Source of the DNA: Pirellulales bacterium
Lineage (GTDB): Bacteria > Planctomycetota > Planctomycetia > Pirellulales > PALSA-1355
Length of the DNA: 64,000 nucleotides
Assembly (NCBI GenBank): GCA_022844125.1
Contig: JALHMI010000006.1
Coordinates: 248,001 to 312,000, forward strand
Direction of reading: 5' to 3'
Under the pieces are notes generated by a model. It was not told the origin of the DNA and searched no databases. It saw only the letters and a program-made list of their open reading frames with translations. Made by a program: the position numbers and the translations under genes. Below are positions 1 to 64,000 of the stretch, in pieces. How positions within the stretch are numbered: position 1 is the stretch's first letter; every line of letters begins with the position of its first letter.

Positions 1-1149
1 ATAGTGCGGCGCAAGGTCAATCTCGCCTCGCGGTAGCAGATCTCGCTGCCAATCGATCGCCGCGGCAACGATAGTAATGCTGATGGCCACCTGCCAGGCG
101 ACCAAGTCCCAGCGACGGGACAAAAGCAAGAGCACACAGCCCAACCCGGTGAAGCCCAGCAGGACGCGAGCAATCGCCCGGCGCGGGTCGTCAAGGGCTT
201 CACTTTGCCAGTTTGCTTCAAACAGTTGCAGGTAACCTAGCCAGCCGAGGAACACGCCGCTGACGATCAGACCACCAACCAACGCGCCCATCAGGCAATG
301 GAAGGTTGCCTTGCGATCTTGATTTATGGTAACTATCGAGGGATGCGGATCGGCAACCAGCTTCAGCCGCGAATGTGCGCTGCGTGCCGCCATTCCCAGT
401 GCCGCGCCGAATGCGGCTCCGAAAGCAAACTCCATGAACTTCCAGCACGGGAGCCAGCGCCAATCATCCGGAAGCTGTGTCTGCATCGCCAGCAGCAGAC
501 TGCCGCCGCCGAAGCCGAGTGCGCCGCCGATCGCGCCATAGGCCGAAAACGTCCAGGCGATGCCGGCGAAGTCCGGCTCGAACTTTCGCAGGTATGCGAG
601 CAGCGCAATCGCGCCCAGCAAGAACCCGCCCCATGACTCGTCGCGCGGGCGATTTATGGGATTGGAGAAGTAGACCAGTTTCGGCTGATTGATGAAGTGC
701 AGGCCAACAACGACACCGACCAATAAGCAGAGCAGAGCCAGCAGCAGACTCTTGGATGTAAGGCGATTGGCAACGAAGCCTAGCCCGAGCACTGCTCCGC
801 CGAGCAATCCCCAGACGCCGCCTTTGAGCGTTGTGCCCAGCAGGCCCCACCAGAAAGTATTGCCGTCGCGCAGCAGGCCGAGCGTTTGGCCGTAGGTCAT
901 TTCGCCGCCGAAGCCGATGCCAACGGCGCCAAACGCAGTCACCGCCGCGGCGGCCCGGGCCGGAATGCCCAGGTTCTGACACAGCACGAGCGCGATCAGG
1001 GCGCCGGGAATCATCGCGCCCAGTGGTCCGCCGCCAATGTAACCGCGCAGACCCCAACCGAGTGACATCACGACCGCGGGCAGGATCACCCAGTCGAACG
1101 TGGAGCGAGCATGCTTGGCCGTTGGCGTTCTGGGATCTTTGGCAGGCAT
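1..1149 (-). CDS. Polytopic membrane protein, C-terminus cut by window edge
   Basis: An open frame of 383 codons starts with ATG at 1149 and runs without a stop to base 1, so the C-terminus is missing. After a short hydrophilic N-terminus (MPAKDPRTPTAKHARS) it is almost entirely hydrophobic, with about nine or ten likely membrane helices rich in Gly, Leu and Ala. The first helix region carries SLGWGLRG followed by GAMIPGAL. I recall similar motifs in uncharacterised planctomycete membrane proteins, but no function is known to me. No transporter signature, ATP-binding motif or catalytic motif is visible. A longer frame on the same strand (up to 1279) is an out-of-phase shadow without hydrophobic periodicity. 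The gene is certain; its function is not. Confidence 0.8.
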   Translation of the reverse strand, partial: MPAKDPRTPTAKHARSTFDWVILPAVVMSLGWGLRGYIGGGPLGAMIPGALIALVLCQNLGIPARAAAAVTAFGAVGIGFGGEMTYGQTLGLLRDGNTFWWGLLGTTLKGGVWGLLGGAVLGLGFVANRLTSKSLLLALLCLLVGVVVGLHFINQPKLVYFSNPINRPRDESWGGFLLGAIALLAYLRKFEPDFAGIAWTFSAYGAIGGALGFGGGSLLLAMQTQLPDDWRWLPCWKFMEFAFGAAFGAALGMAARSAHSRLKLVADPHPSIVTINQDRKATFHCLMGALVGGLIVSGVFLGWLGYLQLFEANWQSEALDDPRRAIARVLLGFTGLGCVLLLLSRRWDLVAWQVAISITIVAAAIDWQRDLLPRGEIDLAPHY

Positions 1150-1330
1150 CAGTGTGCATCCTGGCGGGAGCCGATCGAATGGTGGCAGGGCCAGTAACCC
1201 AGCCGATCGGTGAAGTGTCGCACCCAGGCTGCCACACGCCTAGGGCCCTTTTGCCGATCGATTTGTCGAGTGGCCCCACACCCGGCCGGCTCGATTAGTC
1301 CACGCGCGAAACATATGTCAGCGAAAAATG

Positions 1331-1359
1331 TTGCCGGCCGCCGCGCCGCGGTGGATAAT
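1331..1359 (+). promoter_or_regulatory. Candidate sigma-70-type promoter of the serine hydrolase gene
   Basis: TTGCCG (1331-1336) and GATAAT (1354-1359) are separated by exactly 17 bases and lie about 60 bases upstream of the ATG at 1422. The rest of the 1150-1421 gap shows nothing else I can name. Confidence 0.4.
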
Positions 1360-1421
1360 CAGCCGCAGCGGCGCTGGCGGGTGCGCCGGCCCATTTCATC
1401 CTCTCGGCGGAGGCGTTCGTT

Positions 1422-2702
1422 ATGCAGGCTCGATTCCTGGCATTCGCTCTGGCGCTGGTTTTCATCGCGCGAGCATCGACTTGTGCCCAGCCGCTTCCCT
1501 CGGTCGCGCCCGACCGAGTCGGCCTGGCAACCGCACCGCTGGCCGAGATTGATGCCCGCATGCAGGCATATATCGACGAAGGGAAGCTGGCGGGGATCGT
1601 CTTGCTCGTCGCGCGCGAGGGGCAGGTCGCCCATGCCGGCGTCTACGGAAAGATGGACCTCGAGGCCGACATCGCCATGCGCCGCGACGCGCTGTTTCGG
1701 ATCTATTCGATGACCAAGCCGATCACGGGCGTGGCGTTAATGACGCTGTACGACGAGGGGCGGTTTCAGTTGGATGATCCCATCTCGAAGTACCTGCCAG
1801 GCTTTGAGACGGTTAAAGTCTTTGCCGGAAAGGATGGCGACAGGGTGACGGTCACGGATCTCAAGCGGCCGATCACCGTGCGCGACCTGATGTGCCACAC
1901 CGCCGGCCTGGCTTACGGAATCTCGCGAGCGACGCCCGTCGACGTGATGTACACCGAGGCTCGACTGCTCGATCGCTCGCAAAATCTCGATAGTATGCTG
2001 GAGCGGATGCTCAAGATTCCGCTGGCCGCACAGCCCGGCGAAAAGTGGATGTACAGCATCTCCGTCGATGTGCAAGGCAAACTAATCGAGGTGCTTTCGG
2101 GCAAACCGCTCGACGAGTTCTTCGCCGAGCGCGTGTTCAAGCCGCTGAAAATGGCGGACACGGCGTTCTATGTGCCGGCCGATAAGCTCGATCGCCTGGC
2201 CGTGAACTACGGCAAGAAGGACGGGAAACTTTTGCCCATCGACGGCTCGAAGACGAGTCAATTCGCCACAAAGCCGGTTTTGCTTTCCGGTGGCGGCGGG
2301 CTCGTCTCAACCGCGGACGACTATCTGCGGTTCGCCCAGATGATGCTCAATCGCGGCGAGCTCGACGGCGTGCGGATCCTTAAGCCCGAGACCGTCGACC
2401 TGATGACTCGCAACCACCTGCCGGACGAACTGGTTCCGATTGGCCTGGGGCCGGTGCGGCTGGCGAACATGGGTTTTGGGTTGGACTTCGCCGTGCGAGT
2501 GAAAACGGACAACGGCGAACCGGCCGGCTCGCTGGGCGAGTACGGCTGGGGAGGCGCGGCCAGCACGCAGTTTTTCGTGGCTCCGCACGACGACCTGATC
2601 TGCATTGGCATGACCCAATTCATGCCCGCGACGCCGGTCTACTTTCAGGATGCACGCAAGAAGCTCTATACCGCGGTGCTCGAGCCGGCGCTTGCGGAGT
2701 AG
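1422..2702 (+). CDS. Exported serine hydrolase of the class C beta-lactamase / penicillin-binding-protein fold
   Basis: The 426-aa protein begins with a signal peptide (hydrophobic stretch at about residues 5-20, likely cleavage after STCA), so it should act outside the cytoplasm. The SxxK nucleophile motif is S96-M-T-K99, followed by PITGVALMTLYDEG, typical of the beta-lactamase/transpeptidase-like family (Pfam Beta-lactamase). The second motif is Y211-S-I where YxN is usual, so the third residue is changed, which is common among the esterase-like members. A GWGG block near residue 373 takes the place of the third motif. The ATG at 1422 has a GGAGG-like ribosome site about nine bases upstream. 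The substrate cannot be told from sequence: esterase, D-aminopeptidase or peptidoglycan hydrolase are all possible. It converges on the DUF1501 gene. Confidence 0.88.
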   Translation: MQARFLAFALALVFIARASTCAQPLPSVAPDRVGLATAPLAEIDARMQAYIDEGKLAGIVLLVAREGQVAHAGVYGKMDLEADIAMRRDALFRIYSMTKPITGVALMTLYDEGRFQLDDPISKYLPGFETVKVFAGKDGDRVTVTDLKRPITVRDLMCHTAGLAYGISRATPVDVMYTEARLLDRSQNLDSMLERMLKIPLAAQPGEKWMYSISVDVQGKLIEVLSGKPLDEFFAERVFKPLKMADTAFYVPADKLDRLAVNYGKKDGKLLPIDGSKTSQFATKPVLLSGGGGLVSTADDYLRFAQMMLNRGELDGVRILKPETVDLMTRNHLPDELVPIGLGPVRLANMGFGLDFAVRVKTDNGEPAGSLGEYGWGGAASTQFFVAPHDDLICIGMTQFMPATPVYFQDARKKLYTAVLEPALAE

Positions 2703-2755
2703 CGGCCGAAACGAAGCAGCCAACCGAATGAACACAGTGGCAGGGCGCGCTACGG

Positions 2756-4225
2756 CTATGCGAGCACCTGGCGAATCACGTGCCCTTCGACATTTGTCAG
2801 GCGCCGCTGGACGCCATTATGCTCGAACGTGAGCTGCTCGTGATCGAGACCCAAGAGGTGCAGGATCGTCGCGTTCAGGTCGTACAGCGGATGGATGTCC
2901 TCGACGGCGTTCAGACCGATCTCGTCGGTCACGCCGTGACTGACGCCGGGCTTCACGCCCGCGCCGGTGAGCCAGCAGGTGAAACCGTTCGGGTTATGAT
3001 CTCGGCCTTGAGCGCCGGCCTGGAACATGGGCATCCGGCCAAACTCGGTGCACCACACGACGAGCGTATCGTCGAGCATCCCGCGCTGCCGTAAATCGCG
3101 AATCAGCGCGGCGGCAGGCTGGTCGAGGATTGCGGCATGTTTGTCGTACTGTTCTTTAAGCTTGTTGTGTCCGTCCCAGTTCAGCTCGCCACCGCTGGCG
3201 TAGGATCCATTGAAGAGCTGCACGAATCGCACGCCGCGCTCGAGCAACCGCCGAGCCAGGATGCAGTTGCGAGCGAACGCCGCCTTTGTGGGATTGGATT
3301 CATCGTCCGCGCCATAGAGCTGCAAAATGTGCGCCGGCTCGCTGGCCAGGTCGCTGATCTCGGGCACGCTGAGTTGCATCCGCGCCGCCAACTCATAGCT
3401 GGCGATCCGCGCCGCCAGTTTGCCGTCGCCAGGATGATCGTCGAGATGCCGCCGGTTCATACGCTGCAGTAGTTCGTGCGTCGCGCGGTCGGTGTTGCCG
3501 GCGATGCCCGGTGCCGAAAGATGGCGGATCGATTCCTTGGCGCTGAAGACGGTTCCCTGAAATGCCGCCGGAAGAAATCCTGGTCCCCAGTTGTTGGAGC
3601 CGTTTTGCGGCACGCCGCGCGGATCGGGAATGGCGATGTACGCCGGTAAAGTTTGGTTCTCGCTCCCCAGGGCATAGGTGACCCACGATCCCAGGCTCGG
3701 GAAACCGTCGAGCACGAAGCCCGTCGAGAGGAAGTTTTCGGCCGGACCGTGCGTGTTCGACTTGCTGGTCAGCGAATGGATGAAGGCGATGTCGTCGGTC
3801 AACTCGGCCAGGTGCGGTAGCATGTCCGAGACCATCTTGCCGGTCTGGCCGCGCGGCCGAAATTCGTACTGCGGCCGGGCCAGATTGCCGCTGGGTCCTT
3901 GGAACGTCACGGGCGGTCCGCCGGCCAGCGGCGTTCCATCGCGCTTGATGAGTTCCGGCTTGTAGTCCCAGGTTTCCAGTTGGCTGACGGCGCCCGCGCA
4001 AAAGATCACGACGACGTTCTTCGCCTTGGCGGGCAGGTGGCCCGGTCGCGGAGCGTAAGGTTTGGCCGGGTCGATCCGTGGCGGCTGAGCGGCGAGAACT
4101 CCATCGCGATCCAGCAGACTCGCCAGGGCAATCGAACCTAGCCCCAGCGAAGCATCGCCCAGAAAGCGCCTGCGGTCGAGCCATGCGCGTCCCATTGGCG
4201 AGATTTTCGAAGTGCGATTGTCCAC
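2756..4225 (-). CDS. DUF1501 family protein (Tat-exported, sulfatase-like fold)
   Basis: The 489-aa protein has a twin-arginine motif near the N-terminus (RRRFLG, residues 18-23) followed by a hydrophobic segment, so it should be exported folded. The body matches the DUF1501 family, which is greatly expanded in planctomycetes and relates to the alkaline phosphatase/sulfatase superfamily. Recognisable parts are the [17 protein letters not shown] start, the [11 protein letters not shown] block, EFGRMP near residue 398 and a [12 protein letters not shown] block. It lies 8 bases behind the cytochrome/DUF1549/DUF1553 gene on the same strand, the classic planctomycete pairing. Its biochemical role is unknown; an association with degradation of complex organic matter is often proposed. 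Confidence 0.93.
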
Positions 4226-4233
4226 GGGCTAAC

Positions 4234-7047
4234 TCATGGAAGCGTGAGGAATTCGTTGCAATTGAACAGCGCCCGGCAAACGGCCGGCAGACCATGCGCG
4301 GTCGCCACCGACTGGGCGTCCGCGGCTTCGTCAACGCCCGGCTCGCGTGCAAGCGCCAGTCGATAGGCGCGGCGAACTTGCTGGCCGACATCGACGCCGG
4401 CTTCCGCCTGCACCCGTGCGGCGAAGGCCTCCGCCTGTTCGATGGTAAAGCGGCTGTTGAACAGATTTAGAGCCTGAATCGGCGTGGTCGAGTCGCGCCG
4501 CTTTGCGGTGCTCTGGCCGGCGTCAGGGCAGTCGAAGGCGCCAAACACCGCGTCGCGCTCGCGGCGAACCTTGTGCGCATAAATCAATCGTCGCAATCCG
4601 TCTCCCTGGTAAGACTCGACGGGAATGAATCCGCTCAGGCCTCCGCGTTGATCGAACAGGTTGAAGCCCGGTCCGCCCATCTTGTGCTCAAGTCTTCCGC
4701 TTACGGCGAGCATCGAATCGCGGATCGCTTCGGCTTCCAGCCTCCGCGCCGGAAAACGCCACAAGAGCCGCACGTCAGCATCCTTCGCTGCTGCGTCTGG
4801 GTCGTGCAGTGTCGACTGCCGATACGTGGCCGACAAGACCACCAGGCGGTGCATCTGTTTTATCGAGTAGCCGGTGCGAATGAACTTTGCGGCGAGCCAG
4901 TCGAGAAGCTCAGGATGCGAAGGCCTGGCGCCCATCCAGCCGAAGTCGCTGGGCGTGTCGACCAGGCCGGTACCGAAATGCCCCTGCCAGATGCGGTTCG
5001 CGATGACCCGATAGGTCAGCGGGTTCTCCGGACTGGCGATCCAATCGGCCAGCGTCTTCCGCCGTTCGGCATCGGACGAGTCGGCGGCCAATGCCAGCGA
5101 ATCGAACGCGCTGAGCACGGCCGGTGCGATCTGCTCTTTCGGTTGCTCCGGATCGCCGCGCGTGAGCAAGTGAATGTCGTCCGGCACGCGAAACTTGCCG
5201 GCGAAGGCCACGTTTCCGGACTCGGCAGCCGAGAGTCGCGCGGCGATCGATCTCTTCTCGGCCTTGAGCCGCTCGGCAAGCTGCGCGTCTGCGGGACTGA
5301 GACCCACAGTTGCAAGCGAAGCCGGCTGAGTAACGTCAGCCTGATACGGCTTGCGATCCGAGGCGTCGGCAACCGTTTGCCAGTCGCTCGCCTGGGCACT
5401 AACCTCGATGCGATAGTTGAGCGCCAGTCGATCCTGATACTGCCCTTCGCGATCGCGACCCCAAGCGACGCGATCGATGGTCTGCGGTTCGGCGAACTCC
5501 AGTTCGATCCAGCCCTGGCCAACCTCGTTTGACATCCAACTGCGTGTGTTGCCGTAGCGGCCATCGTTGATATGACGAAGTTCATGGACATCCGCGACGA
5601 CAGTGTCGCCTGAAGACTTTACGCTGGTGCCGGCAGTCGCAAGAGCAACGTTGCGGCCGGCGATGTTGAACACCTCGAGTTCGTCCAGGCACGGTTCCAG
5701 ACGGTTCGTGGCCAGAATCGTGAACCGCAGTCGCTTGGCCGCTAACGGCGCGAAGCGATCGGTGTTCATGCCCGCGTTCACGGCAGCCCGCTCGACACCG
5801 GAGCCTGCCAGCGGCACCAGGCCGGCGAGTTGCCGATCAAGCGCCGCCAGGTCGGACTTGAGGCGAACCGCTTCGGCACGCCGAGCGTCGGCCTCGGGCG
5901 TGTGTAATTCGCGGTCTTCGTACTCGACGCCGGCCACCAGGGCTTGCATGGCGTAGTAGTCGCGCTGCGAGATCGGATCGAACTTGTGGTCGTGGCAGCG
6001 TGCACAGCCAACGCTCAGGCCGAGAAACGTTTGTCCGACGTTGACGACGATCTCATCCAGCGAATCCTGTCGGGCCAGACGGATTGATGGTTCGTCCTTG
6101 CCGATTTGGCCGGGTAGCAGGACCGAGGCGGTGATCAGGAACCCCGTCGCGGCGTCAACTTGCAGGGTGTCGCCAACGATCTGCTCGCGGATGAAGCGGT
6201 CGAACGGCGTGTCGCGATTGAAGGCGTCGATGACATAGTCGCGATACGGCCAGGCGTTGGGGCGCTCGGTGTTCACTTCAAAGCCGTGTGTATCGGCGTA
6301 GCGCACTACGTCCAACCAGTGCTGAGCCCAGCGTTCGCCATACCGGGGTGAACTGAGGAATTCTTCGACGACGCGCTCGTACGCGTCACCGCGCTGGTCA
6401 GCCAGGAAGGCGTCAACCAGGCGAGGCTCCGGCGGCAGGCCGGTCAGGTCGAACGCTACGCGCCGCAGCCACGCTGCGCGGTCCGCCTCGGGAGCAGGTC
6501 GCAGACCCTCGTGCCGCAGGCGGGCGAGCACGAACTGATCGATCGGATTGCGCGCCCAATCCGGCCCGGTTGCGGCCGGCGGCACGGGCACGGCGAGGGG
6601 CTTGAACGACCAGTGGTCGCGCCGGTCGACGAGCGATGCCAGATCGACGCCGTCCGGCCAGTTCGCGCCGTCTTCAACCCACTGCTTAAGGGTGGCGATT
6701 TCGGCCGCCGCGAGCCCTTCGCCTTCGGGTGGCATCCGCAGGTCGGCGTCCGCGTCGCTGACGAACTGGATCAGCGGACTCTCTTTTGAGTTACCCGCCA
6801 CGATGCTGGGTCCATAGACTTCGCCGCCCTTGAAGGCTTCGGACTTGATATCCAACCGCAGGCTGCTTTTCTGCACGTCCGCGGCGTGGCAAGCGTAGCA
6901 ATGTCTTTGAAGGATGGGACGCACGTCGCGAACGAAGTCGACCGGATCGGCCAGCGCACCGGCGCCCTGTACCACGAGCCATGCCATCGCGGCCTTAAAG
7001 GAAGCCGATTTTGTTCGTGTGGGTCGCTCGAACATTTGCCAGTACAT
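4234..7047 (-). CDS. Planctomycete-type cytochrome c / DUF1549 / DUF1553 protein with a discoidin-like insert
   Basis: The 937-aa protein starts at the ATG at 7047; a TTG four codons upstream and an ATG four codons downstream are alternatives. After a signal-like segment (AMAWLVVQGAGALA) comes a cytochrome-c-like domain with the haem motif C50-Y-A-C53-H54, then DUF1549 (about residues 150-360), with a second CxxCH (GCARCHDHK) near residue 355. Residues of about 430-560 resemble an F5/8 type C (discoidin-like) carbohydrate-binding module. The C-terminal third is DUF1553, with LTYRVIANRIWQGHFG and the DSTTPIQALNLFN block. It leads an operon with the DUF1501 gene. Family members are abundant in planctomycetes but biochemically undefined; haem-dependent attack on polymers in the periplasm is inference. 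Confidence 0.9.
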   Translation of the reverse strand: MYWQMFERPTRTKSASFKAAMAWLVVQGAGALADPVDFVRDVRPILQRHCYACHAADVQKSSLRLDIKSEAFKGGEVYGPSIVAGNSKESPLIQFVSDADADLRMPPEGEGLAAAEIATLKQWVEDGANWPDGVDLASLVDRRDHWSFKPLAVPVPPAATGPDWARNPIDQFVLARLRHEGLRPAPEADRAAWLRRVAFDLTGLPPEPRLVDAFLADQRGDAYERVVEEFLSSPRYGERWAQHWLDVVRYADTHGFEVNTERPNAWPYRDYVIDAFNRDTPFDRFIREQIVGDTLQVDAATGFLITASVLLPGQIGKDEPSIRLARQDSLDEIVVNVGQTFLGLSVGCARCHDHKFDPISQRDYYAMQALVAGVEYEDRELHTPEADARRAEAVRLKSDLAALDRQLAGLVPLAGSGVERAAVNAGMNTDRFAPLAAKRLRFTILATNRLEPCLDELEVFNIAGRNVALATAGTSVKSSGDTVVADVHELRHINDGRYGNTRSWMSNEVGQGWIELEFAEPQTIDRVAWGRDREGQYQDRLALNYRIEVSAQASDWQTVADASDRKPYQADVTQPASLATVGLSPADAQLAERLKAEKRSIAARLSAAESGNVAFAGKFRVPDDIHLLTRGDPEQPKEQIAPAVLSAFDSLALAADSSDAERRKTLADWIASPENPLTYRVIANRIWQGHFGTGLVDTPSDFGWMGARPSHPELLDWLAAKFIRTGYSIKQMHRLVVLSATYRQSTLHDPDAAAKDADVRLLWRFPARRLEAEAIRDSMLAVSGRLEHKMGGPGFNLFDQRGGLSGFIPVESYQGDGLRRLIYAHKVRRERDAVFGAFDCPDAGQSTAKRRDSTTPIQALNLFNSRFTIEQAEAFAARVQAEAGVDVGQQVRRAYRLALAREPGVDEAADAQSVATAHGLPAVCRALFNCNEFLTLP

Positions 7048-7416
7048 GCCGCAGGACAAGCTCCGTGAGGGATGGTCCGCGAACAGGGAAGTGTCGGAAG
7101 GCAGGGCTCTCTAGCAGGCAGAGACCATGATACCACAAGCAGTTGAGCCCCGAGGGCCGCGTTTTCCGAGCGCAGCCTGGGACCGCAGCCTCGGAAAGTT
7201 GGCTTGGGATGCCGATCCCCTCGACGGACTGCGGCGTTTTTCGACGGCCAAACAGAATAAAGGATTCGCGGCCGGAAGGTCCCCGTGACCAGGTCGTCGG
7301 GCACCTCGTCGTGTGCCGACCGAAGGACTCTTTGTCCGGATCGCTCCAGAAAAACATTGACTGACCCCCACTCTGTGGCTAGAGTCGATGAACCATCTGG
7401 TTCTCGGTGCAGCTTT
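7048..7416. other. Intergenic region between divergent genes
   Basis: No gene-like frame with coding character is visible. The right end holds the promoter-like pair for the metalloprotease gene. The left end is the upstream region of the cytochrome/DUF1549 gene. Confidence 0.6.
7357..7385 (+). promoter_or_regulatory. Strong sigma-70-type promoter candidate for the PEP-CTERM metalloprotease
   Basis: TTGACT (7357-7362) and TAGAGT (7380-7385) are spaced by exactly 17 bases, 31 bases upstream of the ATG at 7417. It is the best -35/-10 pair I noticed in the window. Confidence 0.5.
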
Positions 7417-8319
7417 ATGCGATCGCATAACTCGACTTCTTCGTGGCCCCTGCGGCCATGGAAGCGGGCGCTCGCACCGACTGTTCTCCTATTCGCGGCC
7501 GCTGCGATACTGCTCGCGCCGACCGCGACTCAGGCGATCACCATCAACGCGATCTATCGCGGACCCGGTGAGATGCTCGGAACGTTCGGCACCGCCGAAG
7601 CCCAGCCCGGCAATGCCGTGGGTGGCGGTCATCTGACTGCCGCCGTTGACGCCGCGATTGCCTATTGGGAATCGGCCTTCGCTGACCCGTTCACGCTTAC
7701 CATCGAGTACGGTTGGTTCCCACGCAGCGGTTCGACGACCGGCACGCATCGCCTGGTTTCCGAGGGTGGCACGCCACACCGAGAAACCGCGGGGACGATC
7801 GCACTCGATAGTGACGGCTCGACGATCTGGTTTGCCGATCCCACTCCGCATGAGGCCAGCGAGTATTCGACATTCACCGAGTATACGAGTGACCTCGGCG
7901 CAGGCCTGATGAACGTCGGGCGCGAGTTTACCGGTGCGAGCGGCTTCGCCATCCGGCACGACCTGTTCTCGACCGTGCTGCATGAAATCGGCCACGCGCT
8001 GGGATTGTCATCGGCCAACAACGCGTTCGTGGCGGAAGCAGCCGATGGCGATGTCGACGTCACCGTGCCCTATGCCGGTGCATCGCTGCCGCTCAATGCC
8101 GGTGACGCGCACTTGAACCTGGCGCGAGCGCTGCTCCGCTCGTCGCGTCCATCTGGCGTTCGTCGCTACGGCTCGGAGGCGGACATTCTGGCATTGGCCC
8201 AGATCAGCCAGTTCACGCAGGTGAATCTCATGCCGGTGATTCCCGAACCGTCGTCGCTGGTGATCCTGGCGGTTGGGCTGGCTGCTTTCGCGTGGCGCGA
8301 GCGTCGCCGCACTTGGTAG
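7417..8319 (+). CDS. PEP-CTERM-anchored, NF038122-like zinc metalloprotease homologue
   Basis: The 300-aa protein has a positively charged N-terminus and a hydrophobic signal segment ending at TATQA. The metallopeptidase motif is H189-E-I-G-H193-A-L-G196, but the position where HExxHxxGxxH enzymes place their third ligand is Ser199. The C-terminus is a textbook PEP-CTERM sorting signal: IPEPSSL, a hydrophobic helix, then RERRR. This predicts sorting by an exosortase-type system. The ATG at 7417 is preferred over in-frame upstream starts because those would put a Cys/Arg-rich non-signal segment in front and lie upstream of the promoter candidate. It may be an active protease with another third ligand, or a proteolytically weakened homologue. 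Confidence 0.85.
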   Translation: MRSHNSTSSWPLRPWKRALAPTVLLFAAAAILLAPTATQAITINAIYRGPGEMLGTFGTAEAQPGNAVGGGHLTAAVDAAIAYWESAFADPFTLTIEYGWFPRSGSTTGTHRLVSEGGTPHRETAGTIALDSDGSTIWFADPTPHEASEYSTFTEYTSDLGAGLMNVGREFTGASGFAIRHDLFSTVLHEIGHALGLSSANNAFVAEAADGDVDVTVPYAGASLPLNAGDAHLNLARALLRSSRPSGVRRYGSEADILALAQISQFTQVNLMPVIPEPSSLVILAVGLAAFAWRERRRTW

Positions 8320-8338
8320 CGAAAAGCGCGTTCGCTGC

Positions 8339-8713
8339 TTAACGGACTATCCACCGCCAGCCGACAATGAGCAACAGTCCCCATTCCGCCGCGGCCAGAT
8401 AATAAGTCGTGCGCGGAATGTCGCTAAACATCAGGAAGCCCGCAGTGCGGAATGCGACTAGTGACGCGTGGACGACAAGGCACAGCAGCAGGGAATACGG
8501 CACGTACTCATCACGCAGCAGAGGCGCGAGAAATGCCAGTCCGAGTGCCAGTTCCAGCCCCCCATAAATGGTCAGGAACTCCGACTGACCCGAGCCGGGG
8601 CGCAACTGAAAGCCGACAGTATTCGAGGTTCGCTCGGGTTGGACCGAGCACCAAACGGCCAGGGCGATGTACATCGCTCCGATTAGCCCGAGAATGACTT
8701 TGGTTAGAAGCAT
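8339..8713 (-). CDS. Small four-helix membrane protein, DUF4345-like
   Basis: The 124-aa protein has four predicted membrane helices, starting directly at MLLTKVILGLIGAMY. The block FLTIYGGLELALGLAFL resembles the YGGLELGLG signature of the DUF4345 family. The ATG at 8713 is chosen because the longer frame upstream (to 8914) adds a basic, Cys-containing, non-conserved segment that overlaps the end of the VWA gene. It lies 106 bases downstream of the VWA gene on the same strand and could be read through from that operon. Function unknown. Confidence 0.7.
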   Translation of the reverse strand: MLLTKVILGLIGAMYIALAVWCSVQPERTSNTVGFQLRPGSGQSEFLTIYGGLELALGLAFLAPLLRDEYVPYSLLLCLVVHASLVAFRTAGFLMFSDIPRTTYYLAAAEWGLLLIVGWRWIVR

Positions 8714-8819
8714 GGAGGTTGCCTTTTGCCAGGGAAACGAAGGACGCATGCCGCGTTCATGCAACCGGCGCGCCTGTTCGCAGAGTAACCGCGAGCCCGC
8801 ACGGATCTTCACGCAGAAT

Positions 8820-11432
8820 TTACCGCGCTGCCGCGGCAGCCGGGCGGGGCAGGGGGGCGCGGCTCGCACTGCGGCCGAACCACAGCGAGAAGTCGATCCG
8901 CCTGAGCGCGACATCGATCAGAAATGCGATCAGCGCCGCCATCAGCAGGTACGGCCAGAGTGGCGTGGCACGCTGCGCGACGCGCGTTCCCAGGTTGAAT
9001 ACTTCGGCGGCGCTCGGCTTGAATTTGCCACCGCTGGCAGCCGCGATGCGTTTCATTAGTTCCTCATCTGGCGGGCCGAGCCGCAGTTCGTCGGGATAGC
9101 CCACCACAACGCCGCGCGTCTGGCGGAACGTCGTGGCGCCATCCTTGGCCTGCGAAAGCTCGAGATGATAGGACCCGCTGCGCGGCGTCTTGAACTCGGC
9201 TTCGTACCGCCCCGGCGCGGTTTGCACGAGCTTCAGATCCTGGCGGCCCAGGTTCGGCTCGATCAAAGTCAGGTTCGTCTCGGCTTCGTTGATGTAGCGA
9301 CCGGATTCGTCCACCGAGTCGACCACGACGCGCGCGTCCTCGCCGTGCCGCTCGACTTCGACGAACACTCCTTTCGACTCGCTCTTGCGCATCGCATGGC
9401 GAATCACCTGCGCCCAGAACGGCCCGAAGTTGGGCCAGGTGAGCCATTCGGCCGCCCACTGGCTCTTGGCGTCGGACGTGAACGCGACGGTCATGCCAAG
9501 GCCATAGCGCCACCAGACGAGCACCGGATCGCCCGCCTCGCTGGCTAGAATGAACTCGCTGGTCGGCTTCGGCCGCGTCATGACATAACCGAGCAGGAAC
9601 GGGGCGGATTCGAGCCCCAGGCCGGAGAGCACCTGCGTCGGACGTACCGTGAGCGGAACGAATGGCAGTTCGTTGATCGCCGACTTGCTGGCCTCGACCG
9701 TTTCCTTGGCGAAGATCTGCGGGACACTGTTCGGATCGTCGCAAAAGTAGTAGCGCCCGCCGCCGGTCTGGGCCAACTGTTCAAGTAACTCTTGATCGGC
9801 ACCATCTCCCACCGCCACGCTGCTGAGCGTGATCCGGGCGGCCGCCATATCGCTGGCGATTCCTTCGAAATCGCCCGGCGTGCTGTGACCGTCCGTGAGC
9901 AGAATCACGTGCTTGAGTTTTGCCGACGCGCCGACCAGGGCTTCGTAGGCGTCGGATAGCCCGGGATAAATCGCCGTGCCGCCGCTGGCTTCGATCGTGC
10001 TGATCCGATCGATGATGTATCCCTTGTCCGAGGCGGAGTGCAGTTCGCTGATCCAGTAGCTGTCGCCATCGAAGGCGATGACGCCGAGCTGATCCTTGGG
10101 TCCTAACAGTTCGGCGGCGCCCTTGGCGGCATCTTTGGCGAGTTCGATCTTTTCGCCGCCCATCGAGCCCGACTTGTCGATCACCAGGACCATCGCCAGC
10201 GAGGGTTTTTCTTTCTCTTTCTCGAAGTTGCTGCGGACGGGCAGGATTTCCTCGAGCGTTGTTTTGTAGTAACCGCCCAGGCCGTAGGACTGGTCGCCGC
10301 CGATCATCACCAGCCCTCCGCCGAGGTCCTCGACATACGTGCGGATGATTTCCATCTGGGCCAGCGACATGGCCGTGGCGGGTACGTTCGAGAGCACGAG
10401 GCAATCGAACTTCTGCAATTCGGCGAGCGAGCGTGGGATGCCCTCGGCGGGGCGCACCTGCACCAGCATGTCCTGCTCTTCGAGCGCCCAGCGGAAATGA
10501 TTTGTTTGTTCGATATCCGTGTCGACGACCAGGACGCTCGGCTTGCCCGCGGCATAGACCACGGCCGAAGCGGCATTGTTGTCAAGCAGCGTGTCCTTGA
10601 AATCGCGAATGCGGACGGCGTAGTCGGTCTGACTTTCGTCGTCGATCGACTGGCGGAAGCGGAAGCGGTTCTCGCCTGAGCGAATCTTGAGAGGTTCCTT
10701 GCCCTCACTCACCAGGATGTCGCCGCGATAGACGTCGATGAATCCCTCGTCGTCGTGGTTCGAAGAAACGACGACCTCGACATAGAACGGTTCGCCTTGT
10801 CGAACTTCGGCGGGCGCCGTGGCTTCGGCTACCTGCACCTCGGGCTCATCGCGCACGGGGAGTGGCACCACGCTCACGGGCACGCGGCGATTGGAAGCGG
10901 CTTGCAGCACGTCGCCCGACGTTTGCCGGCCGTCGGTGAGCAGCACGATCTGGGGGACATAACCCGGCGGAATTGCGGCGGTGGCCACTTCGACCGCCGC
11001 GGCCAGGTTCGTTCCGCGGCGCGCATCGTCCACAAGCTTGGGAAGCTCGTCGCGTTTCTCAGTCACCTTTGAAGGAGCGCTGGCCGCGTCCACGTAGGCG
11101 ATGGTATTCGCGCCCGCGGCCTGGGATGCTTCGGCCAGGTAGGCATTCACTTGCTTCTCGGCTGTCTCGTCGATGCTCAATGATCGATCGACCACGAACA
11201 CCACATATTGTCTTGTGGTTGGGTTCAAGAGCGCAAGACCCGCGATCGCGAGCACCAGCAGCACCACGACAACGGCGCGACACGCGAGCGACGCCAGCCG
11301 CTGCCAGCGCGGGAAATCGCTCAGGCTGCGCAGATAGTACCAGCCGAGCGGCGCAAGCAGCACCAGCAGCCACAGCATGTGAGGCCGCACGAGTTCCAGT
11401 GACCAGCTACCGGTCAAGGCAGGATCATTCAT
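8820..11432 (-). CDS. Membrane protein with two VWA domains and a GATase1-like domain
   Basis: The 870-aa protein has two N-terminal membrane helices (within the first 75 residues), then a von Willebrand A-like segment beginning FVVDRSLSID. A Rossmann-like stretch follows (SVLVVDTDIEQTNHFRWALE through GGGLVMIGGDQS), like the class I glutamine-amidotransferase-like domain of this family. A second VWA domain has a full MIDAS motif DKSGSMGG near residue 415 and LTDGHSTPGD. A final membrane helix (PYLLMAALIAFLIDVAL) lies near the C-terminus. The start at 11432 is fixed by an ATGA overlap with the stop of the upstream BatA/VWA gene; the longer frame to 11507 ignores this. It is the last gene of the MoxR-DUF58-BatA-VWA operon. 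Metal-dependent protein-protein interaction at the membrane is the known property of VWA domains; the specific role is unknown. Confidence 0.9.
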   Translation of the reverse strand: MNDPALTGSWSLELVRPHMLWLLVLLAPLGWYYLRSLSDFPRWQRLASLACRAVVVVLLVLAIAGLALLNPTTRQYVVFVVDRSLSIDETAEKQVNAYLAEASQAAGANTIAYVDAASAPSKVTEKRDELPKLVDDARRGTNLAAAVEVATAAIPPGYVPQIVLLTDGRQTSGDVLQAASNRRVPVSVVPLPVRDEPEVQVAEATAPAEVRQGEPFYVEVVVSSNHDDEGFIDVYRGDILVSEGKEPLKIRSGENRFRFRQSIDDESQTDYAVRIRDFKDTLLDNNAASAVVYAAGKPSVLVVDTDIEQTNHFRWALEEQDMLVQVRPAEGIPRSLAELQKFDCLVLSNVPATAMSLAQMEIIRTYVEDLGGGLVMIGGDQSYGLGGYYKTTLEEILPVRSNFEKEKEKPSLAMVLVIDKSGSMGGEKIELAKDAAKGAAELLGPKDQLGVIAFDGDSYWISELHSASDKGYIIDRISTIEASGGTAIYPGLSDAYEALVGASAKLKHVILLTDGHSTPGDFEGIASDMAAARITLSSVAVGDGADQELLEQLAQTGGGRYYFCDDPNSVPQIFAKETVEASKSAINELPFVPLTVRPTQVLSGLGLESAPFLLGYVMTRPKPTSEFILASEAGDPVLVWWRYGLGMTVAFTSDAKSQWAAEWLTWPNFGPFWAQVIRHAMRKSESKGVFVEVERHGEDARVVVDSVDESGRYINEAETNLTLIEPNLGRQDLKLVQTAPGRYEAEFKTPRSGSYHLELSQAKDGATTFRQTRGVVVGYPDELRLGPPDEELMKRIAAASGGKFKPSAAEVFNLGTRVAQRATPLWPYLLMAALIAFLIDVALRRIDFSLWFGRSASRAPLPRPAAAAAR

Positions 11433-13423
11433 CCTACGATCCTCCGCTGGTAGAGCCACCATTCGGAGGCGATCAACAGCGCCGCGACGAGCGTCAGATA
11501 AAACCACAGCGACTGACCGCCAAGAATCGCGAGACTGCGGCCTTGTAGCGCTTCGAGCTCACCTCGCGGTCGGAGATCGCTTTCGGCCGGGTCCACCAGG
11601 TTGCAAGCGATGAGAATGTCGCTCTCAGTGTTGGTTTCGTCGCCAGTGCTTTTGGTCGAAGTCGGTGTGAGTTCCGCCTTGCCGACCGCCGCGCTTGCCG
11701 GTCGCACCGTCCACAGCCCCGTTTCCAAGAGCGGTCCCAACGTCACTTGTTCGCCGGTTCGCGCCAGCGGCGTAATCTGCTGCGAGGGACTGACTAGTTC
11801 CACCGCCTGCGTCGTAGACCGGATCGCGCCGTCAACGGCCTGCACTTCGACCGCTTCGTCCAAGGGCTCAACTGGCTCCGCATTCGCGACGAGCGATTTG
11901 TTGCCCACCGTCGAGACATCGACGGCCAGCATTTCGCCGGTTGCCATTGCCGGCCGAAGTTCACCAGAATTTCCCTGGAACCACTCGATCGTGTTCTTCA
12001 TCAAAACAGGGAAAGCAATCCGCAGCGGCAGATCGCCCTGATCCAGGTTGCAGGCCAGCACGACCGCGTCGCCGCCCGGGCGCTCGAGCCGTGCAAACAG
12101 CGGGCCATCGAGCGGGTCTTGAATCAAGGGTTCTACTTCACCGGTGTACGACATCTGCCGCGCGCCGGGGAACAGCACGTTGTCGAGCCGCACGTGCTGC
12201 ACCAGCGGCGATTCTTTATCGACCTTGGCAACGATCGGCTGGGAGAGCGGCTCGCCCAGCGTCCAGGCATCGGTCGCCGTTTGCGGATCGACGACGACGA
12301 CGCGGCCCGAGGGGAGCTGGGCCGGTACGATCTTGTCCAGCACCAGAATGCCGCCCGGCGGCGCGACCGAGGGCGCTTCGCTGGTGATCTGCAAGTCCAC
12401 CAGCGGAATCGATTCGAGCACACCCTTGAGAAACAAGTTCCCCTTGGTCACAAGTTGCACGCGCACCGGTTTGCGCTCGGGCAGGACGGCCAGGGCATGA
12501 TTGTCCGTATCCAGCGCATCCGCGACATCGAGCCTGGCGTGCAGTTCTCCCCCCGTGGCGGAGGTGTGGTCAACGAATCGCGAGACCGTTTCGCCCGGCT
12601 TGAGGTCGAGTGGGAGGACGTCGACGAGTTCCTCACCCAACGTGAGTTCGACGCGACAATTCTTTTCCGAGTCGGAGAAGTTCGTCACATCGAGCAGCAC
12701 CTGGTAACCGACTGCGTCGAGCAGGCTGCGGCGAACCTGGTAGCGCGTGATCGCGACGTTGTCCTGTTTGCTGCCAACGCCATAGAGCGTAATCCGCGGG
12801 TTTGCTGTCAACGCATCGAGGTTTGCGAAGCAGCCGTCGGTGATGACCAGGATTTCACCGTGCTCGTGATCCGCCAGCAAGCGTTCGGCGGCGGAGACCG
12901 CGGCGGCAACGTCCGTTGGTCCGTCGGTGGCGGGAATGCCGCCAATTGCGTCTAGCAGCGAACGCTGATGATCGGTCATGCCGATCACGACTTCCGGCCG
13001 ACCGGCCGCCGAGAGCACGGCCATTCGGTCTTCGCTGCGGAGCGCCTGCACGAGCGACCCGGCCGCCTGCTTGGCCTCGTCCAGCCGGGTTGTCGCCTGG
13101 GTTTCCGCGGCGCGCATGCTGGCCGAGTTATCGACCACCAGCACGATCCGCCGAGCTTGTTCGCGTTGCCAGCTCCACAAGGGATCGACGAGCGCCGCGA
13201 CGACCAGGGCCAGGAACGCGAATTGCAGCAGCAGCGACAGCAAATGCCGCAGCCGCTGCCACCAGGCGCGCGGCTTTTTCTCATCGAACAGTTGATCCCA
13301 GAAGAGCAGGGTGGGAACCTGTTGGCGGCGGAGGCGAATCTTCAGGATGTACAGCAGCAGGATCGGAAGCGCCAGCGCGAGCCACCACCAGCCGCTCGGA
13401 TTGGCAAATTCCAGAAGGTTCAT
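11429..13423 (-). CDS. BatA-domain and VWA-domain membrane protein
   Basis: The 664-aa protein opens with the aerotolerance regulator N-terminal (BatA) domain, MNLLEFANPSGWWWL, with two membrane helices at about residues 10-27 and 60-80. A VWA domain follows, with MIDAS residues D98-N-S100-A-S102 and ITDGCF further on. The middle is a beta-rich, probably CARDB/BatA-type extracytoplasmic region, and a last helix lies near the C-terminus (SLWFYLTLVAALLIASEWWLY). Its stop overlaps the start of the next gene (ATGA), showing translational coupling. In Bacteroides, Bat proteins are linked to aerotolerance; in planctomycetes they accompany MoxR and DUF58 proteins. It lies 39 bases behind the DUF58 gene. 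Confidence 0.92.
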   Translation of the reverse strand: MNLLEFANPSGWWWLALALPILLLYILKIRLRRQQVPTLLFWDQLFDEKKPRAWWQRLRHLLSLLLQFAFLALVVAALVDPLWSWQREQARRIVLVVDNSASMRAAETQATTRLDEAKQAAGSLVQALRSEDRMAVLSAAGRPEVVIGMTDHQRSLLDAIGGIPATDGPTDVAAAVSAAERLLADHEHGEILVITDGCFANLDALTANPRITLYGVGSKQDNVAITRYQVRRSLLDAVGYQVLLDVTNFSDSEKNCRVELTLGEELVDVLPLDLKPGETVSRFVDHTSATGGELHARLDVADALDTDNHALAVLPERKPVRVQLVTKGNLFLKGVLESIPLVDLQITSEAPSVAPPGGILVLDKIVPAQLPSGRVVVVDPQTATDAWTLGEPLSQPIVAKVDKESPLVQHVRLDNVLFPGARQMSYTGEVEPLIQDPLDGPLFARLERPGGDAVVLACNLDQGDLPLRIAFPVLMKNTIEWFQGNSGELRPAMATGEMLAVDVSTVGNKSLVANAEPVEPLDEAVEVQAVDGAIRSTTQAVELVSPSQQITPLARTGEQVTLGPLLETGLWTVRPASAAVGKAELTPTSTKSTGDETNTESDILIACNLVDPAESDLRPRGELEALQGRSLAILGGQSLWFYLTLVAALLIASEWWLYQRRIVG

Positions 13424-13462
13424 GGTCCGTTCGCTCTGCGATCCGCTGGCAAAATCTGGTAA

Positions 13463-14341
13463 CTAAGTAGTCACTCCGGCGGTTCGCATCATCCGCAGGA
13501 TCAGTTCGTCGAAGGGGAGGTCCGTCGTCGTCCGCGTGCAGCTCAGCGAGTACATCCGGCAGTAACTGTCGATGGACTCGAGGAATTCGGTGAACAGCTC
13601 CCGATACTGTCGCAGCTTGCGTTCGGTAATCGTGAGCTTGCGCAGATCGCCAGACTCGGCGTCTTCGAGCTCAATGTCGCCGAGCCAGGTAGGGTTCGCT
13701 TCGGCCGCGGTGTGCAGTTGAATTACGTGCGGCTCGAAGCGGCGGTAGCGCAGCATGTCGAGCCCGGCACGAAAGCCTTGCTGGTCGTACAGATCGCTGA
13801 GCACGATCACCAGTCCGCTGCGGCTGGCCCGATGCACGAGGCTCGTTGCCGCCGCTTGCAGTCGGGTGGTCGCGCCCGAGGGCTTCAGGTTTTCCAAAAA
13901 CCGGAGCACGCTCAGGATGCGGTCCTTGCCACGCGTCAGCGGCAGCACCTCGGTCACGGCATCGCTGTAGGCGAATATGCTCACCCGATCCATATCCGCG
14001 AGCGCAATGTAGGCCAGCGCGGCGGCGACACGCCGGGCGTAGTCGAGCTTCTCGCCGCTGCCGTGACTCATGCTGCGCGAGACGTCGATCAGGAAGTAAA
14101 CGTGCAGGTCCTCTTCTTCCTGGAACCGTTTGAGCAGCACGTCGCCGTAGCGTGCATAGATGTTCCAGTCGAGGTAGCGCAGGTCGTCGCCTGGCGAATA
14201 CTCGCGATGGTCGGCGAACTCGATGCCGCCGCCGAGTTGCTTGGTGCGCCGCTGCGCGAGCAAGCGACCGCGAAATACCCGTCGCGATACCAGCGAAAGG
14301 TATTCGAGCCGTTTCAGAAACTCGGAGTCGAACAGGGCCAT
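13463..14341 (-). CDS. DUF58 domain protein of the MoxR-associated operon
   Basis: The 292-aa cytoplasmic protein shows the hallmark DUF58 block REYSPGDDLRYLDWN (residues 46-60). A VWA-like metal site D86-V-S88-R-S90 follows, and then YARRVAAALAYIALADMDRVS. Length and layout match typical DUF58 proteins lacking the N-terminal membrane helices found in some homologues. It lies 48 bases downstream of the moxR-like ATPase and 39 bases upstream of the BatA/VWA gene, all on one strand. MoxR ATPases are thought to act as chaperones that load or mature metal-containing complexes through DUF58/VWA partners; the client here is unknown. Confidence 0.93.
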   Translation of the reverse strand: MALFDSEFLKRLEYLSLVSRRVFRGRLLAQRRTKQLGGGIEFADHREYSPGDDLRYLDWNIYARYGDVLLKRFQEEEDLHVYFLIDVSRSMSHGSGEKLDYARRVAAALAYIALADMDRVSIFAYSDAVTEVLPLTRGKDRILSVLRFLENLKPSGATTRLQAAATSLVHRASRSGLVIVLSDLYDQQGFRAGLDMLRYRRFEPHVIQLHTAAEANPTWLGDIELEDAESGDLRKLTITERKLRQYRELFTEFLESIDSYCRMYSLSCTRTTTDLPFDELILRMMRTAGVTT

Positions 14342-14389
14342 CCGCGAAAGCGCCTGGGGGGAGTTACGATGCTGTAATTAAGGCGATCC

Positions 14390-15400
14390 TTATGCCACCG
14401 CTTTCAGTTCGCCGGCATGATCGAGCACGTCTTCGACAATGGCGTCGGGCTTCACGTCTTCGGCCTGACCTTCGAAGTTCAACAGGATCCGATGCCGCAG
14501 GCAGGCGGGGGCCACGGAGCGAATATCCGCCCGGGCCACGTGATAGCGCCCATCGAGAATCGCCGTGATCTTGGCCGCCAGGATGACGGATTGGGCGCCG
14601 CGGGGACTGCTGCCAAAGCGCACGAATCTGCGCGCCATGGGACTGGCCGATGCATGCTCGGGATGCGTGGCCATCACCACGTTGATCGCGTAGCGTCGGA
14701 CTTCATCGCTGATGGGGATTCGCCGGGCCAGCCGCCCCATCTCCAGCACGCGCATTGGCTCGAACAATTTGTTGGTCTCGGGGGAAAACGACTCGGTCGT
14801 GCGATCAAGAATCGTTTCGATCTCGTCCGAAGTCGGGAACGGCACCAGCAGCTTGAACAGAAAACGGTCGAGCTGAGCTTCGGGGAGCGGATAGGTGCCT
14901 TCCATCTCGAGTGGATTCTGTGTGGCGAGCACGAAGAACAGATCGTTCAGCCGATGCGAGACACCGGCCACGGTCACACTGCGTTCTTGCATCGCTTCCA
15001 GAAGAGCGGACTGCGTCTTCGGCGTGGCGCGATTGATTTCGTCTGCGAGGACGACGCTGGCGAAGACCGGTCCGCGTTCGAAGCGAAAGGTGCGAGCGCC
15101 GCTTTCGGCTTCGACGAGTACGTTCGTGCCAATCAAGTCGGCCGGCATCAGGTCGGGCGTGAACTGGATGCGCGAGAACGGCGCTTCGAGCACGCTGGCC
15201 AGCGTGCGGACGAGCAGCGTCTTGCCCAGGCCCGGCACGCCCTCAAGTAGCACGTGACCGCCGGCGACAAGTCCGATCAGCACGCCGTCGACGATCTCCT
15301 GCTGGCCGACGATGACCTTTCCGATCTCGGAGCGGAGGCGCTGGAAATCGGTGCGAAACTGATCGAGCGCAGCGCGCAACTCACGGTCGATGTCGGTCAT
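14390..15400 (-). CDS. MoxR family AAA+ ATPase
   Basis: The 336-aa ATPase has Walker A GVPGLGKT (residues 54-61), Walker B VVLADE (116-121) followed by INRATPKTQ, and sensor 1 ATQNP with the MoxR-typical PLEMEGTYPLPEAQLDRF. These features place it in the MoxR subfamily. The start ATG at 15400 has an AGAGGT ribosome site upstream. It is the first gene of the four-gene minus-strand operon with DUF58, BatA/VWA and VWA proteins. It diverges from the giant TPR gene across a 344-base gap. Expected role: ATP-driven chaperone working on VWA-domain partners at the membrane. Confidence 0.96.
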   Translation of the reverse strand: MTDIDRELRAALDQFRTDFQRLRSEIGKVIVGQQEIVDGVLIGLVAGGHVLLEGVPGLGKTLLVRTLASVLEAPFSRIQFTPDLMPADLIGTNVLVEAESGARTFRFERGPVFASVVLADEINRATPKTQSALLEAMQERSVTVAGVSHRLNDLFFVLATQNPLEMEGTYPLPEAQLDRFLFKLLVPFPTSDEIETILDRTTESFSPETNKLFEPMRVLEMGRLARRIPISDEVRRYAINVVMATHPEHASASPMARRFVRFGSSPRGAQSVILAAKITAILDGRYHVARADIRSVAPACLRHRILLNFEGQAEDVKPDAIVEDVLDHAGELKAVA

Positions 15401-15744
15401 GCGATCTACCTCTTGCTAGGCGTGAGCCACGGAGATTGCCGGAGACTTCTCTACGTTATCAAGTCGACGACCGGCGGTGTGTTAATATCTGGCACGTCAA
15501 ACTTGTGCTAACAACTATTCTCGTGATTGGCAGCGCTCGCGCCGAGCACTGCGGTGATTGTCTGGAGTGCGGTCGATGGGGAGCAAATCGCCACCTCGAA
15601 GGTGCACGTTAGAGGCCTCTGCGTTCTGTCGCCATTCAAGGTTCTAAGGTCCGCAGGGGCCAATGTCAATTTTCGTTGCTCGCGAGTTTGAGTCTACCTA
15701 TGCTTAACGGGAACATTTCTTCTCGGCTCAAGAGGATTCGGAAC
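15401..15744. other. Divergent control region between the MoxR operon and the giant TPR gene
   Basis: No gene is seen. The right end carries the promoter candidate for the TPR gene. A TGGCACG (15490-15496) with a misplaced TTG looks like a broken sigma-54 site and was not accepted. Expression of both operons must start here. Confidence 0.6.
15676..15704 (+). promoter_or_regulatory. Candidate promoter of the giant TPR gene
   Basis: TTGCTC (15676-15681) and TATGCT (15699-15704) with a 17-base spacer. An alternative ATG at 15700 would overlap the -10 element, which supports starting translation at 15745. Matches to consensus are only moderate. Confidence 0.35.
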
Positions 15745-18700
15745 ATGTGCCGCCAGGAACTGGACCAGTGCGCTCGCTTTGTGCGCACTCTTGTCCTTGT
15801 CGTTTCGCTGGGATTCAGTTTCGCGTCGGCAGGGCAATCTGCCCGTGCCCAGGATGAGAATCCAGCCAGCAAGGCCAGCTCGCAGGCCGTGGTAGACACA
15901 GCGGAAGAGAGTCCGGAAGTGGCCAAGGAACGAATCGCCGCCGAGCGGTTCCTGGAGCTGCTGAAGAAGCGCCCACGCCTGGGCACGGCGCTCGATAAGG
16001 TCTACGGCTATCACGTGGCTCGCGGCTCGCTCGATGAGTTCACCGCGTCGCTGCAAAAAGAAGCGGAAGCCAAGGGCGATGGCAATTTGTGGCTCGTATT
16101 GGGGATGGTCCAAATGCAGCGTGGTCACGACGCGCTCGCCGCCGCGTCGCTCGAGAAGGCCGAAGCGGCACTGCCCAAAGAGCCGCTGGCCAGCTACTAC
16201 CTCGGCAAGACCCTCTTGATGGTGGGCGAAGTTGACCGCGCCGCCGAAGCTTATCGGCGGGCTATCGATCGCAAGCCGGCGCGGGCCGACCTCTTGGCGA
16301 TCTTTCAGGACTTGGGGCGCATCTACCAGCGTACCGGTCGCAACAAGGAAGCACTGGAGGTCTGGCAGCAACTCGAGAAGCAGTTCCCCGGTGACTTGCA
16401 GGTCCGCGAACAGATCGCGGCGATTCTTGCCGAAGAAGGCGCGACGGCCGCGGCACTCGAACGCTACACAGCGCTGGCCAGCAGCGTGAAAGATCGCTTC
16501 CGCAAAGTGGAGCTGGCCGTTCGTGCCGCGCAGCTCAAGGCCCAGCTCGGCAATACCAAGGACGCACTGGCCGACTTCGAGAAGCAGCTCGCGCAGGTGA
16601 ACCCCGAGAGCTGGCTGCATCGCGACATCCGCCGACGCATCGAGGAAGTATTCTGGTCCAGCGGCGACATTGACGGTCTCGTCACGTACTACACCGATTG
16701 GGTCAAGCGCAATCCGGACGACGTCGACGCCATGATGCGCACGGCGCGGATGCTTGCCGCGCAGCGCCGGGTGCCCGAGGCTGAGCAGTGGTTTCGCGAT
16801 GCGATCAAGAAGTCTCCCACGACGCCCGAGCCGCGGCTGGCGCTGGTCGAGACGCTGGCCGGCGACGATCGCTATGCCGAGGCCGCCAAGGAAATGGAGC
16901 AGCTCGTCGAACTGCAGCCCGCTAATCCTGACTACCTTGTCCGTTGGGGCGAGTTGATCTATTCCGACGACAAACGGCCGCAGGAAGAACGCCGCCAGGA
17001 GGCGGGCGAAGTCTGGCGCCGGATGCTCGTTAAACGCGGCGACGACCCTGTCACAGTCTCGCGCGTGGCCGACCTGCTGCGCGCGAGCGGCAACACGGAC
17101 GCCGCGATCGAACAGTACCAGGCGGCCATCAAGCTGGCGCCGAACGAACCGCAATACCGTGAATACCTGGGTGAGTTCCTGCACCAGCTGGACCGCAAGG
17201 ACGAAGCCCTGGCCGCATGGCGCGAACTGGCGAGCGGAGAGCGCGAAACGCGTGACAACCTGGTTCGGTTGAGCGAAGTGCTCGGCACGTTCCACTTCAA
17301 CGCCGAGGCGCTCGAAGCCATCGCCAAAGCCTGCGAGATGAAGCCCACTTTCGGGCATCGCACGCGGTATGCGGAGTTGTTGCGCGACGCGAAACGTTAT
17401 GACGATTCGCTCAAGCAGCTCGATCTGGCCGAGCCCCTGGCCGAGGATCCCGAACTGCGCGAACTGTTAATGAGCGAGAGGATCAAGAACTATCAGGCGG
17501 CCGGTGAGCTTGAGACGCGGATCGAGGAAGCGCAGGCCGCTGTGGAAGGCGCGAAAGCGGACGATCCCACGGCCTGGAAGCTGCTCGCATTACTGCACGA
17601 CGCGGATCGCAAGTTTGAAGCGGCCTGTGACGCGATCGATAAGGCCACGCAACTGGCGTCGAACGACGTCTCGATCTGGGAAGCCGCCGCCACGCTGCAG
17701 GAGCGAGCCGGCCGCTTTGGCGACGCGATCGACTCCTACCGCAAGCTCTCGACGCTCGATCGCCGCTACCTGAGTAGTTACCTGACGCAGATCGCGTCGC
17801 TTGAAATGCGAATCGGCAACGTCGAAGCGGCATTGGAAGCTGGCGAACAGCTCATCGCCTCGGCGCCCGGTAACTCCGAGCATTATCGGTTCTTCGCAGA
17901 TCTCTGCTTCCGCACCGGTAACGGCACACGTGGCTTGGAAGTGCTTCGTCGCAACGTGCGCGGCAATCCCAACGATCCCGAGGCCGTCAGCTATCTGGCC
18001 CGGATGCTGTCCGAGGAGTTCGAAACGGACGAAGCGATCGAGCTCTATTGGCGGGCCTTCGAACTTGGCAAGGATCTTGATGAGCGGTCGACGGTAATTG
18101 CGCCGCTGACCGAACTCTATTTGCGCACGAATCGATTCGAGGCCCTGGTCGAGCGGCTGCAATCGATCGGCCGCGAACAGAACAAGCCGCGCGACGCCGC
18201 GCTCTGGACTGCCGCCGCGCACCAGGCCGCCGGCGACCTGGGGATGGCCAAGCAACTACTGGAAGGTCTGGCCCGCGAGGATACCCGCGATACGAAGCTC
18301 TTTGAACAACTCGTGGCGCTGTCGCGGGCCGAGTTTGATTTTCAAACGGCCGTGGAGTATCAGCGCAGGCTGGTGGCCGCGGCGCCGACGCCGGAGGCCG
18401 AGTATCTCTTGGGCAACTTGCTGCTGGAGCTCGGCGAGATCGACGAAGCCGAGGCGATGTGGCTCAAGCTTTCGCAGCGCGGCAACGATCGCAAAGCGCT
18501 CGACGCATCGATCGGGACACTGATTAACAAGGAACAATATGAGACAGCCGCCAAGGTGATTGACCGGGCAATGGCCTCGGCCCCGAGCAATTGGGAGCTA
18601 CTAGGCCCGGCGATGATCGCTTATGTCAAGCTAAACCGGTACGAAGACGCAAAGCGGATTGCCGAGCGCGTACTGGCAATGAACGTCGAGCCGGGGGAGC

Positions 18701-21700
18701 CGACGGCGGAGACGCGTGAGAACATTAAGAAGCAGCAAGCTCGCGGCGGCAAGCAGCTCAACCAGTACGACCCCTATGAGTACCTGGGTCAGCCGACGCG
18801 GATGCAGCAAGTCGTGCCGCAACTCAAAGCGGTGTTCACCGGCAATGCGAATCAAATGCAGTACGGGGCAAATGCCTTGCGAGCGCAGTGTTTTCAGGAC
18901 GTCTACCTGCTGGCCTCGCTCGTGCCGCTGCTGAGCGGTGGTGATAAATTCGATTCCAGCAAGTTCATCAGCGAGTATGTCGACGCGGCGCTCGCGTCGG
19001 GCGACGTGAAAAAGCTGTGGCAGGCCGTTTCTTATCTCATCTGGGAAGATCAGCGGGTGATGTATTCTCAGACGCCCAGCGAGCAGTACCAGAAGTGCCT
19101 GGATGCACTCGTTGGGCGAGACGAACCCTACGCGGCGACCTTGCAAATTCAGAAGATCGTCAATCAGCGCAACAGCGCCGCTCGAACCGCCAGCGGAGAG
19201 GCCCCGCCGCTCGACAAGGAGACGGTCGAACAGGTCAAGCGCCTGAACAGCATTGCGGCACGGCTGAACAAGCGAGGAAATCCGAACTACTACGACATCT
19301 GGCTGGCCGGCGAACTGGCTCGGGCCGGCGAGCAGGAAGAGGCCGACAAGCTGATCGATCGCTACGTCGAGCAGGCCAAGGGGAGCTCCAGCGGACCGAT
19401 GGCCGCGATGCAGGCCGCCGCCATGCTGCTGTCGGGTAATTTTGGCGGCAAACCATCGGAGAACACGATCGAACGGGCAATGGCGCTGTTGCGTGGGTCG
19501 TTGAAAGAAATGGGGAGTAACACCTCGCAACTCGCGCAGCTCCGCGGCAACCTCGGGCAGCAGATTGCCATGCTGGCCGATACTCTTGTCGAGCGCGATC
19601 GGCTGGACGATGCGATCGCGTTGATCGACGAGGTTCTTAAGGTTCAAACGGTACAGAACTCGCAGTTGCGACCGTCCCAGCGGCAGCGAACGCCGAGTTC
19701 GCAGAACGCCCTGAGCTACAACGTGCAGGTCAATCGCCAGTACGTGCAGCGAAGCGTGATGTTTCCCCCGGTCACGCCGGCCTTTGGCGCGGACGCGATT
19801 CTGACCGTGCACGGCGTGTACTCGGCCGCCAAAGAGGACGAAGTCAAGCTGGCCAAGCTGATGACTCAGCTCGCAAGCTGGGCCGGCGAAAAGACGGAAG
19901 ATCCAAACCTGCGCGCCGCGCGGATCCTGGCCAAAGCCTCGGTTCACTACTGGCTTGAGGATCGTGCGGCTACGGAAGAGACCCTGCGAGCGGCCGAGGA
20001 CCTGCAGGTCGATCCGCAGGACATCGCCCTGATGCGTTCGCGATTGCTGTACGAGTCGGGCAAGGTTGAAGAGGCACTCAAGCTGATCGAATCGCTTAAG
20101 CCGACCAACCAGCAGATGATGGTTGACCGCGAGCTGACGATCCTGCAACTCGTGCTTCAGCAGGGCGATTTGGAGCGAGCCAAATCGAGCGCCCAGCGAT
20201 TGTTCGCGTTGCGGCTTGATGCGAACACGGAATTCAAGCTCGCGGATCTCATGTACCAACTCGGCATGCGCGAGCTGGGCGAGCGCATGATGGGACGTAT
20301 CCGGCGGCGGGCCGGAGGCCAGCAGAATACGCTCAACCAGTTGATGAACCGTTATGTCGAGGCCGGCGACAATAAGGCCGCGGCCGAGATCGCCCGGCAG
20401 ATCGTTCGCCGCACCACGCCCCGCGGCTCGTCGAATCACTACACGTCAGAGAACGTCCAGCACGAACAGGCCGTTCAGGTCCTGGCCCGGGCCGGTGAGC
20501 TCAACGAACTGATCAAGCACTATGAAGGGCTTGTCGAGCGCTCTCCCAAGAGTACCAAGCTGATCGATCAACTGTGCGCTTTCTACGATGCGGCCGGCCG
20601 CCGCTCTGACGCAGATAAACTGCGGATCAAGTCGGCCGAGAACGCGCCGGACGATCCGCGAGCCCTGTACGCCGCTGGACAACAACTGGCCCGCTTGCAA
20701 AAGCATAAGGAAGCTGCGGAGAAGTATATCGCCGCGGTCACCAAGTCGCCCGAGCTCCTCAATAACAATTACTACGAGATGCGCGACACGTTCACCAATG
20801 CCAAGGCCTGGGGCCAATTGGCGGACAAGATTTCTGAAAGCGGGATCAAGAAGTTCACGCAGAGCTATCGCCTGAGCGAACTCTGCAACGAGCTCGGACA
20901 ACAAAAGGAACCCGAGGCGCTGAACCGGCTGCTCTATGCGGCGATGTCGGAGCTCAGTTGGAACGAGTTGACACAGATGATGTATTCCCTGGGTTCGCTC
21001 AAGTTCAAGCCCGAGGCCAAGCTGGTGGCGCTGGTGGCCGAGAAGCTGACCGATCCCAAGGCCAACTTCGATCAGTTCGTGAACAACGCCTTCGTCTGGT
21101 CGCGGAGTCAGGACGGCCAGACCAGCGGCACGATCAACGGCATCACGTCGATCGTGATGAGCGATCCCGAACTGGTGCAGAAAGTATCGACCGCGATGCA
21201 GGCCCGGCTGGAAAAATCAAAAGACGATCTGTTCCCGCGAGCGTTGTTGTGCATGTTGCTCGTCAGGCAGGAGAAGTTCGACGAGATGGAGGTGCTGTTG
21301 CAGCCGATTCTCGACAAGAAGGAGAAACAGCACCAGGATGCGCAGGCCGTCTGGTCGCTGGCTTCCATGCTCGCCCACGAATCCAAGCAGCCGGAGCGGG
21401 CGGCAAAGATCCTGGAAGCCACCGGTGCGGAGGTCTTCAAGATCAACGAGAGTTCCGACTTCCAGTACACGGCGATGTCGCTGCTGGCGTTCTCCTATGA
21501 GAAGGCAAACCGACCGTCGGACGCGCATCGTATCCTGATCGAGGAGCTCAAGAAGATTTCTCCCGTCGATGAGCGTTACGCGAACAATCCCGGCTATGCC
21601 GAGTACCGCTACTTGAGTTCGCTCGTCGGACTCTCCGAGCGGTTTCTGAAGATGGGCTATCCGGCCGAGGCGTTCATTGCTCACCGCAAGGCGTTTGCCG

Positions 21701-22566
21701 ACGAAAGTATCCAGCAGCGGGCAATGCAATGGGGCGGCAACAATTATGCCCAGCAGAAGGATACGCTCGCCAAGCAGATCGCCAGCCGCAGGAACATCGA
21801 GGCGATGACCAAGATTATCACGAGCACCCTCAACCAAGCCGCGCCAGAGGCCAGCAACGATTCGGCGAAGACCGAAGTTAAGGATGAATCGATTGCCACG
21901 ATCAGTCAATTCTTGAGTGAGCCAATGATTGCCCGCAACTCGCTGCTCGATACACGCATCAGCATGCCGCTGGAAGAATTCATCGAAGGAGTGGCCAAGG
22001 AAGATCGCCTGAAAAAGGAGATTGCCGGCAAGCTCCAGGAGACGCCACTGCCCGATGCTGCCGCGTCGGTTCCGCTCAAGCAGCTTGTCACGCGGCTGTT
22101 GGTGAGTGACGCTGTGGGCGAGACGGTCGAAGTCGAGGCGACCAGCAAGGCGATCATCGCCTGGGCCGCCGCGCACGCCCCGCCGGAAGCTCAGGAGCCG
22201 GACAAGTCACCTCCCGCTGAAGTGAAGGACAAACCGGCCGACGCAACCAAGCCGGCCGCCGCTGTGGCGGACAGAAAAGAGCCGCAAGTTCTCAGCGATG
22301 AGTTGTTGCTGGCAATGGCTGCTTTGCGGATGCCGGAGAAGTCGGTCGATCAACAGGAAGTTGTCAAGCTACTGGATCGCGCGATTGTGGCGGCCCAAGC
22401 AGAGAAAGAGGCCGCGCTGGTCAGCAGCTTGCGGTGCCAGGTGGCGCGTCGGGTCGCCTCCCGCGAACCGGAGCGTGCTCGCAAGATGTTACAAGAGGCG
22501 CTCGACGAGCTCCTGCCCCCGGCCAAGCAGCAAGCAAGCCTTGGCACCGCGAAGGAGAAAAACTGA
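15745..22566 (+). CDS. Giant exported TPR-repeat protein (2273 aa)
   Basis: Start chosen at ATG 15745, which has AGAGGA eight bases upstream and gives a signal peptide (FVRTLVLVVSLGFSFASAG, cleavage near SARA). Nearly the whole length is degenerate tetratricopeptide-like helical repeats, for example LASYYLGKTLLMVGEVDRAAEA, with Ala/Leu/Glu-rich pairs spaced about 34 residues. Near residues 1320-1400 a Gln/Arg/Ser-rich linker interrupts the solenoid, and a Pro/Lys/Ala-rich linker (EPDKSPPAEVKDKPAD) lies near the C-terminus. No enzymatic motif is visible. Its stop (TGA) overlaps the start of the next gene by one base, so the two are translationally coupled. A periplasmic scaffold is the simplest reading. 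Divergent linkage to the MoxR/VWA operon suggests they work together, but that is inference. Confidence 0.9.
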   Translation: MCRQELDQCARFVRTLVLVVSLGFSFASAGQSARAQDENPASKASSQAVVDTAEESPEVAKERIAAERFLELLKKRPRLGTALDKVYGYHVARGSLDEFTASLQKEAEAKGDGNLWLVLGMVQMQRGHDALAAASLEKAEAALPKEPLASYYLGKTLLMVGEVDRAAEAYRRAIDRKPARADLLAIFQDLGRIYQRTGRNKEALEVWQQLEKQFPGDLQVREQIAAILAEEGATAAALERYTALASSVKDRFRKVELAVRAAQLKAQLGNTKDALADFEKQLAQVNPESWLHRDIRRRIEEVFWSSGDIDGLVTYYTDWVKRNPDDVDAMMRTARMLAAQRRVPEAEQWFRDAIKKSPTTPEPRLALVETLAGDDRYAEAAKEMEQLVELQPANPDYLVRWGELIYSDDKRPQEERRQEAGEVWRRMLVKRGDDPVTVSRVADLLRASGNTDAAIEQYQAAIKLAPNEPQYREYLGEFLHQLDRKDEALAAWRELASGERETRDNLVRLSEVLGTFHFNAEALEAIAKACEMKPTFGHRTRYAELLRDAKRYDDSLKQLDLAEPLAEDPELRELLMSERIKNYQAAGELETRIEEAQAAVEGAKADDPTAWKLLALLHDADRKFEAACDAIDKATQLASNDVSIWEAAATLQERAGRFGDAIDSYRKLSTLDRRYLSSYLTQIASLEMRIGNVEAALEAGEQLIASAPGNSEHYRFFADLCFRTGNGTRGLEVLRRNVRGNPNDPEAVSYLARMLSEEFETDEAIELYWRAFELGKDLDERSTVIAPLTELYLRTNRFEALVERLQSIGREQNKPRDAALWTAAAHQAAGDLGMAKQLLEGLAREDTRDTKLFEQLVALSRAEFDFQTAVEYQRRLVAAAPTPEAEYLLGNLLLELGEIDEAEAMWLKLSQRGNDRKALDASIGTLINKEQYETAAKVIDRAMASAPSNWELLGPAMIAYVKLNRYEDAKRIAERVLAMNVEPGEPTAETRENIKKQQARGGKQLNQYDPYEYLGQPTRMQQVVPQLKAVFTGNANQMQYGANALRAQCFQDVYLLASLVPLLSGGDKFDSSKFISEYVDAALASGDVKKLWQAVSYLIWEDQRVMYSQTPSEQYQKCLDALVGRDEPYAATLQIQKIVNQRNSAARTASGEAPPLDKETVEQVKRLNSIAARLNKRGNPNYYDIWLAGELARAGEQEEADKLIDRYVEQAKGSSSGPMAAMQAAAMLLSGNFGGKPSENTIERAMALLRGSLKEMGSNTSQLAQLRGNLGQQIAMLADTLVERDRLDDAIALIDEVLKVQTVQNSQLRPSQRQRTPSSQNALSYNVQVNRQYVQRSVMFPPVTPAFGADAILTVHGVYSAAKEDEVKLAKLMTQLASWAGEKTEDPNLRAARILAKASVHYWLEDRAATEETLRAAEDLQVDPQDIALMRSRLLYESGKVEEALKLIESLKPTNQQMMVDRELTILQLVLQQGDLERAKSSAQRLFALRLDANTEFKLADLMYQLGMRELGERMMGRIRRRAGGQQNTLNQLMNRYVEAGDNKAAAEIARQIVRRTTPRGSSNHYTSENVQHEQAVQVLARAGELNELIKHYEGLVERSPKSTKLIDQLCAFYDAAGRRSDADKLRIKSAENAPDDPRALYAAGQQLARLQKHKEAAEKYIAAVTKSPELLNNNYYEMRDTFTNAKAWGQLADKISESGIKKFTQSYRLSELCNELGQQKEPEALNRLLYAAMSELSWNELTQMMYSLGSLKFKPEAKLVALVAEKLTDPKANFDQFVNNAFVWSRSQDGQTSGTINGITSIVMSDPELVQKVSTAMQARLEKSKDDLFPRALLCMLLVRQEKFDEMEVLLQPILDKKEKQHQDAQAVWSLASMLAHESKQPERAAKILEATGAEVFKINESSDFQYTAMSLLAFSYEKANRPSDAHRILIEELKKISPVDERYANNPGYAEYRYLSSLVGLSERFLKMGYPAEAFIAHRKAFADESIQQRAMQWGGNNYAQQKDTLAKQIASRRNIEAMTKIITSTLNQAAPEASNDSAKTEVKDESIATISQFLSEPMIARNSLLDTRISMPLEEFIEGVAKEDRLKKEIAGKLQETPLPDAAASVPLKQLVTRLLVSDAVGETVEVEATSKAIIAWAAAHAPPEAQEPDKSPPAEVKDKPADATKPAAAVADRKEPQVLSDELLLAMAALRMPEKSVDQQEVVKLLDRAIVAAQAEKEAALVSSLRCQVARRVASREPERARKMLQEALDELLPPAKQQASLGTAKEKN

Positions 22567-25500
22567 TGTCGCTCGATCCATTCTCTCGCGGAATTGCGTT
22601 GTCAGCTCGCCGAGGCGCGGCAACACTGGCGATCGTCGCGGGTTTGTCCGCGCCGGCGCTGGCACAGGTTGCGTTACAGGCTCGTCCGGCCACGACGTTC
22701 AACGCGTTCAGCGCGCGCGGCGCTGCCAAGCCGGAAGACAACAGTCACGCGGAGCGCTGCCTGGCGGCGATCGATCTGGCGATGCTCGCGGCCGAAAGCG
22801 GGATCATGGACGTCTCGGTCGAAGCGATGCGCCGGGCCACGATGAAGGGTCCGCCGGTGGCCAACATGCAGCTTGGCGGCCTGCTTGGCGCGAAGCCTGC
22901 GCAGCAACAGGGGATCACCTTTAACCTTCGCAGCAGGCAGTCCGCTCCGGCAGCCTCGGCCCAGGCCAGGCTTGCCGCGCGACTGCTCGAGTTGCACGAA
23001 GTCTGGAAGAAGAAAGCAGCCGATCCGACCGCGGCCTACGAGGCGTTCAAATCGCTGGTCTTTCCGCCGGAACGTCCCAGCGAAGCGTTCGCCTACGCGT
23101 CTCGCCTGCCAGCGGATCGCCGGCGCACCAACTATTCACGCACTCAGTACGATGCCGAGGCGCCGCAGCCTGAGTCCTGCGCTGCGGCTGCGCTTGTCGA
23201 GTGGGCACGCTTGGCCGGCAAGGAAAGCGACCTGCTCACCGTAGCCAAGGGCCGCGAAGCGATGCCCGGCGCGATGGCCGTGTCGCTGCTTGTTGAGGTG
23301 TTACTGGCTCAGCAAGAATCTCATCCCATCGATGAAGCTCGTGCATTATGCGTGCCGCTCACCGCCCAGTCCAAGTTGCTTGTTTCCGGTCCCGAGGCAG
23401 CCCTGCTGTTTGGCCACGCATGGAAGTTGCTCGAGCGTCTGCCGGCCGATGCGCCCGAACGAAAACAAGTACTCGATTCAATTGGTGAGTCGTTGTCTAA
23501 GGACCCGAATTGGGCGGCGAATGAGTGGCTGACGTTTCTGGTGGCACGCGGCCTGCGCGATGCGATCGACTCCGGCGACCAGGAGCAGTTTCGCAAGTAC
23601 GCACGCATTTCGAATGGCCAATTCGACAGTCAGCGCGCAGGCAATGCGGACTACGTCGCCTCGCAAGAGGCCGCGATGTATGGCTGGGCCGCTCGTCGGG
23701 CTTTCGCCTCGGGGCAACTCCCCCTGGCCGCCGATTGTCTGCGCTTGCAGCACAGCTTGCCTGTCAGTCAGACCTATCTGCAATCGCAATCGGAAGCGAT
23801 TCTCGATCCGCTGCAGCCCGTGGTGCAGGCTTTGCTCACGCTGGATCGCGGCGAGCGGTACAACATCCTGAAGAGCCTCGTTTGGAAGATGCCGAACCTG
23901 GGGATGACGCGCTGCTCGCGGCTGAACAGCAACGAACAGGTTCCGCAAGTGTTCGGCACCGCCGGGGTCGAAGTTCCCTGGCGGGCCATCTCGGCCGAGA
24001 ACGCCCGCAGCGCGAGCCTGCTGGAGTGGACGATGCGTGACGCGATCGCGCTGGGGAAGCAGAAGGAGAGCGAAGACGAAATCAAGCGACTGGAGGAGGC
24101 CGGCAGCGACGATGCACGCATTGCAAGAGCAGTGTACCGACTGGCCCAGGATCAACCGCTCGACATAGCGGCGTTGCTGCAAGACACGAAGGACGAGGGG
24201 CCCCAGTTGCTAACCCTGCTGGGCGAGGGCAACCAGGTCCTGCCGCTTGACCTGGAAATCGTCGAGCAGGCCCTGGCGCAGCCCGCTCATCGTGAGGCCG
24301 CTCTTAAGTTCCTGGATCACCTGCTGGACTCTGCGATTGGCCAGACTCAGGAAGTGTACGTCTCGCTCGTGAGGGCGATCAAACTCCGCGAGCGCGAACA
24401 GCCCTTCGAGGTGACGCACGCCCAGCTTGCCCACTGGATCGTCGCGGACGACATCAAGGAAGCCGACTACACGCTCGGCAATGTCGCAAACACGCTGTGG
24501 GTGAAGCGGGACGACAAGACGTGGGGACACCAGGTTGGCACCAACTTCTCCACGCTGATGTTCCGCTATCCGCTCACCGGCAGCTATACGGTCAGCTTCC
24601 GCGTGCACGAAGGGAAGTACGCTGTTGGCGCTGCATCCATCGCGGGGCGAATGATCGAATTTCTCCAGCATCGCAACCGCTTGCAGTTTTGGGGTCTGGG
24701 ACATCGCAACTTGACCTCGCTCTCCACCACCGAATTGCAGGCCGACACGTACAACACGATCCGCCTGGAGCGCAAGCCGGGGACGCTCACCGTCCACGTA
24801 AACGATAAGTTCAACAAACAACTCGAGGTGTCGGATGCGGACTTCCCGTTCTTCGGGCTTGCTTCGTACCACTACCGCGAAAGCTCATTCGATTCGTTGA
24901 CCATTGCGGGCGACGTGACAATCCCGCGCAGCGTGGAGATGCTCGCACCGGGGCTCCTGGGTTGGAGCGCGCGGTTCAAGGCCGAAACACTACCAGGACT
25001 CGCAATCCTGCCTGAGAGCAAGCTGCCAGAGGAAGACGAACGGCTCGATTGGCGACTGACGGACGGGGTGCTGGAAAGCGTCAAGCGCGAAGAGCCACCA
25101 CAGAGCGATTCCTCCGCGAGCAATCGCAAGTACGAACGCACGCGCAAGGAATCGGTGATACAGTACCTGCGGCCGCTCGCCTCGGGCGAAGAGATTTCGC
25201 TCGAATTTTTCCACGAGCCGCGTAAGTTTTCACTCGCTCCGGCGCTGGGCAGAATCGCGATCCTGCTCGATGGCGAGAAGATCGGTCTGCACTGGATTAC
25301 AGCCGATCCGGCCGGCGTTACCACCGGCGTGGACGACGCCAACCGCGCATTGGATCCGGCCGCCCAGCAACCCGAGTCGGTCGCGCTGAAGTCCGGAAAT
25401 TGGAACAAGCTCAGTCTGAAACTCGAAGGCGAGGAGGCCGTGCTCTCGCTCAACGATCAGGTTGTCTATCGCCGCCTGTGGGAGCCGGAGGCTGGCCGGC

Positions 25501-25643
25501 TGTTCGGGCTGTTTCACGATCCGTCGCAGTACGAAGTGCGGGTGCGTGGCATCCGGCTGACGGGTCCTTGGCCCGAGAAGCTGCCGGCCGACCTGTTTGA
25601 GTTAAAACCGGCGGCTGAGGTGACTTCGGCGCCCCGACCTTGA
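22566..25643 (+). CDS. Exported helical plus jelly-roll protein, DUF1583-like
   Basis: The 1025-aa protein starts at ATG 22566, overlapping the previous stop (TGATG). A signal peptide (TLAIVAGLSAPALAQ) is followed by about 600 residues of helical, TPR-like sequence. The C-terminal third (about residues 620-1015) is beta-rich and shows two lectin/jelly-roll-like segments. The first contains YTVSFRVHEGKYAVG and TYNTIRLERKPGTLTVHVND; the second contains LNDQVVYRRLWEPEAGRLFG. This resembles the DUF1581/DUF1583-type families described mainly from Rhodopirellula, but I cannot confirm the family here. It forms an operon with the giant TPR gene and is followed 131 bases later by a membrane coiled-coil protein. 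A carbohydrate- or surface-binding role is possible. Confidence 0.85.
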   Translation: MSLDPFSRGIALSARRGAATLAIVAGLSAPALAQVALQARPATTFNAFSARGAAKPEDNSHAERCLAAIDLAMLAAESGIMDVSVEAMRRATMKGPPVANMQLGGLLGAKPAQQQGITFNLRSRQSAPAASAQARLAARLLELHEVWKKKAADPTAAYEAFKSLVFPPERPSEAFAYASRLPADRRRTNYSRTQYDAEAPQPESCAAAALVEWARLAGKESDLLTVAKGREAMPGAMAVSLLVEVLLAQQESHPIDEARALCVPLTAQSKLLVSGPEAALLFGHAWKLLERLPADAPERKQVLDSIGESLSKDPNWAANEWLTFLVARGLRDAIDSGDQEQFRKYARISNGQFDSQRAGNADYVASQEAAMYGWAARRAFASGQLPLAADCLRLQHSLPVSQTYLQSQSEAILDPLQPVVQALLTLDRGERYNILKSLVWKMPNLGMTRCSRLNSNEQVPQVFGTAGVEVPWRAISAENARSASLLEWTMRDAIALGKQKESEDEIKRLEEAGSDDARIARAVYRLAQDQPLDIAALLQDTKDEGPQLLTLLGEGNQVLPLDLEIVEQALAQPAHREAALKFLDHLLDSAIGQTQEVYVSLVRAIKLREREQPFEVTHAQLAHWIVADDIKEADYTLGNVANTLWVKRDDKTWGHQVGTNFSTLMFRYPLTGSYTVSFRVHEGKYAVGAASIAGRMIEFLQHRNRLQFWGLGHRNLTSLSTTELQADTYNTIRLERKPGTLTVHVNDKFNKQLEVSDADFPFFGLASYHYRESSFDSLTIAGDVTIPRSVEMLAPGLLGWSARFKAETLPGLAILPESKLPEEDERLDWRLTDGVLESVKREEPPQSDSSASNRKYERTRKESVIQYLRPLASGEEISLEFFHEPRKFSLAPALGRIAILLDGEKIGLHWITADPAGVTTGVDDANRALDPAAQQPESVALKSGNWNKLSLKLEGEEAVLSLNDQVVYRRLWEPEAGRLFGLFHDPSQYEVRVRGIRLTGPWPEKLPADLFELKPAAEVTSAPRP

Positions 25644-25774
25644 GAAGTCGTCTGTCAGGCAAATTGAGTCCGATCGCCCGCAAATTTTAAATGTCGAGTG
25701 CGCTCACACTTTTCCTTGCGATCCGCTAAGCTGTAGGTGCACTCACCCCCCGTAATAAGTCAGGAGCTGCTGCG

Positions 25775-27292
25775 ATGCTCGAGCAATTGCAAACCCGGCT
25801 GCGACCCGTGCAGATGCGTCAACGTTGGGATCGCGCACTTCGCTGGGGAACGATTGGTCTGCTGACGGGTGCGGTGCTGGGTTCGGCATGGATCCTGGCG
25901 GCTTGGCTAGACGCTGCGGTGGCGCCGGCCTTTGCGTGGGTGTTGCTTGCAGCCAGTGTCGTAGTCAGTTCGATGGCCGGCGCACTGTGGCCCACGAGTT
26001 GGAATTCGTCGGCCCGGCTGGTCGATGGCGTATACGGACTGAAGGACCGGACGCTGACGGCGCTCGACTTTGCTGCTCGTCGCACGGCTGATCCGCTTCA
26101 TCAATTGCAGATGAGCGATGCGCTGGAGCACCTCACTTCGGTTGAGCCGCAGCGCGTGGTACCGTGGCGCCGTCCGCGGCTGGTGCCGGTGGCGATCGCC
26201 GCAGTATGCGGCATGGCGGCGCTGGGCTTTTTGCCCATTGCGCCGGAGAGTTCGCAGGCCAACATTCCTGCCGGACCGCTGGAAGTGGTCCTCGATCAGG
26301 CCGCGGTTCTGGAAGAGACCATGCTCGAAGAGCTCAAGGAGCTGGCCAAGGAGACAGACGATCAGGAGCTCAAGGACCTGGCCGAGGAAATGGAAAAGGC
26401 CATCAGCGAGCTGAAGGATCCGAATGTCGATCAGCGTGACGCGCTGGCCAAGCTTTCGGAGATGCAGGCTTCGGTAGCCGAAGCGGTCAAAGCGCTTGAC
26501 GTGGCGGAAGTCGATGCTCAACTCCAACAGCTTGCCACGGCGCTCGAGGTGTCCGCAGCGACCGAAGCCGCCAGCCAGGCCCTCAAGGCAAACGAGCACG
26601 ACAAGGCTGCCGAGGAACTCGAGAAGATCGACGCCTCGACCCTGAGCAAGAAGGAGAAAGACGCGCTGGCTTCCAACCTGGCGAAGCTGGCCAGCGAACT
26701 AGGCAAGGGCAAGAAAAGCCAGCTTGGCGAAGCCGTCGAGGAAATGCTCGACGGATTGTCCAGCGAAAACGAATCCAAGGCTAAAGATGGCATATGCAAA
26801 GCTGCTGGCATCTGCCGCAAGCAGGGCACGAAGAAGAAGGTCAGCGAATGCCTCGCCTGCCAGCTAAATCGACTGGCCGAGTGCAAAGGCTGTTGCCAGG
26901 GGCAATGCAATAATCCCGGCTCGTCCGTGGCCAAGAGCAAGAATCCCAGCAATAACGCCGGCCGCGGCATTTCCAATCAGCCGTACGGCGAAGAAAAGAC
27001 CAAGCTCGACGGCAAACGCCGTGAAGAGAACCTGACCGGCACACCGGGGGATGGTCCCAGCGAACGCGAAACTCTGGCCACGGCCGAAGCCCGCCAGGAC
27101 GCGGCCCGCAGTTATCGCGAGCGTTACGTCGAGTATCGCAAGCAGATGGAAGAGGTGCTTGACAGCGAGCCGTTGCCGCTGGGACATCGCGAAACAGTCC
27201 GCAAGTACTTCGAAGCTATCCGACCTAACGCGGCTGAAAGCGAAGAGGTCGATCAGCCCGCTGCGGAAGCACCGGCCGAGTCGACCGAGTAA
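25775..27292 (+). CDS. Membrane-anchored coiled-coil protein with a Cys-rich cluster
   Basis: The 505-aa protein has a ribosome site AGGAG nine bases before its ATG. Three membrane helices lie at about residues 24-43, 50-71 and 137-156. A long Glu/Lys/Leu-rich coiled coil follows, from about 170 to 330 (LEELKELAKETDDQELKD). Residues of about 339-377 hold eight cysteines in a compact block (GIC, GIC, SECLAC, AECKGCCQGQC), a pattern suited to metal binding or disulfide bonding. The tail is hydrophilic, with RQDAARSYRERYVEYRKQ. The membrane-plus-coil layout recalls DUF4175-type proteins found beside MoxR/BatA operons, without being diagnostic. It is the third plus-strand gene of the series diverging from the MoxR operon. 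Confidence 0.8.
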   Translation: MLEQLQTRLRPVQMRQRWDRALRWGTIGLLTGAVLGSAWILAAWLDAAVAPAFAWVLLAASVVVSSMAGALWPTSWNSSARLVDGVYGLKDRTLTALDFAARRTADPLHQLQMSDALEHLTSVEPQRVVPWRRPRLVPVAIAAVCGMAALGFLPIAPESSQANIPAGPLEVVLDQAAVLEETMLEELKELAKETDDQELKDLAEEMEKAISELKDPNVDQRDALAKLSEMQASVAEAVKALDVAEVDAQLQQLATALEVSAATEAASQALKANEHDKAAEELEKIDASTLSKKEKDALASNLAKLASELGKGKKSQLGEAVEEMLDGLSSENESKAKDGICKAAGICRKQGTKKKVSECLACQLNRLAECKGCCQGQCNNPGSSVAKSKNPSNNAGRGISNQPYGEEKTKLDGKRREENLTGTPGDGPSERETLATAEARQDAARSYRERYVEYRKQMEEVLDSEPLPLGHRETVRKYFEAIRPNAAESEEVDQPAAEAPAESTE

Positions 27293-27513
27293 GTTCGGCA
27301 ACAGCCATCCGTCATCGCCTTCTCATGCGAGACTCCGCGACTGCTGCAAGCTAGCATTGCGCAGCTTTCACGCGCGGGTCTGTTCGCGCACGGTGCGCCC
27401 ACCCGCTTGAGTGGCTTTCTTCGAAGCCGGGCCAGTTGCCCGGTCGATATAACCCACAAGCGACCGCGCGCCTGGCGGGTCGGTTGCGAGTTTATCACTC
27501 GAGAGCTGTTGTC

Positions 27514-28461
27514 ATGCGCGTCGTCAGTTGTACTCCCGCCGGTCGCCGGCGCTACCTGGAAGCACTCGTGCCGCACCTTCTGGCTCAGCGGCACGTCATC
27601 GACGAGCACCACTGGTGGCTCAACACGCTCGACCCAGTAGACGTGCGGTACGTCGAGGAGATTACGGCCCGCTATCCTGATTTTTTCCGCATCTGCCGCA
27701 AGCCGCCCGAGAAGCGCTACAACATCGGCCAGAACATCTGGCGGTTCTTCGCTGAGTATGTCGAGCCGAACACGCTTTACATCCGCTTCGACGATGACAT
27801 CGTGTACATGGCCCACGATGCCGTGGAGAATCTTGTGCGTTTTCGACTGGCGAATCGTCAGGCTCCGATCGTGCTGGCGAACATTGTGAACAACGGCGTC
27901 TGTGCGCACTTCCTGCAGCAGGCGGGGCTGATTCCCGCGAGCTGGGGCGAGGTCGAGAATTTCGCACTCGACGGCAACGGCTGGGCCTGCCCCGAGTTCG
28001 CCTGCAAGCTGCACGAGCTGTTCCTCGCCGAGATCGAGGCCGGCCAAACTGACCGCTGGAAGCTGCCATCGCTCCCCTTGAATGGTTTGCGCCGCTTCTC
28101 CGTGAACGTGATTTCCTGGCTAGGCGATGATCTTTGCGAGGTGCCGGAAGTGCGGCACGCGATCGTCGACGAAGAGCTGTTCCTCACCGTCGATCTGCCT
28201 CGCAAGCTGGCCCGGCCGAATGCTGGCTGCGGTGACGCGCTGTTTGCGCATCTCGCATTCTTCACCCAGCGGCCGTATCTCGAATGGACGTGGCCGCAAC
28301 TGATCACACATTACCAGCGAATCGCTCAAGCCTTGCCGCTCGAACATTCCTGGCAAGAGCCGACGATCAAACTGCTCAAGCACACCGCCTGGCGCTATGG
28401 ACGGCCTGTGCGCAAGCTGCGGCAGAGCATGGAAAAGCGTCGCATTCGCAAGGCTGCGTAG
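27514..28461 (+). CDS. Glycosyltransferase-like protein with a DxD motif
   Basis: The start at 27514 gives MRVVSCTPAGRRRYLE, typical of GT-A glycosyltransferases, and a 315-aa protein. The sequence YIRFDDDIVYM (D93-D94-D95) matches the metal/nucleotide-sugar DxD motif of that fold. No membrane helix is apparent, so it should be cytoplasmic, acting on cell-surface or exopolysaccharide precursors. Sugar donor and acceptor cannot be told. I do not recognise the exact family. It stands alone between the 505-aa coiled-coil gene and the convergent DUF2892 gene, 12 bases from the latter's stop. Confidence 0.72.
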   Translation: MRVVSCTPAGRRRYLEALVPHLLAQRHVIDEHHWWLNTLDPVDVRYVEEITARYPDFFRICRKPPEKRYNIGQNIWRFFAEYVEPNTLYIRFDDDIVYMAHDAVENLVRFRLANRQAPIVLANIVNNGVCAHFLQQAGLIPASWGEVENFALDGNGWACPEFACKLHELFLAEIEAGQTDRWKLPSLPLNGLRRFSVNVISWLGDDLCEVPEVRHAIVDEELFLTVDLPRKLARPNAGCGDALFAHLAFFTQRPYLEWTWPQLITHYQRIAQALPLEHSWQEPTIKLLKHTAWRYGRPVRKLRQSMEKRRIRKAA

Positions 28462-28473
28462 CCAGTTGCTGCT

Positions 28474-28932
28474 CTAGCAGTCGACTGCTGCCAGGGCTGC
28501 GGCCGAACGATCTTTATGCGGTTGCATCGACTTGGTCACCTTGTCAAAGTCGCCGCGCAGCGCCTTGAGCGCATATCGCTCGCGCTCGATTTCAGCCTGG
28601 GTGCGAATACCCAGGCGGCGAAATACCGGCAGGGGAGGACACCAGCCCTGAAGCGCGTGCTGTAGCAGAAATCCGGCGACCACTGCCGGCAGGGCAAAGA
28701 ATCTCCGATCGACCGTCGCTCCGAGCACCATGCCGGCTAGTGCGATGGTAGCAGCATTGGCTTCCAGGGTTCGCTCGATATCCCATTCGTGGTTGAGTTC
28801 GTTCAGCCGAGACTCGATTGCGGCCGGGTCGGCACAGCAGCTAGCGACACGCTCGCGAGTTTCATTAGCAATCTGCTCGTCGATCTGCGCATTGGTTTGA
28901 CGGGGCACTCGTTCAACAGTGGAAGGTAGCAT
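28474..28932 (-). CDS. DUF2892 (YgaP-like transmembrane) domain protein
   Basis: The 152-aa protein carries two hydrophobic segments around residues 60-95. They are followed by HALQGWCPPLPVFRRLGIRT, the typical end of the DUF2892 inner-membrane domain shared with the membrane part of YgaP. The N-terminal half is hydrophilic (QIDEQIANETRERV) and the C-terminal tail is charged. A clear ribosome site (AAGGAG) lies eight bases before the ATG. It sits 31 bases behind the uracil-DNA glycosylase gene and is probably in one transcript with it. No rhodanese domain is present, so the sulfur-transfer part of YgaP is missing. Confidence 0.82.
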   Translation of the reverse strand: MLPSTVERVPRQTNAQIDEQIANETRERVASCCADPAAIESRLNELNHEWDIERTLEANAATIALAGMVLGATVDRRFFALPAVVAGFLLQHALQGWCPPLPVFRRLGIRTQAEIERERYALKALRGDFDKVTKSMQPHKDRSAAALAAVDC

Positions 28933-28963
28933 CTCGAGTCTCCTTGAAGTAAAAAATTTCGTG

Positions 28964-29635
28964 TCACTTCGGCCGCCGGTCCAGCCGCTTGCGGGCCTCC
29001 GCCAAGTCCGCGATCACTAGCTTCCGCAACTCGCCGCGCCGTGCCCGATCGGGGGCTCGCAGAACCGCCGAGGGGTGCCAAGTGGCCATGATCCAGGCGG
29101 CAGAGACCTCCGAGTTTTCCAGCAGATCGCCGTGCTGCCTGGTGAGTCGGAACTTGTTTCCGAGCAGACTCTGGGCCGCTGTCGCGCCCAGGCAGACCAC
29201 GCCGGCCGGTTGGACGCTTTCCAGTTCGGCCTCCAGCCAGGGGCGGCAGGCAGTCACCTCGCGCGCCGTCGGTTTGGCGTGAAGTCGCCGCTTGCCTCGC
29301 TGCTGCCACTTGAAGTGTTTGACGGCGTTCGTGACGTAAATGTCGTCACGACCGATGCCGGCTTCTGACAGCAGTTCGTCGAGCAGCCTGCCCGCCGGCC
29401 CGACAAAAGGTTTGCCGGCCAGGTCCTCTTGATCGCCAGGCTGCTCACCTACCAGAACCAGGCGCGCGCCTCGAGAGCCTGCGCCGAAGACGGTTTGTGT
29501 TGCCGGGCGAAAGAGCGGGCAGCCTTCGCAGTGGGTTGCGGCAGCGCGCAACCGCCCGAGACTGCGGCTGGCCGGCACAAATGGTGCGGCGGTCATCGCG
29601 GCATTCGGCTTGGATTTGGCAATTCTTCGAATCAT
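28964..29635 (-). CDS. udgX: UdgX-type uracil-DNA glycosylase (Fe-S, uracil-DNA cross-linking)
   Basis: The 223-aa protein has the family 4/UdgX hallmarks: motif A GEQPGDQED (residues 63-71), motif B HPSAVLR (187-193), and cysteines C36, C39, C130 and C148 suited to a 4Fe-4S cluster. The decisive feature is KRRLH (115-119), matching the KRRIH loop of UdgX, whose histidine becomes covalently bound to the abasic site after uracil excision. H119 is therefore the predicted cross-linking residue. This separates it from ordinary family 4 enzymes. Role: recognition of uracil in DNA, with formation of a stable protein-DNA adduct. It heads a likely two-gene transcript with the DUF2892 gene and diverges from the DUF4142 gene. 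Confidence 0.93.
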   Translation of the reverse strand: MIRRIAKSKPNAAMTAAPFVPASRSLGRLRAAATHCEGCPLFRPATQTVFGAGSRGARLVLVGEQPGDQEDLAGKPFVGPAGRLLDELLSEAGIGRDDIYVTNAVKHFKWQQRGKRRLHAKPTAREVTACRPWLEAELESVQPAGVVCLGATAAQSLLGNKFRLTRQHGDLLENSEVSAAWIMATWHPSAVLRAPDRARRGELRKLVIADLAEARKRLDRRPK

Positions 29636-29838
29636 CTGCGAAGAGTTCTGAAGCGGTTCAAAAAAACTGCCAGGATGGCGCCTCGTTCCCAGCAGTGCAA
29701 GTGTTGCACCGAGGATGAGTGCTGCGGCCAGAGCGACCCGGCTGTTTGTTTACGCTCCAGCGCGTCAACTTCCCGACCGATCAGCGGGGCTGGATGAGCG
29801 CTGCGGGTTCGACGTGAAAATCGCGGGTGTACCGGGGG

Positions 29839-29877
29839 TTCTGCGGAAGTACTCACCGCAGAAGGATTGTGCAATCC
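29839..29877. promoter_or_regulatory. Two adjacent perfect inverted repeats upstream of the sigma-54 promoter
   Basis: TTCTGCGG (29839-29846) pairs perfectly with CCGCAGAA (29856-29863) across nine bases. Immediately after it, GGATTG (29864-29869) pairs with CAATCC (29872-29877) across two bases. They end 14 bases before the -24 element and could be binding sites for an enhancer-binding protein or other regulator. They lie in the 342-base gap (29636-29977) between divergent udgX and the DUF4142 gene, which holds no other gene. Confidence 0.45.
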
Positions 29878-29891
29878 GGCGATCAACATCG

Positions 29892-29906
29892 TGGCACGCC
29901 GCTTGC
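29892..29906 (+). promoter_or_regulatory. Sigma-54 (RpoN) promoter of the DUF4142 gene
   Basis: TGGCACG (29892-29898), four bases, then TTGC (29903-29906) reproduces the RpoN -24/-12 consensus with the required GG-N10-GC spacing. It lies 71 bases before the DUF4142 start codon. Activation would need an ATP-dependent enhancer-binding protein not encoded in this window. Confidence 0.65.
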
Positions 29907-29977
29907 GGATCAGAGATGTTCTCCACTCCGGTGGAGCCGTTTCGCCAACACCCGTTCATTCTGAGGAGAATCGAGTT

Positions 29978-30808
29978 ATGCGTTTCCACAATGGCTTGCG
30001 GGGGGTCCTGACTTCGGGGCTCATCACCACGGCCGCGGTCTTCGCTGTCGCCCAACAACAGCCGGTCGATCGCGATGCGCCGTCGGCGGACCAGCCACAG
30101 CGCACCGAGCGTCGCGCGGACGACGACGCTCGGCCAACAGGCGACGTTCGTCGCAGCGGCTCGCACGAGGCACAGCTTACGGATTACTTCGTCGACCAGT
30201 TGATGCTGGCCAACGAAAGTGAGATCGAGCTCAGTCAGATCGCCGCCCAAAAGACTGAAAACCAGGAAGTGAAGCAGTTCGCTCAAAAGCTGATCCAGGA
30301 TCATCAGCAGCTGGACGAGAAACTGAAGCAACTCGCACCGGAAGCGGCGGCCCGCTTCGCAGAACGTGGCCGACGCGTCGGCGGACGGTTGGCCGATCGA
30401 GTGGCTGATCGACGGGACGCGGATCGCCCGGCGAATCGCCCCGCCGCGGATCGCCCTGCGAACGACCGCTCGGCGCAGATTCGCACGGGCGCACGTGACG
30501 CAGGCGCACAAGACGCGTTAACGAAGCTCTGCATGATCAAGCACGAGGCCTCCGAGAATCATCGCCAGATTTCGAAGCAGATGCTCGAGAAGTATCAAGG
30601 TCAGGACTTCAACATGGCATTCCTCGGCATGCAGATCGGCCAGCACACCTGGCTGCTTTCGGAGTTGAAAGCGCTCGACGGTGTCGGCACTCCTGAATTT
30701 CAAGAGGTAGTCGTTCAGGCCCGTCAGAACGTGGAGCAGCACTTGCAACAGGCCAAGGAGCTTTCGAAGAAGTTCGAGGACGACCGCCGCGCCCCGCGCG
30801 ACAGTTAG
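29978..30808 (+). CDS. Exported DUF4142 protein with a low-complexity insert
   Basis: The 276-aa protein has a ribosome site GAGGAGA just upstream of ATG 29978. A signal peptide (LTSGLITTAAVFAVAQ) is followed by the helical DUF4142 domain: FVDQLMLANESEIELSQIA, then QEVKQFAQKLIQDHQQLDEKL. This ferritin-like bundle is split by an Arg/Asp/Pro-rich low-complexity insert (about residues 128-175, repeated RPA and DRPAN units). It resumes at CMIKHEASENHRQISKQML. DUF4142 proteins are exported and often associated with stress or outer-membrane functions, without known biochemistry. Control by the sigma-54 promoter is predicted from the sequence. Confidence 0.9.
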   Translation: MRFHNGLRGVLTSGLITTAAVFAVAQQQPVDRDAPSADQPQRTERRADDDARPTGDVRRSGSHEAQLTDYFVDQLMLANESEIELSQIAAQKTENQEVKQFAQKLIQDHQQLDEKLKQLAPEAAARFAERGRRVGGRLADRVADRRDADRPANRPAADRPANDRSAQIRTGARDAGAQDALTKLCMIKHEASENHRQISKQMLEKYQGQDFNMAFLGMQIGQHTWLLSELKALDGVGTPEFQEVVVQARQNVEQHLQQAKELSKKFEDDRRAPRDS

Positions 30809-30841
30809 TCCGACTCTTCCTCGTTGCTTCGGATAACTATG

Positions 30842-30892
30842 TCGCCCCACTTGGCCGGCACTTGCACTTAAGCGACCGGCCGGGTGGGGCGA
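30842..30892 (+). promoter_or_regulatory. Long hairpin between the DUF4142 and acetyltransferase genes
   Basis: TCGCCCCAC (30842-30850) pairs perfectly with GTGGGGCGA (30884-30892). Two G.T pairs and GGCCGG (30853-30858) with CCGGCC (30876-30881) extend this to a 17-pair stem with a 17-base loop. No T-run follows, so it is not a standard intrinsic terminator. A TACAAT (30898-30903) just downstream may be a -10 element of the next gene. Confidence 0.45.
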
Positions 30893-30950
30893 TCGTGTAC
30901 AATCGTCCCGCCGTTGTCGAACGCCAAAAACTCAAAGGGGAAGCCGCCAC

Positions 30951-31532
30951 GTGCTCACCGAACGCGAGAAGATGCTCGCCGGCGAACTTTACGACCCTCT
31001 CGATAAAGCCCTCTCGCTCGAGCGAATACGGGCGCGTGATTTATGCCAGGCGCTGAATGCCACCGCGGAAAGCGAATCCGACCGCCGGCGGCAGATTCTT
31101 CTGGAACTGTTCGGCCGTGGGGGCGATTCGGTCTGGATGCAGCCCCCATTCTACTGCGACTACGGCACGAACATCCGGCTCGGGCGGCGCGTGTTCTTCA
31201 ATTTCAATTGCGTCGTCCTCGACGTTTGCCAGGTGACGATCGGCGATTTCACCCTACTCGGGCCCGCCGTGCAGATTTACACGGCTACCCATCCGCTTGA
31301 CCATGAGCTTCGCCGCACGCAGGAGTTCGGCCAGCCGGTCGAGATCGGGGCGGATGTGTGGATTGGTGGCGCCGCGGTCATCTGTCCCGGAGTGTCGATT
31401 GGCTCGCGATCAGTAATCGGGGCCGGCAGCGTGGTCACCCGGAACGTACCGGCTGGCGTGTTCGCTGCTGGCAATCCCTGTCGGGTGATCCGTTCGCTGG
31501 AGGTACTGGAGTTCGGTTCCCGGTCGGAGTGA
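30951..31532 (+). CDS. Maltose/galactoside O-acetyltransferase-like (NodL/LacA family) enzyme
   Basis: The 193-aa protein starts with GTG at 30951, preceded by AAAGGGG. The N-terminal MLTEREKMLAGELYDPLD block is the typical cap of maltose acetyltransferases. It is followed by a left-handed beta-helix built from hexapeptide repeats (IGADVWIGGAAVICPGVSIG). The catalytic histidine is H114 in YTATHPLDHELR. It transfers an acetyl group from acetyl-CoA to a sugar hydroxyl in the cytoplasm; the sugar cannot be predicted. It lies 33 bases upstream of the endonuclease/exonuclease/phosphatase-like gene. Confidence 0.93.
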   Translation: MLTEREKMLAGELYDPLDKALSLERIRARDLCQALNATAESESDRRRQILLELFGRGGDSVWMQPPFYCDYGTNIRLGRRVFFNFNCVVLDVCQVTIGDFTLLGPAVQIYTATHPLDHELRRTQEFGQPVEIGADVWIGGAAVICPGVSIGSRSVIGAGSVVTRNVPAGVFAAGNPCRVIRSLEVLEFGSRSE

Positions 31533-31565
31533 CTCCTGCTTCGACTTCCGTCTATACTCGCGAGT

Positions 31566-32600
31566 ATGGGCGAGACAGGGTTACCGGTAACCGTTCCCGA
31601 ATCCAGGCCGCGTGCAGCGCCGATCGCCCGGTATGTGGCGTGGACGGCAGTTTTAAGTCTGGCCGTGCTGGCGACCGTCGAGGCCCGGCAGTATGACGCG
31701 CTGGCCGCGCTTTCTGCAATTCCGCCCTGGAGCTGGTGGATCGGCGCATCCGCAATTGTCGTGGTCGCACTGGTTCGCTGTTCGCTTCGAACTCGATTGG
31801 CCGTCGTTGCCATCCTGCTGATGATCGGCGCGAACTGGGTAGAACAGTTTTCCAGCATCGCCAGGTCCACGCTCGACTTCGCCTCTGCGGATCAATCTCG
31901 GCCCTGGCTGCGAGTAGTCAGCCTGAACTGTTCAGCCGGATCGAGGCGGGCGGCCGAGGAAGTTGCCTCCTTCAACCCCGACGTCGTACTCCTGCAAGAG
32001 TCTCCCGGCCGGGACGTGCTGGCAGAACTCGCGACGAAGTTGTTTGGCGCGCAGGCCAGCGTTCTAGTGACGGGCGACTGCAGTATCCTTGCGCGCGGCA
32101 AGCTGCAGTTTATCAGCGAATCGCGAAACCATTTGCATGCCACGCTTGATCGTGCCAATGGTCGCACCGTGCACGTGGTGTGCGTACGACTGCTGCCGCC
32201 AGTCGTGCGATACGATCTCTGGGCTTCGAGCTGTTGGCGCGAGTATCGAGCAGCCCGCGAGAAACGTCGTGCCGAAGCTCGAGAGATTGCTCGCAAGCTG
32301 AGCGAAGTACCTGTTGGCGAACTCATCTTGCTTGGGGGTGATTGCAACGCGCCGGCTGGCGATGGAGCCCTCCAAGTATGGGCACCAAGAGTTCAGGACG
32401 CCTTTTGCTCCGCTGGCAGAGGCTGGGGTGCGACCGTGCTGAACCGAATGCCCGTCCATCGTTTCGACCAGGTATGGGCCACGGCCATGCTCGCGCCGCA
32501 ACGGGTAACCGCCGTGAAGAGCAGCTACTCCGACCACCGGATGGTCGTCGCAGATTTCGTCACTCCCGCCGACGGGCCCGAGCCGAATCGTGAGGGTTAG
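31566..32600 (+). CDS. Membrane-anchored endonuclease/exonuclease/phosphatase-fold protein
   Basis: The 344-aa protein has about two or three N-terminal membrane helices (residues 20-95), then an EEP-fold catalytic domain. Expected active-site residues are present: N121 in VVSLNC, E145 in VLLQES, D259/N261 in LGGDCNAP and D323-H324 in SDHRMVVADF. The topology, with the catalytic domain after the helices, resembles secreted-face EEP proteins. The substrate could be a phosphodiester in nucleic acid or lipid. The stop codon overlaps the stop of the convergent kinase-tubulin gene by three bases (32598-32600 against 32597-32599). Confidence 0.88.
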   Translation: MGETGLPVTVPESRPRAAPIARYVAWTAVLSLAVLATVEARQYDALAALSAIPPWSWWIGASAIVVVALVRCSLRTRLAVVAILLMIGANWVEQFSSIARSTLDFASADQSRPWLRVVSLNCSAGSRRAAEEVASFNPDVVLLQESPGRDVLAELATKLFGAQASVLVTGDCSILARGKLQFISESRNHLHATLDRANGRTVHVVCVRLLPPVVRYDLWASSCWREYRAAREKRRAEAREIARKLSEVPVGELILLGGDCNAPAGDGALQVWAPRVQDAFCSAGRGWGATVLNRMPVHRFDQVWATAMLAPQRVTAVKSSYSDHRMVVADFVTPADGPEPNREG

Positions 32601-35600
32601 GTCGCTGCTTGAGCCGCCGGCGTCGGCTGCGTCATCGAGAGCACTGAAGCGATGGCTGCCGCGCTTGCAGCGGATTCCCTGGGTTCGCTGAACTCGCCGG
32701 CGCTTCTATCGGCGGCTGCCTTGGCGGCAGCGCAGCTAGTCGGGCTGGGAAGCTCTGTCCAGTTGATGTCCACGCGCGTGTGCAACCGCGAGGCAATCTC
32801 GGTGTAATCGTCGCGGCCGGCGATCAATCGTTCGGCCACATGCGGCAGCGAAAGTTCCTGCTGCTCGTAGCACAGCAAAAGATCGATCTCCTGGGACGGG
32901 ATGATCGTCGGCGCGGGTTCGAGCCGTCTGCGGAGTGCCTCCACGAGCGGCTGACTCACCTCACCGTCCGGCACGAGAGCCAGCATTCGCTGCGAGCCGC
33001 CGCAATCGACGGTCGTCGGCCGGGCCAAATCCTGGCAAGCCCTCAATCGCGTGGTCTTGGTCTCGTCGTTCGCGTCCTGTCCTAGCACAGCTTCGGCAAG
33101 CGCGATGTCTTTGAGTGCGGCAAGAACCTGGGAGCGGGCTTCGGCTTTGAGCGCGGCGAGCAGTCCCGCACGCAGGGCGTCGGCTTTCTGGCAGACGTGC
33201 CGCAACCCGCCGTGCGGCGTCAGGTACTGCGCTTCAATCCGCTGGTCGATGTTTCGCGCAAGCTCGGGAAACCTGCTTTGCAGTTGCTCGGCAAGCGAGT
33301 CTTCAACTTCATCCAGAATGTTCGCGGCCGGCGGTGCTTCCTCGTCGTCCCAGGGGAAGTCCGCGTCGAAAGCTGCCGCCGACTGCCCCAGCTCGCGCTG
33401 TAAATCCTTTATCTGGTCGCCCGCGGCGGTGACGCTCGCAATCAGCGTGCGTACGATCTTGGTCACGCAGCGGAGGGTGAACTCCTGCAATCTCAGGCGA
33501 AGCAACAGCAACAGCATTGCGTCGATATCCGAGGCGTGCTTCTGCTCCGCGCGACGCATGCCGAACATTCCGCGCTTGGCCGGTTGGGTGGCCACGGCCC
33601 GCAGTCGTTGTTCCAGCGCGGACACGTTCTGTTGCGTCTCTTTGACGATCTCGGCGGCCTCGGCATCAAGCTGCTTGAGAAAGCCCGCGTACCAGTCTCG
33701 ACATGTGGCGGCCCAGCCGACGCGTGCCTGAGGATCGTCGACCTGCCGGAGGATCCAATCCTTGATCGCTTCGCCATAGGGAGTTGCCAGTTGCTTCAGC
33801 CCGCGTTCAATCGTGACATGTGCAGGCGGTAGCGGAATCTTGAGCCCGTCAGCGCCGACTGCCGGCGGTTCGACCACTTCGCGAATTCCTTGCAGCATCG
33901 GCAGCGTGTGCTCGGCGGGCGAGAGCCGCGGATCGAGCTTACTCTGCAATCGGGCGAGGATTGTTTCCGCATCGCTGCCCAGTTCTTTGTCCAACAGTGC
34001 GCCGACTCCTGTGCGCAAGGCGGTCAGGTCCAGGGCCAACGATGCGGCATGCTGTTCGCCGCTTGTAAGGCCTTTTGCCGGGGCAAATAGCGCAGGTGGC
34101 GCGCCGCGTTGCCGTCGCTGCTGATTGGCCCCCCGCCAGTGATCGAGCACTCCCTGGCAGAGCAGCTCCGCCGCCAGTCGTGGCAGCGACGTCTGTAAAG
34201 TGCCGATCGAGGCAGTCGCGAATCCGCGCAGCGAAACCTCGGCGCTTTGGGCCGAGGTGCTCGCGCGGCATCCATCGAGGATCGCGGCGGCCGGAGTCGC
34301 AGCGCTCAGGTACAAGTACGACGCCAGCTTTTCGGTGGCTTCTTCGTAATCGGCGTCGCTCAGTTCCGTGCCCAGGGGTACGAAGTAGACATTCGGCAGG
34401 TCTCCCCCAGTTTCTGGCGCGGGCAGTCCACCCGGCCCAGGCTGGTAGCCGGCCTCGCGGTAGTGCTGCAGTTCTTTGAGGCACGCGTAGGCATTAGCCG
34501 TGGCCAGTTCGGCGGCCGAAGTGTTGCGGTCGGTCGAATGCGTGAGCACGGCGCTCACGCCGTCGTCGGGGCAGCCCAGGTCCGCCAGGATCCTCCGCGC
34601 GGCGTAGGCCAGGTCGAGCACCATGCCGCCGCCGGTTCCACCCGAAAGCGAAGCCACGACGAACACGCGCGGCCGCGTGGCATCAAACTCGCAGTGTGCG
34701 GCCTTGCTCGAAGCGGCGACTGACTCCGGAGAGATCATCGTCGTGAGTGCTGCCCGAATCTTATCGAGGACCTGGGGAGCATGATCGACGAGCGCCAGGC
34801 GGCCCAGTGGCCGGCGTCCTTCGGTCTGCAAAGAGCGCGGGATGTTGTACAGCCAGCGGCGGCTGAGCCAGCCCAGGATATTGCGGCTGTCGGTCGTATA
34901 GTCGTGCGCGCCGCGCAGCGGCAGCGACAGCGTTTCGCGATCCGCCAGCGAAGTGGCCCGGTCCCCCTCGGTCATCTGATAGAGGAACCGGGCGTCGGTG
35001 TCCAAGAGCAGCATCGGCATCGCGGGGAGACTCGCCGCCGGACCAAAGCGATCGGCCAGCCGGCGGCGCAAGCGGCGCAGCGCCCGGCCTGCCGTTCCGC
35101 CGATACCCACGAACAGCGTGGGACGCAGCGCAGTCGCAACGTCCGTGAGGTCGAGCGGTCCCAACTCGGCGATCGGCTCGAAGAGTTTCTTATGGGCAAG
35201 CGCCGCCGCGCAGCGCGATTCGCTGAGCGGCGTCGATTTACGCTCCTCGCCGCGGACCATCGTCTGCGAGCCAGGTGATTCCACTTCGCGGCCGGTGTTT
35301 GGGGCGGTTCTGGAATCGGCCGAACTGATCGGGGTCGTGTCGACGTTTGCTTTGCGCGTCGCAGGATCGGGACGCGGCGCATTGATCGTCTGTCCGTACA
35401 GGGCATCGACCATCGAGCGGCAGTTTGGAAACCGTGCGGTCGGCTCTTTCGCAAGTGCTCGAGCGATGGTCGCCTGATCGTTCGCGTTCAGGCCCGTAAA
35501 TTTGGGAATGGCGTGCAGGTGTTGCGAAGCGAGTTGCGCTGGAGTGCGGCCAGGAAACGGAAGGCTGCCCGTCAGCATCTCTTGATACACGATCGCCAGG

Positions 35601-36190
35601 CTGTACTGATCACTCCGCATGCTGGGGCGATCATCGAAGACTTCCGGCGCGGCATAGATCGGCGTCAGGCCGCCCATCATCGAGGCGGTGGCGTCGTGCT
35701 GCAAATCTTTCACTAACCCGAAGTCCGCGACTTTGACGTGCCCGCCCACGAGCAACAGGTTTTCGGGCTTCACGTCCAGATGCTGGAGCGAGAAGCTTTC
35801 ATTCATATAGTCGAGAGCGTCGGCAGCATCCCGCAAGTAGCGCAATAGTTCGTCGCGAGGAATGCCTTCACAGCCTTCCTGCCGAACCTGTTCATAACGA
35901 TCCTTGAGACTCATGTCCGCAAGTTCGGTGACGATCACCAACTGGCCGTCGACGATCTCGAATCGCTCGAGCGAGAGTAGAAACGGATGCCGTACACCTT
36001 TGATGCGGTCGAGGGCCTTGAGCTCACGCGTCGCCCGGGCATCGTCGAAGTATCCGTAGACGAACTTGATTGCCTTGCTCAACCCACCGGGCGCTTGCGC
36101 ACTCCAGACTTCACCGTAACCCCCCACGCCGATACGTTGTTTCACAACGTATCCGGGAATCGGTTCGCGAATTTGGGTTTTGTTCGACAT
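32597..36190 (-). CDS. Ser/Thr protein kinase fused to a tubulin/FtsZ-like GTPase domain
   Basis: The 1197-aa protein opens with a kinase domain: G-loop GVGGYG (21-26), lysine K42 in AIKF, catalytic H137-L-D139-V-K141 with N144, and D156-F-G. An activation loop ends APEVF. The linker (about 270-355) is Pro/Ser/Thr/Arg-rich. Residues 358-530 look like the tubulin-like (Tub_2) domain: TLFVGIGGTAGRAL (358-371) as the first nucleotide loop and GGTGGGM (517-523) as the tubulin signature motif. The remaining 650 residues are helical and charged, ending in an Ala/Ser/Thr-rich tail. No membrane helix is seen. It follows the FHA-EAL gene by six bases, so phosphorylation by this kinase and FHA phospho-recognition probably belong to one pathway. 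Kinase call near certain; tubulin-like call strong on motifs only. Confidence 0.9.
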   Translation of the reverse strand: MSNKTQIREPIPGYVVKQRIGVGGYGEVWSAQAPGGLSKAIKFVYGYFDDARATRELKALDRIKGVRHPFLLSLERFEIVDGQLVIVTELADMSLKDRYEQVRQEGCEGIPRDELLRYLRDAADALDYMNESFSLQHLDVKPENLLLVGGHVKVADFGLVKDLQHDATASMMGGLTPIYAAPEVFDDRPSMRSDQYSLAIVYQEMLTGSLPFPGRTPAQLASQHLHAIPKFTGLNANDQATIARALAKEPTARFPNCRSMVDALYGQTINAPRPDPATRKANVDTTPISSADSRTAPNTGREVESPGSQTMVRGEERKSTPLSESRCAAALAHKKLFEPIAELGPLDLTDVATALRPTLFVGIGGTAGRALRRLRRRLADRFGPAASLPAMPMLLLDTDARFLYQMTEGDRATSLADRETLSLPLRGAHDYTTDSRNILGWLSRRWLYNIPRSLQTEGRRPLGRLALVDHAPQVLDKIRAALTTMISPESVAASSKAAHCEFDATRPRVFVVASLSGGTGGGMVLDLAYAARRILADLGCPDDGVSAVLTHSTDRNTSAAELATANAYACLKELQHYREAGYQPGPGGLPAPETGGDLPNVYFVPLGTELSDADYEEATEKLASYLYLSAATPAAAILDGCRASTSAQSAEVSLRGFATASIGTLQTSLPRLAAELLCQGVLDHWRGANQQRRQRGAPPALFAPAKGLTSGEQHAASLALDLTALRTGVGALLDKELGSDAETILARLQSKLDPRLSPAEHTLPMLQGIREVVEPPAVGADGLKIPLPPAHVTIERGLKQLATPYGEAIKDWILRQVDDPQARVGWAATCRDWYAGFLKQLDAEAAEIVKETQQNVSALEQRLRAVATQPAKRGMFGMRRAEQKHASDIDAMLLLLLRLRLQEFTLRCVTKIVRTLIASVTAAGDQIKDLQRELGQSAAAFDADFPWDDEEAPPAANILDEVEDSLAEQLQSRFPELARNIDQRIEAQYLTPHGGLRHVCQKADALRAGLLAALKAEARSQVLAALKDIALAEAVLGQDANDETKTTRLRACQDLARPTTVDCGGSQRMLALVPDGEVSQPLVEALRRRLEPAPTIIPSQEIDLLLCYEQQELSLPHVAERLIAGRDDYTEIASRLHTRVDINWTELPSPTSCAAAKAAADRSAGEFSEPRESAASAAAIASVLSMTQPTPAAQAAT

Positions 36191-36196
36191 GACCAG

Positions 36197-37369
36197 CTAC
36201 CTGGCAGCCTGACGTTCGCGCGGCGGAGTTCGTAAAGCGTGAATGAGCGAAGCCACGGTCTGCGGCGTTCCAAACAGCTTGCCCTGGGCCAGCGTGCAAT
36301 CGAGAGACTGACACACTTTCAGGTCGGTTTCGGTGTCGATGCCCGTGGCGATGACGGCCACGTTCAAGTCCTGGCTGGCCTTGACGATGAGTTGCACTTG
36401 ACGCTGGCGTTCGGGGCTCGAGTGGATGCTGCCGAACAGCGATGGCGCGAGCTTCAAGTAGTCGGGCGCGACGTCCTTGTGCTCGCTGATGCGGGCTTTA
36501 CCGGAAGCATACCCGTCGTAGGCGACCTGGATTTGCACGTCGCGGAGGCAGGCGAGCAGGGCCCGAAAATCGGCTGTCCCGCGCACGGCACTGTCGGGAA
36601 TCTCGACCACGATCTGCCGGCTGCTGCCCACGAAGTTCCGTAGTTGACACAAGTGGCTGATGAGCGCGGGCTCGGCGCTTTCGGCCGCCGTGATCGCCAG
36701 GAGCAACCGGCCGCCGTGAGGCAGGCTGGCGGCCTCTTCGACGGCGAGCCGGCGGAACAACTGCCGCAGGCGGGCCGCGGCCCGGCATTCCACGGCCGGC
36801 ACCAGCGTTTCGCAGCGTGAGCAGGCAGGACCATCGGCACTGACGGCAGCGAGCGCTTCGTAACCAAAGATATCGCTCTTCGACAGATCCAGGATTGGTT
36901 GATAAAGCGTTCGCAAGCAGCGATGCGTCACCACTTCGTGCGTGCGCCGCACCGACAGGATCGTTTCCCATACGGTGTCGCGCTGCGTGCCGCCTTCGGG
37001 CGAGCGAGACATGATCTGCGTGGCGGTTTGGCGCCCCGCGCTGCCTGCTCCGCTGTAGAAAGTCAGCTCGACGTCGGCGACCATCAGCAGATCGCCATCG
37101 TTGAGTACGGCTTCGCTGATCCGCTGTCCGTTCAAGAATGTGCCGTTGGTGCTGCCCAGATCCTTGATCAGGTACTTGCGCCCTTGGCGACTGATGGCGG
37201 CATGCTCGCGTGAAACCTGGTGTGAGTCGACGCGCAAGTCGGTCGAGTCGTTCCGTCCGATCGTGAACGGAAGCGAGGCGAGCGGTGTCTTCTGGGTCGC
37301 GCCGCCCGGCGGATCGTGTTCCAGCCAGGCCGTGCCGACGCTGCTCTCCGGCAGGACTTGCGTTTGCAT
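36197..37369 (-). CDS. FHA domain fused to a degenerate EAL domain
   Basis: The 390-aa protein has an N-terminal FHA domain with the key residues IGRND, VSREHAAI and LGSTNGTFLNG (about 37-82), which bind phosphothreonine. From about residue 155 an EAL-type domain follows: YQPILDL then FGYEALA retains the E-A-L. The EIxE site reads VVEIPDS, the DDFG motif reads AYDGYASG, the lysine block reads LKLAPS without its Asp, and AEGVE reads ATGIDTE. Several metal ligands are therefore lost, and phosphodiesterase activity is unlikely. It may bind cyclic di-GMP or act as a protein adaptor. It is first in the operon with the kinase-tubulin gene. Confidence 0.9.
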   Translation of the reverse strand: MQTQVLPESSVGTAWLEHDPPGGATQKTPLASLPFTIGRNDSTDLRVDSHQVSREHAAISRQGRKYLIKDLGSTNGTFLNGQRISEAVLNDGDLLMVADVELTFYSGAGSAGRQTATQIMSRSPEGGTQRDTVWETILSVRRTHEVVTHRCLRTLYQPILDLSKSDIFGYEALAAVSADGPACSRCETLVPAVECRAAARLRQLFRRLAVEEAASLPHGGRLLLAITAAESAEPALISHLCQLRNFVGSSRQIVVEIPDSAVRGTADFRALLACLRDVQIQVAYDGYASGKARISEHKDVAPDYLKLAPSLFGSIHSSPERQRQVQLIVKASQDLNVAVIATGIDTETDLKVCQSLDCTLAQGKLFGTPQTVASLIHALRTPPRERQAAR

Positions 37370-37594
37370 GGCAATTTCTTAAAGGTGTTCGGGGACCTTG
37401 TGAGACGGGAGCGCTGTGGGCAGCCGCGACCATAGGTTTGGCTGGCCAATCCGCAATTGGATTCCGCTATGGATTCGCATTGAAACCATAGCTCACTTCC
37501 GCCCGCAGAGTCGCCATAAGCTACGTTCTCTGTGGCGAGATTTGCGCGCTCTAAGCGAGTTTCCCGAATCACTTGAAATAGCGAAGCTTCCACG

Positions 37595-39004
37595 ATGCAC
37601 TACTCCTCCGCCTCTCCCACGCTTAAAGTTCTGGTTGTAACGGAAGACCGAGTCCTGCAGCGCCAGTTGTCCGGGTTTTTCGATCTGGTTGGCTATCAGG
37701 TCTTGCAGGCTGCCGAACATGGCGCCGCGCTGGCTGCCGCAGCGGCCGAGCATCCGCAGATTGTGCTACTTGATGCCGAGCTTGCGGCCGCGGGCGATTG
37801 GGAGCTGTGCGGCTTGCTCACCGCCCGCCCGCCGGGCGCCGGGCCGTTCAAATTCCTGCTCGTCGATGAGCCCGACCAACAGCATCTGCACGAAGCGCTC
37901 GAGGCCGGCATCGACGACTTCCTGGTCAAACCCATCGCGTATGGCGAACTGCTTAGCCGACTTCGCGCCGCGGCCCGCGTGCTTGAGTACGATCGTCGCG
38001 TCAGCCATCAGAGCCGCGTCGATCCGCTGACTGGCCTGCTCAGCCGCTCGGCGCTTGCGGGGCATTTCCGCCGACAGCTCGCCGACCACAACGGTGCCTC
38101 GGCCCGCGTGGCCTGCGTAGTGATCGACATCGACTTCTTTTCACGCGTCGGCCGCCAGCAGGGCGCTGCCGCGTCGGACGCCCTTCTTCAAGCGTTTGCC
38201 CAGGAACTGAACCGATTACGAACCGGCTCCGAAGTGCTCGGATGCCTCGGCTCCGATCGGTTCTGTGCAATGCTTCCGGGGGCAACTGAAGCGGCGGCCG
38301 CCGAATGGGCGGAGAACGCCCGCGCGGCGCTCGTCGATTGCGAATTTGATCCACACGGAACTCCAGTCCACGTGACGATCAGCGCCGGCGTGGCCTCCGC
38401 AGAGCCCGCAGAACGAGCGGAGCAACTCATCGATCGGGCAATCCAATCCCTGGCCGGGGCGAAGGCCATGGGCCGCAATTGTGTCTGCCGCTCCAGCGAA
38501 CTCGTGACCGAGCCGAAAGCATTCGGCGCCTCGGAAAAGCTGTTCGAGCTCACCACAGTCCGCGACGTGATGACCCCCTGCACCGTATTTCTGGGCCCAC
38601 AGGAGCCCGTGGCCGAGGCGATCGAACTTCTGGATCGGACGCGGCTCGACGGCATCCCGGTGATCGACAACAAGGGCAAGCTGCTGGGTGTGTGCGAACG
38701 CATCAGCCTGGCTGAACTGGCCGAAACCGATCACGCCGGCAGCGTTCGCGAGGCGATGACTGCCGAGGTACAAACGTTTGCCGAGGACGAAAGCCTGGCT
38801 GCTCTAATGGAGCACTTCACGCGCGACAACAGCTCACTCGTCGTCGTTGTCGATGGCGGCAAGCCGGTCGGGTTCGTGACCTGCAATAGCCTGGTGGCGC
38901 TTTCGCGGCCGGTGAAGAGCCTATTGGCCGAGGCCGAATACAGCGACACCAGCGACTACCTGCTGGTGCCTGACCTCCGGCCGCTGGAAGCGGACAGCGT
39001 GTAA
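37595..39004 (+). CDS. Receiver-degenerate GGDEF-CBS pair signalling protein
   Basis: The 469-aa protein contains a response-regulator receiver domain (about 10-128; phosphoacceptor D60 in IVLLDAEL, K112 in VKPI). A GGDEF-type domain (about 140-300) starts DPLTGL and keeps the metal-loop aspartates in VVIDIDFF. Its signature, however, reads G219-S-D-R-F, so the second Gly and the Glu of GGDEF are changed. Two CBS motifs follow (VRDVMTPCTVF and VREAMTAEVQTF). CBS pairs usually bind adenine nucleotides. The combination suggests an effector that integrates phosphorylation and nucleotide levels rather than an active diguanylate cyclase. It diverges from the FHA-EAL gene across 225 bases and overlaps a 23-base repeat at its stop. 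Confidence 0.9.
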   Translation: MHYSSASPTLKVLVVTEDRVLQRQLSGFFDLVGYQVLQAAEHGAALAAAAAEHPQIVLLDAELAAAGDWELCGLLTARPPGAGPFKFLLVDEPDQQHLHEALEAGIDDFLVKPIAYGELLSRLRAAARVLEYDRRVSHQSRVDPLTGLLSRSALAGHFRRQLADHNGASARVACVVIDIDFFSRVGRQQGAAASDALLQAFAQELNRLRTGSEVLGCLGSDRFCAMLPGATEAAAAEWAENARAALVDCEFDPHGTPVHVTISAGVASAEPAERAEQLIDRAIQSLAGAKAMGRNCVCRSSELVTEPKAFGASEKLFELTTVRDVMTPCTVFLGPQEPVAEAIELLDRTRLDGIPVIDNKGKLLGVCERISLAELAETDHAGSVREAMTAEVQTFAEDESLAALMEHFTRDNSSLVVVVDGGKPVGFVTCNSLVALSRPVKSLLAEAEYSDTSDYLLVPDLRPLEADSV

Positions 39005-39049
39005 CGGTACTACTTGTTGACTACAAACGGCACTACTTGTTGATTACAA
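39004..39049. repeat. Tandem 23-base duplication at the junction of two convergent genes
   Basis: Two adjacent 23-base copies (39004-39026 and 39027-39049) differ at two positions and begin ACGG, followed by the core ACTACTTGTTGA. The second copy encodes the last residues (VVINK) and stop of the minus-strand ATPase gene. The first copy lies just beyond it and starts at the last base of the plus-strand stop codon. It looks like a recent slippage or unequal-crossing duplication. Confidence 0.85.
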
Positions 39050-40355
39050 CGGTGAAGTAGCTGTCCACCACGCGGTCGAAGTATTCCGGCCGCATCTCGA
39101 CCGGCAGATCGTTGTACGCACAATAGTTCCGCACCTGGTTCAAGAGGTCACGCGGGTGGCAGCGCCGCATCGGCCGCTTGCCGGCATAGTGCGTCTTTAC
39201 CAGGTAGTCGACAACCTCCGGACGATAATCGCAGCCAAACTTCTTGGCATACAGCTCGAACAAGCTCTGGAACTCCTCAGGGCTCGGATTGTTGACTTCG
39301 ATCTTGTACGGAATCCGCCGTAGAAACGCCTCGTCCACCAGGTCGCTCGGCTCGAGGTTCGTCGAGAAGATGATGAGTTGCTCAAATGGCACCTGGAACT
39401 TCTTGCCGGTGGACAGAGTCAGGTAGTCCTGTCGAGCTTCCAGCGGAATGATCCACCGATTCAGTAGCTCTGCCGGTTCGATCCGCTGGCGTCCGAAATC
39501 GTCGATCAGCAGGCACCCGCAGTTGCTCTTAAGTTGCAGCGGGGCTTCGCTGACGTTCGCCCGCGGATCGTGCCGGATTTCCAGGGCGTCCAGTGTCAGC
39601 TCGCCACCCACGACGACCGTGGGGCGGCGAATCTTGATCCAGCGTCGGTCGCCGTTCGTCGATCGCAGCAGGCTCCCTTCGCGTTCCTCGATCGCCTCGT
39701 GATAGGCTGTGTCGTAAAGCTTAATGATCTGGCCGTCTTCGATCAGGGCCTGCGGAACCCAGATGTGTTGCCCAAAGCACATCGTGATTCGCTTGGCCAG
39801 GGTGCTTTTGCCATTGCCGGGACTACCGTACAGGAACAGGCCCGCGCCGGAGTTGATCGCCGGGCCGAGTGTTTCGAACAGGTTCGGCTCGACGCAAATG
39901 TCGGAAAACGCCTTGGTCAGTTGCGATCGCTTGGGAGCCTCGGCCCGAATCGTCTGGGCTTCGACCGAGAGCACATAGTCGGCCAGCGGCACCGGCGCGG
40001 GACCGACATAGGCGCAGGTCTCAAAATAGGCCTGGGCTCGAACCCGTCCCTGTTCGGTCAGAGCGTAGCTGTAGTCACTCAGCGCCGCCGAACCGGTGTG
40101 CACGATGACTTGCCGGGTGCGCAGGTCCTTGAATACGGGCTCGAGCAATCCGAACGGCAGGCACAGGGCATCGGCCAGGGCTCGGCCGCTGGCGGTTCCC
40201 GTCAGGCTCAGGTTCTTACAAATCAATGACTCGACAAGCGAGGATGGCAGGCCGGCTTCTTCCAGTGAATGGGGTTCGGCCGGGCGGAATGCGTCGTCCG
40301 AAAGCAGCGAAGCCAGCAGGCTCTCGCGGGTATCGGTCGTGGTGGTGGTCGACAT
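39033..40355 (-). CDS. AAA-type ATPase with N-terminal helical (winged-helix-like) region
   Basis: The 440-aa protein has Walker A GSPGNGKST (177-185), Walker B CLLIDDFG (281-288) and a sensor region LIIFSTNLEPSDLVD. A lid-like C-terminal segment contains RRCHPRDLLNQV. The N-terminal 140 residues look like helical or winged-helix sequence, with TEQGRVRAQAYFE typical of wHTH-associated ATPases. A large insert between the two Walker motifs holds IKIRRPTVVVGGELTLDALE. It has no membrane segment. The family is common and uncharacterised in planctomycetes. It is convergent with the REC-GGDEF-CBS gene and may belong to the same signalling block, but this is only adjacency. Confidence 0.85.
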   Translation of the reverse strand: MSTTTTTDTRESLLASLLSDDAFRPAEPHSLEEAGLPSSLVESLICKNLSLTGTASGRALADALCLPFGLLEPVFKDLRTRQVIVHTGSAALSDYSYALTEQGRVRAQAYFETCAYVGPAPVPLADYVLSVEAQTIRAEAPKRSQLTKAFSDICVEPNLFETLGPAINSGAGLFLYGSPGNGKSTLAKRITMCFGQHIWVPQALIEDGQIIKLYDTAYHEAIEEREGSLLRSTNGDRRWIKIRRPTVVVGGELTLDALEIRHDPRANVSEAPLQLKSNCGCLLIDDFGRQRIEPAELLNRWIIPLEARQDYLTLSTGKKFQVPFEQLIIFSTNLEPSDLVDEAFLRRIPYKIEVNNPSPEEFQSLFELYAKKFGCDYRPEVVDYLVKTHYAGKRPMRRCHPRDLLNQVRNYCAYNDLPVEMRPEYFDRVVDSYFTVVINK

Positions 40356-40674
40356 CGTGGGGCTCCAGGAGTTTGAACCGTCGCGCCAAGGGTTTCGGGA
40401 GCGCTGCCTAACGGTAAATCTAGGTCACTCCAAGACCCTGCCAGGGACGGGCTAAGGTTGACGCGGACCTCGTGTCCAGTTAGTTTTATGCCATGGACGT
40501 TGCATTTTGCGCTTGGCGCGGTTGAGGCCGCGCGTGGCGCCTGCAATCGCACCCTGAGAACCGGGATCGAGGCAAACAGAGACCCGCGGTAGGCCGGTTG
40601 CGAAGGGAGCGCGTCTCCTGCCGCAAGCCGCGCGGCTCTCAGGCGCGCCGGCCAACCCCTAAGGCGTTCTCCCC
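40356..40674 (+). other. Intergenic region and probable structured leader of the metallopeptidase-like surface protein
   Basis: No gene is seen. AACCGG (40559-40564) pairs with CCGGTT (40594-40599), enclosing GGCAAAC and CGGTAGG elements. Further GC-rich complementary stretches lie between 40600 and 40660. It superficially recalls a cyclic di-GMP-I riboswitch, but the conserved middle element and spacing are missing, so no riboswitch is called. Confidence 0.4.
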
Positions 40675-43521
40675 ATGCCACGTCGCAACTGCGTACGAGG
40701 GTCACGCGCCCGGAATTTCGCGTCGGCCACTCTGACTTTCGAGGTTCTCGAAATACGCCGGCCCCTGCATGCCGGGCACGGTGAAGACGAGGAGTGTACG
40801 ATCCCGGCCGCGCTAGAAGCAATTCCCGGTGATGAGGTCCTGCCGCTGGGGGCCGAGCCGCTCAACTCCCTCTCCAGCATCCCGGCTCTGAATAGTCTGC
40901 CCAGTGCTCCGGTCGACATCTACCTGGATTTCGATGGGCACTATGAAGAAGTTTGGGGCTCCTGGGGAAATATCACGACACCCGTTTACTCGCGTGATTC
41001 GGACTTCGGTTCCTTTAGCGACAGCGAGCTTGTGGCGATCCACGACATTTGGGCACAGGTGGCCGAGGACTTTGCTCCGTTCCACGTTAACGTGACGACG
41101 GTCGAACCGCCGAGTTTCGATGACGGCGTTGCGATGCGCGTTTCCATCGGCGGCGCTGGCGACTGGTACGGCAGCACCGTCGGCGGAGTGGGTTATGTCA
41201 ATAACTTCACGAGTTGGATCACCAACACCGTGTACGTGTTTTCAGCAAACCTTTCGGGTGGCAATCCCAAGCGCGTTGCGGAAGCCAGTTCACACGAAAC
41301 CGGTCACGGTTTTGGCCTCGAACATCAAAGCCAGTACAACGCCAGCGGCACGAAAGTCGCCGAGTATTACGCCGGGGCCAACGGCAAGGCGCCCATCATG
41401 GGCAACAGTTACGCGGCCACCCGCGGCCTGTGGTGGAACGGCCCAAACACGAACGGGCCGAATTCGATCCAGGACGACATGGCGCGGATTGCCCGGGCGG
41501 CAAACGGCTTCGGCTACCGGCCGGACGACCACGGCAACACGCCAGGCACAGCGACGCAACTGTCCGGAGCCGGGGGCGAGCTCACGGCCAGTGGCGTGAT
41601 CAGCACGACCAGTGACGCGGACTATTTCAGCTTCGAAACCGGTGCCGGTGAAGTGACACTCACCGTCACCGTCCCGCCCCACAACAATCTCGACGCTCGG
41701 CTTGAGTTGCGTTCGGCTAGCGACGATCTGATCCTGTTCGCGGCGCCTTCGAACAGCTTTGGCGCCACGCTGACGGCCAATCTGCAGGGCGGCAGCTACC
41801 GCGTCGTTGTGAAGTCTCAGGGCAACTATGGCGATGTCGGTCAGTATACGCTAACCACGGACGTGCTGGCCCCCTCAGTCGAAGGCGTCGTGTTTGCCGA
41901 TACCGATCGCGATGGGATGCGCGACGATGGCGAGGCCGGCATCTTCGGGGCGACGGTTTTCGACGACCGCAACGGCAACGGCGTGTGGGATGCGCAGCCG
42001 CAAATCACATTCACGGCGACTGACACGCCGCTGGCGTTTCCCGCAGTAGGCACAGCACGCTCGAAGATCAACATCCAGAATATGCCCGGCTCGATCGTGG
42101 ATCTCAACGTCAGGGTCACGCTCAGCCATCCGAACGTCGGGAATGTGCTCGTGGCCCTGATAGATCCTGCGGGAGTCACCACCACGCTGGTCGCTGATCT
42201 TCCCACCACGGGCACGTCGTTCACCAGCACCGTGTTTGACGATCAGGCGACGGGTTCGATCTACGGTGCGTCGTGGCCATTCACAGGCAGCTTTAAGCCG
42301 CTGGGAGAGCTGGCGCCGTTGATCGGAACGAGCCCCAACGGCGAGTGGCAACTCCTGGTCACGGACCTGACAGGGAGCGCGGCCGGTGTCATTGAGCACT
42401 TCGCCCTGGAAATTACTTCTTCCGTGGCTGAACCAGTTACGACCACGAATCCGTTTGGCCGCTACCTGTTCGCTTTCGCCGGAACGGGCGTGCATCGGAT
42501 TCGGCAGATGCCAGTCAACGGTTACGTCGTTGCAAATCCAAGCGGGGCCGTGCATGAGATCCAGGTCGAAGTTGGTTCGGCCTACACCGAAATGAATTTC
42601 GCCAATGTCACGCCGGGCGTTGTTGGTCGCTCGCTCTTTTATGACGGGTCAAAGTTCGACGGACTGATCCCGGGAATCGATCCGAGTAACGATCTGGCAA
42701 TCGCGACAGACAAGCAGGCCTACCGTGCCGGCAGTGGCCCCGCGACATTTGCCAATATCTCCAGCTATGTGCGCGGGATCAATGGCCTCATGATCGATGC
42801 CTTTGGGCTCGACAGTTCCATCTCGCTCGATGATTTCCAGTTTCGCACCGGCAACGACAGCGACCCTGACAACTGGCAGCCGGCGCCGCTGCCGATCGCG
42901 ATTACCGTGCGAGCCGGGGCAGGTAAGAACGGCTCTGACCGCATCGAGCTCGTCTGGGGTGATGACGCGGTCAAGAACGCGTGGCTGCTCATCACGCTGG
43001 AGGGCAACGATGCCTGGGGCGGATTTAACCGGGGAACAGGACTGGCCGCTTCGGACGTGTTCTATTTCGGCAGCCGGATCGGCGACACGGGTTCGGGGAC
43101 TGAAGAGGCTGCCATCACCAGCGCCGCCGACGAACTGGCGGTCCGGGCCAATCCCGGGATCAATCAAGGCGTGACGAGCATTTACGACTTCGATCGCAAC
43201 GGCGTCGTGAGCGCTGGCGACCAGTTGATCGCGCGAATGAATGCCGGGCTACTGACGAAGATTGATTTTCCAGGTTCCGGAACGCCGCTGGTCGCCAATG
43301 CCGTGGCGTCGGCTCTGGCAATCGCCGATCGTGACGAGCCGGCGAATGCGTTCCCCGTGCGCGAGCAATCTGTGTCGCGGGCTGAAGTCGCGTCGTTCCG
43401 CACGGCTGTCCGCAGCTTGCAAAGCCAGATGCGGCCCGCGATTGACCTGACGTTAGAAGTTGATCAGGACTTCGCGGAATCGGTGATCGGCGACGAGTTG
43501 CTCGACTCGCTGCTTGGCTGA
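40675..43521 (+). CDS. Large secreted zinc-metallopeptidase-like surface protein with PPC, P-like and dockerin-like parts
   Basis: The 948-aa protein begins MPRRNCVRGSRARNF and carries FEVLEIRRPLHAG (22-34), a variant of the planctomycete N-terminal LExRR surface-protein motif. A complete zinc site HExxHxxGxxH occurs at 207-217 (HETGHGFGLEH). Downstream are a pre-peptidase C-terminal-like domain (SDADYFSFETG), an SdrD/B-like segment (VEGVVFADTDRDGMRDDGE, about 400-440), a proprotein-convertase P-like domain (about 450-585), and a dockerin-like calcium motif YDFDRNGVVSAGDQ near residue 840. The mix suggests a cell-surface or secreted protease. The ATG at 40675 fits the surface-motif N-terminus. 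A terminator-like hairpin lies at its end. Confidence 0.88.
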   Translation: MPRRNCVRGSRARNFASATLTFEVLEIRRPLHAGHGEDEECTIPAALEAIPGDEVLPLGAEPLNSLSSIPALNSLPSAPVDIYLDFDGHYEEVWGSWGNITTPVYSRDSDFGSFSDSELVAIHDIWAQVAEDFAPFHVNVTTVEPPSFDDGVAMRVSIGGAGDWYGSTVGGVGYVNNFTSWITNTVYVFSANLSGGNPKRVAEASSHETGHGFGLEHQSQYNASGTKVAEYYAGANGKAPIMGNSYAATRGLWWNGPNTNGPNSIQDDMARIARAANGFGYRPDDHGNTPGTATQLSGAGGELTASGVISTTSDADYFSFETGAGEVTLTVTVPPHNNLDARLELRSASDDLILFAAPSNSFGATLTANLQGGSYRVVVKSQGNYGDVGQYTLTTDVLAPSVEGVVFADTDRDGMRDDGEAGIFGATVFDDRNGNGVWDAQPQITFTATDTPLAFPAVGTARSKINIQNMPGSIVDLNVRVTLSHPNVGNVLVALIDPAGVTTTLVADLPTTGTSFTSTVFDDQATGSIYGASWPFTGSFKPLGELAPLIGTSPNGEWQLLVTDLTGSAAGVIEHFALEITSSVAEPVTTTNPFGRYLFAFAGTGVHRIRQMPVNGYVVANPSGAVHEIQVEVGSAYTEMNFANVTPGVVGRSLFYDGSKFDGLIPGIDPSNDLAIATDKQAYRAGSGPATFANISSYVRGINGLMIDAFGLDSSISLDDFQFRTGNDSDPDNWQPAPLPIAITVRAGAGKNGSDRIELVWGDDAVKNAWLLITLEGNDAWGGFNRGTGLAASDVFYFGSRIGDTGSGTEEAAITSAADELAVRANPGINQGVTSIYDFDRNGVVSAGDQLIARMNAGLLTKIDFPGSGTPLVANAVASALAIADRDEPANAFPVREQSVSRAEVASFRTAVRSLQSQMRPAIDLTLEVDQDFAESVIGDELLDSLLG

Positions 43522-43544
43522 CCGGCGACAATCGCCAGTCTTTT
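43520..43544 (+). terminator. Intrinsic terminator candidate of the surface metallopeptidase gene
   Basis: GGCGA (43524-43528) and TCGCC (43532-43536) pair across a three-base loop. Three further outer pairs (43520-43522 with 43538-43540) flank one mismatch, and TTTT follows at 43541-43544. The hairpin begins inside the stop codon and lies between convergent genes. Confidence 0.55.
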
Positions 43545-43550
43545 CGTAAA

Positions 43551-46500
43551 CTATTGCCAGGCTTCGGTCGGCCAGACAATCGCCGTGCCGTCCATGCTGC
43601 CGCTGAGCAGCGAACGTCCGTCCGGCGAGAAACCTACCGCAGTTACGGCCTGCTCGTGATATCTGAGCGTCAGCAATTCCTTACCCGCAGTTGGACCATT
43701 GCCGGCCGGATCGCCAAATTCGATCGGACTGGCGTCCCAGATTTTCACCAACCGATCGCGGCTGCCAGTGAGCGCCCGCTGTCCGCTGGGCGAGAACGCA
43801 ACAGCGCTCACTGAGTCCGTGTGACCAGCGTAGCGAACGAGTGGTGCGCCCGTGGCCACATCGAAGACGACCGCGACGCCATTGGCGAGTCCGGCGAGCA
43901 CGCGGGCGCCTGCCGGATCAAAGGCGATGGCCACCAACGATGCCTCGGCCTGCCAGGAGCCAATCGCGGCGCCGTCGGCCACATTCCACAGCCGCACAAA
44001 ACCGTCGGCCCCGGCGGTGATGATCTTCGTGCCGTCCGGCGAAAAGTCGGCAGCCAAAGGAGCTCGCAGATCGCCCGGTGGCAAGTGTTCGATTGCGTGA
44101 AGCACTTTGCGTGAGCGCCAGTCCCAGAGTCGAACCGTACCGTCCTCGCCGGCGGTGAGCAGCAAGTCGTCATCTGCTGGAGAAAACCGCGCGGCGGAGA
44201 TTGCGCCGGCGTGCTCGCTCGGAAGCTGTTGTTCGGCCAGCCCGGTGGCGACGTTCCAGATCTTGGCGCGGCGATCGCTGCTGCCGGTGACGGCAAATTT
44301 GCCGCTGGCCGAGAAGCTCGTTGCCGTGATGCCACTATGAGGTTTGAACGAGAGCTCAGGTTCATCGCCTCCGGTCGCCGACCACAGAGCGGCGCCATTA
44401 CCGCCGACGGCTAGCACCCCGCCTTGCGGCGCATCGACCGCGGACCAGATGCCTTCGCGATGCTGGCTCAGTTCGAGATAGGGCTTTCCGCCAGGCGCGA
44501 AGACCTCGCCCATCGCGAGCGCGTCGAAACGGCGCACGTGCCCGCCACCGTGGCCGGCCAACTGGGCATTGGATCCCGCAGCCAGCAGCGCGCTACCGTC
44601 GGTCGTAAAGGCAATTGAGGTCAGCGCGTCGTCTCCGCGATAGAGCTCGCCGATCACCGTGCCCTTCGTTGGATTCCACAACCGAAGCACCGACTTCGTC
44701 ACAGCGCCGGCCGTTTCCTCGGACAAAGTTGCCACCTGGTCGCCGCGCGGCGAAATGTCGATTGCCATTACCGGTGTATCGAACGCATCGCGCCGCGCGA
44801 TATCGCCATGGACCAGCATCGCGGGCAATTCGCGTCCCGTAGCCGTGTCCCACTGGGCGACCGTTCCATCCTTGCTGGCGGTGAGCAGCGTTCTGCCGTC
44901 AGGCATGAATTCCGAGTCGGTCATCGCAGAGGTGTGCGCTTTTAATCGGTGCACCGCCGCGCCGGTCGCTCGATTCCACAAAACGCCATGTCCGGCATCA
45001 TCGCCTGAGAACAGCAGATCGCCTCTCGGTGAGATCGCGACGGTCGTTACAATCGCGAGATGTCCCTGGCCGAACGTCGCGTCGGCCGGGGCAATTCGGT
45101 TGGCCGACTTACGGTCGGGGTCGAGTTGCCACAGCGCAAGCTGTGCTCTGGAGGAGAGATCTTCGGCGCTGCCCGTGTCGTCTTGACTCATCGCGGCCAG
45201 CACCCACTCGCCGTCGCGTGTGACTGCGATAGCCCCGTTGCGGCCTGTGTTTTCCAGCGTCATGAGTTGCGAGCCCGTGTTCGCGTCCCAGATGCGCGCT
45301 GTACGATCGCCTCCGGCCGTGAGCAGCCGGGCGCCATTCGCGAAGTATGCCGCCCTCGAAGTCAGAAAATCGTGCCCCTCGGCCAAGGTCGCCTGACGCA
45401 CGCCCGTCTCGCTGGCGAACACGCGGGCTGCATGGTCGCCGCCGGCAGTAATTACGCGGCTACCGTCGGGCGAGAATGCCGCTGCCAACACCGCATCGGC
45501 GTGGCCGGCGAGGGCAATCCCCTGCGGCGCGGGCCGATAGTCGACCAGATCCCAGAGCTTGATCTCGCCGTCCTGCCCGCCAGAGAAAACCTGCGAGCCG
45601 TCGGCCGCGATCGCGCAAGCTTGCACGGGGCGGCTGTGTCCGCGCAGTTCGGCATACGGCCTGCCGGTAGCAACATCCCATACGCGGATCGTGTTGTCGT
45701 CGCCGCCGGAGATGACGTACTCGCCGGTCGGAGCGAACTGCACGGTACGAACCGGACCGCGATGCCCCTCGAGCGCGCGGCTCGATTGCGGATTAAGTGG
45801 TTGACCGGTACTCACGAGCTCCGCCAGTTTCAGGTCGGCGATTTCTTCGGGTCGCCAAATGTGCACGCGTTTGTCGTATCCGGCGCTGGCGACTTGTCGG
45901 CTATCCGCAGAGAAGGCAACAGCGAACACGGCCCCTTGATGGCCGACAAACACCTTTTGCGGCTGTGGCTGTCCGGCTTGGGCTGCAAAAGCCCACACGA
46001 TCACGCGGCCGTCTTCGCCTGCCGTGGCAAGTTGCTTGCCGTCTGGAGCGAATCGTGCTGCGAACACGGGACCGTAATGTCCGCTCAGTGTCATGGGCGG
46101 CTGCGACGGATGGTCGAGCTGCCAGACAAGAGCCGTGTGATCATTGGCCGCCGAAACAAGCCACTTGCCATCCGCGGAAATGTCGAGGCCTTGAATGCGG
46201 CCAGTGTGCCCAGTAAGCTTGGACAACGGCCGCCCGTTATCGATTCTTAGTACGTGAATCGTGCCGTCAGCTGTGGCTACGGCCAGCCGATCGCCGGTGG
46301 GCGAGACAACCAGCGCGGATACGCTCTGCTGCAGTTCAGTTCTCCAACGATCATCACCGCTCTTGCGATCCCAGGCCCGGACGTGGCCGTCGTCGCCGGC
46401 GGCGATGAGCAGGTTCGCGGTCGGGGCAAAGGCCACGCCGCGTACTGTCCCGCTGACCGGAAAGTCGCGCCCACCAGTGGCCAGTCGGCGCAGGTACCCC

Positions 46501-48557
46501 CATTCCCAGTCGCGTAGTGAGACCGGCTGGCAGGCTTCGAGCAGCGCCGTCACGGTATCAAAAGCGTTCTCTTCGAGCTTGGCCGCGGCCATCCCGATGC
46601 GTGCCCCGTAGGCCGCCCGCTCTTCGCCTTGCCGCGCGATGACAGCTTCCGCTTCCTTAGTCTCGGCGACTTGGCGGGCCTGTTCGGCTTCCTTTTCGGC
46701 TGCGACCGCAGCCTCGCGGGCCGTCTCGGCCCTGTCTCGCTGGGTTTCGGCGTCTCTCTTCGCGTCCAGCGCGTTCTGGCGCTCGGTGGTCGCGATCTCG
46801 GTTTGCTTTACGGCAACCTTTCGCTGTTCTTCGGCCTCATTGCGTTGCTTGGTAGCTTCCGCTTCGTTCTGTTGTGCGATGATTCTCTGTTCGTCGGCCA
46901 ACCGCCGCTGCTCGGCCTCGCGATTCATGGCCGTCGTCACCATCACCAGCGCGACTGTAATCGTGGCCACGACCGCCGCGGCCAGGCCGGCGGCGATGCG
47001 CTTGAACCTCGAGAGCCACTTTTGTCGAGCTGCCCGCTCGCGTTGGGCAGCCTGTAATTCTTTCTGCAATGTTGCGTGTTGCGGGATCGCCGGATCGAGC
47101 AGCGACGCCCCCAGTTCGAAGTCGCCGCGCTGCTTGGCCGTCGTGGCGTAAGCCAGGCGAGCTTCGTTCACGCCCGTCCGCGCCCGCGCGTTGCCGACCC
47201 ACAGTGCCAGAGCCTCTTCAAACCCGAACACGGCCTTCGAGTATCGCTGGTAGTCACCGCTGGTGCGGGCTTGCGAGAACTCGGAGTCGGCCCGCGTCGA
47301 AAGCGCGATGCTTTCCATGTGCGAGTGGTATTCGCGGATCGCGGTCTGAAACTCCTGCACGCTCGCGAAGCGATCTGTCGGAGCCGTGGCCATTGCTTTA
47401 TAGGCAATGTCCATCAGTTCCCCCGACTTGTCCGTCGCCTGGATCTCGTTCCGCGCGGCAGCCATCAGGCAGTCTTGCGCGGTCTTGCCGTGATGCGGAC
47501 GGACGCCGGTTACGATCTCGAAGAGCAGGGCGCCCAGCAAGTAGATGTCGCACGGGGGCCCAATCGATTCGAACGGACCGGTAACCATCTCGGGGGCCAT
47601 GTAGGCCGGCGTGCCACCCATGCTGTCGGCATGCGTGACGAATTCGGTGTGCTTGAAGCTGGAAGTGGCCAGCGCCAGCCCCCAGTCCATCACCAGCACC
47701 TCGCCGAAGTCGCCCAGCATCACGTTCTCGGGCTTCAGATCGCGATGCACGACGCCGTTAGCGTGTGCGAAAGCAACTGCATCGGCCACTTTCATCAGCA
47801 CTTCCAGGTTCTCGGACAGCGACTTCGCTCGAATGGCATGCGACCACGGCGTCCCCTGCACACGCTTCATCGAATAGAACAGAGCGTTGCTCTCGTCCGT
47901 GCCAAGCTCGTAGATCGGCACGATATTCGGGTGATCGAGGTCGCCGGTCACGACCGCTTCGGAGAGGAATTTTTCGCGCCGTTCGGGATTCGCCGCCACT
48001 TGCGGGCGAATCATCTTCACAGCCACCAGACGATCGACCGAAGCCTGGCGCGCGGAGTACACGACGCCCATCCCGCCTTTGCCAATAACCTGCAATAATT
48101 CGTAGTCGGCACCGACGGCTCCCATCGTCGTTGAGCGTGGCCGGGCGATTTCCTCGGGCGATCGCAATCCGCGCAAGTTCACCACCAGCGATGAGCCGAC
48201 GCCGCTCGCCGATTGGCCCTCGACCTTCAGCGAAGTACCTTCGGTTACGTTGTCGCTCATCACCCCTTGCCAAGTGTTGGTGATCAACTCCACGCTTTGC
48301 CGCGAGAGCTTGCGAGGCGCGATGTTCACCGAGCGATGCGTGCCGCCAGAAAACTCGATCGTTGGTTGTGGACCTTTGTCCGTGAGTGCGCCTGGCGGAA
48401 TATCACCGGGCCCGAACTCCGCCGTGACGTCCAGAGTCGGTGCGTGCGGACCCTCGGTGGCGGTGCCGGGCGCTTGGAGCATGTGCCCGCACTTAGGGCA
48501 TTTGCCCTCGGCATTGGGGTCCTTCAGAATCGCTTTGCAACCGGGGCAAATCAGCAT
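43551..48557 (-). CDS. Zinc-ribbon Ser/Thr kinase with membrane helix, coiled coil and WD40 repeats
   Basis: The 1668-aa protein has an N-terminal zinc ribbon (C4, C7, C20, C23) and then a kinase domain: G-loop GKGGMG (159-164), K181 in AVKM, H271-R-D273. The magnesium loop is DWG (291-293) in place of DFG, a variation known in planctomycete-type kinases. A membrane helix lies at about 520-542, followed by a Glu/Ala/Arg-rich coiled coil to about 665. WD40 repeats start near residue 715 and continue to the end, many closing with the W-D pair. Topology suggests a cytoplasmic kinase with an outward beta-propeller sensor. It follows the PKD-repeat gene by seven bases, so one transcript is likely. 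Confidence 0.93.
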   Translation of the reverse strand: MLICPGCKAILKDPNAEGKCPKCGHMLQAPGTATEGPHAPTLDVTAEFGPGDIPPGALTDKGPQPTIEFSGGTHRSVNIAPRKLSRQSVELITNTWQGVMSDNVTEGTSLKVEGQSASGVGSSLVVNLRGLRSPEEIARPRSTTMGAVGADYELLQVIGKGGMGVVYSARQASVDRLVAVKMIRPQVAANPERREKFLSEAVVTGDLDHPNIVPIYELGTDESNALFYSMKRVQGTPWSHAIRAKSLSENLEVLMKVADAVAFAHANGVVHRDLKPENVMLGDFGEVLVMDWGLALATSSFKHTEFVTHADSMGGTPAYMAPEMVTGPFESIGPPCDIYLLGALLFEIVTGVRPHHGKTAQDCLMAAARNEIQATDKSGELMDIAYKAMATAPTDRFASVQEFQTAIREYHSHMESIALSTRADSEFSQARTSGDYQRYSKAVFGFEEALALWVGNARARTGVNEARLAYATTAKQRGDFELGASLLDPAIPQHATLQKELQAAQRERAARQKWLSRFKRIAAGLAAAVVATITVALVMVTTAMNREAEQRRLADEQRIIAQQNEAEATKQRNEAEEQRKVAVKQTEIATTERQNALDAKRDAETQRDRAETAREAAVAAEKEAEQARQVAETKEAEAVIARQGEERAAYGARIGMAAAKLEENAFDTVTALLEACQPVSLRDWEWGYLRRLATGGRDFPVSGTVRGVAFAPTANLLIAAGDDGHVRAWDRKSGDDRWRTELQQSVSALVVSPTGDRLAVATADGTIHVLRIDNGRPLSKLTGHTGRIQGLDISADGKWLVSAANDHTALVWQLDHPSQPPMTLSGHYGPVFAARFAPDGKQLATAGEDGRVIVWAFAAQAGQPQPQKVFVGHQGAVFAVAFSADSRQVASAGYDKRVHIWRPEEIADLKLAELVSTGQPLNPQSSRALEGHRGPVRTVQFAPTGEYVISGGDDNTIRVWDVATGRPYAELRGHSRPVQACAIAADGSQVFSGGQDGEIKLWDLVDYRPAPQGIALAGHADAVLAAAFSPDGSRVITAGGDHAARVFASETGVRQATLAEGHDFLTSRAAYFANGARLLTAGGDRTARIWDANTGSQLMTLENTGRNGAIAVTRDGEWVLAAMSQDDTGSAEDLSSRAQLALWQLDPDRKSANRIAPADATFGQGHLAIVTTVAISPRGDLLFSGDDAGHGVLWNRATGAAVHRLKAHTSAMTDSEFMPDGRTLLTASKDGTVAQWDTATGRELPAMLVHGDIARRDAFDTPVMAIDISPRGDQVATLSEETAGAVTKSVLRLWNPTKGTVIGELYRGDDALTSIAFTTDGSALLAAGSNAQLAGHGGGHVRRFDALAMGEVFAPGGKPYLELSQHREGIWSAVDAPQGGVLAVGGNGAALWSATGGDEPELSFKPHSGITATSFSASGKFAVTGSSDRRAKIWNVATGLAEQQLPSEHAGAISAARFSPADDDLLLTAGEDGTVRLWDWRSRKVLHAIEHLPPGDLRAPLAADFSPDGTKIITAGADGFVRLWNVADGAAIGSWQAEASLVAIAFDPAGARVLAGLANGVAVVFDVATGAPLVRYAGHTDSVSAVAFSPSGQRALTGSRDRLVKIWDASPIEFGDPAGNGPTAGKELLTLRYHEQAVTAVGFSPDGRSLLSGSMDGTAIVWPTEAWQ

Positions 48558-48564
48558 GCGTTAG

Positions 48565-51500
48565 TTACCTTCGCCACAGGATTCGATGGGCTTTGGTGAG
48601 CGGAAGCGCGTCGATGGGTTTGCGCCGCAACGATTTGCGAAACCGACCCAAGGGCAGAGTCGCAGTAAGGCCTGCCGCCACGAACTGGCTTGCGGCGGCC
48701 TCGTCGTCTGCGGGTTCCAGTCGTGCGTCTGGCAGTCGCCTCTCGATTGAACTGGTTTCACTCTCAGCAGGGCCTGAATCGTTGACACCTCGCGGAGCCG
48801 GAATGTCGACGGGAACCGCGTCGTCAGTGCGACCAGCAGTGTTACGTTCGGCCGCCGGCGCAACATCGTCCTCGAGCTGAATCGCGCGACCCTGTCGCAC
48901 AACCACGTCGACCACCAGCCGCTCAATGCCGTCAGGTTGAATCTGGTAGATCCGGTAGTGACCGTCCGGCAGCCGGCGAAACAGAGTGCGCAGATTGTCG
49001 AGCACCTCGTCGTCGAGTGGCTGTTCGCTCCGCTGATCTTCCTGGCCGTCGGGCGTAACGACTCGTAGTACGAGTCGCGGTTCGGCGCCCGCCACAGCGG
49101 CTGCCCGCAAACCCTTTAAATCCGAACGCACGATGCCGGGCGGAGGTGGCAGCACGGCGCCGCCGGCGGGAGACGATGGCGGCGGAGCCGGAGTTCCACC
49201 TCCAGCACCCCCTGGCGGAAACACGATGATCGTCGGTCGCAGCACAAACACGGTTACTTCGAACTGCGCGACCGCAAAGCCGCCGTCATCATCGGACAGC
49301 GTAACCGTTACCGTGTACTCGCCAGGGGCGCCATACAAGTGTGAGGAGTCAAACGATCCAGACGTTCGCAGTCCAACCGCGCCCGGCACGTCGATCGTCG
49401 CGGGCCCATTGCTATTCGGCGTGCCGTCTCCCCAATTCACGCTGAATGCGAATCGCTCGGTCGTCTCGCCGCCAACATTCAGCAGGTTGTCGAAGCCTGG
49501 GTCGTCGAAGAACCCCAGGTCGTTGATGGTCAGCGTCTCGGTCAGCGGAATGCTGACGTCGCCGGTGCCCAGGACAAGCGTCGGGGCCACGTTGTTGACC
49601 GTGATGGTGAACGTGGCGGTGCCCACGCCGCCGTCGTCGTCGATCGCCTTGACTGTGACCGTGTAGACTCCGTTGTCGGCATAGGTGTGGCTGCCGTCAA
49701 ACGAGCCCTGCATCGGTACACCGGGCGAGCCGAACGTGTCGATCGCGGCATTGCCGCTCTGCGTCGCGGTACCGTCGCCCCAATTGATCGAGTAAGTGAA
49801 GCGCTCTGTCGTGGCGCCGCCGGGATTCAGCGGGTTGTCGAAGCCAGGATCAGTGAACTGCCCGATGTTCGGCAGCGAGATGAGCTGCCCTTCGTCAACG
49901 ATTCGATTGCCGGGCGCGACGACCGTCGGAGCTACATTGTTGACAGTCACTTCGAACTGGGCGGCCGTCACGCCGCCATCGTCGTCGGTCACGGTGATCG
50001 TGACGGTGTAGACGCCATTGTCCGCATAGATGTGTGAGCCGTCGAAGGAACCTTGCGTCAGAACCCCGGGGCTGCCCGGCACATCGATTGTCGGCAGTCC
50101 GGCTTCGCCCGGCGAGCCATCACCCCAGTCGATCGTGTAGCTGAACTGCTCGGTTGTTTCACCGCCCAGGTTCAGCGGATTGTCAAAACCTGGATCGGTG
50201 AACTGGGCAATGTTCGCGACGACCAGCAGAGCGCCTTCATCCGTTTGACGGGGAGCGACGACAAGTGTTGGAGCCACATTGTTGACCGTGACCTCGAACG
50301 ACTGCACGGCCATGCCGCCATCGTCGTCAACGACTGTGACGGTCACCGTGTAGACGCCGTTGTCGGCGTAGATGTGCGAGCCGTCGAACGAGCCCTGGGT
50401 TGGTACGCCGGGCCCGCCGGGGATGTCGATAGTCGGTGCCCCGGCCTGCACGGGCGTGCCGTCACCCCAGTTGATGCTGTAGGTGAACTGTTCGACCACC
50501 TCGCCGCCAACATTCAGCGGGTTGTTGTAAGCGGGGTCAGTGAACTGGCCGATGTTCGTGATCGAAAGCAGCTCGCCTTCATTAACGACCTGATCCGGCG
50601 CCACGATGAGCGTTGGCGCGACGTTGTTCACAGTGACTTCGAACGTCTCGACGGCCATGCCGCCATCGTCGTCAACGACTGTGACGGTCACCGTGTAGAC
50701 GCCGTTGTCAGCGTAGATGTGCGAGCCGTCGAACGAGCCCTGGGTTGGTACGCCGGGCCCGCCGGGGATGTCGATAGTCGGTGCCCCGGCCTGCACGGGC
50801 GTGCCGTCACCCCAGTTGATGCTATAGGTGAACTGTTCGACCACCTCGCCGCCGATGTTCAGCGGGTTATTAAAGCCGGGGTCAGTGAACTGGCCGATAT
50901 TCGTGATCGAAAGCAGCGCCCCTTCATTAACGACCTGATCCGGTGCAACCGTGAGCACCGGCGCAACGTTGTTGACCACGACCTCGAACGACTGCATGGC
51001 CATCCCGCCATCGTCATCGATCACCGTTACCGTGACGGCGTACACGCCGTTATCGGCATAGATGTGCGAGCCGTCGAACGAGCCTTGGGTTGGTACACCA
51101 GGCCCGCCGGGGATATCGATTGTCACCGGGCCTGATTGCGTCGCGGTACCGTCACCCCAGTTGATCGCATAGGTGAACTTCTCGCTCGTTTCACCGCCGA
51201 TGTTCAGCGGATTGTCAAATCCCGGATCGGTGATCCGTCCCAGGTTCGTGATCGAGAGCAGCGCCCCTTCATTAACGACCTGATCCGGCGCCACGACGAG
51301 CGTTGGCGCGACATTGTTCACGGTCACTTCAAACGTCTGCACGGCGACGCCCCCATCGTCGTCCGCCAGCGTCACGGTCACCGTGTACACGCCGTTGTCG
51401 GCGTAGATGTGCGAGCCGTCGAACGAGCCCTGGGTTGGTACGCCGGGCCCGCCGGGGATGTCGATAGTCGGTGCCCCGGCCTGCACGGGCGTGCCGTCAC

Positions 51501-53136
51501 CCCAGTTGATGCTGTAGGTGAACTGTTCGACCACCTCGCCGCCAACATTCAGCGGGTTGTTGTAACCGGGGTCAGTGAACTGGCCGATGTTGGCAATTGC
51601 CAGTACCGAACCTTCATTCACCACCTGATCGGGCGCAACAGTCAGCACCGGCGCAACGTTGTTAACCACGACCTCGAACGACTGCATGGCCATCCCGCCA
51701 TCGTCATCGATCACCGTTACCGTGACGGCATACACGCCGTTATCGGCATAGATGTGCGAGCCGTCGAACGAGCCTTGGGTTGGTACACCAGGCCCGCCGG
51801 GGATATCGATTGTCACCGGGCCTGATTGCGTCGCGGTACCGTCACCCCAGTTGATCGCATAGGTGAACTTCTCGCTCGTTTCACCGCCGATGTTCAGCGG
51901 ATTGTCAAATCCCGGATCGGTGATCCGTCCCAGGTTCGTGATCGAGAGCAGCGCCCCTTCATTAACGACCTGATCCGGCGCCACGACGAGCGTTGGCGCG
52001 ACATTGTTCACGGTCACTTCAAACGTCTGCACGGCGACGCCCCCATCGTCGTCCGCCAGCGTCACGGTCACCGTGTACACGCCGTTGTCGGCATAGGTAT
52101 GGCTGCCATCGAATGAGCCTTGCGTCGGTGTGCCGGGCCCGCCGGGCACATCGATCGTCGCTGGACCCGAGTTGGCCGGCGTGCCGTCGCCCCAATCGAT
52201 CGAGTACGTAAACTTCTCGCTCGTTTCGCCGCCGATGTTCAGTGGATTGTCGAAGCCGGGATCGGTGAACTTTCCAATGTCCATGATCGAGAGCAGGGCG
52301 CCCTCGCTGGTCACCTGGTTTGGCGCGACGGTGAGGGTGGGGGCGACGTTGGAGACGCTCACTTCGAACTGTGCGCCGCTGGAGTCGCCGAAACCTTCGC
52401 CTTCGAAGACTGCGGTGATCGTGAGCGTAACCACGTAGGTGCCGTTGTCGGCATAAGTGTGCGCGCCGTCAAACGATCCCAGCCGCGGGGAGCCGTCGCC
52501 GCCGAAGTCGTCGATTGTCGCAAAGCCGGAATCGACGGGCGTGCCGTCACCCCAGTCGATTGTGTAGTGATACGTGTTCGTGGAATTCCAGGGATCGACG
52601 AACGTGCCGATATCCTCAATCGAAAGGTTCGCGCCCTCGCTGGTGTGCTGATCGCCGACCGCGGCGAGTGTCAGCCAAGCCTCCTCGGCAACTTGCGCCG
52701 CGAGCGGAGTGGCAACCGCCGTATCGACCGCGGCGTCGGCGCTCGAATCGCCAAGTGGCGACACGCTGCGGTTTTCACTCTCGATAAGGTTTTCGGCTGC
52801 GGGACCTCTCGTGCCCTGTTCGCCGTTCTCGCTACCTGGCGGATTGCCGCTAACCACGCGATCGCCCGGATCGATCGGTTCGCGGGTGGCCTGGTCGGTT
52901 CCGAGCGGGGTCGCCGGGTCGGCGCTCTTGGCGGTTTGCTCGACTTGCTCGATGCCGCTCGCCGCCAGGGCTTGGGCCATCGCCAAAGCCGCGCTGGCTG
53001 AAAGCACACGACGCTCTTCGAGCGGACTGAGCTCGAGCTGACCGACTCCGTCCGTTGGCAGCGGCACACTCGAACGAACGCGCCAGCCACTACGCAGGGC
53101 GGAACCCAGGTTCGCTAGCACTCGACGAGCAGACAT
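48565..53136 (-). CDS. Giant surface protein with ten PKD-like repeats and LEERRVLS N-terminal motif
   Basis: The 1523-aa protein starts at MSARRVLANLG (ATG 53136, with AAGGA upstream). Residues 39-48 read LEERRVLSAS, a planctomycete surface-protein motif. Ten PKD-like beta-sandwich units follow, recognised by recurring WGDGT and GSFDGSHIYADNGVYTVTV. The central units repeat with a 115-residue period and are nearly identical. The C-terminal region holds a Pro/Gly-rich linker (PPPSSPAGGAVLPPPPG) and a domain with PDGHYRIYQIQPDG. No enzymatic residues are evident. It is likely a cell-surface adhesion or structural protein. It precedes the zinc-ribbon/kinase/WD40 gene by seven bases. Confidence 0.92.
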   Translation of the reverse strand: MSARRVLANLGSALRSGWRVRSSVPLPTDGVGQLELSPLEERRVLSASAALAMAQALAASGIEQVEQTAKSADPATPLGTDQATREPIDPGDRVVSGNPPGSENGEQGTRGPAAENLIESENRSVSPLGDSSADAAVDTAVATPLAAQVAEEAWLTLAAVGDQHTSEGANLSIEDIGTFVDPWNSTNTYHYTIDWGDGTPVDSGFATIDDFGGDGSPRLGSFDGAHTYADNGTYVVTLTITAVFEGEGFGDSSGAQFEVSVSNVAPTLTVAPNQVTSEGALLSIMDIGKFTDPGFDNPLNIGGETSEKFTYSIDWGDGTPANSGPATIDVPGGPGTPTQGSFDGSHTYADNGVYTVTVTLADDDGGVAVQTFEVTVNNVAPTLVVAPDQVVNEGALLSITNLGRITDPGFDNPLNIGGETSEKFTYAINWGDGTATQSGPVTIDIPGGPGVPTQGSFDGSHIYADNGVYAVTVTVIDDDGGMAMQSFEVVVNNVAPVLTVAPDQVVNEGSVLAIANIGQFTDPGYNNPLNVGGEVVEQFTYSINWGDGTPVQAGAPTIDIPGGPGVPTQGSFDGSHIYADNGVYTVTVTLADDDGGVAVQTFEVTVNNVAPTLVVAPDQVVNEGALLSITNLGRITDPGFDNPLNIGGETSEKFTYAINWGDGTATQSGPVTIDIPGGPGVPTQGSFDGSHIYADNGVYAVTVTVIDDDGGMAMQSFEVVVNNVAPVLTVAPDQVVNEGALLSITNIGQFTDPGFNNPLNIGGEVVEQFTYSINWGDGTPVQAGAPTIDIPGGPGVPTQGSFDGSHIYADNGVYTVTVTVVDDDGGMAVETFEVTVNNVAPTLIVAPDQVVNEGELLSITNIGQFTDPAYNNPLNVGGEVVEQFTYSINWGDGTPVQAGAPTIDIPGGPGVPTQGSFDGSHIYADNGVYTVTVTVVDDDGGMAVQSFEVTVNNVAPTLVVAPRQTDEGALLVVANIAQFTDPGFDNPLNLGGETTEQFSYTIDWGDGSPGEAGLPTIDVPGSPGVLTQGSFDGSHIYADNGVYTVTITVTDDDGGVTAAQFEVTVNNVAPTVVAPGNRIVDEGQLISLPNIGQFTDPGFDNPLNPGGATTERFTYSINWGDGTATQSGNAAIDTFGSPGVPMQGSFDGSHTYADNGVYTVTVKAIDDDGGVGTATFTITVNNVAPTLVLGTGDVSIPLTETLTINDLGFFDDPGFDNLLNVGGETTERFAFSVNWGDGTPNSNGPATIDVPGAVGLRTSGSFDSSHLYGAPGEYTVTVTLSDDDGGFAVAQFEVTVFVLRPTIIVFPPGGAGGGTPAPPPSSPAGGAVLPPPPGIVRSDLKGLRAAAVAGAEPRLVLRVVTPDGQEDQRSEQPLDDEVLDNLRTLFRRLPDGHYRIYQIQPDGIERLVVDVVVRQGRAIQLEDDVAPAAERNTAGRTDDAVPVDIPAPRGVNDSGPAESETSSIERRLPDARLEPADDEAAASQFVAAGLTATLPLGRFRKSLRRKPIDALPLTKAHRILWRR
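50951..51400 (-). repeat. First copy of a nearly identical 450-base segment in the PKD array
   Basis: The segment is almost identical to 51641-52090, at an offset of 690 bases (two 345-base units), with only scattered substitutions (for example GGCG/GGCA near 51040). Identity stops sharply at 51401. Confidence 0.85.
51641..52090 (-). repeat. Second copy of the nearly identical 450-base segment in the PKD array
   Basis: It matches 50951-51400 at an offset of 690 bases. The sharp loss of identity after 52090 marks the edge of the duplicated or gene-converted segment. Confidence 0.85.
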
Positions 53137-53449
53137 GCACGCTGTTCCTTGGCCGCGCATGCGCGGCAGGGAGAGAAGGCGCCGTAATGGCTAAGAACCC
53201 ATTATTTCTAGCCAGTCGAGCGGCCGTCAAACTTTGACCGAACAACTGCGCAGCCGCGATCTGGGCAATTCCGGCTGAATACCCTGGTGTTCGTGGTTCA
53301 GGCGGTATTTATTGCCTGCGCCAGCCTTGCCGGTTGAATCGAAAATCCTAGAGGTAACGATTCCGGGGCGACGAAACGAACTGATAACCGCCACCCTGGG
53401 TGAGTGCATCGCTCCGGGACCGCACGCGGTGCTCCGTGAGGACTTTGCC
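53137..53449. other. Divergent control region between the PKD gene and the Cys-rich lipoprotein gene
   Basis: No gene is visible. It contains the minus-strand promoter candidate for the PKD operon. For the plus-strand gene, a weaker TTGCCG (53327-53332) and TAGAGG (53349-53354) pair has a 16-base spacer. Confidence 0.55.
53201..53230 (-). promoter_or_regulatory. Promoter candidate for the PKD-kinase operon
   Basis: On the minus strand TTGACG (53230-53225) and AATAAT (53206-53201) are spaced by 18 bases. A transcript would start near 53194 and leave a leader of about 58 bases before the ATG at 53136. Confidence 0.45.
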
Positions 53450-54361
53450 ATGCGACGCCTGACCCTGGCACTACTCGTTTCAGCCATCGCCTGCAGCGGC
53501 TGTGCTACGGGCATGCGGTCGGCGGTTCCGGCCACCGCGGCAGGGGGGCTCGCCGAGGTAGTTGCCTCGGACGAAACGCCAACCGCTATTGCAGCTTCGA
53601 CGATCAGCGACAGCGAGCCGGTGACTGCACACCCGCGACCGCTAGCGAAGAAGCCGAGCGGCGTGAAAGTCACGCAATCTGTGGCGCCGCCGAAGAATAA
53701 GGCAGTCCCCGGGAAAGAAATCTCCGGTCTATCAGAACAGCGATCCGATGCGGCTCACGATTCTTTGCGGGCGCGTTCCGCAGGGTATCAGCAACCCGAA
53801 CTCGAGCCGTTCGATCCCGCGGAGACGTTCGCGCCCTCGGAGGAGATCCTCACTCCCGCTCCCGGCGCTCCAACTCCGTTCAAGCCCAAGTCCGAGGACG
53901 AGGCGAAGCTCGATCGCTTCAGTCGTGACATCCTCGACGTGGAAGTCGACATTCGTCCGACTGCCGGGGAAATGCCCGAAAATCGTGGCGCCCAGCGCTT
54001 CGCCGATCAACCGGTGATCGACGAGAGTCTGCCGAGTGGCGAGCCGGCGGACGTGTTGTGTGCCTATACGCCTTGGACGATCTGTTACCGTCCGCTGTAC
54101 TTCGAAGACATCGCGCTGGAGCGCTACGGCCAGAACGTTGGATGCCTTCAGACCGGCCTGTCGGGTGTGAGGTTCTTCGGTTCGATCGCGGCGCTGCCGT
54201 ACAAGATGACCCGCCGCCCGCCACGCTCGTGCGAGTGCTCGAACGGCTTCAGTCGCCCGGGCGATTGTCCACTCCCCGGCTATGGCAACCGCCGCCTGGA
54301 ACTGGATGCCGCACTGATGGAAGCCGCCGCGATCACGGCCGTGGTGTATATCATACCGTAG
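53450..54361 (+). CDS. Putative lipoprotein with conserved Cys-rich C-terminus
   Basis: The 303-aa protein starts at MRRLTLALLVSAIACSGC, a short lipoprotein-like signal whose lipobox is imperfect. A long Pro/Ala/Glu-rich, low-complexity region follows. The compact C-terminal domain (about 200-300) has CAYTPWTICYRPLYFEDIALERYG, then RFFGSIAALPYKMTRRPPRSCECS and GDCPLPGYG. I recall similar cysteine-bearing blocks in uncharacterised planctomycete proteins. It ends three bases before the stop of the convergent M50-HlyD gene. No function can be assigned; an envelope component is likely. Confidence 0.78.
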   Translation: MRRLTLALLVSAIACSGCATGMRSAVPATAAGGLAEVVASDETPTAIAASTISDSEPVTAHPRPLAKKPSGVKVTQSVAPPKNKAVPGKEISGLSEQRSDAAHDSLRARSAGYQQPELEPFDPAETFAPSEEILTPAPGAPTPFKPKSEDEAKLDRFSRDILDVEVDIRPTAGEMPENRGAQRFADQPVIDESLPSGEPADVLCAYTPWTICYRPLYFEDIALERYGQNVGCLQTGLSGVRFFGSIAALPYKMTRRPPRSCECSNGFSRPGDCPLPGYGNRRLELDAALMEAAAITAVVYIIP

Positions 54362-54364
54362 CGA

Positions 54365-56578
54365 CTAGCCGCGGAATGTCTGCTTGAGCCACCGCATCAA
54401 CCGCGAGCCTGTGGACTGCGGCGCGACGGCAATCTTCGCCCGGCCATGCATCCGCGCGATCAGGTGTGCGGGTTTGCCGTCAAACTTTACGCGGGCCTGG
54501 TACCAGGTGTCGATGGGCCGCGCCCGTCCGTCCCGCTCTTCGCGCGCGGGCAGATCACCCGCCGCGGCCAGCTCACGAGGCATCACGTCCAGGTCGAGCC
54601 GGGCGATTTCCACGATCTCTCCTTCCAGCACCGCGTTCGGCAGATGATCTAGCCGAATCGTCACCTGCTGGCCGGCTTGCACAAGTTCGACGTCGCGCTG
54701 GTCGATGTGCAGCGTCGCTTCGAACTCATCCGGCTCGCCCACCAGGCATACGAGGGTTCCGGTCGAGAGCATCGCACCCAGGTTTTCGGAGTCGAGCGGC
54801 GTCCCCGTCCAGCGAAAAAGTGCGTGTGGTTCGGCGGGCTCGCGGGGCACATTGGGCGGGGGCAGCACGACGCCAACGCGAGGCGCGACAAGCAACAGCC
54901 GCTGGGCATCGCGCGTCGTCTGCGTCAACCGGCGCTCCAGATCGTCCAGCGCCGCTTGCGCTGCAGGGAGTTCTGCTCCGGCGGTTCCTCCCTGCAAGCG
55001 ACGCGCGTTCAGATTCGCAACACGCAACTGCTGTGCATTACGCTCACTCTCGAGCCGGGCCAGTTCGAGCGTAACCGTCGGGTTCTCGAGCCTTGCGAGC
55101 TGCTGCCCTGGTTGCACTTGAGCGCCAACCGCGATCGCATCGGCTAACGTCCCATCAACCGTCACATACACCCGCTCGGCGTTCGCGTACTCGAGCACCA
55201 TCGGCGCCGTAACGTTCCGCGGAATCGGCACCCAGGCGATCGCCGCCAGCAGGCCCGCAACCAGCAAGGCCGACAGCATCACACGCACGGGCGCGAATCG
55301 CCCGCGCCGCAGGGGATCGCCTGTCCAACGAGCAAGCCCGACGACGGGCGGCCAGACGATTCCGCCCAGCACAACACCGGCCAGCAGCAGAACCAGCACT
55401 TCCAGATGCAGTGGTCGCAGAATACGATCGATCGTCCATAGGACGAGGCCGATGAGCACAAACCGATAGATCCCCGCCGCGACCGCATATAGCACCAGCA
55501 GCCACGGGTGACGCGACTTCGATAGCCTGTCCGGCGGCAGTTCGATGCCCGCGCCGTAACGCGCCAGAGCGCGCTGTAGCGCTGCCGAGGCTTCAGCCCG
55601 CAGGTTCGGCACCGCGACCAGGTCACTGAGGATGAAGTAGCCGTCGTAGCGCATCAGCGGGTTGCCATTGAGCAGCAGGGTTCCCAGCGAGCAGATCAGG
55701 ACGACATTCAGGCACAATGCATTGAAAGTTCCAGGAGCGCTGAAGTACCACAGCAGCGTGCAAAGCGATGCGAGTATCAGCTCGACGTATATTCCCGCCG
55801 CAGAGATCGCTATCCGTTGCCACTTGCTCGGCAGCATCCAGGCTTCGGACACGTTGCAATACAAACACGGCGTGAACACGAGCAGCATCGCGCCGATCTC
55901 GTGACATTCGCTCCCATACTTACGAGCGGCGATGGCGTGCCCCAACTCGTGAAGCATCTTCACGCCTGCCAGCGCCAGCGCCAAGAGCGGCAGGTTCGAC
56001 GCCGCCAAAATCGTCTCCACTTCAGGCAGCCTGGCCTCGATCGTGCGAAACTCGAGCGCCACGAGCACGAGCGCCGCGATCGCCAGCAAAACTGCTCCGG
56101 CATATGCCGCTGGCGTGAACAGCCAGCTCGCCAGCGGATAGATCGCGTCCAGCAGCCGCTTGGGACTCACGCCCGGAAAGCGGATCGCCAGGACGCTCGC
56201 CAGCGACTCGAGCCGGGCCCGGCGGCGTTTCTCATGCTTCCGCAGAGCGAGCTGCCGACCTTGTCCTGGGGCGTCCGAATGCGCCAGGCCCAAGCGATGT
56301 AGCGCCGCCAGGTAGCCTTGCACCTGTTCGATCGAAACTCGCCGTGGCGCCAGAGCTCCGTCCAGTTTTCGTTTCAAACGTTCGACACTCGACTCGCCAT
56401 CGAGCATCCTCAGCAGCGCGTATTCTTCCTCGCCCAAATGAAAGTACTTGAGCGAAATCGGATCCTTAACAGCCCAGTAGCGATGCGCCCCATATTGCTG
56501 CGGTCGAAACTCCAAGTCGCCGCGCACCTGCAGCGCCAGTGGGCGTGCAGCGGCATCTTCGACCTGTGAAGCGATCAT
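54365..56578 (-). CDS. PqqD-like domain - M50 site-2-protease-like - HlyD fusion protein
   Basis: The 737-aa protein has a winged-helix-like N-terminus (about 25-105; KYFHLGEEEYALLRMLDGES) resembling PqqD/RiPP-recognition domains. Then comes a multi-pass M50 metalloprotease region: H210-E-L-G-H214 and the second motif NGNPLMRYDGY (304-314) with D312. CLYCNVSEAWMLPSKWQR is typical of peptide zinc metalloproteases of the YydH kind. After more helices, a HlyD-type adaptor starts near residue 455 (barrel-sandwich, coiled coil, beta-barrel). Its ATG overlaps the stop of the HlyD gene (ATGA). It is the last gene of the three-gene minus-strand operon. Peptide processing coupled to export is the best inference. 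Confidence 0.9.
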   Translation of the reverse strand: MIASQVEDAAARPLALQVRGDLEFRPQQYGAHRYWAVKDPISLKYFHLGEEEYALLRMLDGESSVERLKRKLDGALAPRRVSIEQVQGYLAALHRLGLAHSDAPGQGRQLALRKHEKRRRARLESLASVLAIRFPGVSPKRLLDAIYPLASWLFTPAAYAGAVLLAIAALVLVALEFRTIEARLPEVETILAASNLPLLALALAGVKMLHELGHAIAARKYGSECHEIGAMLLVFTPCLYCNVSEAWMLPSKWQRIAISAAGIYVELILASLCTLLWYFSAPGTFNALCLNVVLICSLGTLLLNGNPLMRYDGYFILSDLVAVPNLRAEASAALQRALARYGAGIELPPDRLSKSRHPWLLVLYAVAAGIYRFVLIGLVLWTIDRILRPLHLEVLVLLLAGVVLGGIVWPPVVGLARWTGDPLRRGRFAPVRVMLSALLVAGLLAAIAWVPIPRNVTAPMVLEYANAERVYVTVDGTLADAIAVGAQVQPGQQLARLENPTVTLELARLESERNAQQLRVANLNARRLQGGTAGAELPAAQAALDDLERRLTQTTRDAQRLLLVAPRVGVVLPPPNVPREPAEPHALFRWTGTPLDSENLGAMLSTGTLVCLVGEPDEFEATLHIDQRDVELVQAGQQVTIRLDHLPNAVLEGEIVEIARLDLDVMPRELAAAGDLPAREERDGRARPIDTWYQARVKFDGKPAHLIARMHGRAKIAVAPQSTGSRLMRWLKQTFRG

Positions 56579-57489
56579 CGGCTCGCCGGCTCCTCGCGTG
56601 TGAGCTGCTCGCCGTCGTCGGATAAGATCGTCAGCGAACCATGCAGTCCGGGGCGCAGTGCCAGGTCGGCGTTCTCAATTTCGGCCCAAAACCGAACCTG
56701 GCCATTCACCGGGTCGACCTCGGGACTGACAAATGCGATCTTGCCAGCGTATTGCACGGGCTTTTGCCCTTGGGTCACGGTGAGCGTCACTCGGCGGCCC
56801 ATCAGCGAGCCATCGAAAGCATCGGCGCTGACCAGCCCCTCAGCCTTCAACCGATCGAGCCGCAAGATGCGCACGATCGGTTCGCCAGGTTCAACCCACT
56901 CGCCCGGTTGTTTAAGCACTTGAGCCACGAAGCCGGCCAGCGGAGCCAAAATCTGGCGTTGGCTGATCGCATGTTCGGCCGTGGCAAGGTCGTTTTGTTT
57001 GAGTGCGACGGCGGTTTGTGCGAGTTCGTGTTCCAATTCTGCTTGTTCGATCTCCAGTCGCGTCTTGTCGGCCACTAGTTTTAGTTGATCGAGTTCTGAA
57101 GCCGTGACGCTCTCGGCTAGTCGAGCGCTCGAGTCGAGTGCGCGTCGCAATTCCGCGGCCGCGACTTCCGCACTCTTCTTGGCAAACCGCACCTTCACGT
57201 CGCTCGCCGCTAGCTTCCTGGCGCCGGCCAGTTCAATCTCGGCCTTACTTCTATCGAAGGCGGGCGTGCGGTCGTCAATCTTGCCAAGCGAGTCTCCCGG
57301 AGCCACCATTGCGCCCTCGCGAACCGAAAGCTTCTCGAGCGTTCCCGCCTCGCGTGCAGGCACCTCGACTTGTTCCAGCAGTTTGACCAGCGCCGAGGGG
57401 ATCTCGATCTCGGCTGCACGCGCGCTAGTCGCAGCAGTCAGCAGCAATCCACTCGCGACAATCACAATGGCAATCGAGCGCATATGCAT
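56575..57489 (-). CDS. HlyD-family periplasmic adaptor protein
   Basis: The 304-aa protein starts at ATG 57489, two bases after the upstream stop; an ATG two codons later is also possible, while the longer frame is an artefact. The N-terminus is an export signal (RSIAIVIVASGLLLTAATSARA). Then come a lipoyl/barrel-sandwich half (VEVPAREAGTLEKLSVREG), an alpha-helical hairpin (about 90-180), the second lipoyl half (ILAPLAGFVAQVLKQPGEWV) and a beta-barrel (SADAFDGSLMGRRVTLTV). This is the membrane-fusion protein layout. It sits between the GAF-HlyD and M50-HlyD genes and is translationally coupled to the latter. Confidence 0.92.
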   Translation of the reverse strand: MHMRSIAIVIVASGLLLTAATSARAAEIEIPSALVKLLEQVEVPAREAGTLEKLSVREGAMVAPGDSLGKIDDRTPAFDRSKAEIELAGARKLAASDVKVRFAKKSAEVAAAELRRALDSSARLAESVTASELDQLKLVADKTRLEIEQAELEHELAQTAVALKQNDLATAEHAISQRQILAPLAGFVAQVLKQPGEWVEPGEPIVRILRLDRLKAEGLVSADAFDGSLMGRRVTLTVTQGQKPVQYAGKIAFVSPEVDPVNGQVRFWAEIENADLALRPGLHGSLTILSDDGEQLTREEPASR

Positions 57490-57491
57490 GG

Positions 57492-59510
57492 TTACCACCA
57501 CCAACTGCGAAGGTATTCGTATAGATCGTGGAACCAGACGAAGCCGAGCGAGCGCTGACCACAATAGACTTTGGCTACCGCGGTCGCACCGGGACGAAGC
57601 CCGGCCGCATCGTTGCGGTCGAACGTGACCGTCGCCGCGACCGTCGAGGTCTGTTCGGCGTCCAATTCGGTCGCAAGGGCCAGGTCCGCCAGCTTGCCCG
57701 TCAGGGTTTGGTTCGGATCGGCTGTGAGCATGAACGTCACACGGAGCTCAGGACCGAGTTCCTCGCGCGCGGCCAGAACATAACCGGCCCGATCGTCCGG
57801 CACGCGTAATCTCAGGTCCCAGGGTCCGTCAACGTTGGCCACCGACAGAAGGGCTTGCCCCCGTTCGACGGGGCGCGCGGCCAGCAATTGCTCGACGTTC
57901 CAGGTGAGCGTCTGTCCGGCGATCGGGCTGCGAATCGTCAGCGCCGTGAGCTGCGATTCAAGAATCTTCTGCTGCGCTTCGATTCCGGCCAGTTTCGCCT
58001 TGAGCTCTTCTTCCTCGGCGGCCAGCTCGTGCGGATCGCGCCGTCGCGGTCCGTCCACCCCGCTCGGCACGTCTTGCAGGCGTTCGGACCGCACCGAAGC
58101 GAGCTGCTTCTGATTGGTTTCGAGTTCACCGAGCACCCGTCGAAGTTCCAGATCGAGCTCCGGTTTACGAAGCTGGATCAGCGGCTCGCCGGCGGTCACC
58201 TTCTCGCCCGCGGTGACCAAGAGTTCGGCAACCACCCCATCGTCCGATGCGAAGACCTCGCGCCGCTCACGCGGCTGCAATTCTCCTTTGGCCTCGATTT
58301 CGAAGTCGGTCGGTACAAGGATCAGCAAACCCGTCACCGCCGCAACCGTCAGGAGGGCGAGTACCGTCTTTGGCAATTGCCTCGCGCTGGTAAGCCACCG
58401 CAGATGTCCTAAAGCGCGACTTACCCGCGCGAGCGGCATCCGCGAGTGCACCTGTGCGTTGTGCAGCGCCACCGCCGCATGTCCACGGACAGCCATCAGG
58501 CGATCGCGAAACGTGTCGGGCGATGTCGTTCCATGGAAGTGCTCGGCGACGAGCAGACCGATTACGCGGCGCGTGACATGCTCAACTTCGCCCTGGTCGC
58601 GATCTGCGGGTTCCAGCAACGGCATGATCGCCAGCACGCGTGCCTGAGACTGTTCGAGGTACGCTTCCAACGGAGCAAGCAACTCATCGGCCAGGTCGGT
58701 TGCACCGTCGTGATACCAAATCGGTTCGCCATAGGGAGCTGCACGCCGCCCCAGTTGTTCGAGTGCTCGAATGGCGGGCGAGCGGCGATCGAGCGTGTCG
58801 ACGCCGCTCACGGCTGCCACGCTCACTGCTCGTCCTCGAACTTCCAGCAGGCTCACGCGATCGCAACCCACGACGCGGCGAGCTTCGTTGGCCAGAGCAA
58901 AGGAAGCTTGCTCGGCGTCCAGGCTACGATGCACCTGCTGCGCGTACTGCTCGTACTGATGCCACGAATTCGCCGCTACGCGCAGCGAACGAAGTTCGCA
59001 GCGTCGCTCAAAGTCTTCCGCCAACTCGCTCACTGCGGCCAACACCCGGGCGTAAGCTCGAGCCGAGGCGGGCGCGACGTCATGTTTTGTGAGCAGCTCG
59101 ATCGCCAGGCCTTTGGCCGAAGCTGCATCGACGGCGCCCGGATCGACGATGAGCCAGGAGTTCTGGCCACCCGCTGTGAATGGTCCCGCCGTGCGAGGCT
59201 TCGCTTCCCGCAGCGCCAGCTCAACGGTCGCAGTCCGTTCTGCCAGCAGTTCACGGGCAAGCTGCGCTGCGGCCGTATTTCGAGCGTTGTGATATGCGAG
59301 CCGCACGCTAGCACCGGGGGCTGACGACCAGATCGCGCCGGCGTCAGCATCGAGCGCGGTGATTAGTTGTTCCAGCAGCGTTCGATAGAAGACGGCCGCG
59401 GTGGTGGCATCTTGGCGTGCCAGCCCGGTGAGCTCATCGAGCAAGTGCTCGATGCCCTGCCAATCGGCGTGGGCTAGTTCGGCATCGAGCGCTGGAGGCT
59501 GATAGGTCAT
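57492..59510 (-). CDS. GAF-domain protein fused to a HlyD-type adaptor
   Basis: The 672-aa protein has an N-terminal half of about 370 residues with GAF-like folds: FYRTLLEQLITALDADAGAIW and LANEARRVVGCDRVSLLEVRG. One membrane helix follows at about 380-400 (TVLALLTVAAVTGLLILVP), then a HlyD region with the typical EIEAKGELQPRERREVFAS start, coiled coil (about 460-535) and lipoyl/barrel parts. A cytoplasmic sensing domain is thus joined through one helix to a periplasmic adaptor. It is the first gene of the operon. The ATG is eight bases from a TATACT box, so the message may be leaderless. Confidence 0.9.
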   Translation of the reverse strand: MTYQPPALDAELAHADWQGIEHLLDELTGLARQDATTAAVFYRTLLEQLITALDADAGAIWSSAPGASVRLAYHNARNTAAAQLARELLAERTATVELALREAKPRTAGPFTAGGQNSWLIVDPGAVDAASAKGLAIELLTKHDVAPASARAYARVLAAVSELAEDFERRCELRSLRVAANSWHQYEQYAQQVHRSLDAEQASFALANEARRVVGCDRVSLLEVRGRAVSVAAVSGVDTLDRRSPAIRALEQLGRRAAPYGEPIWYHDGATDLADELLAPLEAYLEQSQARVLAIMPLLEPADRDQGEVEHVTRRVIGLLVAEHFHGTTSPDTFRDRLMAVRGHAAVALHNAQVHSRMPLARVSRALGHLRWLTSARQLPKTVLALLTVAAVTGLLILVPTDFEIEAKGELQPRERREVFASDDGVVAELLVTAGEKVTAGEPLIQLRKPELDLELRRVLGELETNQKQLASVRSERLQDVPSGVDGPRRRDPHELAAEEEELKAKLAGIEAQQKILESQLTALTIRSPIAGQTLTWNVEQLLAARPVERGQALLSVANVDGPWDLRLRVPDDRAGYVLAAREELGPELRVTFMLTADPNQTLTGKLADLALATELDAEQTSTVAATVTFDRNDAAGLRPGATAVAKVYCGQRSLGFVWFHDLYEYLRSWWW

Positions 59511-59518
59511 AGAGTTTC

Positions 59519-59524
59519 AGTATA
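59519..59524 (-). promoter_or_regulatory. TATACT -10 element immediately before the GAF-HlyD start codon
   Basis: TATACT on the minus strand lies eight bases upstream of the ATG at 59510. If used, transcription would start within one or two bases of the start codon. No good -35 element is present 17 bases further out, so the call is weak. The rest of the 59511-59748 gap shows no gene. Confidence 0.3.
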
Positions 59525-59748
59525 GTCGAGAAGCTGCGCAAGACGCCCAGAGTGCGTGGGTAGCTAGCAGTGGTTTTGTGGCCGAAGACTGGGGTGAATT
59601 TAGCGGTTGCGACGAGATTTCCGGCAGTCGCTCGCCTCGCCCGGCCGATTTATGCACAGCGTGTATGTGTGTACCTGCGCGGAAGACCTGCACTTGAAGA
59701 CAGCATTTATGCCACGGAACCCAAGTGTGACGCGCCAGACCGATACCA

Positions 59749-62136
59749 GTGCGACGGGCCAAGGACGTGCCTAACCTCCATCCAACCAGTTCCGCATCGA
59801 AGCCGCCGGTTATTGCCGGACGGCTCCGCCAGGTCGCGTCTCGCGCGATCGCCGCGATGCAGTTGGCAGCGATGTTGGCAGCTTCGCTCACGCTTTCCGG
59901 CTGTTTTGTGCTGAAGCCCCCCTGCGAAATTCCGGTCGAGGAGGACTACTACCGCACGGTGGCCCTGACAACGCCCATTCAGGAGGAGCCCGGTCCGCCT
60001 GGGATGTTGCCGCTGTCGACGGCTGCGCCGCTGGTGGTCGATGAGAAGAATCCGCCCCCTCCCTGGGAGATGACGCTTTCAGAAACGGTGCAGCTCGGCC
60101 TGGAGAACTCCAAGGTGCTGCGCGATCTGGGTGGCAGCGTACTGCGGCGGCCGGACCTGGCGCAGACAATCCACGATCCGGCCGTGCAGGCGACCGATCC
60201 CCGCTTTGGCATGGAGGGCGCACTCGCCGCGTTCGACGCGCAAGTGGCCACGCGCTTGATGGCTTACAAGAACGACCGTGCGTTCAACAACCTGTTCGCA
60301 GGTGGCGGCACGTTCTTCTTCAAGCAGGATCTCAATAACTTCGTGACGGAAGTCACCAAGACCAGCGCTACCGGTGGTTCGTTCGCGATGCGTCACCACA
60401 TCGACTACGACGCGAACAATGCCCCGGCAAACTTGTTTCCCAGCTACTACAATGTCAACTTCGAAGGCGAGTTCCGCCAGCCGTTGCTTCAAGGCGGCGG
60501 CGTCGACTTCAACCGCATAGCGGGTCCGCGCGCCACGCCCGGCCAGCTTCAGGGCGTCGTGATTGCCCGCATCAACAACGACGTCAGCACGGCCGAGTTC
60601 GAACTCGGTCTCCGCGATCTGATCAGCAATTTGGAGAACGGCTACTGGGATCTGTACTACGCCTACCGCGAACTCGACGCGAAGGTCTCGGCCCGCGATG
60701 CGGCGCTGAGCACCTGGCGAAACATTCACGTCAACGTTGAACAGGGACGCGGATACAGCAAGCTCCAGGAAGTGCAGGCCCTCGAACAATACTACCGCTT
60801 CCAGGAAGAAGTCATCGACGCGCTGGGCGGCCGTGTGCTCGACCGCACCCGGACGTTCAACGGTTCCAGCGGCGGCACTTTCCGGGGCGTCGGAGGTGTG
60901 CAGGCTGCGGAACGCAAACTGCGGCTGTGGATGGGGCTGCCGATCAACGACGGACGCCTGATCCGTCCGACCGATGCTCCGCCGCAAGCTCGCATCGTGT
61001 TCGATTGGCAGACCGTGATGGAAGAAACTCTCTCGACCCGGCCCGACCTGCGCCGCCAGCAGGCCAAGATCCAACGCTACCAGGCCGAACTGGTGGCGAA
61101 TCGGAACTTCCTGCTGCCGCAAATGGACCTCATTGGTCGCTATCGTTGGCGCGGTTACGGTAACGACCTGCTCGGTCCGCGCGACGCCGCCGATCCGATC
61201 AACAACGCCTATGCCAACCTGGCCACCGGCATGTTCCAGGAATGGGAACTCGGTTTCGAATATTCGATGCCGCTCGGCTTCCGTCAGGGTTACGCCGCGG
61301 TCCGCAACTCGCAAATGCACATCGCTCGCGAACGCGCGATTCTCGAAGAGCAGGAGCGACAAGCCATCCACGATCTGAGCGCCGCCTACGGCGATGCCGA
61401 ACGGGCATACGTCCTGATGCAGGCCGCTTACAATCGCCTCTCAGCAGCGCAAGAGCAGTATGAACGAGCCTACAATGCGTTCTTCAACCTGGGCGGCAAG
61501 GTGTCGCTCGAATTGGTGCTCGATGCCCGGATTCGACTGGCTGAAGCCGAAACCAGCTACCACCGCGGGCGCATCGAGTACGCCGTGGCCGTGAAGAACG
61601 TCCACTTCGAGAAGGGATCACTGCTCGACTACAACGGCGCGGGGCTGGCGAACGAGGCCTTCTGCGAGGGTTGCCCCGAGGCCGTGGTTCACCGCATTGC
61701 CACCAGCGTTGAAGAGATGCCGCAAAACTACGTGCTGGAAGCGAAGCAGCAGGAAATTGCCGAATCGACGGCGACGGAAACGGCCGAAATTCCGCCGATG
61801 CACCAGGCGCCGTGGGAAGGTCGCAAGATCTCACACGAAGAACCGGTTCCGCTGCCGACTCCCGAAGGCCGCCAGATTCAGGCCGCGCGCAAGCTTGCGG
61901 CGACAGAGCCGAAGGCTCTCCCGCCAGCTGGCGTGCCGCCAATTTCGCCGTCAGGAGCCGGCCGGATGTTACCGCCCGCGCCTACGTCGGAACGTCGTTC
62001 GTCGCCGGCTCAGCCCACTCAAGCGGCGCGCGAAGTTGCGTCTCCGCCGGCTCCCCTGAGTGCCTCCCGACTCGCTTCCGAGACCGTCTTGGCTGCGCCC
62101 CTCAAAGCCGAGCGATTGCCAACCGTCGAACCGTAG
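59749..62136 (+). CDS. TolC-like outer-membrane efflux lipoprotein
   Basis: The 795-aa frame starts with GTG at 59749; a GTG at 59767 is an alternative. An ATG at 59857 would drop the Arg residues of the signal. The signal ends in a clear lipobox (LTLSGC). The body has the two-fold repeated helical and beta structure of outer-membrane efflux proteins, for example LRDLISNLENGYWDLYYAY and QQAKIQRYQAELVANRNFLLP. A Pro/Ala-rich tail of about 140 residues follows (IPPMHQAPWEG onward). It diverges from the HlyD operon and is the expected outer-membrane partner of its adaptors. Confidence 0.92.
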   Translation: MRRAKDVPNLHPTSSASKPPVIAGRLRQVASRAIAAMQLAAMLAASLTLSGCFVLKPPCEIPVEEDYYRTVALTTPIQEEPGPPGMLPLSTAAPLVVDEKNPPPPWEMTLSETVQLGLENSKVLRDLGGSVLRRPDLAQTIHDPAVQATDPRFGMEGALAAFDAQVATRLMAYKNDRAFNNLFAGGGTFFFKQDLNNFVTEVTKTSATGGSFAMRHHIDYDANNAPANLFPSYYNVNFEGEFRQPLLQGGGVDFNRIAGPRATPGQLQGVVIARINNDVSTAEFELGLRDLISNLENGYWDLYYAYRELDAKVSARDAALSTWRNIHVNVEQGRGYSKLQEVQALEQYYRFQEEVIDALGGRVLDRTRTFNGSSGGTFRGVGGVQAAERKLRLWMGLPINDGRLIRPTDAPPQARIVFDWQTVMEETLSTRPDLRRQQAKIQRYQAELVANRNFLLPQMDLIGRYRWRGYGNDLLGPRDAADPINNAYANLATGMFQEWELGFEYSMPLGFRQGYAAVRNSQMHIARERAILEEQERQAIHDLSAAYGDAERAYVLMQAAYNRLSAAQEQYERAYNAFFNLGGKVSLELVLDARIRLAEAETSYHRGRIEYAVAVKNVHFEKGSLLDYNGAGLANEAFCEGCPEAVVHRIATSVEEMPQNYVLEAKQQEIAESTATETAEIPPMHQAPWEGRKISHEEPVPLPTPEGRQIQAARKLAATEPKALPPAGVPPISPSGAGRMLPPAPTSERRSSPAQPTQAAREVASPPAPLSASRLASETVLAAPLKAERLPTVEP

Positions 62137-62184
62137 TATCCGTCGCCGATTTTCCATGCGTCACCGCAGCAGGATCAATTCGCC

Positions 62185-62212
62185 AAAAGCGGACGGTTCC
62201 ATCAGGCCGCTT
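62185..62212 (-). terminator. Possible terminator between the convergent TolC-like and PEP-CTERM genes
   Basis: AAGCGG (62212-62207 on the minus strand) pairs with CCGCTT (62192-62187), and TT follows. The stem is only six pairs, the loop is 14 bases and the T-tract is short. Confidence 0.3.
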
Positions 62213-62229
62213 CTGTCCAGGGATTAAAT

Positions 62230-63162
62230 TCAGCAGATCGAGTTGCTCCTACGTCTGCTGCGATTCTGTCGTAACCAGAACCAAACACCTGCCGCTCCCA
62301 GTCCCGCAAGAAACACGCTGCCGGGCTCCGGTACCACGGCAAGCGCTAACGTATAGTCTCCGGCGGCCACGTGGGCGCCGGTAAAGTTTGCATCGCCCAC
62401 GCCCGTCACCCCGATCTTCACTCGGCCCAGCAAGTCGGCCGTGCCGGTGAGGGTTGGAATCGCGTCGAAGGCACTCGTCTGTGCAATCCGCGCGTTCGCC
62501 GCATCGTATAGCGCGAGCAGTCCCGCGAACTCGCCCGCGAACGTGGCAGTAAATTCTTGAAACGGCGCGAGTCCCGTAAACACCCAGAAGTCGAGTGAGT
62601 CGCCCGTGCCCGGCCCGATCACGTTGTTCAGCGTGATGTCAGCCGTGTAGCCCTCCCAGTTCGGGTTTTCCGGGTCCGGCGAGACCGCCGGGTCGAGCCA
62701 CTCGGTGTCGGACGTCATCGGCGAGAGTTCATCGTTTTGCCACTTCGAAAGGCTCGGGACCAGGCTTCCGCCCGGATCGCGCACGTCGAGATACCAGGCG
62801 TACTTGCCGGACTCGAGATGCAGATCCGCAAAGGCGACGTCGGCGCCGCCGGTAATCTGAAAATAAAGGGAACCATCAGAGCGTAGTGGTACGCCGATCA
62901 ACTGACTGGCGAAGCCGTTGCCCAAGGGACTGCTGTTATCGTCGACAAGCTGCAAGGTGGTGAACGATGGATCGAAAATGCCCAGCCGCGTGTCGGGGCG
63001 CCCCGGCGTCCCATCCAGGCTATCGTTCACGAACAGTGTTCCGCCCGGCAGAATCGTGGCCGTGGGCGGCGTGTTGTTCGGCTCGGCCGCGCGTGCAGCG
63101 ATCGCGGATAAAACCGCCACGCTGAACGCGAGTGCCAGGGCTTGTCGTCGTACTCGTTGCAT
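62230..63162 (-). CDS. PEP-CTERM sorted secreted protein of unknown function
   Basis: The 310-aa protein starts at MQRVRRQALALAF (ATG 63162), giving a signal peptide that ends at AIAARA. The longer frame upstream adds a non-signal Arg/Thr-rich segment. The body is beta-rich, with DPSFTTLQLVDDN, SGKYAWYLDV and ITLNNVIGPGTGDSLDFWVF, resembling the pre-peptidase-like or DVUA0089-type secreted folds. The C-terminus is a PEP-CTERM signal: VVPEPGSVF, a hydrophobic stretch, then RQNRSRRR. Exosortase-dependent surface attachment is expected. No catalytic motif is seen. Confidence 0.85.
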   Translation of the reverse strand: MQRVRRQALALAFSVAVLSAIAARAAEPNNTPPTATILPGGTLFVNDSLDGTPGRPDTRLGIFDPSFTTLQLVDDNSSPLGNGFASQLIGVPLRSDGSLYFQITGGADVAFADLHLESGKYAWYLDVRDPGGSLVPSLSKWQNDELSPMTSDTEWLDPAVSPDPENPNWEGYTADITLNNVIGPGTGDSLDFWVFTGLAPFQEFTATFAGEFAGLLALYDAANARIAQTSAFDAIPTLTGTADLLGRVKIGVTGVGDANFTGAHVAAGDYTLALAVVPEPGSVFLAGLGAAGVWFWLRQNRSRRRSNSIC

Positions 63163-63549
63163 AACCGTCCTGTATGTGCGTATTCGCTTCGTAAGTCGCG
63201 CAACAACGACGGAGTGGATGTGAAACCTTGCTTGTCCGGGAGCGCATGGGGCGCGCACGGAATAACACGGATCACGACCGCTGAGGGGACGCGAGGGGTA
63301 GAGTCGTCAGAAAGCGCACTTCTCGCTGGACGCGGCAAAGCTAACCGCGGCGCGGGGTGCAAACGACTCTTACAAAGCGAGCATTGGCAATCCGAATGGG
63401 ATTCCTAAGGTCTAACGAGGGTGATCGGGGAATCTCCCTCAAAGTACGAGTCACTCTAGTCAGCGCCGAATCGAGTGTCAAGCAACTTCTGCTGCGGAAA
63501 TGTCGCATTCTTTGGAGGGACAACCGCGCCCTCGGCTCCACGAAAACGC
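63163..63549. other. Intergenic region after the GDPD gene and upstream of the PEP-CTERM gene
   Basis: No gene, RNA or convincing promoter was found in these 387 bases. Short frames here lack coding features. A weak inverted repeat, AATCC-GAATG-GGATT, occurs near 63390. Confidence 0.5.
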
Positions 63550-64000
63550 TCACTGCAAGTACAGCGATTTTAACCTGAGTAGCAGTCGTTCGCCCGGGTC
63601 GAGATCCGCCCTTTCCTTGAGCAGCTCGACCAATACAGCCGGCTTCTTCGTGATGATGCTGTTTACTCCCCGGTCCAACAGCAACTGCATATCCCGCCGC
63701 TCGTTAATCGTCCACACATAGACTTGACGCCCCCGGGAATGAGCCGTCGCCACCAAGGCGTCGGTCGCCTGCCCCAGCGAAACGGCCAGAAAATCCACCT
63801 CCAGCCGGGTGAGGTCGCCAATTCGGGCAGTGGCCAAAAACCCTACGCGCAGCCGGGGTTCGAGCTGTTTCACGGCCCGGACTTCTTCGTAGACGAACGA
63901 CATGACATTGGCCTCGGCGAGTACCTCGCGGCGGCGGAGCACTTCCACCACGCCTTCGACCAACGCCTGCCCGTCGCCTCCCAGGCTTTTCAGCTCGACC
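63550..64000 (-). CDS. Glycerophosphodiester phosphodiesterase, C-terminal part only
   Basis: The frame is open through the right edge of the window, so the N-terminus is outside. The visible 149 residues begin VELKSLGGDGQAL, the VElK block of GDPD enzymes that holds a metal-ligand glutamate. They end with VYVWTINERRDMQLLLDRG and SIITKKP, the typical WTvN...GvdgIiTd.P end of the fold. The family hydrolyses glycerophosphodiesters to glycerol-3-phosphate and an alcohol. The catalytic histidines lie upstream and cannot be checked. Confidence 0.88.
   Translation of the reverse strand, partial: VELKSLGGDGQALVEGVVEVLRRREVLAEANVMSFVYEEVRAVKQLEPRLRVGFLATARIGDLTRLEVDFLAVSLGQATDALVATAHSRGRQVYVWTINERRDMQLLLDRGVNSIITKKPAVLVELLKERADLDPGERLLLRLKSLYLQ

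Follow-up and report, generated by a model that had tools for sequence, protein, structure and literature searches.

Why would a planctomycete join a protein kinase to a tubulin-like domain in one polypeptide, and with which other proteins would such a chain work? These questions are raised by a gene within a 64,000-nucleotide stretch of DNA from a Pirellulales bacterium, which was analysed as a whole and is called the window below. From the letters of the window, a complete Ser/Thr kinase had been read there, followed by a nucleotide loop and GGTGGGM, the signature of tubulin and FtsZ. The gene has the following features.

32597..36190, minus strand: kinase-Tubulin_2 (FtsZl1) fusion gene, a single uninterrupted ATG open reading frame of 1197 aa
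35489..36151, minus strand: Ser/Thr protein kinase domain, residues 14-234 (PF00069, E 4.1e-29; catalytic motifs all present)
34244..35116, minus strand: Tubulin_2 domain by Pfam match, residues 359-649 (PF13809, E 2.4e-36; fold match to tubulin, CetZ and TubZ)
35087..35107, minus strand: T1-like loop GIGGTAG, residues 362-368, aligning with VIGVGGGGGN of FtsZ
34994..35002, minus strand: DTD motif, T3-like, residues 397-399, aligning with NTDAQAL of FtsZ
34781..34870, minus strand: family signature W-S-RRWLYNIPRS-TEG-RPLGRLA-D, residues 441-470, invariant or nearly so in 52 homologues
34625..34642, minus strand: T4 loop GGTGGG, residues 517-522, the tubulin signature, conserved among homologues

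Kinase and Tubulin_2 domain in one chain

The kinase half contains the residues that define Hanks-type Ser/Thr kinases (catalytic K, E, H-x-D, N, DFG and APE): a G-loop GVGGYGEVW, K42, E56, HLD at 137-139, N144, DFG at 156-158 and PE at 182-183. These catalytic residues are conserved to about 90-100% among 30 homologues, and the domain matches solved kinases of the PknB type and others. The kinase is apparently catalytically active, as predicted from its motifs, and the original prediction of a complete kinase is borne out by the Pkinase match and the conserved catalytic residues. Fused reading frames of similar length were found in dozens of independent genomes. Therefore, an assembly artefact or a chance fusion is excluded.

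In the Pfam search, the protein scores 126 bits against PF13809, for which the cut-off is 27; no match to PF00091 was found, and residues 359-649 were not assigned to an unrelated P-loop or Rossmann family. The T1 loop (G362 90%, G364 100% and G365 94%) and the T4 loop, which reads SGGTGGG at 516-522 in its context, are conserved in the 52 homologues, in agreement with their reading as a nucleotide loop and tubulin signature. Invariant in the same set are G364, G517, R445, W446, P451, G458 and E573. The family signature is located between the T3-like and T4 loops. In the region expected to hold T7 (residues 618-645), a recognisable or conserved catalytic NxDxxD/E motif was not found among the 52 homologues; D639 is present in 60% of them, and position 629 is D or N in 70%. 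Since the acidic pair of T7 is not conserved, GTP hydrolysis by assembly is doubtful.

An alignment with a single FtsZ sequence by hhalign covered the T1 to T3 region alone, with a probability of 16%. A PDB sequence search with a profile of the tubulin region gave coiled-coil-type matches only. Hence, the tubulin homology is based on the Pfam match and on the predicted fold.

The kinase-tubulin fusion as such is already published and is not novel. Makarova and Koonin (2010, PMC2875224) defined the family as FtsZl1, which equals PF13809, and their text describes an N-terminal kinase in four members from planctomycetes; this report is repeated in PMC9871819. According to the text of PMC11032199 (2024), which covers cytoplasmic planctomycete Ser/Thr kinases of the same architecture, a tubulin-like domain is the commonest partner exclusive to these kinases. 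An experimental characterisation of the published fusion was not found in the accessible text of the literature on kinase-tubulin fusions.

Predicted fold and the C-terminal region

An AlphaFold model of residues 345-1197, calculated from an alignment of 52 sequences, has a pLDDT of 88.8 and a pTM of 0.83. The top fold matches in the PDB are all gamma-tubulin, CetZ, TubZ and other tubulins (probability 1.00, best E-value 1.7e-4), with modest TM-scores of mostly 0.34-0.47 by target; a fold search of BFVD contributed phage tubulins only. The model shows the tubulin Rossmann GTPase fold that a comparison with FtsZ and TubZ had been expected to reveal. Profile and predicted fold thus support the central claim of the original prediction, i.e. 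a kinase and a tubulin-superfamily domain in one polypeptide. The protein resembles FtsZ, CetZ, TubZ and gamma-tubulin in its predicted fold and in the GTP-binding loops T1, T3 and T4, but differs from them by the missing PF00091 match and conserved T7, a long insertion and the kinase.

In FtsZ, the elements that follow S6 are H7, H8, S7, H9, S8, H10, S9 and S10. In the model, S6 is followed by a helix (612-631), a second helix (634-643), a strand (653-662) and a third helix (669-686). Beyond residue 686, long helices extend to about 1055, and then a strand, a helix, two strands and further helices are observed. By comparison with the order in FtsZ, we take these elements to be H7-H8-S7-H9, a coil and S8-H10-S9-S10. 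The two resulting segments are:

33026..34126, minus strand: helical/coiled-coil insertion, residues ~689-1055, at the putative H9/S8 junction (AlphaFold secondary structure; coil-less relatives)
32783..32995, minus strand: C-terminal alpha/beta part, residues ~1066-1136, assigned as S8-H10-S9-S10 (DSSP of the model)

Three relatives (L053, L025 and L022) have no coil but keep the conserved segments that flank it. With almost nothing in between, their S7 region is followed by the conserved C-terminal strands and the tail. These coil-less kinase-tubulins comprise 778-874 aa (L053 8576-10912, L025 8457-10823, L022 9243-11867). Because of the element order in the model relative to FtsZ and because of these relatives, the coiled coil of about 370 aa is probably an insertion within the tubulin C-terminal domain, between H9 and S8. 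A conserved RLHTRxDxxW segment follows the C-terminal alpha/beta part, and GG--RLL is conserved as well. The 650-residue C-terminus, which had been described as helical and left unexplained, is indeed mostly this coiled coil; its last part, however, is alpha/beta in the model and would partly belong to the tubulin domain.

The layout reported for FtsZl1 in the text of PMC2875224 (FtsZ-like domain, coiled coil, mostly alpha-helical C-terminal region and, in planctomycetes, a kinase fusion) fits the model, apart from the alpha/beta character of the last part. The T6-H7 segment and the C-terminal domain of FtsZl1 could not be placed in that work. The predicted split C-terminal domain therefore bears on the completeness of the FtsZl1 tubulin fold.

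The protein could also be a static scaffold, in which the coiled coil mediates oligomerisation and the nucleotide bound by the tubulin domain acts as a switch or is structural only, with no GTPase-driven dynamics. This is possible but rather unlikely. The T7 motif is not conserved and most members have the large helical insertion, as expected for such a scaffold; the strong conservation of T1, T3 and T4, on the other hand, argues against it. Several coil-less relatives also retain kinase, tubulin and partners, so that the module does not depend on the coil.

Partner genes and distribution

The fusion gene is accompanied by three genes in the window.

36197..37369, minus strand: FHA-EAL gene, 390 aa (PF00498, E 3e-20; PF00563, E 4e-34)
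37082..37264, minus strand: FHA domain, residues 36-96 (G38, R39, S53, H56 and N75 invariant)
36263..36919, minus strand: EAL domain, residues 151-369, catalytic set decayed to 5/10 positions (EAEDDGKATQ)
37595..39004, plus strand: REC-GGDEF-CBS gene, 469 aa, GGDEF motif decayed to GSDRF
39033..40355, minus strand: cluster-specific AAA+ ATPase, 440 aa (Walker A GSPGNGKST, Walker B CLLIDDFGR)

The FHA-EAL gene lies upstream of the kinase-tubulin gene, with 6 nt between them, and the invariant residues of its FHA domain are the phospho-binding set. The AAA+ ATPase has weak Pfam AAA matches and weak matches to spastin/VCP-type proteins. Its AlphaFold model is of lower quality (pLDDT 59.8, shallow alignment); the N-terminal region, with pLDDT mostly >80 at 38-113, may be a winged helix.

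At the 42 loci whose upstream flank measures 5 kb or more, kinase and FHA-EAL are both present in every case (42/42 each). Cultured isolates with the module include Lacipirellula limnantheis and Botrimarina colliarenosi (L092, L071). The AAA+ gene is located inside the locus in 26 of them, and REC-GGDEF-CBS in 22, on the opposite strand in 22/22. Clustering of all neighbouring reading frames gave no further recurring neighbour, the next family being present in 7 loci. What is new here is that the fusion travels with FHA-EAL, with a dedicated AAA+ ATPase and, in about half of the cases, with REC-GGDEF-CBS. FHA and EAL are not mentioned in the main text of PMC2875224, and a module, partner genes or a structure for tubulin-like kinases were not found in the accessible text of PMC11032199. 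A literature search gave no link between FHA or EAL and planctomycete tubulin-like proteins.

We searched 58 genomes of the order for Tubulin_2, AAA+ and FHA-EAL. Tubulin_2 was found in 29 of them. The genomes with the cluster-specific AAA+ paralogue (>700 bits) are precisely the 26 that carry the fusion family (Fisher p 4.5e-17, relatedness ignored); this count takes in genomes with the AAA+ gene on another contig. Copy numbers of AAA+ and fusion agree, with the exception of one case at a contig edge. A two-domain FHA-EAL match above 170 bits is present in 25 of the 26 fusion-family genomes. The exception, G007, has a tubulin reading frame without kinase that starts directly after the AAA+ gene (L038, 4646-7165). 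This kinase-less genome without a full FHA-EAL fits a partnership of kinase and FHA, as one case.

A second AAA+ paralogue, mostly at ~500-630 bits, is widespread in the order (G000:C5:296370-297629 is cited for the AAA+ family). Additional FHA-EAL copies distant from the tubulin gene were observed in fusion-family genomes only (G001, G006, G011, G016 and G026, and further G028, G032, G033, G034 and G038).

Since kinase, AAA+ protein and a relic of nucleotide signalling resemble parts of defence modules, an anti-phage or conflict system was considered as well; we regard it as highly improbable. The kinase matches the PADLOC profiles mad6 and PD-T4-6, and the AAA+ protein weakly matches IetA, but these matches are confined to generic kinase and AAA regions, and the candidate was rejected for this reason. 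In addition, no toxin, nuclease or mobile-element family is recurrent among the neighbours, and the system is mostly present in a single copy per genome in the order.

In the class as a whole, 113 of 249 genomes carry Tubulin_2, and some of the kinase fusions lie outside the order. In families f23 and f26 and in G061, the fusion genes lack FHA-EAL and AAA+ in their vicinity, and the partners are therefore not a general requirement of the fusion; many genomes of this set carry 2 to 4 Tubulin_2 copies. Members of f22 and G070 do have the partner genes. According to the text of PMC2875224, FtsZl1 operons contain vWA, GTPase and OmpA proteins, in contrast to the partners FHA-EAL, AAA+ and REC-GGDEF-CBS observed here. 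Among the clustered neighbouring reading frames, vWA, GTPase and OmpA are not recurrent around fusion genes, and neither is MlaD. The non-kinase Tubulin_2 genes L021 and L143 of planctomycetes, in contrast, adjoin vWA and MlaD genes. Fusion and non-fusion members of Tubulin_2 seem to have different partners. At L132 (5233-11867), a further Tubulin_2 gene without a kinase match is immediately followed by the gene for a 1030-aa protein that matches HSP70.

These distributions are relevant for a dynamic cytoskeletal filament, in which GTP-driven tubulin polymers would shape membranes or divide a cell that has no FtsZ, with the kinase regulating assembly. This was the picture of the original prediction, and it is near the membrane-remodelling role proposed for FtsZl1 in the text of PMC2875224. 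Besides the tubulin fold and the GTP-binding loops, it is favoured by the window's own genome, which has one Tubulin_2 gene and no PF00091 FtsZ (present in 13 of 14 control genomes), the fusion being its sole detected tubulin-superfamily protein. However, a conserved T7 catalytic motif is missing, the vWA and MlaD neighbours of the non-kinase genes do not recur at fusion loci, and the family is present in 26 of the 58 genomes, with presence and absence both within 7 of 20 families. We therefore consider a dynamic filament unlikely. A function as FtsZ substitute was rejected, since so patchy a distribution is incompatible with a core role in division. The finding also bears on the use of tubulin-superfamily proteins by planctomycetes without FtsZ.

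Two kinds of FHA-EAL and the proposed phospho-scaffold

The FHA-EAL proteins are of two kinds. The EAL catalytic set is complete (10/10) in 25 of them, none of which adjoins REC-GGDEF-CBS, whereas every FHA-EAL protein neighbouring REC-GGDEF-CBS has at most 5/10 positions. Counted by EAL status, 32 decayed and 0 intact proteins are found with REC-GGDEF-CBS, 1 decayed and 28 intact ones without it. The window belongs to the decayed kind in both respects, with EAEDDGKATQ in the EAL set and GSDRF in place of the active-site motif GG[DE]EF.

The tree of kinase-tubulins was labelled by EAL residue status, labels by GGDEF presence being noisy at contig ends. The best tree has 7 changes of EAL state, of which 2 are forced by supported branches. 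EAL decay and GGDEF presence shift together about 2 (supported) to 7 times, a number too small for significance in an independent-pairs test.

The two kinds also differ in TQ[VILM] motifs. In the decayed class, 17/29 proteins have such a motif shortly behind the FHA domain and 16/29 have one at the N-terminus, with ~1 expected by shuffling; in the intact class the numbers are 0/28 and 1/28. We propose the motifs as candidate sites of phosphorylation or FHA binding, in analogy to the switches PknG/PknB-GarA/OdhI, where a kinase is likewise paired with an FHA protein bearing threonine motifs beside the FHA domain. OdhI and GarA are phosphorylated at a conserved ETTS motif. In contrast to them, the FHA domain is here fused to EAL, and the putative phosphosite is TQ[VILM].

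For the fusion, we favour a planctomycete FtsZl1 protein that has an N-terminal, apparently active kinase and acts as the hub of a conserved signalling module, i.e. a nucleotide (GTP)-binding phospho-scaffold; we give this reading about an even chance. Its basis is the presence of both domains in one chain, the constant linkage to FHA-EAL in the order and the exact co-occurrence with the AAA+ ATPase. From these we infer steps of assembly, phosphorylation, recruitment and remodelling. GTP-bound tubulin domains would associate, either directly or via the coiled coil, and bring the kinase domains together for mutual phosphorylation. The FHA domain might then dock on threonines in the kinase-tubulin linker (residues 280-345) or in the FHA-EAL protein, where T3 and T117 are candidates. 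In lineages with intact EAL, judged by its residues, the recruited domain would hydrolyse c-di-GMP. In the set of lineages to which the window belongs, EAL and the additional GGDEF, having lost their catalytic residues, may serve for binding or as a scaffold. Remodelling or disassembly of the complex would presumably be the task of the AAA+ protein. With FHA-EAL and AAA+ as conserved partners, hypotheses on binding and substrates of the fusion become concrete and testable.

A further version is a phosphorylation-gated system, in which GTP-dependent assembly of the split tubulin activates the kinase, phosphothreonine-FHA binding recruits EAL, the polymer sets c-di-GMP and the dedicated AAA+ protein acts as disassembly factor. 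We put this forward as a speculative and quite doubtful proposal. If true, a cytoskeletal polymer would control c-di-GMP, or a pseudoenzyme readout, in bacteria without FtsZ.

Three further loci of the window were observed in passing: another Ser/Thr kinase (1668 aa), in which an extended array of WD40-like repeats was recognised by eye (43551-48557, minus strand), a 2296-aa TPR-repeat protein (15676-22566, plus strand) and two vWA proteins forming a pair, of which one is BatA-like and the other has a GATase1-like domain (8820-13423, minus strand).

Follow-up and report, generated by a model that had tools for sequence, protein, structure and literature searches.

In the window analysed here, a stretch of 64,000 nucleotides covering positions 248001-312000 of contig C6 in the 6.44-Mb source genome (G000), the gene for a giant PKD-repeat protein lies directly ahead of the gene for a receptor-like Ser/Thr kinase, and comparison across the order, Pirellulales (Planctomycetota), makes it almost certain that this pairing is conserved. 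A sequence-only reading of the same DNA had described the giant PKD frame and a frame joining zinc ribbon, kinase, transmembrane segment and WD40 repeats, seven bases apart on one strand, and both were found as described. Judging from the neighbouring genes of relatives, that reading recognised part of the unit: a small envelope protein is encoded divergently beside the pair, and an export set frequently accompanies them.

Pairing of the giant and kinase genes

The giant protein (1531 aa; ORF, Pfam) is encoded at 48565..53160 on the minus strand, with its start at 53160 or at 53136, the second in-frame ATG of the ORF. A gap of 7 nt separates its stop from the ATG (48557) of the kinase gene (1668 aa; 43551..48557, minus strand; ORF, Pfam). 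The kinase is single copy in the source genome: searched against its own genome, it matched itself with 3737 bits, and the next best place scored 152 bits, in the kinase domain only. No plasmid copies of the kinase were detected at E 1e-100 in the one collection searched.

Pairing was evaluated from both sides. In a kinase-blind search, the giant was used as query against 296 genomes of the order, of which 33 were hit, including the source genome, and 34 stretches were taken from the other 32. The kinase was located directly 3' of the giant, on the same strand, in 25 of the 34. The remaining nine comprise four stretches that stop inside the giant gene or a short way past it (L038, L039, L063, L064) and five that contain PKD giants with neither the constant C-terminal domain (CTD) described below nor an adjoining kinase (L053, L055, L066, L067, L069). 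The kinase-side search of 146 genomes yielded 32 places in at least 30 genomes, a lower bound because only three candidates per genome were scored. At 18 new kinase places (a count leaving out the place G032:C585), a CTD-bearing giant was found directly upstream in 14 and none in three, whereas L133 has no upstream sequence. Upstream of the kinase, L141 shows a 965-aa ORF without CTD, L142 a 4489-aa giant with an LEERCVL start but no CTD, and L143 no giant. Loci obtained with the kinase do not constitute an independent test of pairing from the giant side, and the kinase-blind counts were kept apart.

The pooled non-redundant set, window included, comprises 46 CTD-bearing giants, 44 of them with at least 500 nt of sequence beyond the gene. 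The kinase adjoins 43 of these 44 evaluable giants; the single miss, L237, has a weak CTD score and 603 nt beyond the giant. Conversely, a CTD-bearing giant precedes 43 of the 46 kinases with at least 600 nt upstream (47 kinases in all). Two loci in G031 and G290, chosen by their exporter and small protein and the only ones of that kind read further, are not included in the 43/44 count; their giants also end in the CTD and are followed by the kinase. Neighbourhood conservation, which the sequence-only reading had named as a check on its pair, is thus borne out in the pooled set and at these two loci. The paired kinase of G031 is followed on the same strand by another, smaller kinase-like ORF (377 aa; L296 11571-12704, plus strand).

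As a control, 13 kb stretches were inspected around 20 of the 29 other kinase rows of the source genome, a WD40-only row on C7 and weaker rows being omitted. No PKD gene accompanies any of the 20 kinases within these stretches; at one of them (L202), an ORF of at least 800 aa lies upstream on the same strand within 1.5 kb. The idea that planctomycete kinases commonly follow giant genes was discarded on this own-genome control. One of the stretches (L197; G000:C4:296000-309000) carries a 3624-aa open frame upstream of another kinase, on the opposite strand.

The spacing makes a single transcript for giant and kinase likely at the source locus. A scan of 48300..48900 gave no sigma-70-like promoter and no terminator, a weak negative since shuffled sequences average 0.1 and 0.5. 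The kinase start could be estimated from the zinc ribbon in 34 of the 43 pairs, among which the gap between the two genes ranges from -1 to 402 nt, being at or under 50 nt in 14; a shared transcript is less certain in these relatives.

Constant and exchangeable parts of the two proteins

The kinase sequence displays a CPxC..CPxC zinc ribbon and the motifs VAVK and HRDLKPEN, with DWG replacing DFG, and its protein kinase domain (Pfam Pkinase) spans residues 152-370 (47448..48104, minus strand). It is separated by a transmembrane segment at about residues 521-542 (46932..46997, minus strand) from a region with 13 WD40 stretches (Pfam); a second, weaker hydrophobic call falls at residue 1553, within the propeller part. 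Lysine and arginine are commoner on the kinase side of the segment in 29 of 32 kinases. In two of the three exceptions the segment had been picked inside the kinase domain, and the third is a tie. On this charge pattern, the WD40 part is predicted to lie most likely outside the inner membrane, so the outward propeller proposed earlier is favoured, as a prediction, over a cytoplasmic one.

The WD40 ectodomain (43569..46469, minus strand; Pfam, structure model) was modelled from 20 sequences, with a mean pLDDT of 86.9 and a pTM of 0.70. The model contains 85 strands, read as a predicted 21 blades forming three propellers, preceded by a 117-residue helix (model residues 2-118; 46572..46922, minus strand) modelled with low-to-moderate confidence (pLDDT about 50-80 along most of its length). 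An alpha helix rises 0.15 nm per residue, so that this one would measure about 17 nm. As expected, Foldseek matches of the ectodomain were WD40 propeller proteins.

The giant protein contains nine PKD stretches (Pfam) in a repeat region with approximate limits 49366..52638 (minus strand), where some relatives carry other repeats. Near its N-terminus, residues 47-53 (53002..53022, minus strand) read LEERRVL, an LExRRxL motif that is present near the N-terminus of 39 of 40 complete giant relatives; in the same stretches it occurs in 15 of 931 other ORFs of at least 400 aa, several of the 15 being cut giants. An NCBIfam domain for such N-termini bears the name LEPR-XLL; five giant N-termini gave no NCBIfam match at E up to 10, in a library in which the presence of the LEPR-XLL model is unconfirmed.

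Towards the other end lies the CTD (48877..49077, minus strand), which comprises about 75 residues with the pattern LPDxHYxIY..RLVxDVxVR. Its predicted fold, a high-confidence part of a model with a mean pLDDT of 66, has two strands followed by a helix and three further strands. The CTD had no NCBIfam match and none reported above a Pfam cut-off; in a Pfam scan of 17 members, one matched, at E 0.011, a family that looks unrelated. In structure comparison the best Z was 4.8, with transthyretin over 57 residues, and the best Foldseek E was 0.055. Pfam and structure comparison thus identified no known relative of the CTD, which does not amount to a new fold. The last 40 residues (48568..48687, minus strand) form a basic tail, with a net charge of +5 or more in 41 of 46 giant relatives.

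Pfam scans were made of the repeats of four relatives whose PKD score is low or nil and which all keep the paired kinase. Cadherin-like repeats above the Pfam cut-off take the place of PKD in L137; L130 gave a transthyretin-like match above the cut-off and L128 a cadherin match below it, and no repeat family was recognised by Pfam in L134. Across the giants, the constant parts are the LExRRxL N-terminus, the CTD and the basic tail, and the repeats appear to be exchangeable. The PKD units were discarded as the kinase-facing part, since the repeats change in relatives while the kinase persists.

Distances between corresponding parts were compared over 19 loci by partial rank correlation with 500 permutations. 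CTD distances followed those of the ectodomain (partial 0.37, 2/500 permutations as high) and of the kinase domain (0.32, 3/500) beyond those of the M50 protein (-0.11) and the small protein (0.06) encoded nearby. The ectodomain tracks M50 too (0.46, 0/500). These values mildly favour a partnership of giant and kinase; tight linkage by itself could also yield them.

The small envelope protein and the export set

Divergently from the giant gene, 53450..54361 (plus strand, ATG at 53450) encodes a small envelope protein of the family SP349, with a lipobox-like start, a PLYFEDxxxERYG core and no Pfam or NCBIfam match. The family is present upstream of the giant in 37 of 39 loci with enough sequence. 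In L132 the small-protein frame overlaps the giant frame, outside the interval used for this count, and in L057 the small protein is located some 15 kb away on the same contig (L224). It was rejected as a marker of the giant/kinase locus alone: from 202 relatives, 80 loci were kept, and 21 of them have a CTD-bearing giant. A lipobox as a family trait was likewise set aside, the crude pattern giving few convincing cases among 36 relatives with uncertain starts. Long frames with the same core were seen in Rhodopirellula and relatives (L242, L244, L253, L266, L270, L281, L288 and others), where they stand apart from the export trio and from the giant/kinase pair.

Next to the small protein, an export trio is encoded on the minus strand: an M50-HlyD protein with the motifs HELGH and NPLMRYDGYF (54365..56578), a HlyD-family adaptor (56575..57564) and a GAF-HlyD protein (57492..59510). 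A TolC-like outer membrane efflux protein (OEP) follows on the plus strand (59749..62136), and beside it lies a gene for a PEP-CTERM protein (62230..63258, minus strand). In loci with room for them, M50-HlyD was found in 25/34, HlyD in 20/29, GAF-HlyD in 18/25 and the TolC-like gene in 14/19; L128, L129, L130 and L225 are among the loci with an intact pair and no exporter in the fetched stretch. Pfam scans of the seven genes from 43551 to 62136 revealed no ABC domain, and the locus encodes no ATPase. For the M50 N-terminus, a PqqD/RRE-like domain was considered and dropped, NCBIfam NF050149 matching weakly (E 0.026) and Pfam giving nothing alike.

At a cut-off of E 1e-60, M50-HlyD relatives were detected in 270 of the 296 genomes. 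Twenty loci of a second type were picked from the list of these relatives; their 20 stretches contain the trio but lack any member of the small-protein, TolC-like, giant and kinase families described here. In an M50 tree of 59 rows, the 20 second-type loci form one clade with 100/100 support; a further row, L139, was labelled second-type in error by a 9 kb rule. A second SecA_DEAD match was obtained in 35 of 36 genomes examined. That of G000 lies on contig C12 and the locus on C6, in separate neighbourhoods, and in G033 and G104 the second SecA_DEAD is about 4 kb from the second-type trio.

A possible partner for a receptor-like kinase

In the explanation that we tentatively prefer, the conserved locus would supply an exported giant of the envelope together with a receptor-like kinase dedicated to it. 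The HlyD/M50/channel set may export the giant, with ATPase power coming from elsewhere, perhaps from the unlinked short SecA-like protein. The giant's repeats would then point outward, and its CTD would remain in the envelope, within reach of the propellers. The kinase may sense whether the giant is made, stalled, anchored or loaded, and phosphorylate cytoplasmic targets, with the result that the surface is adjusted. That the kinase senses the giant at all we put at slightly under an even chance. What it reads is more likely the CTD or the export state than the PKD units, because the repeats vary while the N-terminal motif, the CTD and the basic tail persist. A bolder and less likely reading combines these elements into a receptor kinase with its own encoded giant partner, in which three propellers on a long helical stalk read the CTD, the repeats are exchangeable, and export relies on a dedicated M50/HlyD/TolC-type machine without an ABC transporter.

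Somewhat unlikely, yet the closest competitor, is a kinase that serves as assembly or quality-control partner, its propellers holding the CTD during export or anchoring and its phosphorylation gating the exporter, with no outside signal involved. A constant CTD beside a constant ectodomain and the frequent presence of the exporter in the same locus fit this role, against which stand the several loci with an intact pair but no exporter in the stretch. Mere co-expression, in which the kinase responds to some other ligand and regulates the surface through its targets, without giant and kinase ever touching, appears unlikely. Adjacency indicates linkage rather than contact, and gaps of up to 402 nt allow separate control in some relatives; nevertheless, the pairing persists in 43 of 44 cases despite changing giant repeats, and CTD distances correlate with those of the kinase but not with those of M50 or the small protein.

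In the form given by the sequence-only reading, the giant's PKD units are the target bound by the propellers. Both proteins are large, repetitive and likely on the same side of the membrane. However, the four scanned low-PKD giants, four out of four, carry other or unrecognised repeats and yet keep the kinase, and the five PKD giants without CTD have no adjoining kinase, which makes such binding quite improbable and the PKD-propeller contact an unlikely candidate for the conserved one. Of the surface-sensing pair proposed in that reading, the association of a conserved surface-type giant with a membrane kinase therefore stands, and the PKD units as propeller target, being replaced where the kinase stays, do not. 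A cytoplasmic WD40 part, with the kinase as an inside scaffold, is very improbable: WD40 proteins of other organisms are mostly found inside the cell, but a single hydrophobic segment lies here between the kinase and WD40 parts, with positive charge on the kinase side in the great majority of kinases.

The locus has partial parallels in known systems. In systems of the LapA type, a giant adhesin, type I secretion and a signalling protein of the envelope occur together. The present locus is similar in its giant repetitive protein, its HlyD and TolC-like parts and its envelope signalling protein, but differs in having an M50 protease and no ABC transporter in the locus, and a Ser/Thr kinase instead of a c-di-GMP receptor. 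With classical type I secretion it shares the HlyD adaptor and the TolC-like channel, again without an ABC transporter in the locus, although one may be encoded elsewhere.

The following comparisons refer to the available portions of the papers cited. Planctomycete transmembrane Ser/Thr kinases with WD40 arrays predicted to be periplasmic, a prediction that also argues against an inside scaffold, were described by Odelgard et al. (2024; PMC11032199). Our kinase resembles them in its inside kinase domain, single transmembrane segment and C-terminal WD40 array, and differs in being distinct, single copy and linked to one particular giant; the main text of that paper does not use the words PKD, operon or neighbour. 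In seven planctomycetes, the neighbours reported for WD40 genes are kinases, DUF1501 and sigma-70 factors (PMC5587647). A HlyD/Peptidase M50/GAF-HlyD locus with a secondary SecA_DEAD, whose role was called unknown and whose parts can be unlinked, was reported by Kamneva et al. (2015; PMC4452313). Here, too, GAF-HlyD, HlyD and M50-HlyD occur together, sometimes with a TolC-like channel and with no ABC transporter, whereas the trio is joined to small protein, giant and kinase, and SecA_DEAD is not in the locus. An LExR-type export motif at the N-terminus of planctomycete surface proteins (Studholme, 2004, as cited in PMC8567305) offers a further comparison: the giants, too, are very large and repetitive and have LExRRxL near the N-terminus, and they differ in sharing a constant CTD and a kinase neighbour.

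A full-text search of open-licence papers found none on the giant/kinase pair or the locus. The kinds of parts are already known, and their union with a constant CTD was not found in the open-licence literature. Planctomycetes have many WD40 membrane kinases and giant surface proteins, neither with a named partner in the available portions of the literature consulted. The locus supplies candidates for a partner pair, an export machine and a contact domain, which renders both the sensing by the kinase and the role of the HlyD/M50/GAF locus reported in 2015 directly testable. If the proposal is true, the exchange of repeats against a constant CTD would amount to a coat whose outer repeats can be renewed with no change in the inside read-out.

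Several other genes in the window were recorded. Converging on the kinase gene, 40675..43521 (plus strand) encodes a protein of 948 aa that has a P-domain and, at its N-terminus, the motif LEIRRPL; a relative of this protein occupies the same place in G001. A 1197-aa protein encoded at 32597..36190 (minus strand) combines a protein kinase domain (14-234) with a tubulin-like domain (PF13809, 359-649). An FHA-EAL protein (36197..37369, minus strand) adjoins a receiver-GGDEF-CBS protein (37595..39004, plus strand), and the two may form a c-di-GMP pair beside the kinase-tubulin gene. Finally, a 2296-aa TPR-repeat ORF (15676..22566, plus strand) is followed by a DUF1583/DUF1581 protein.
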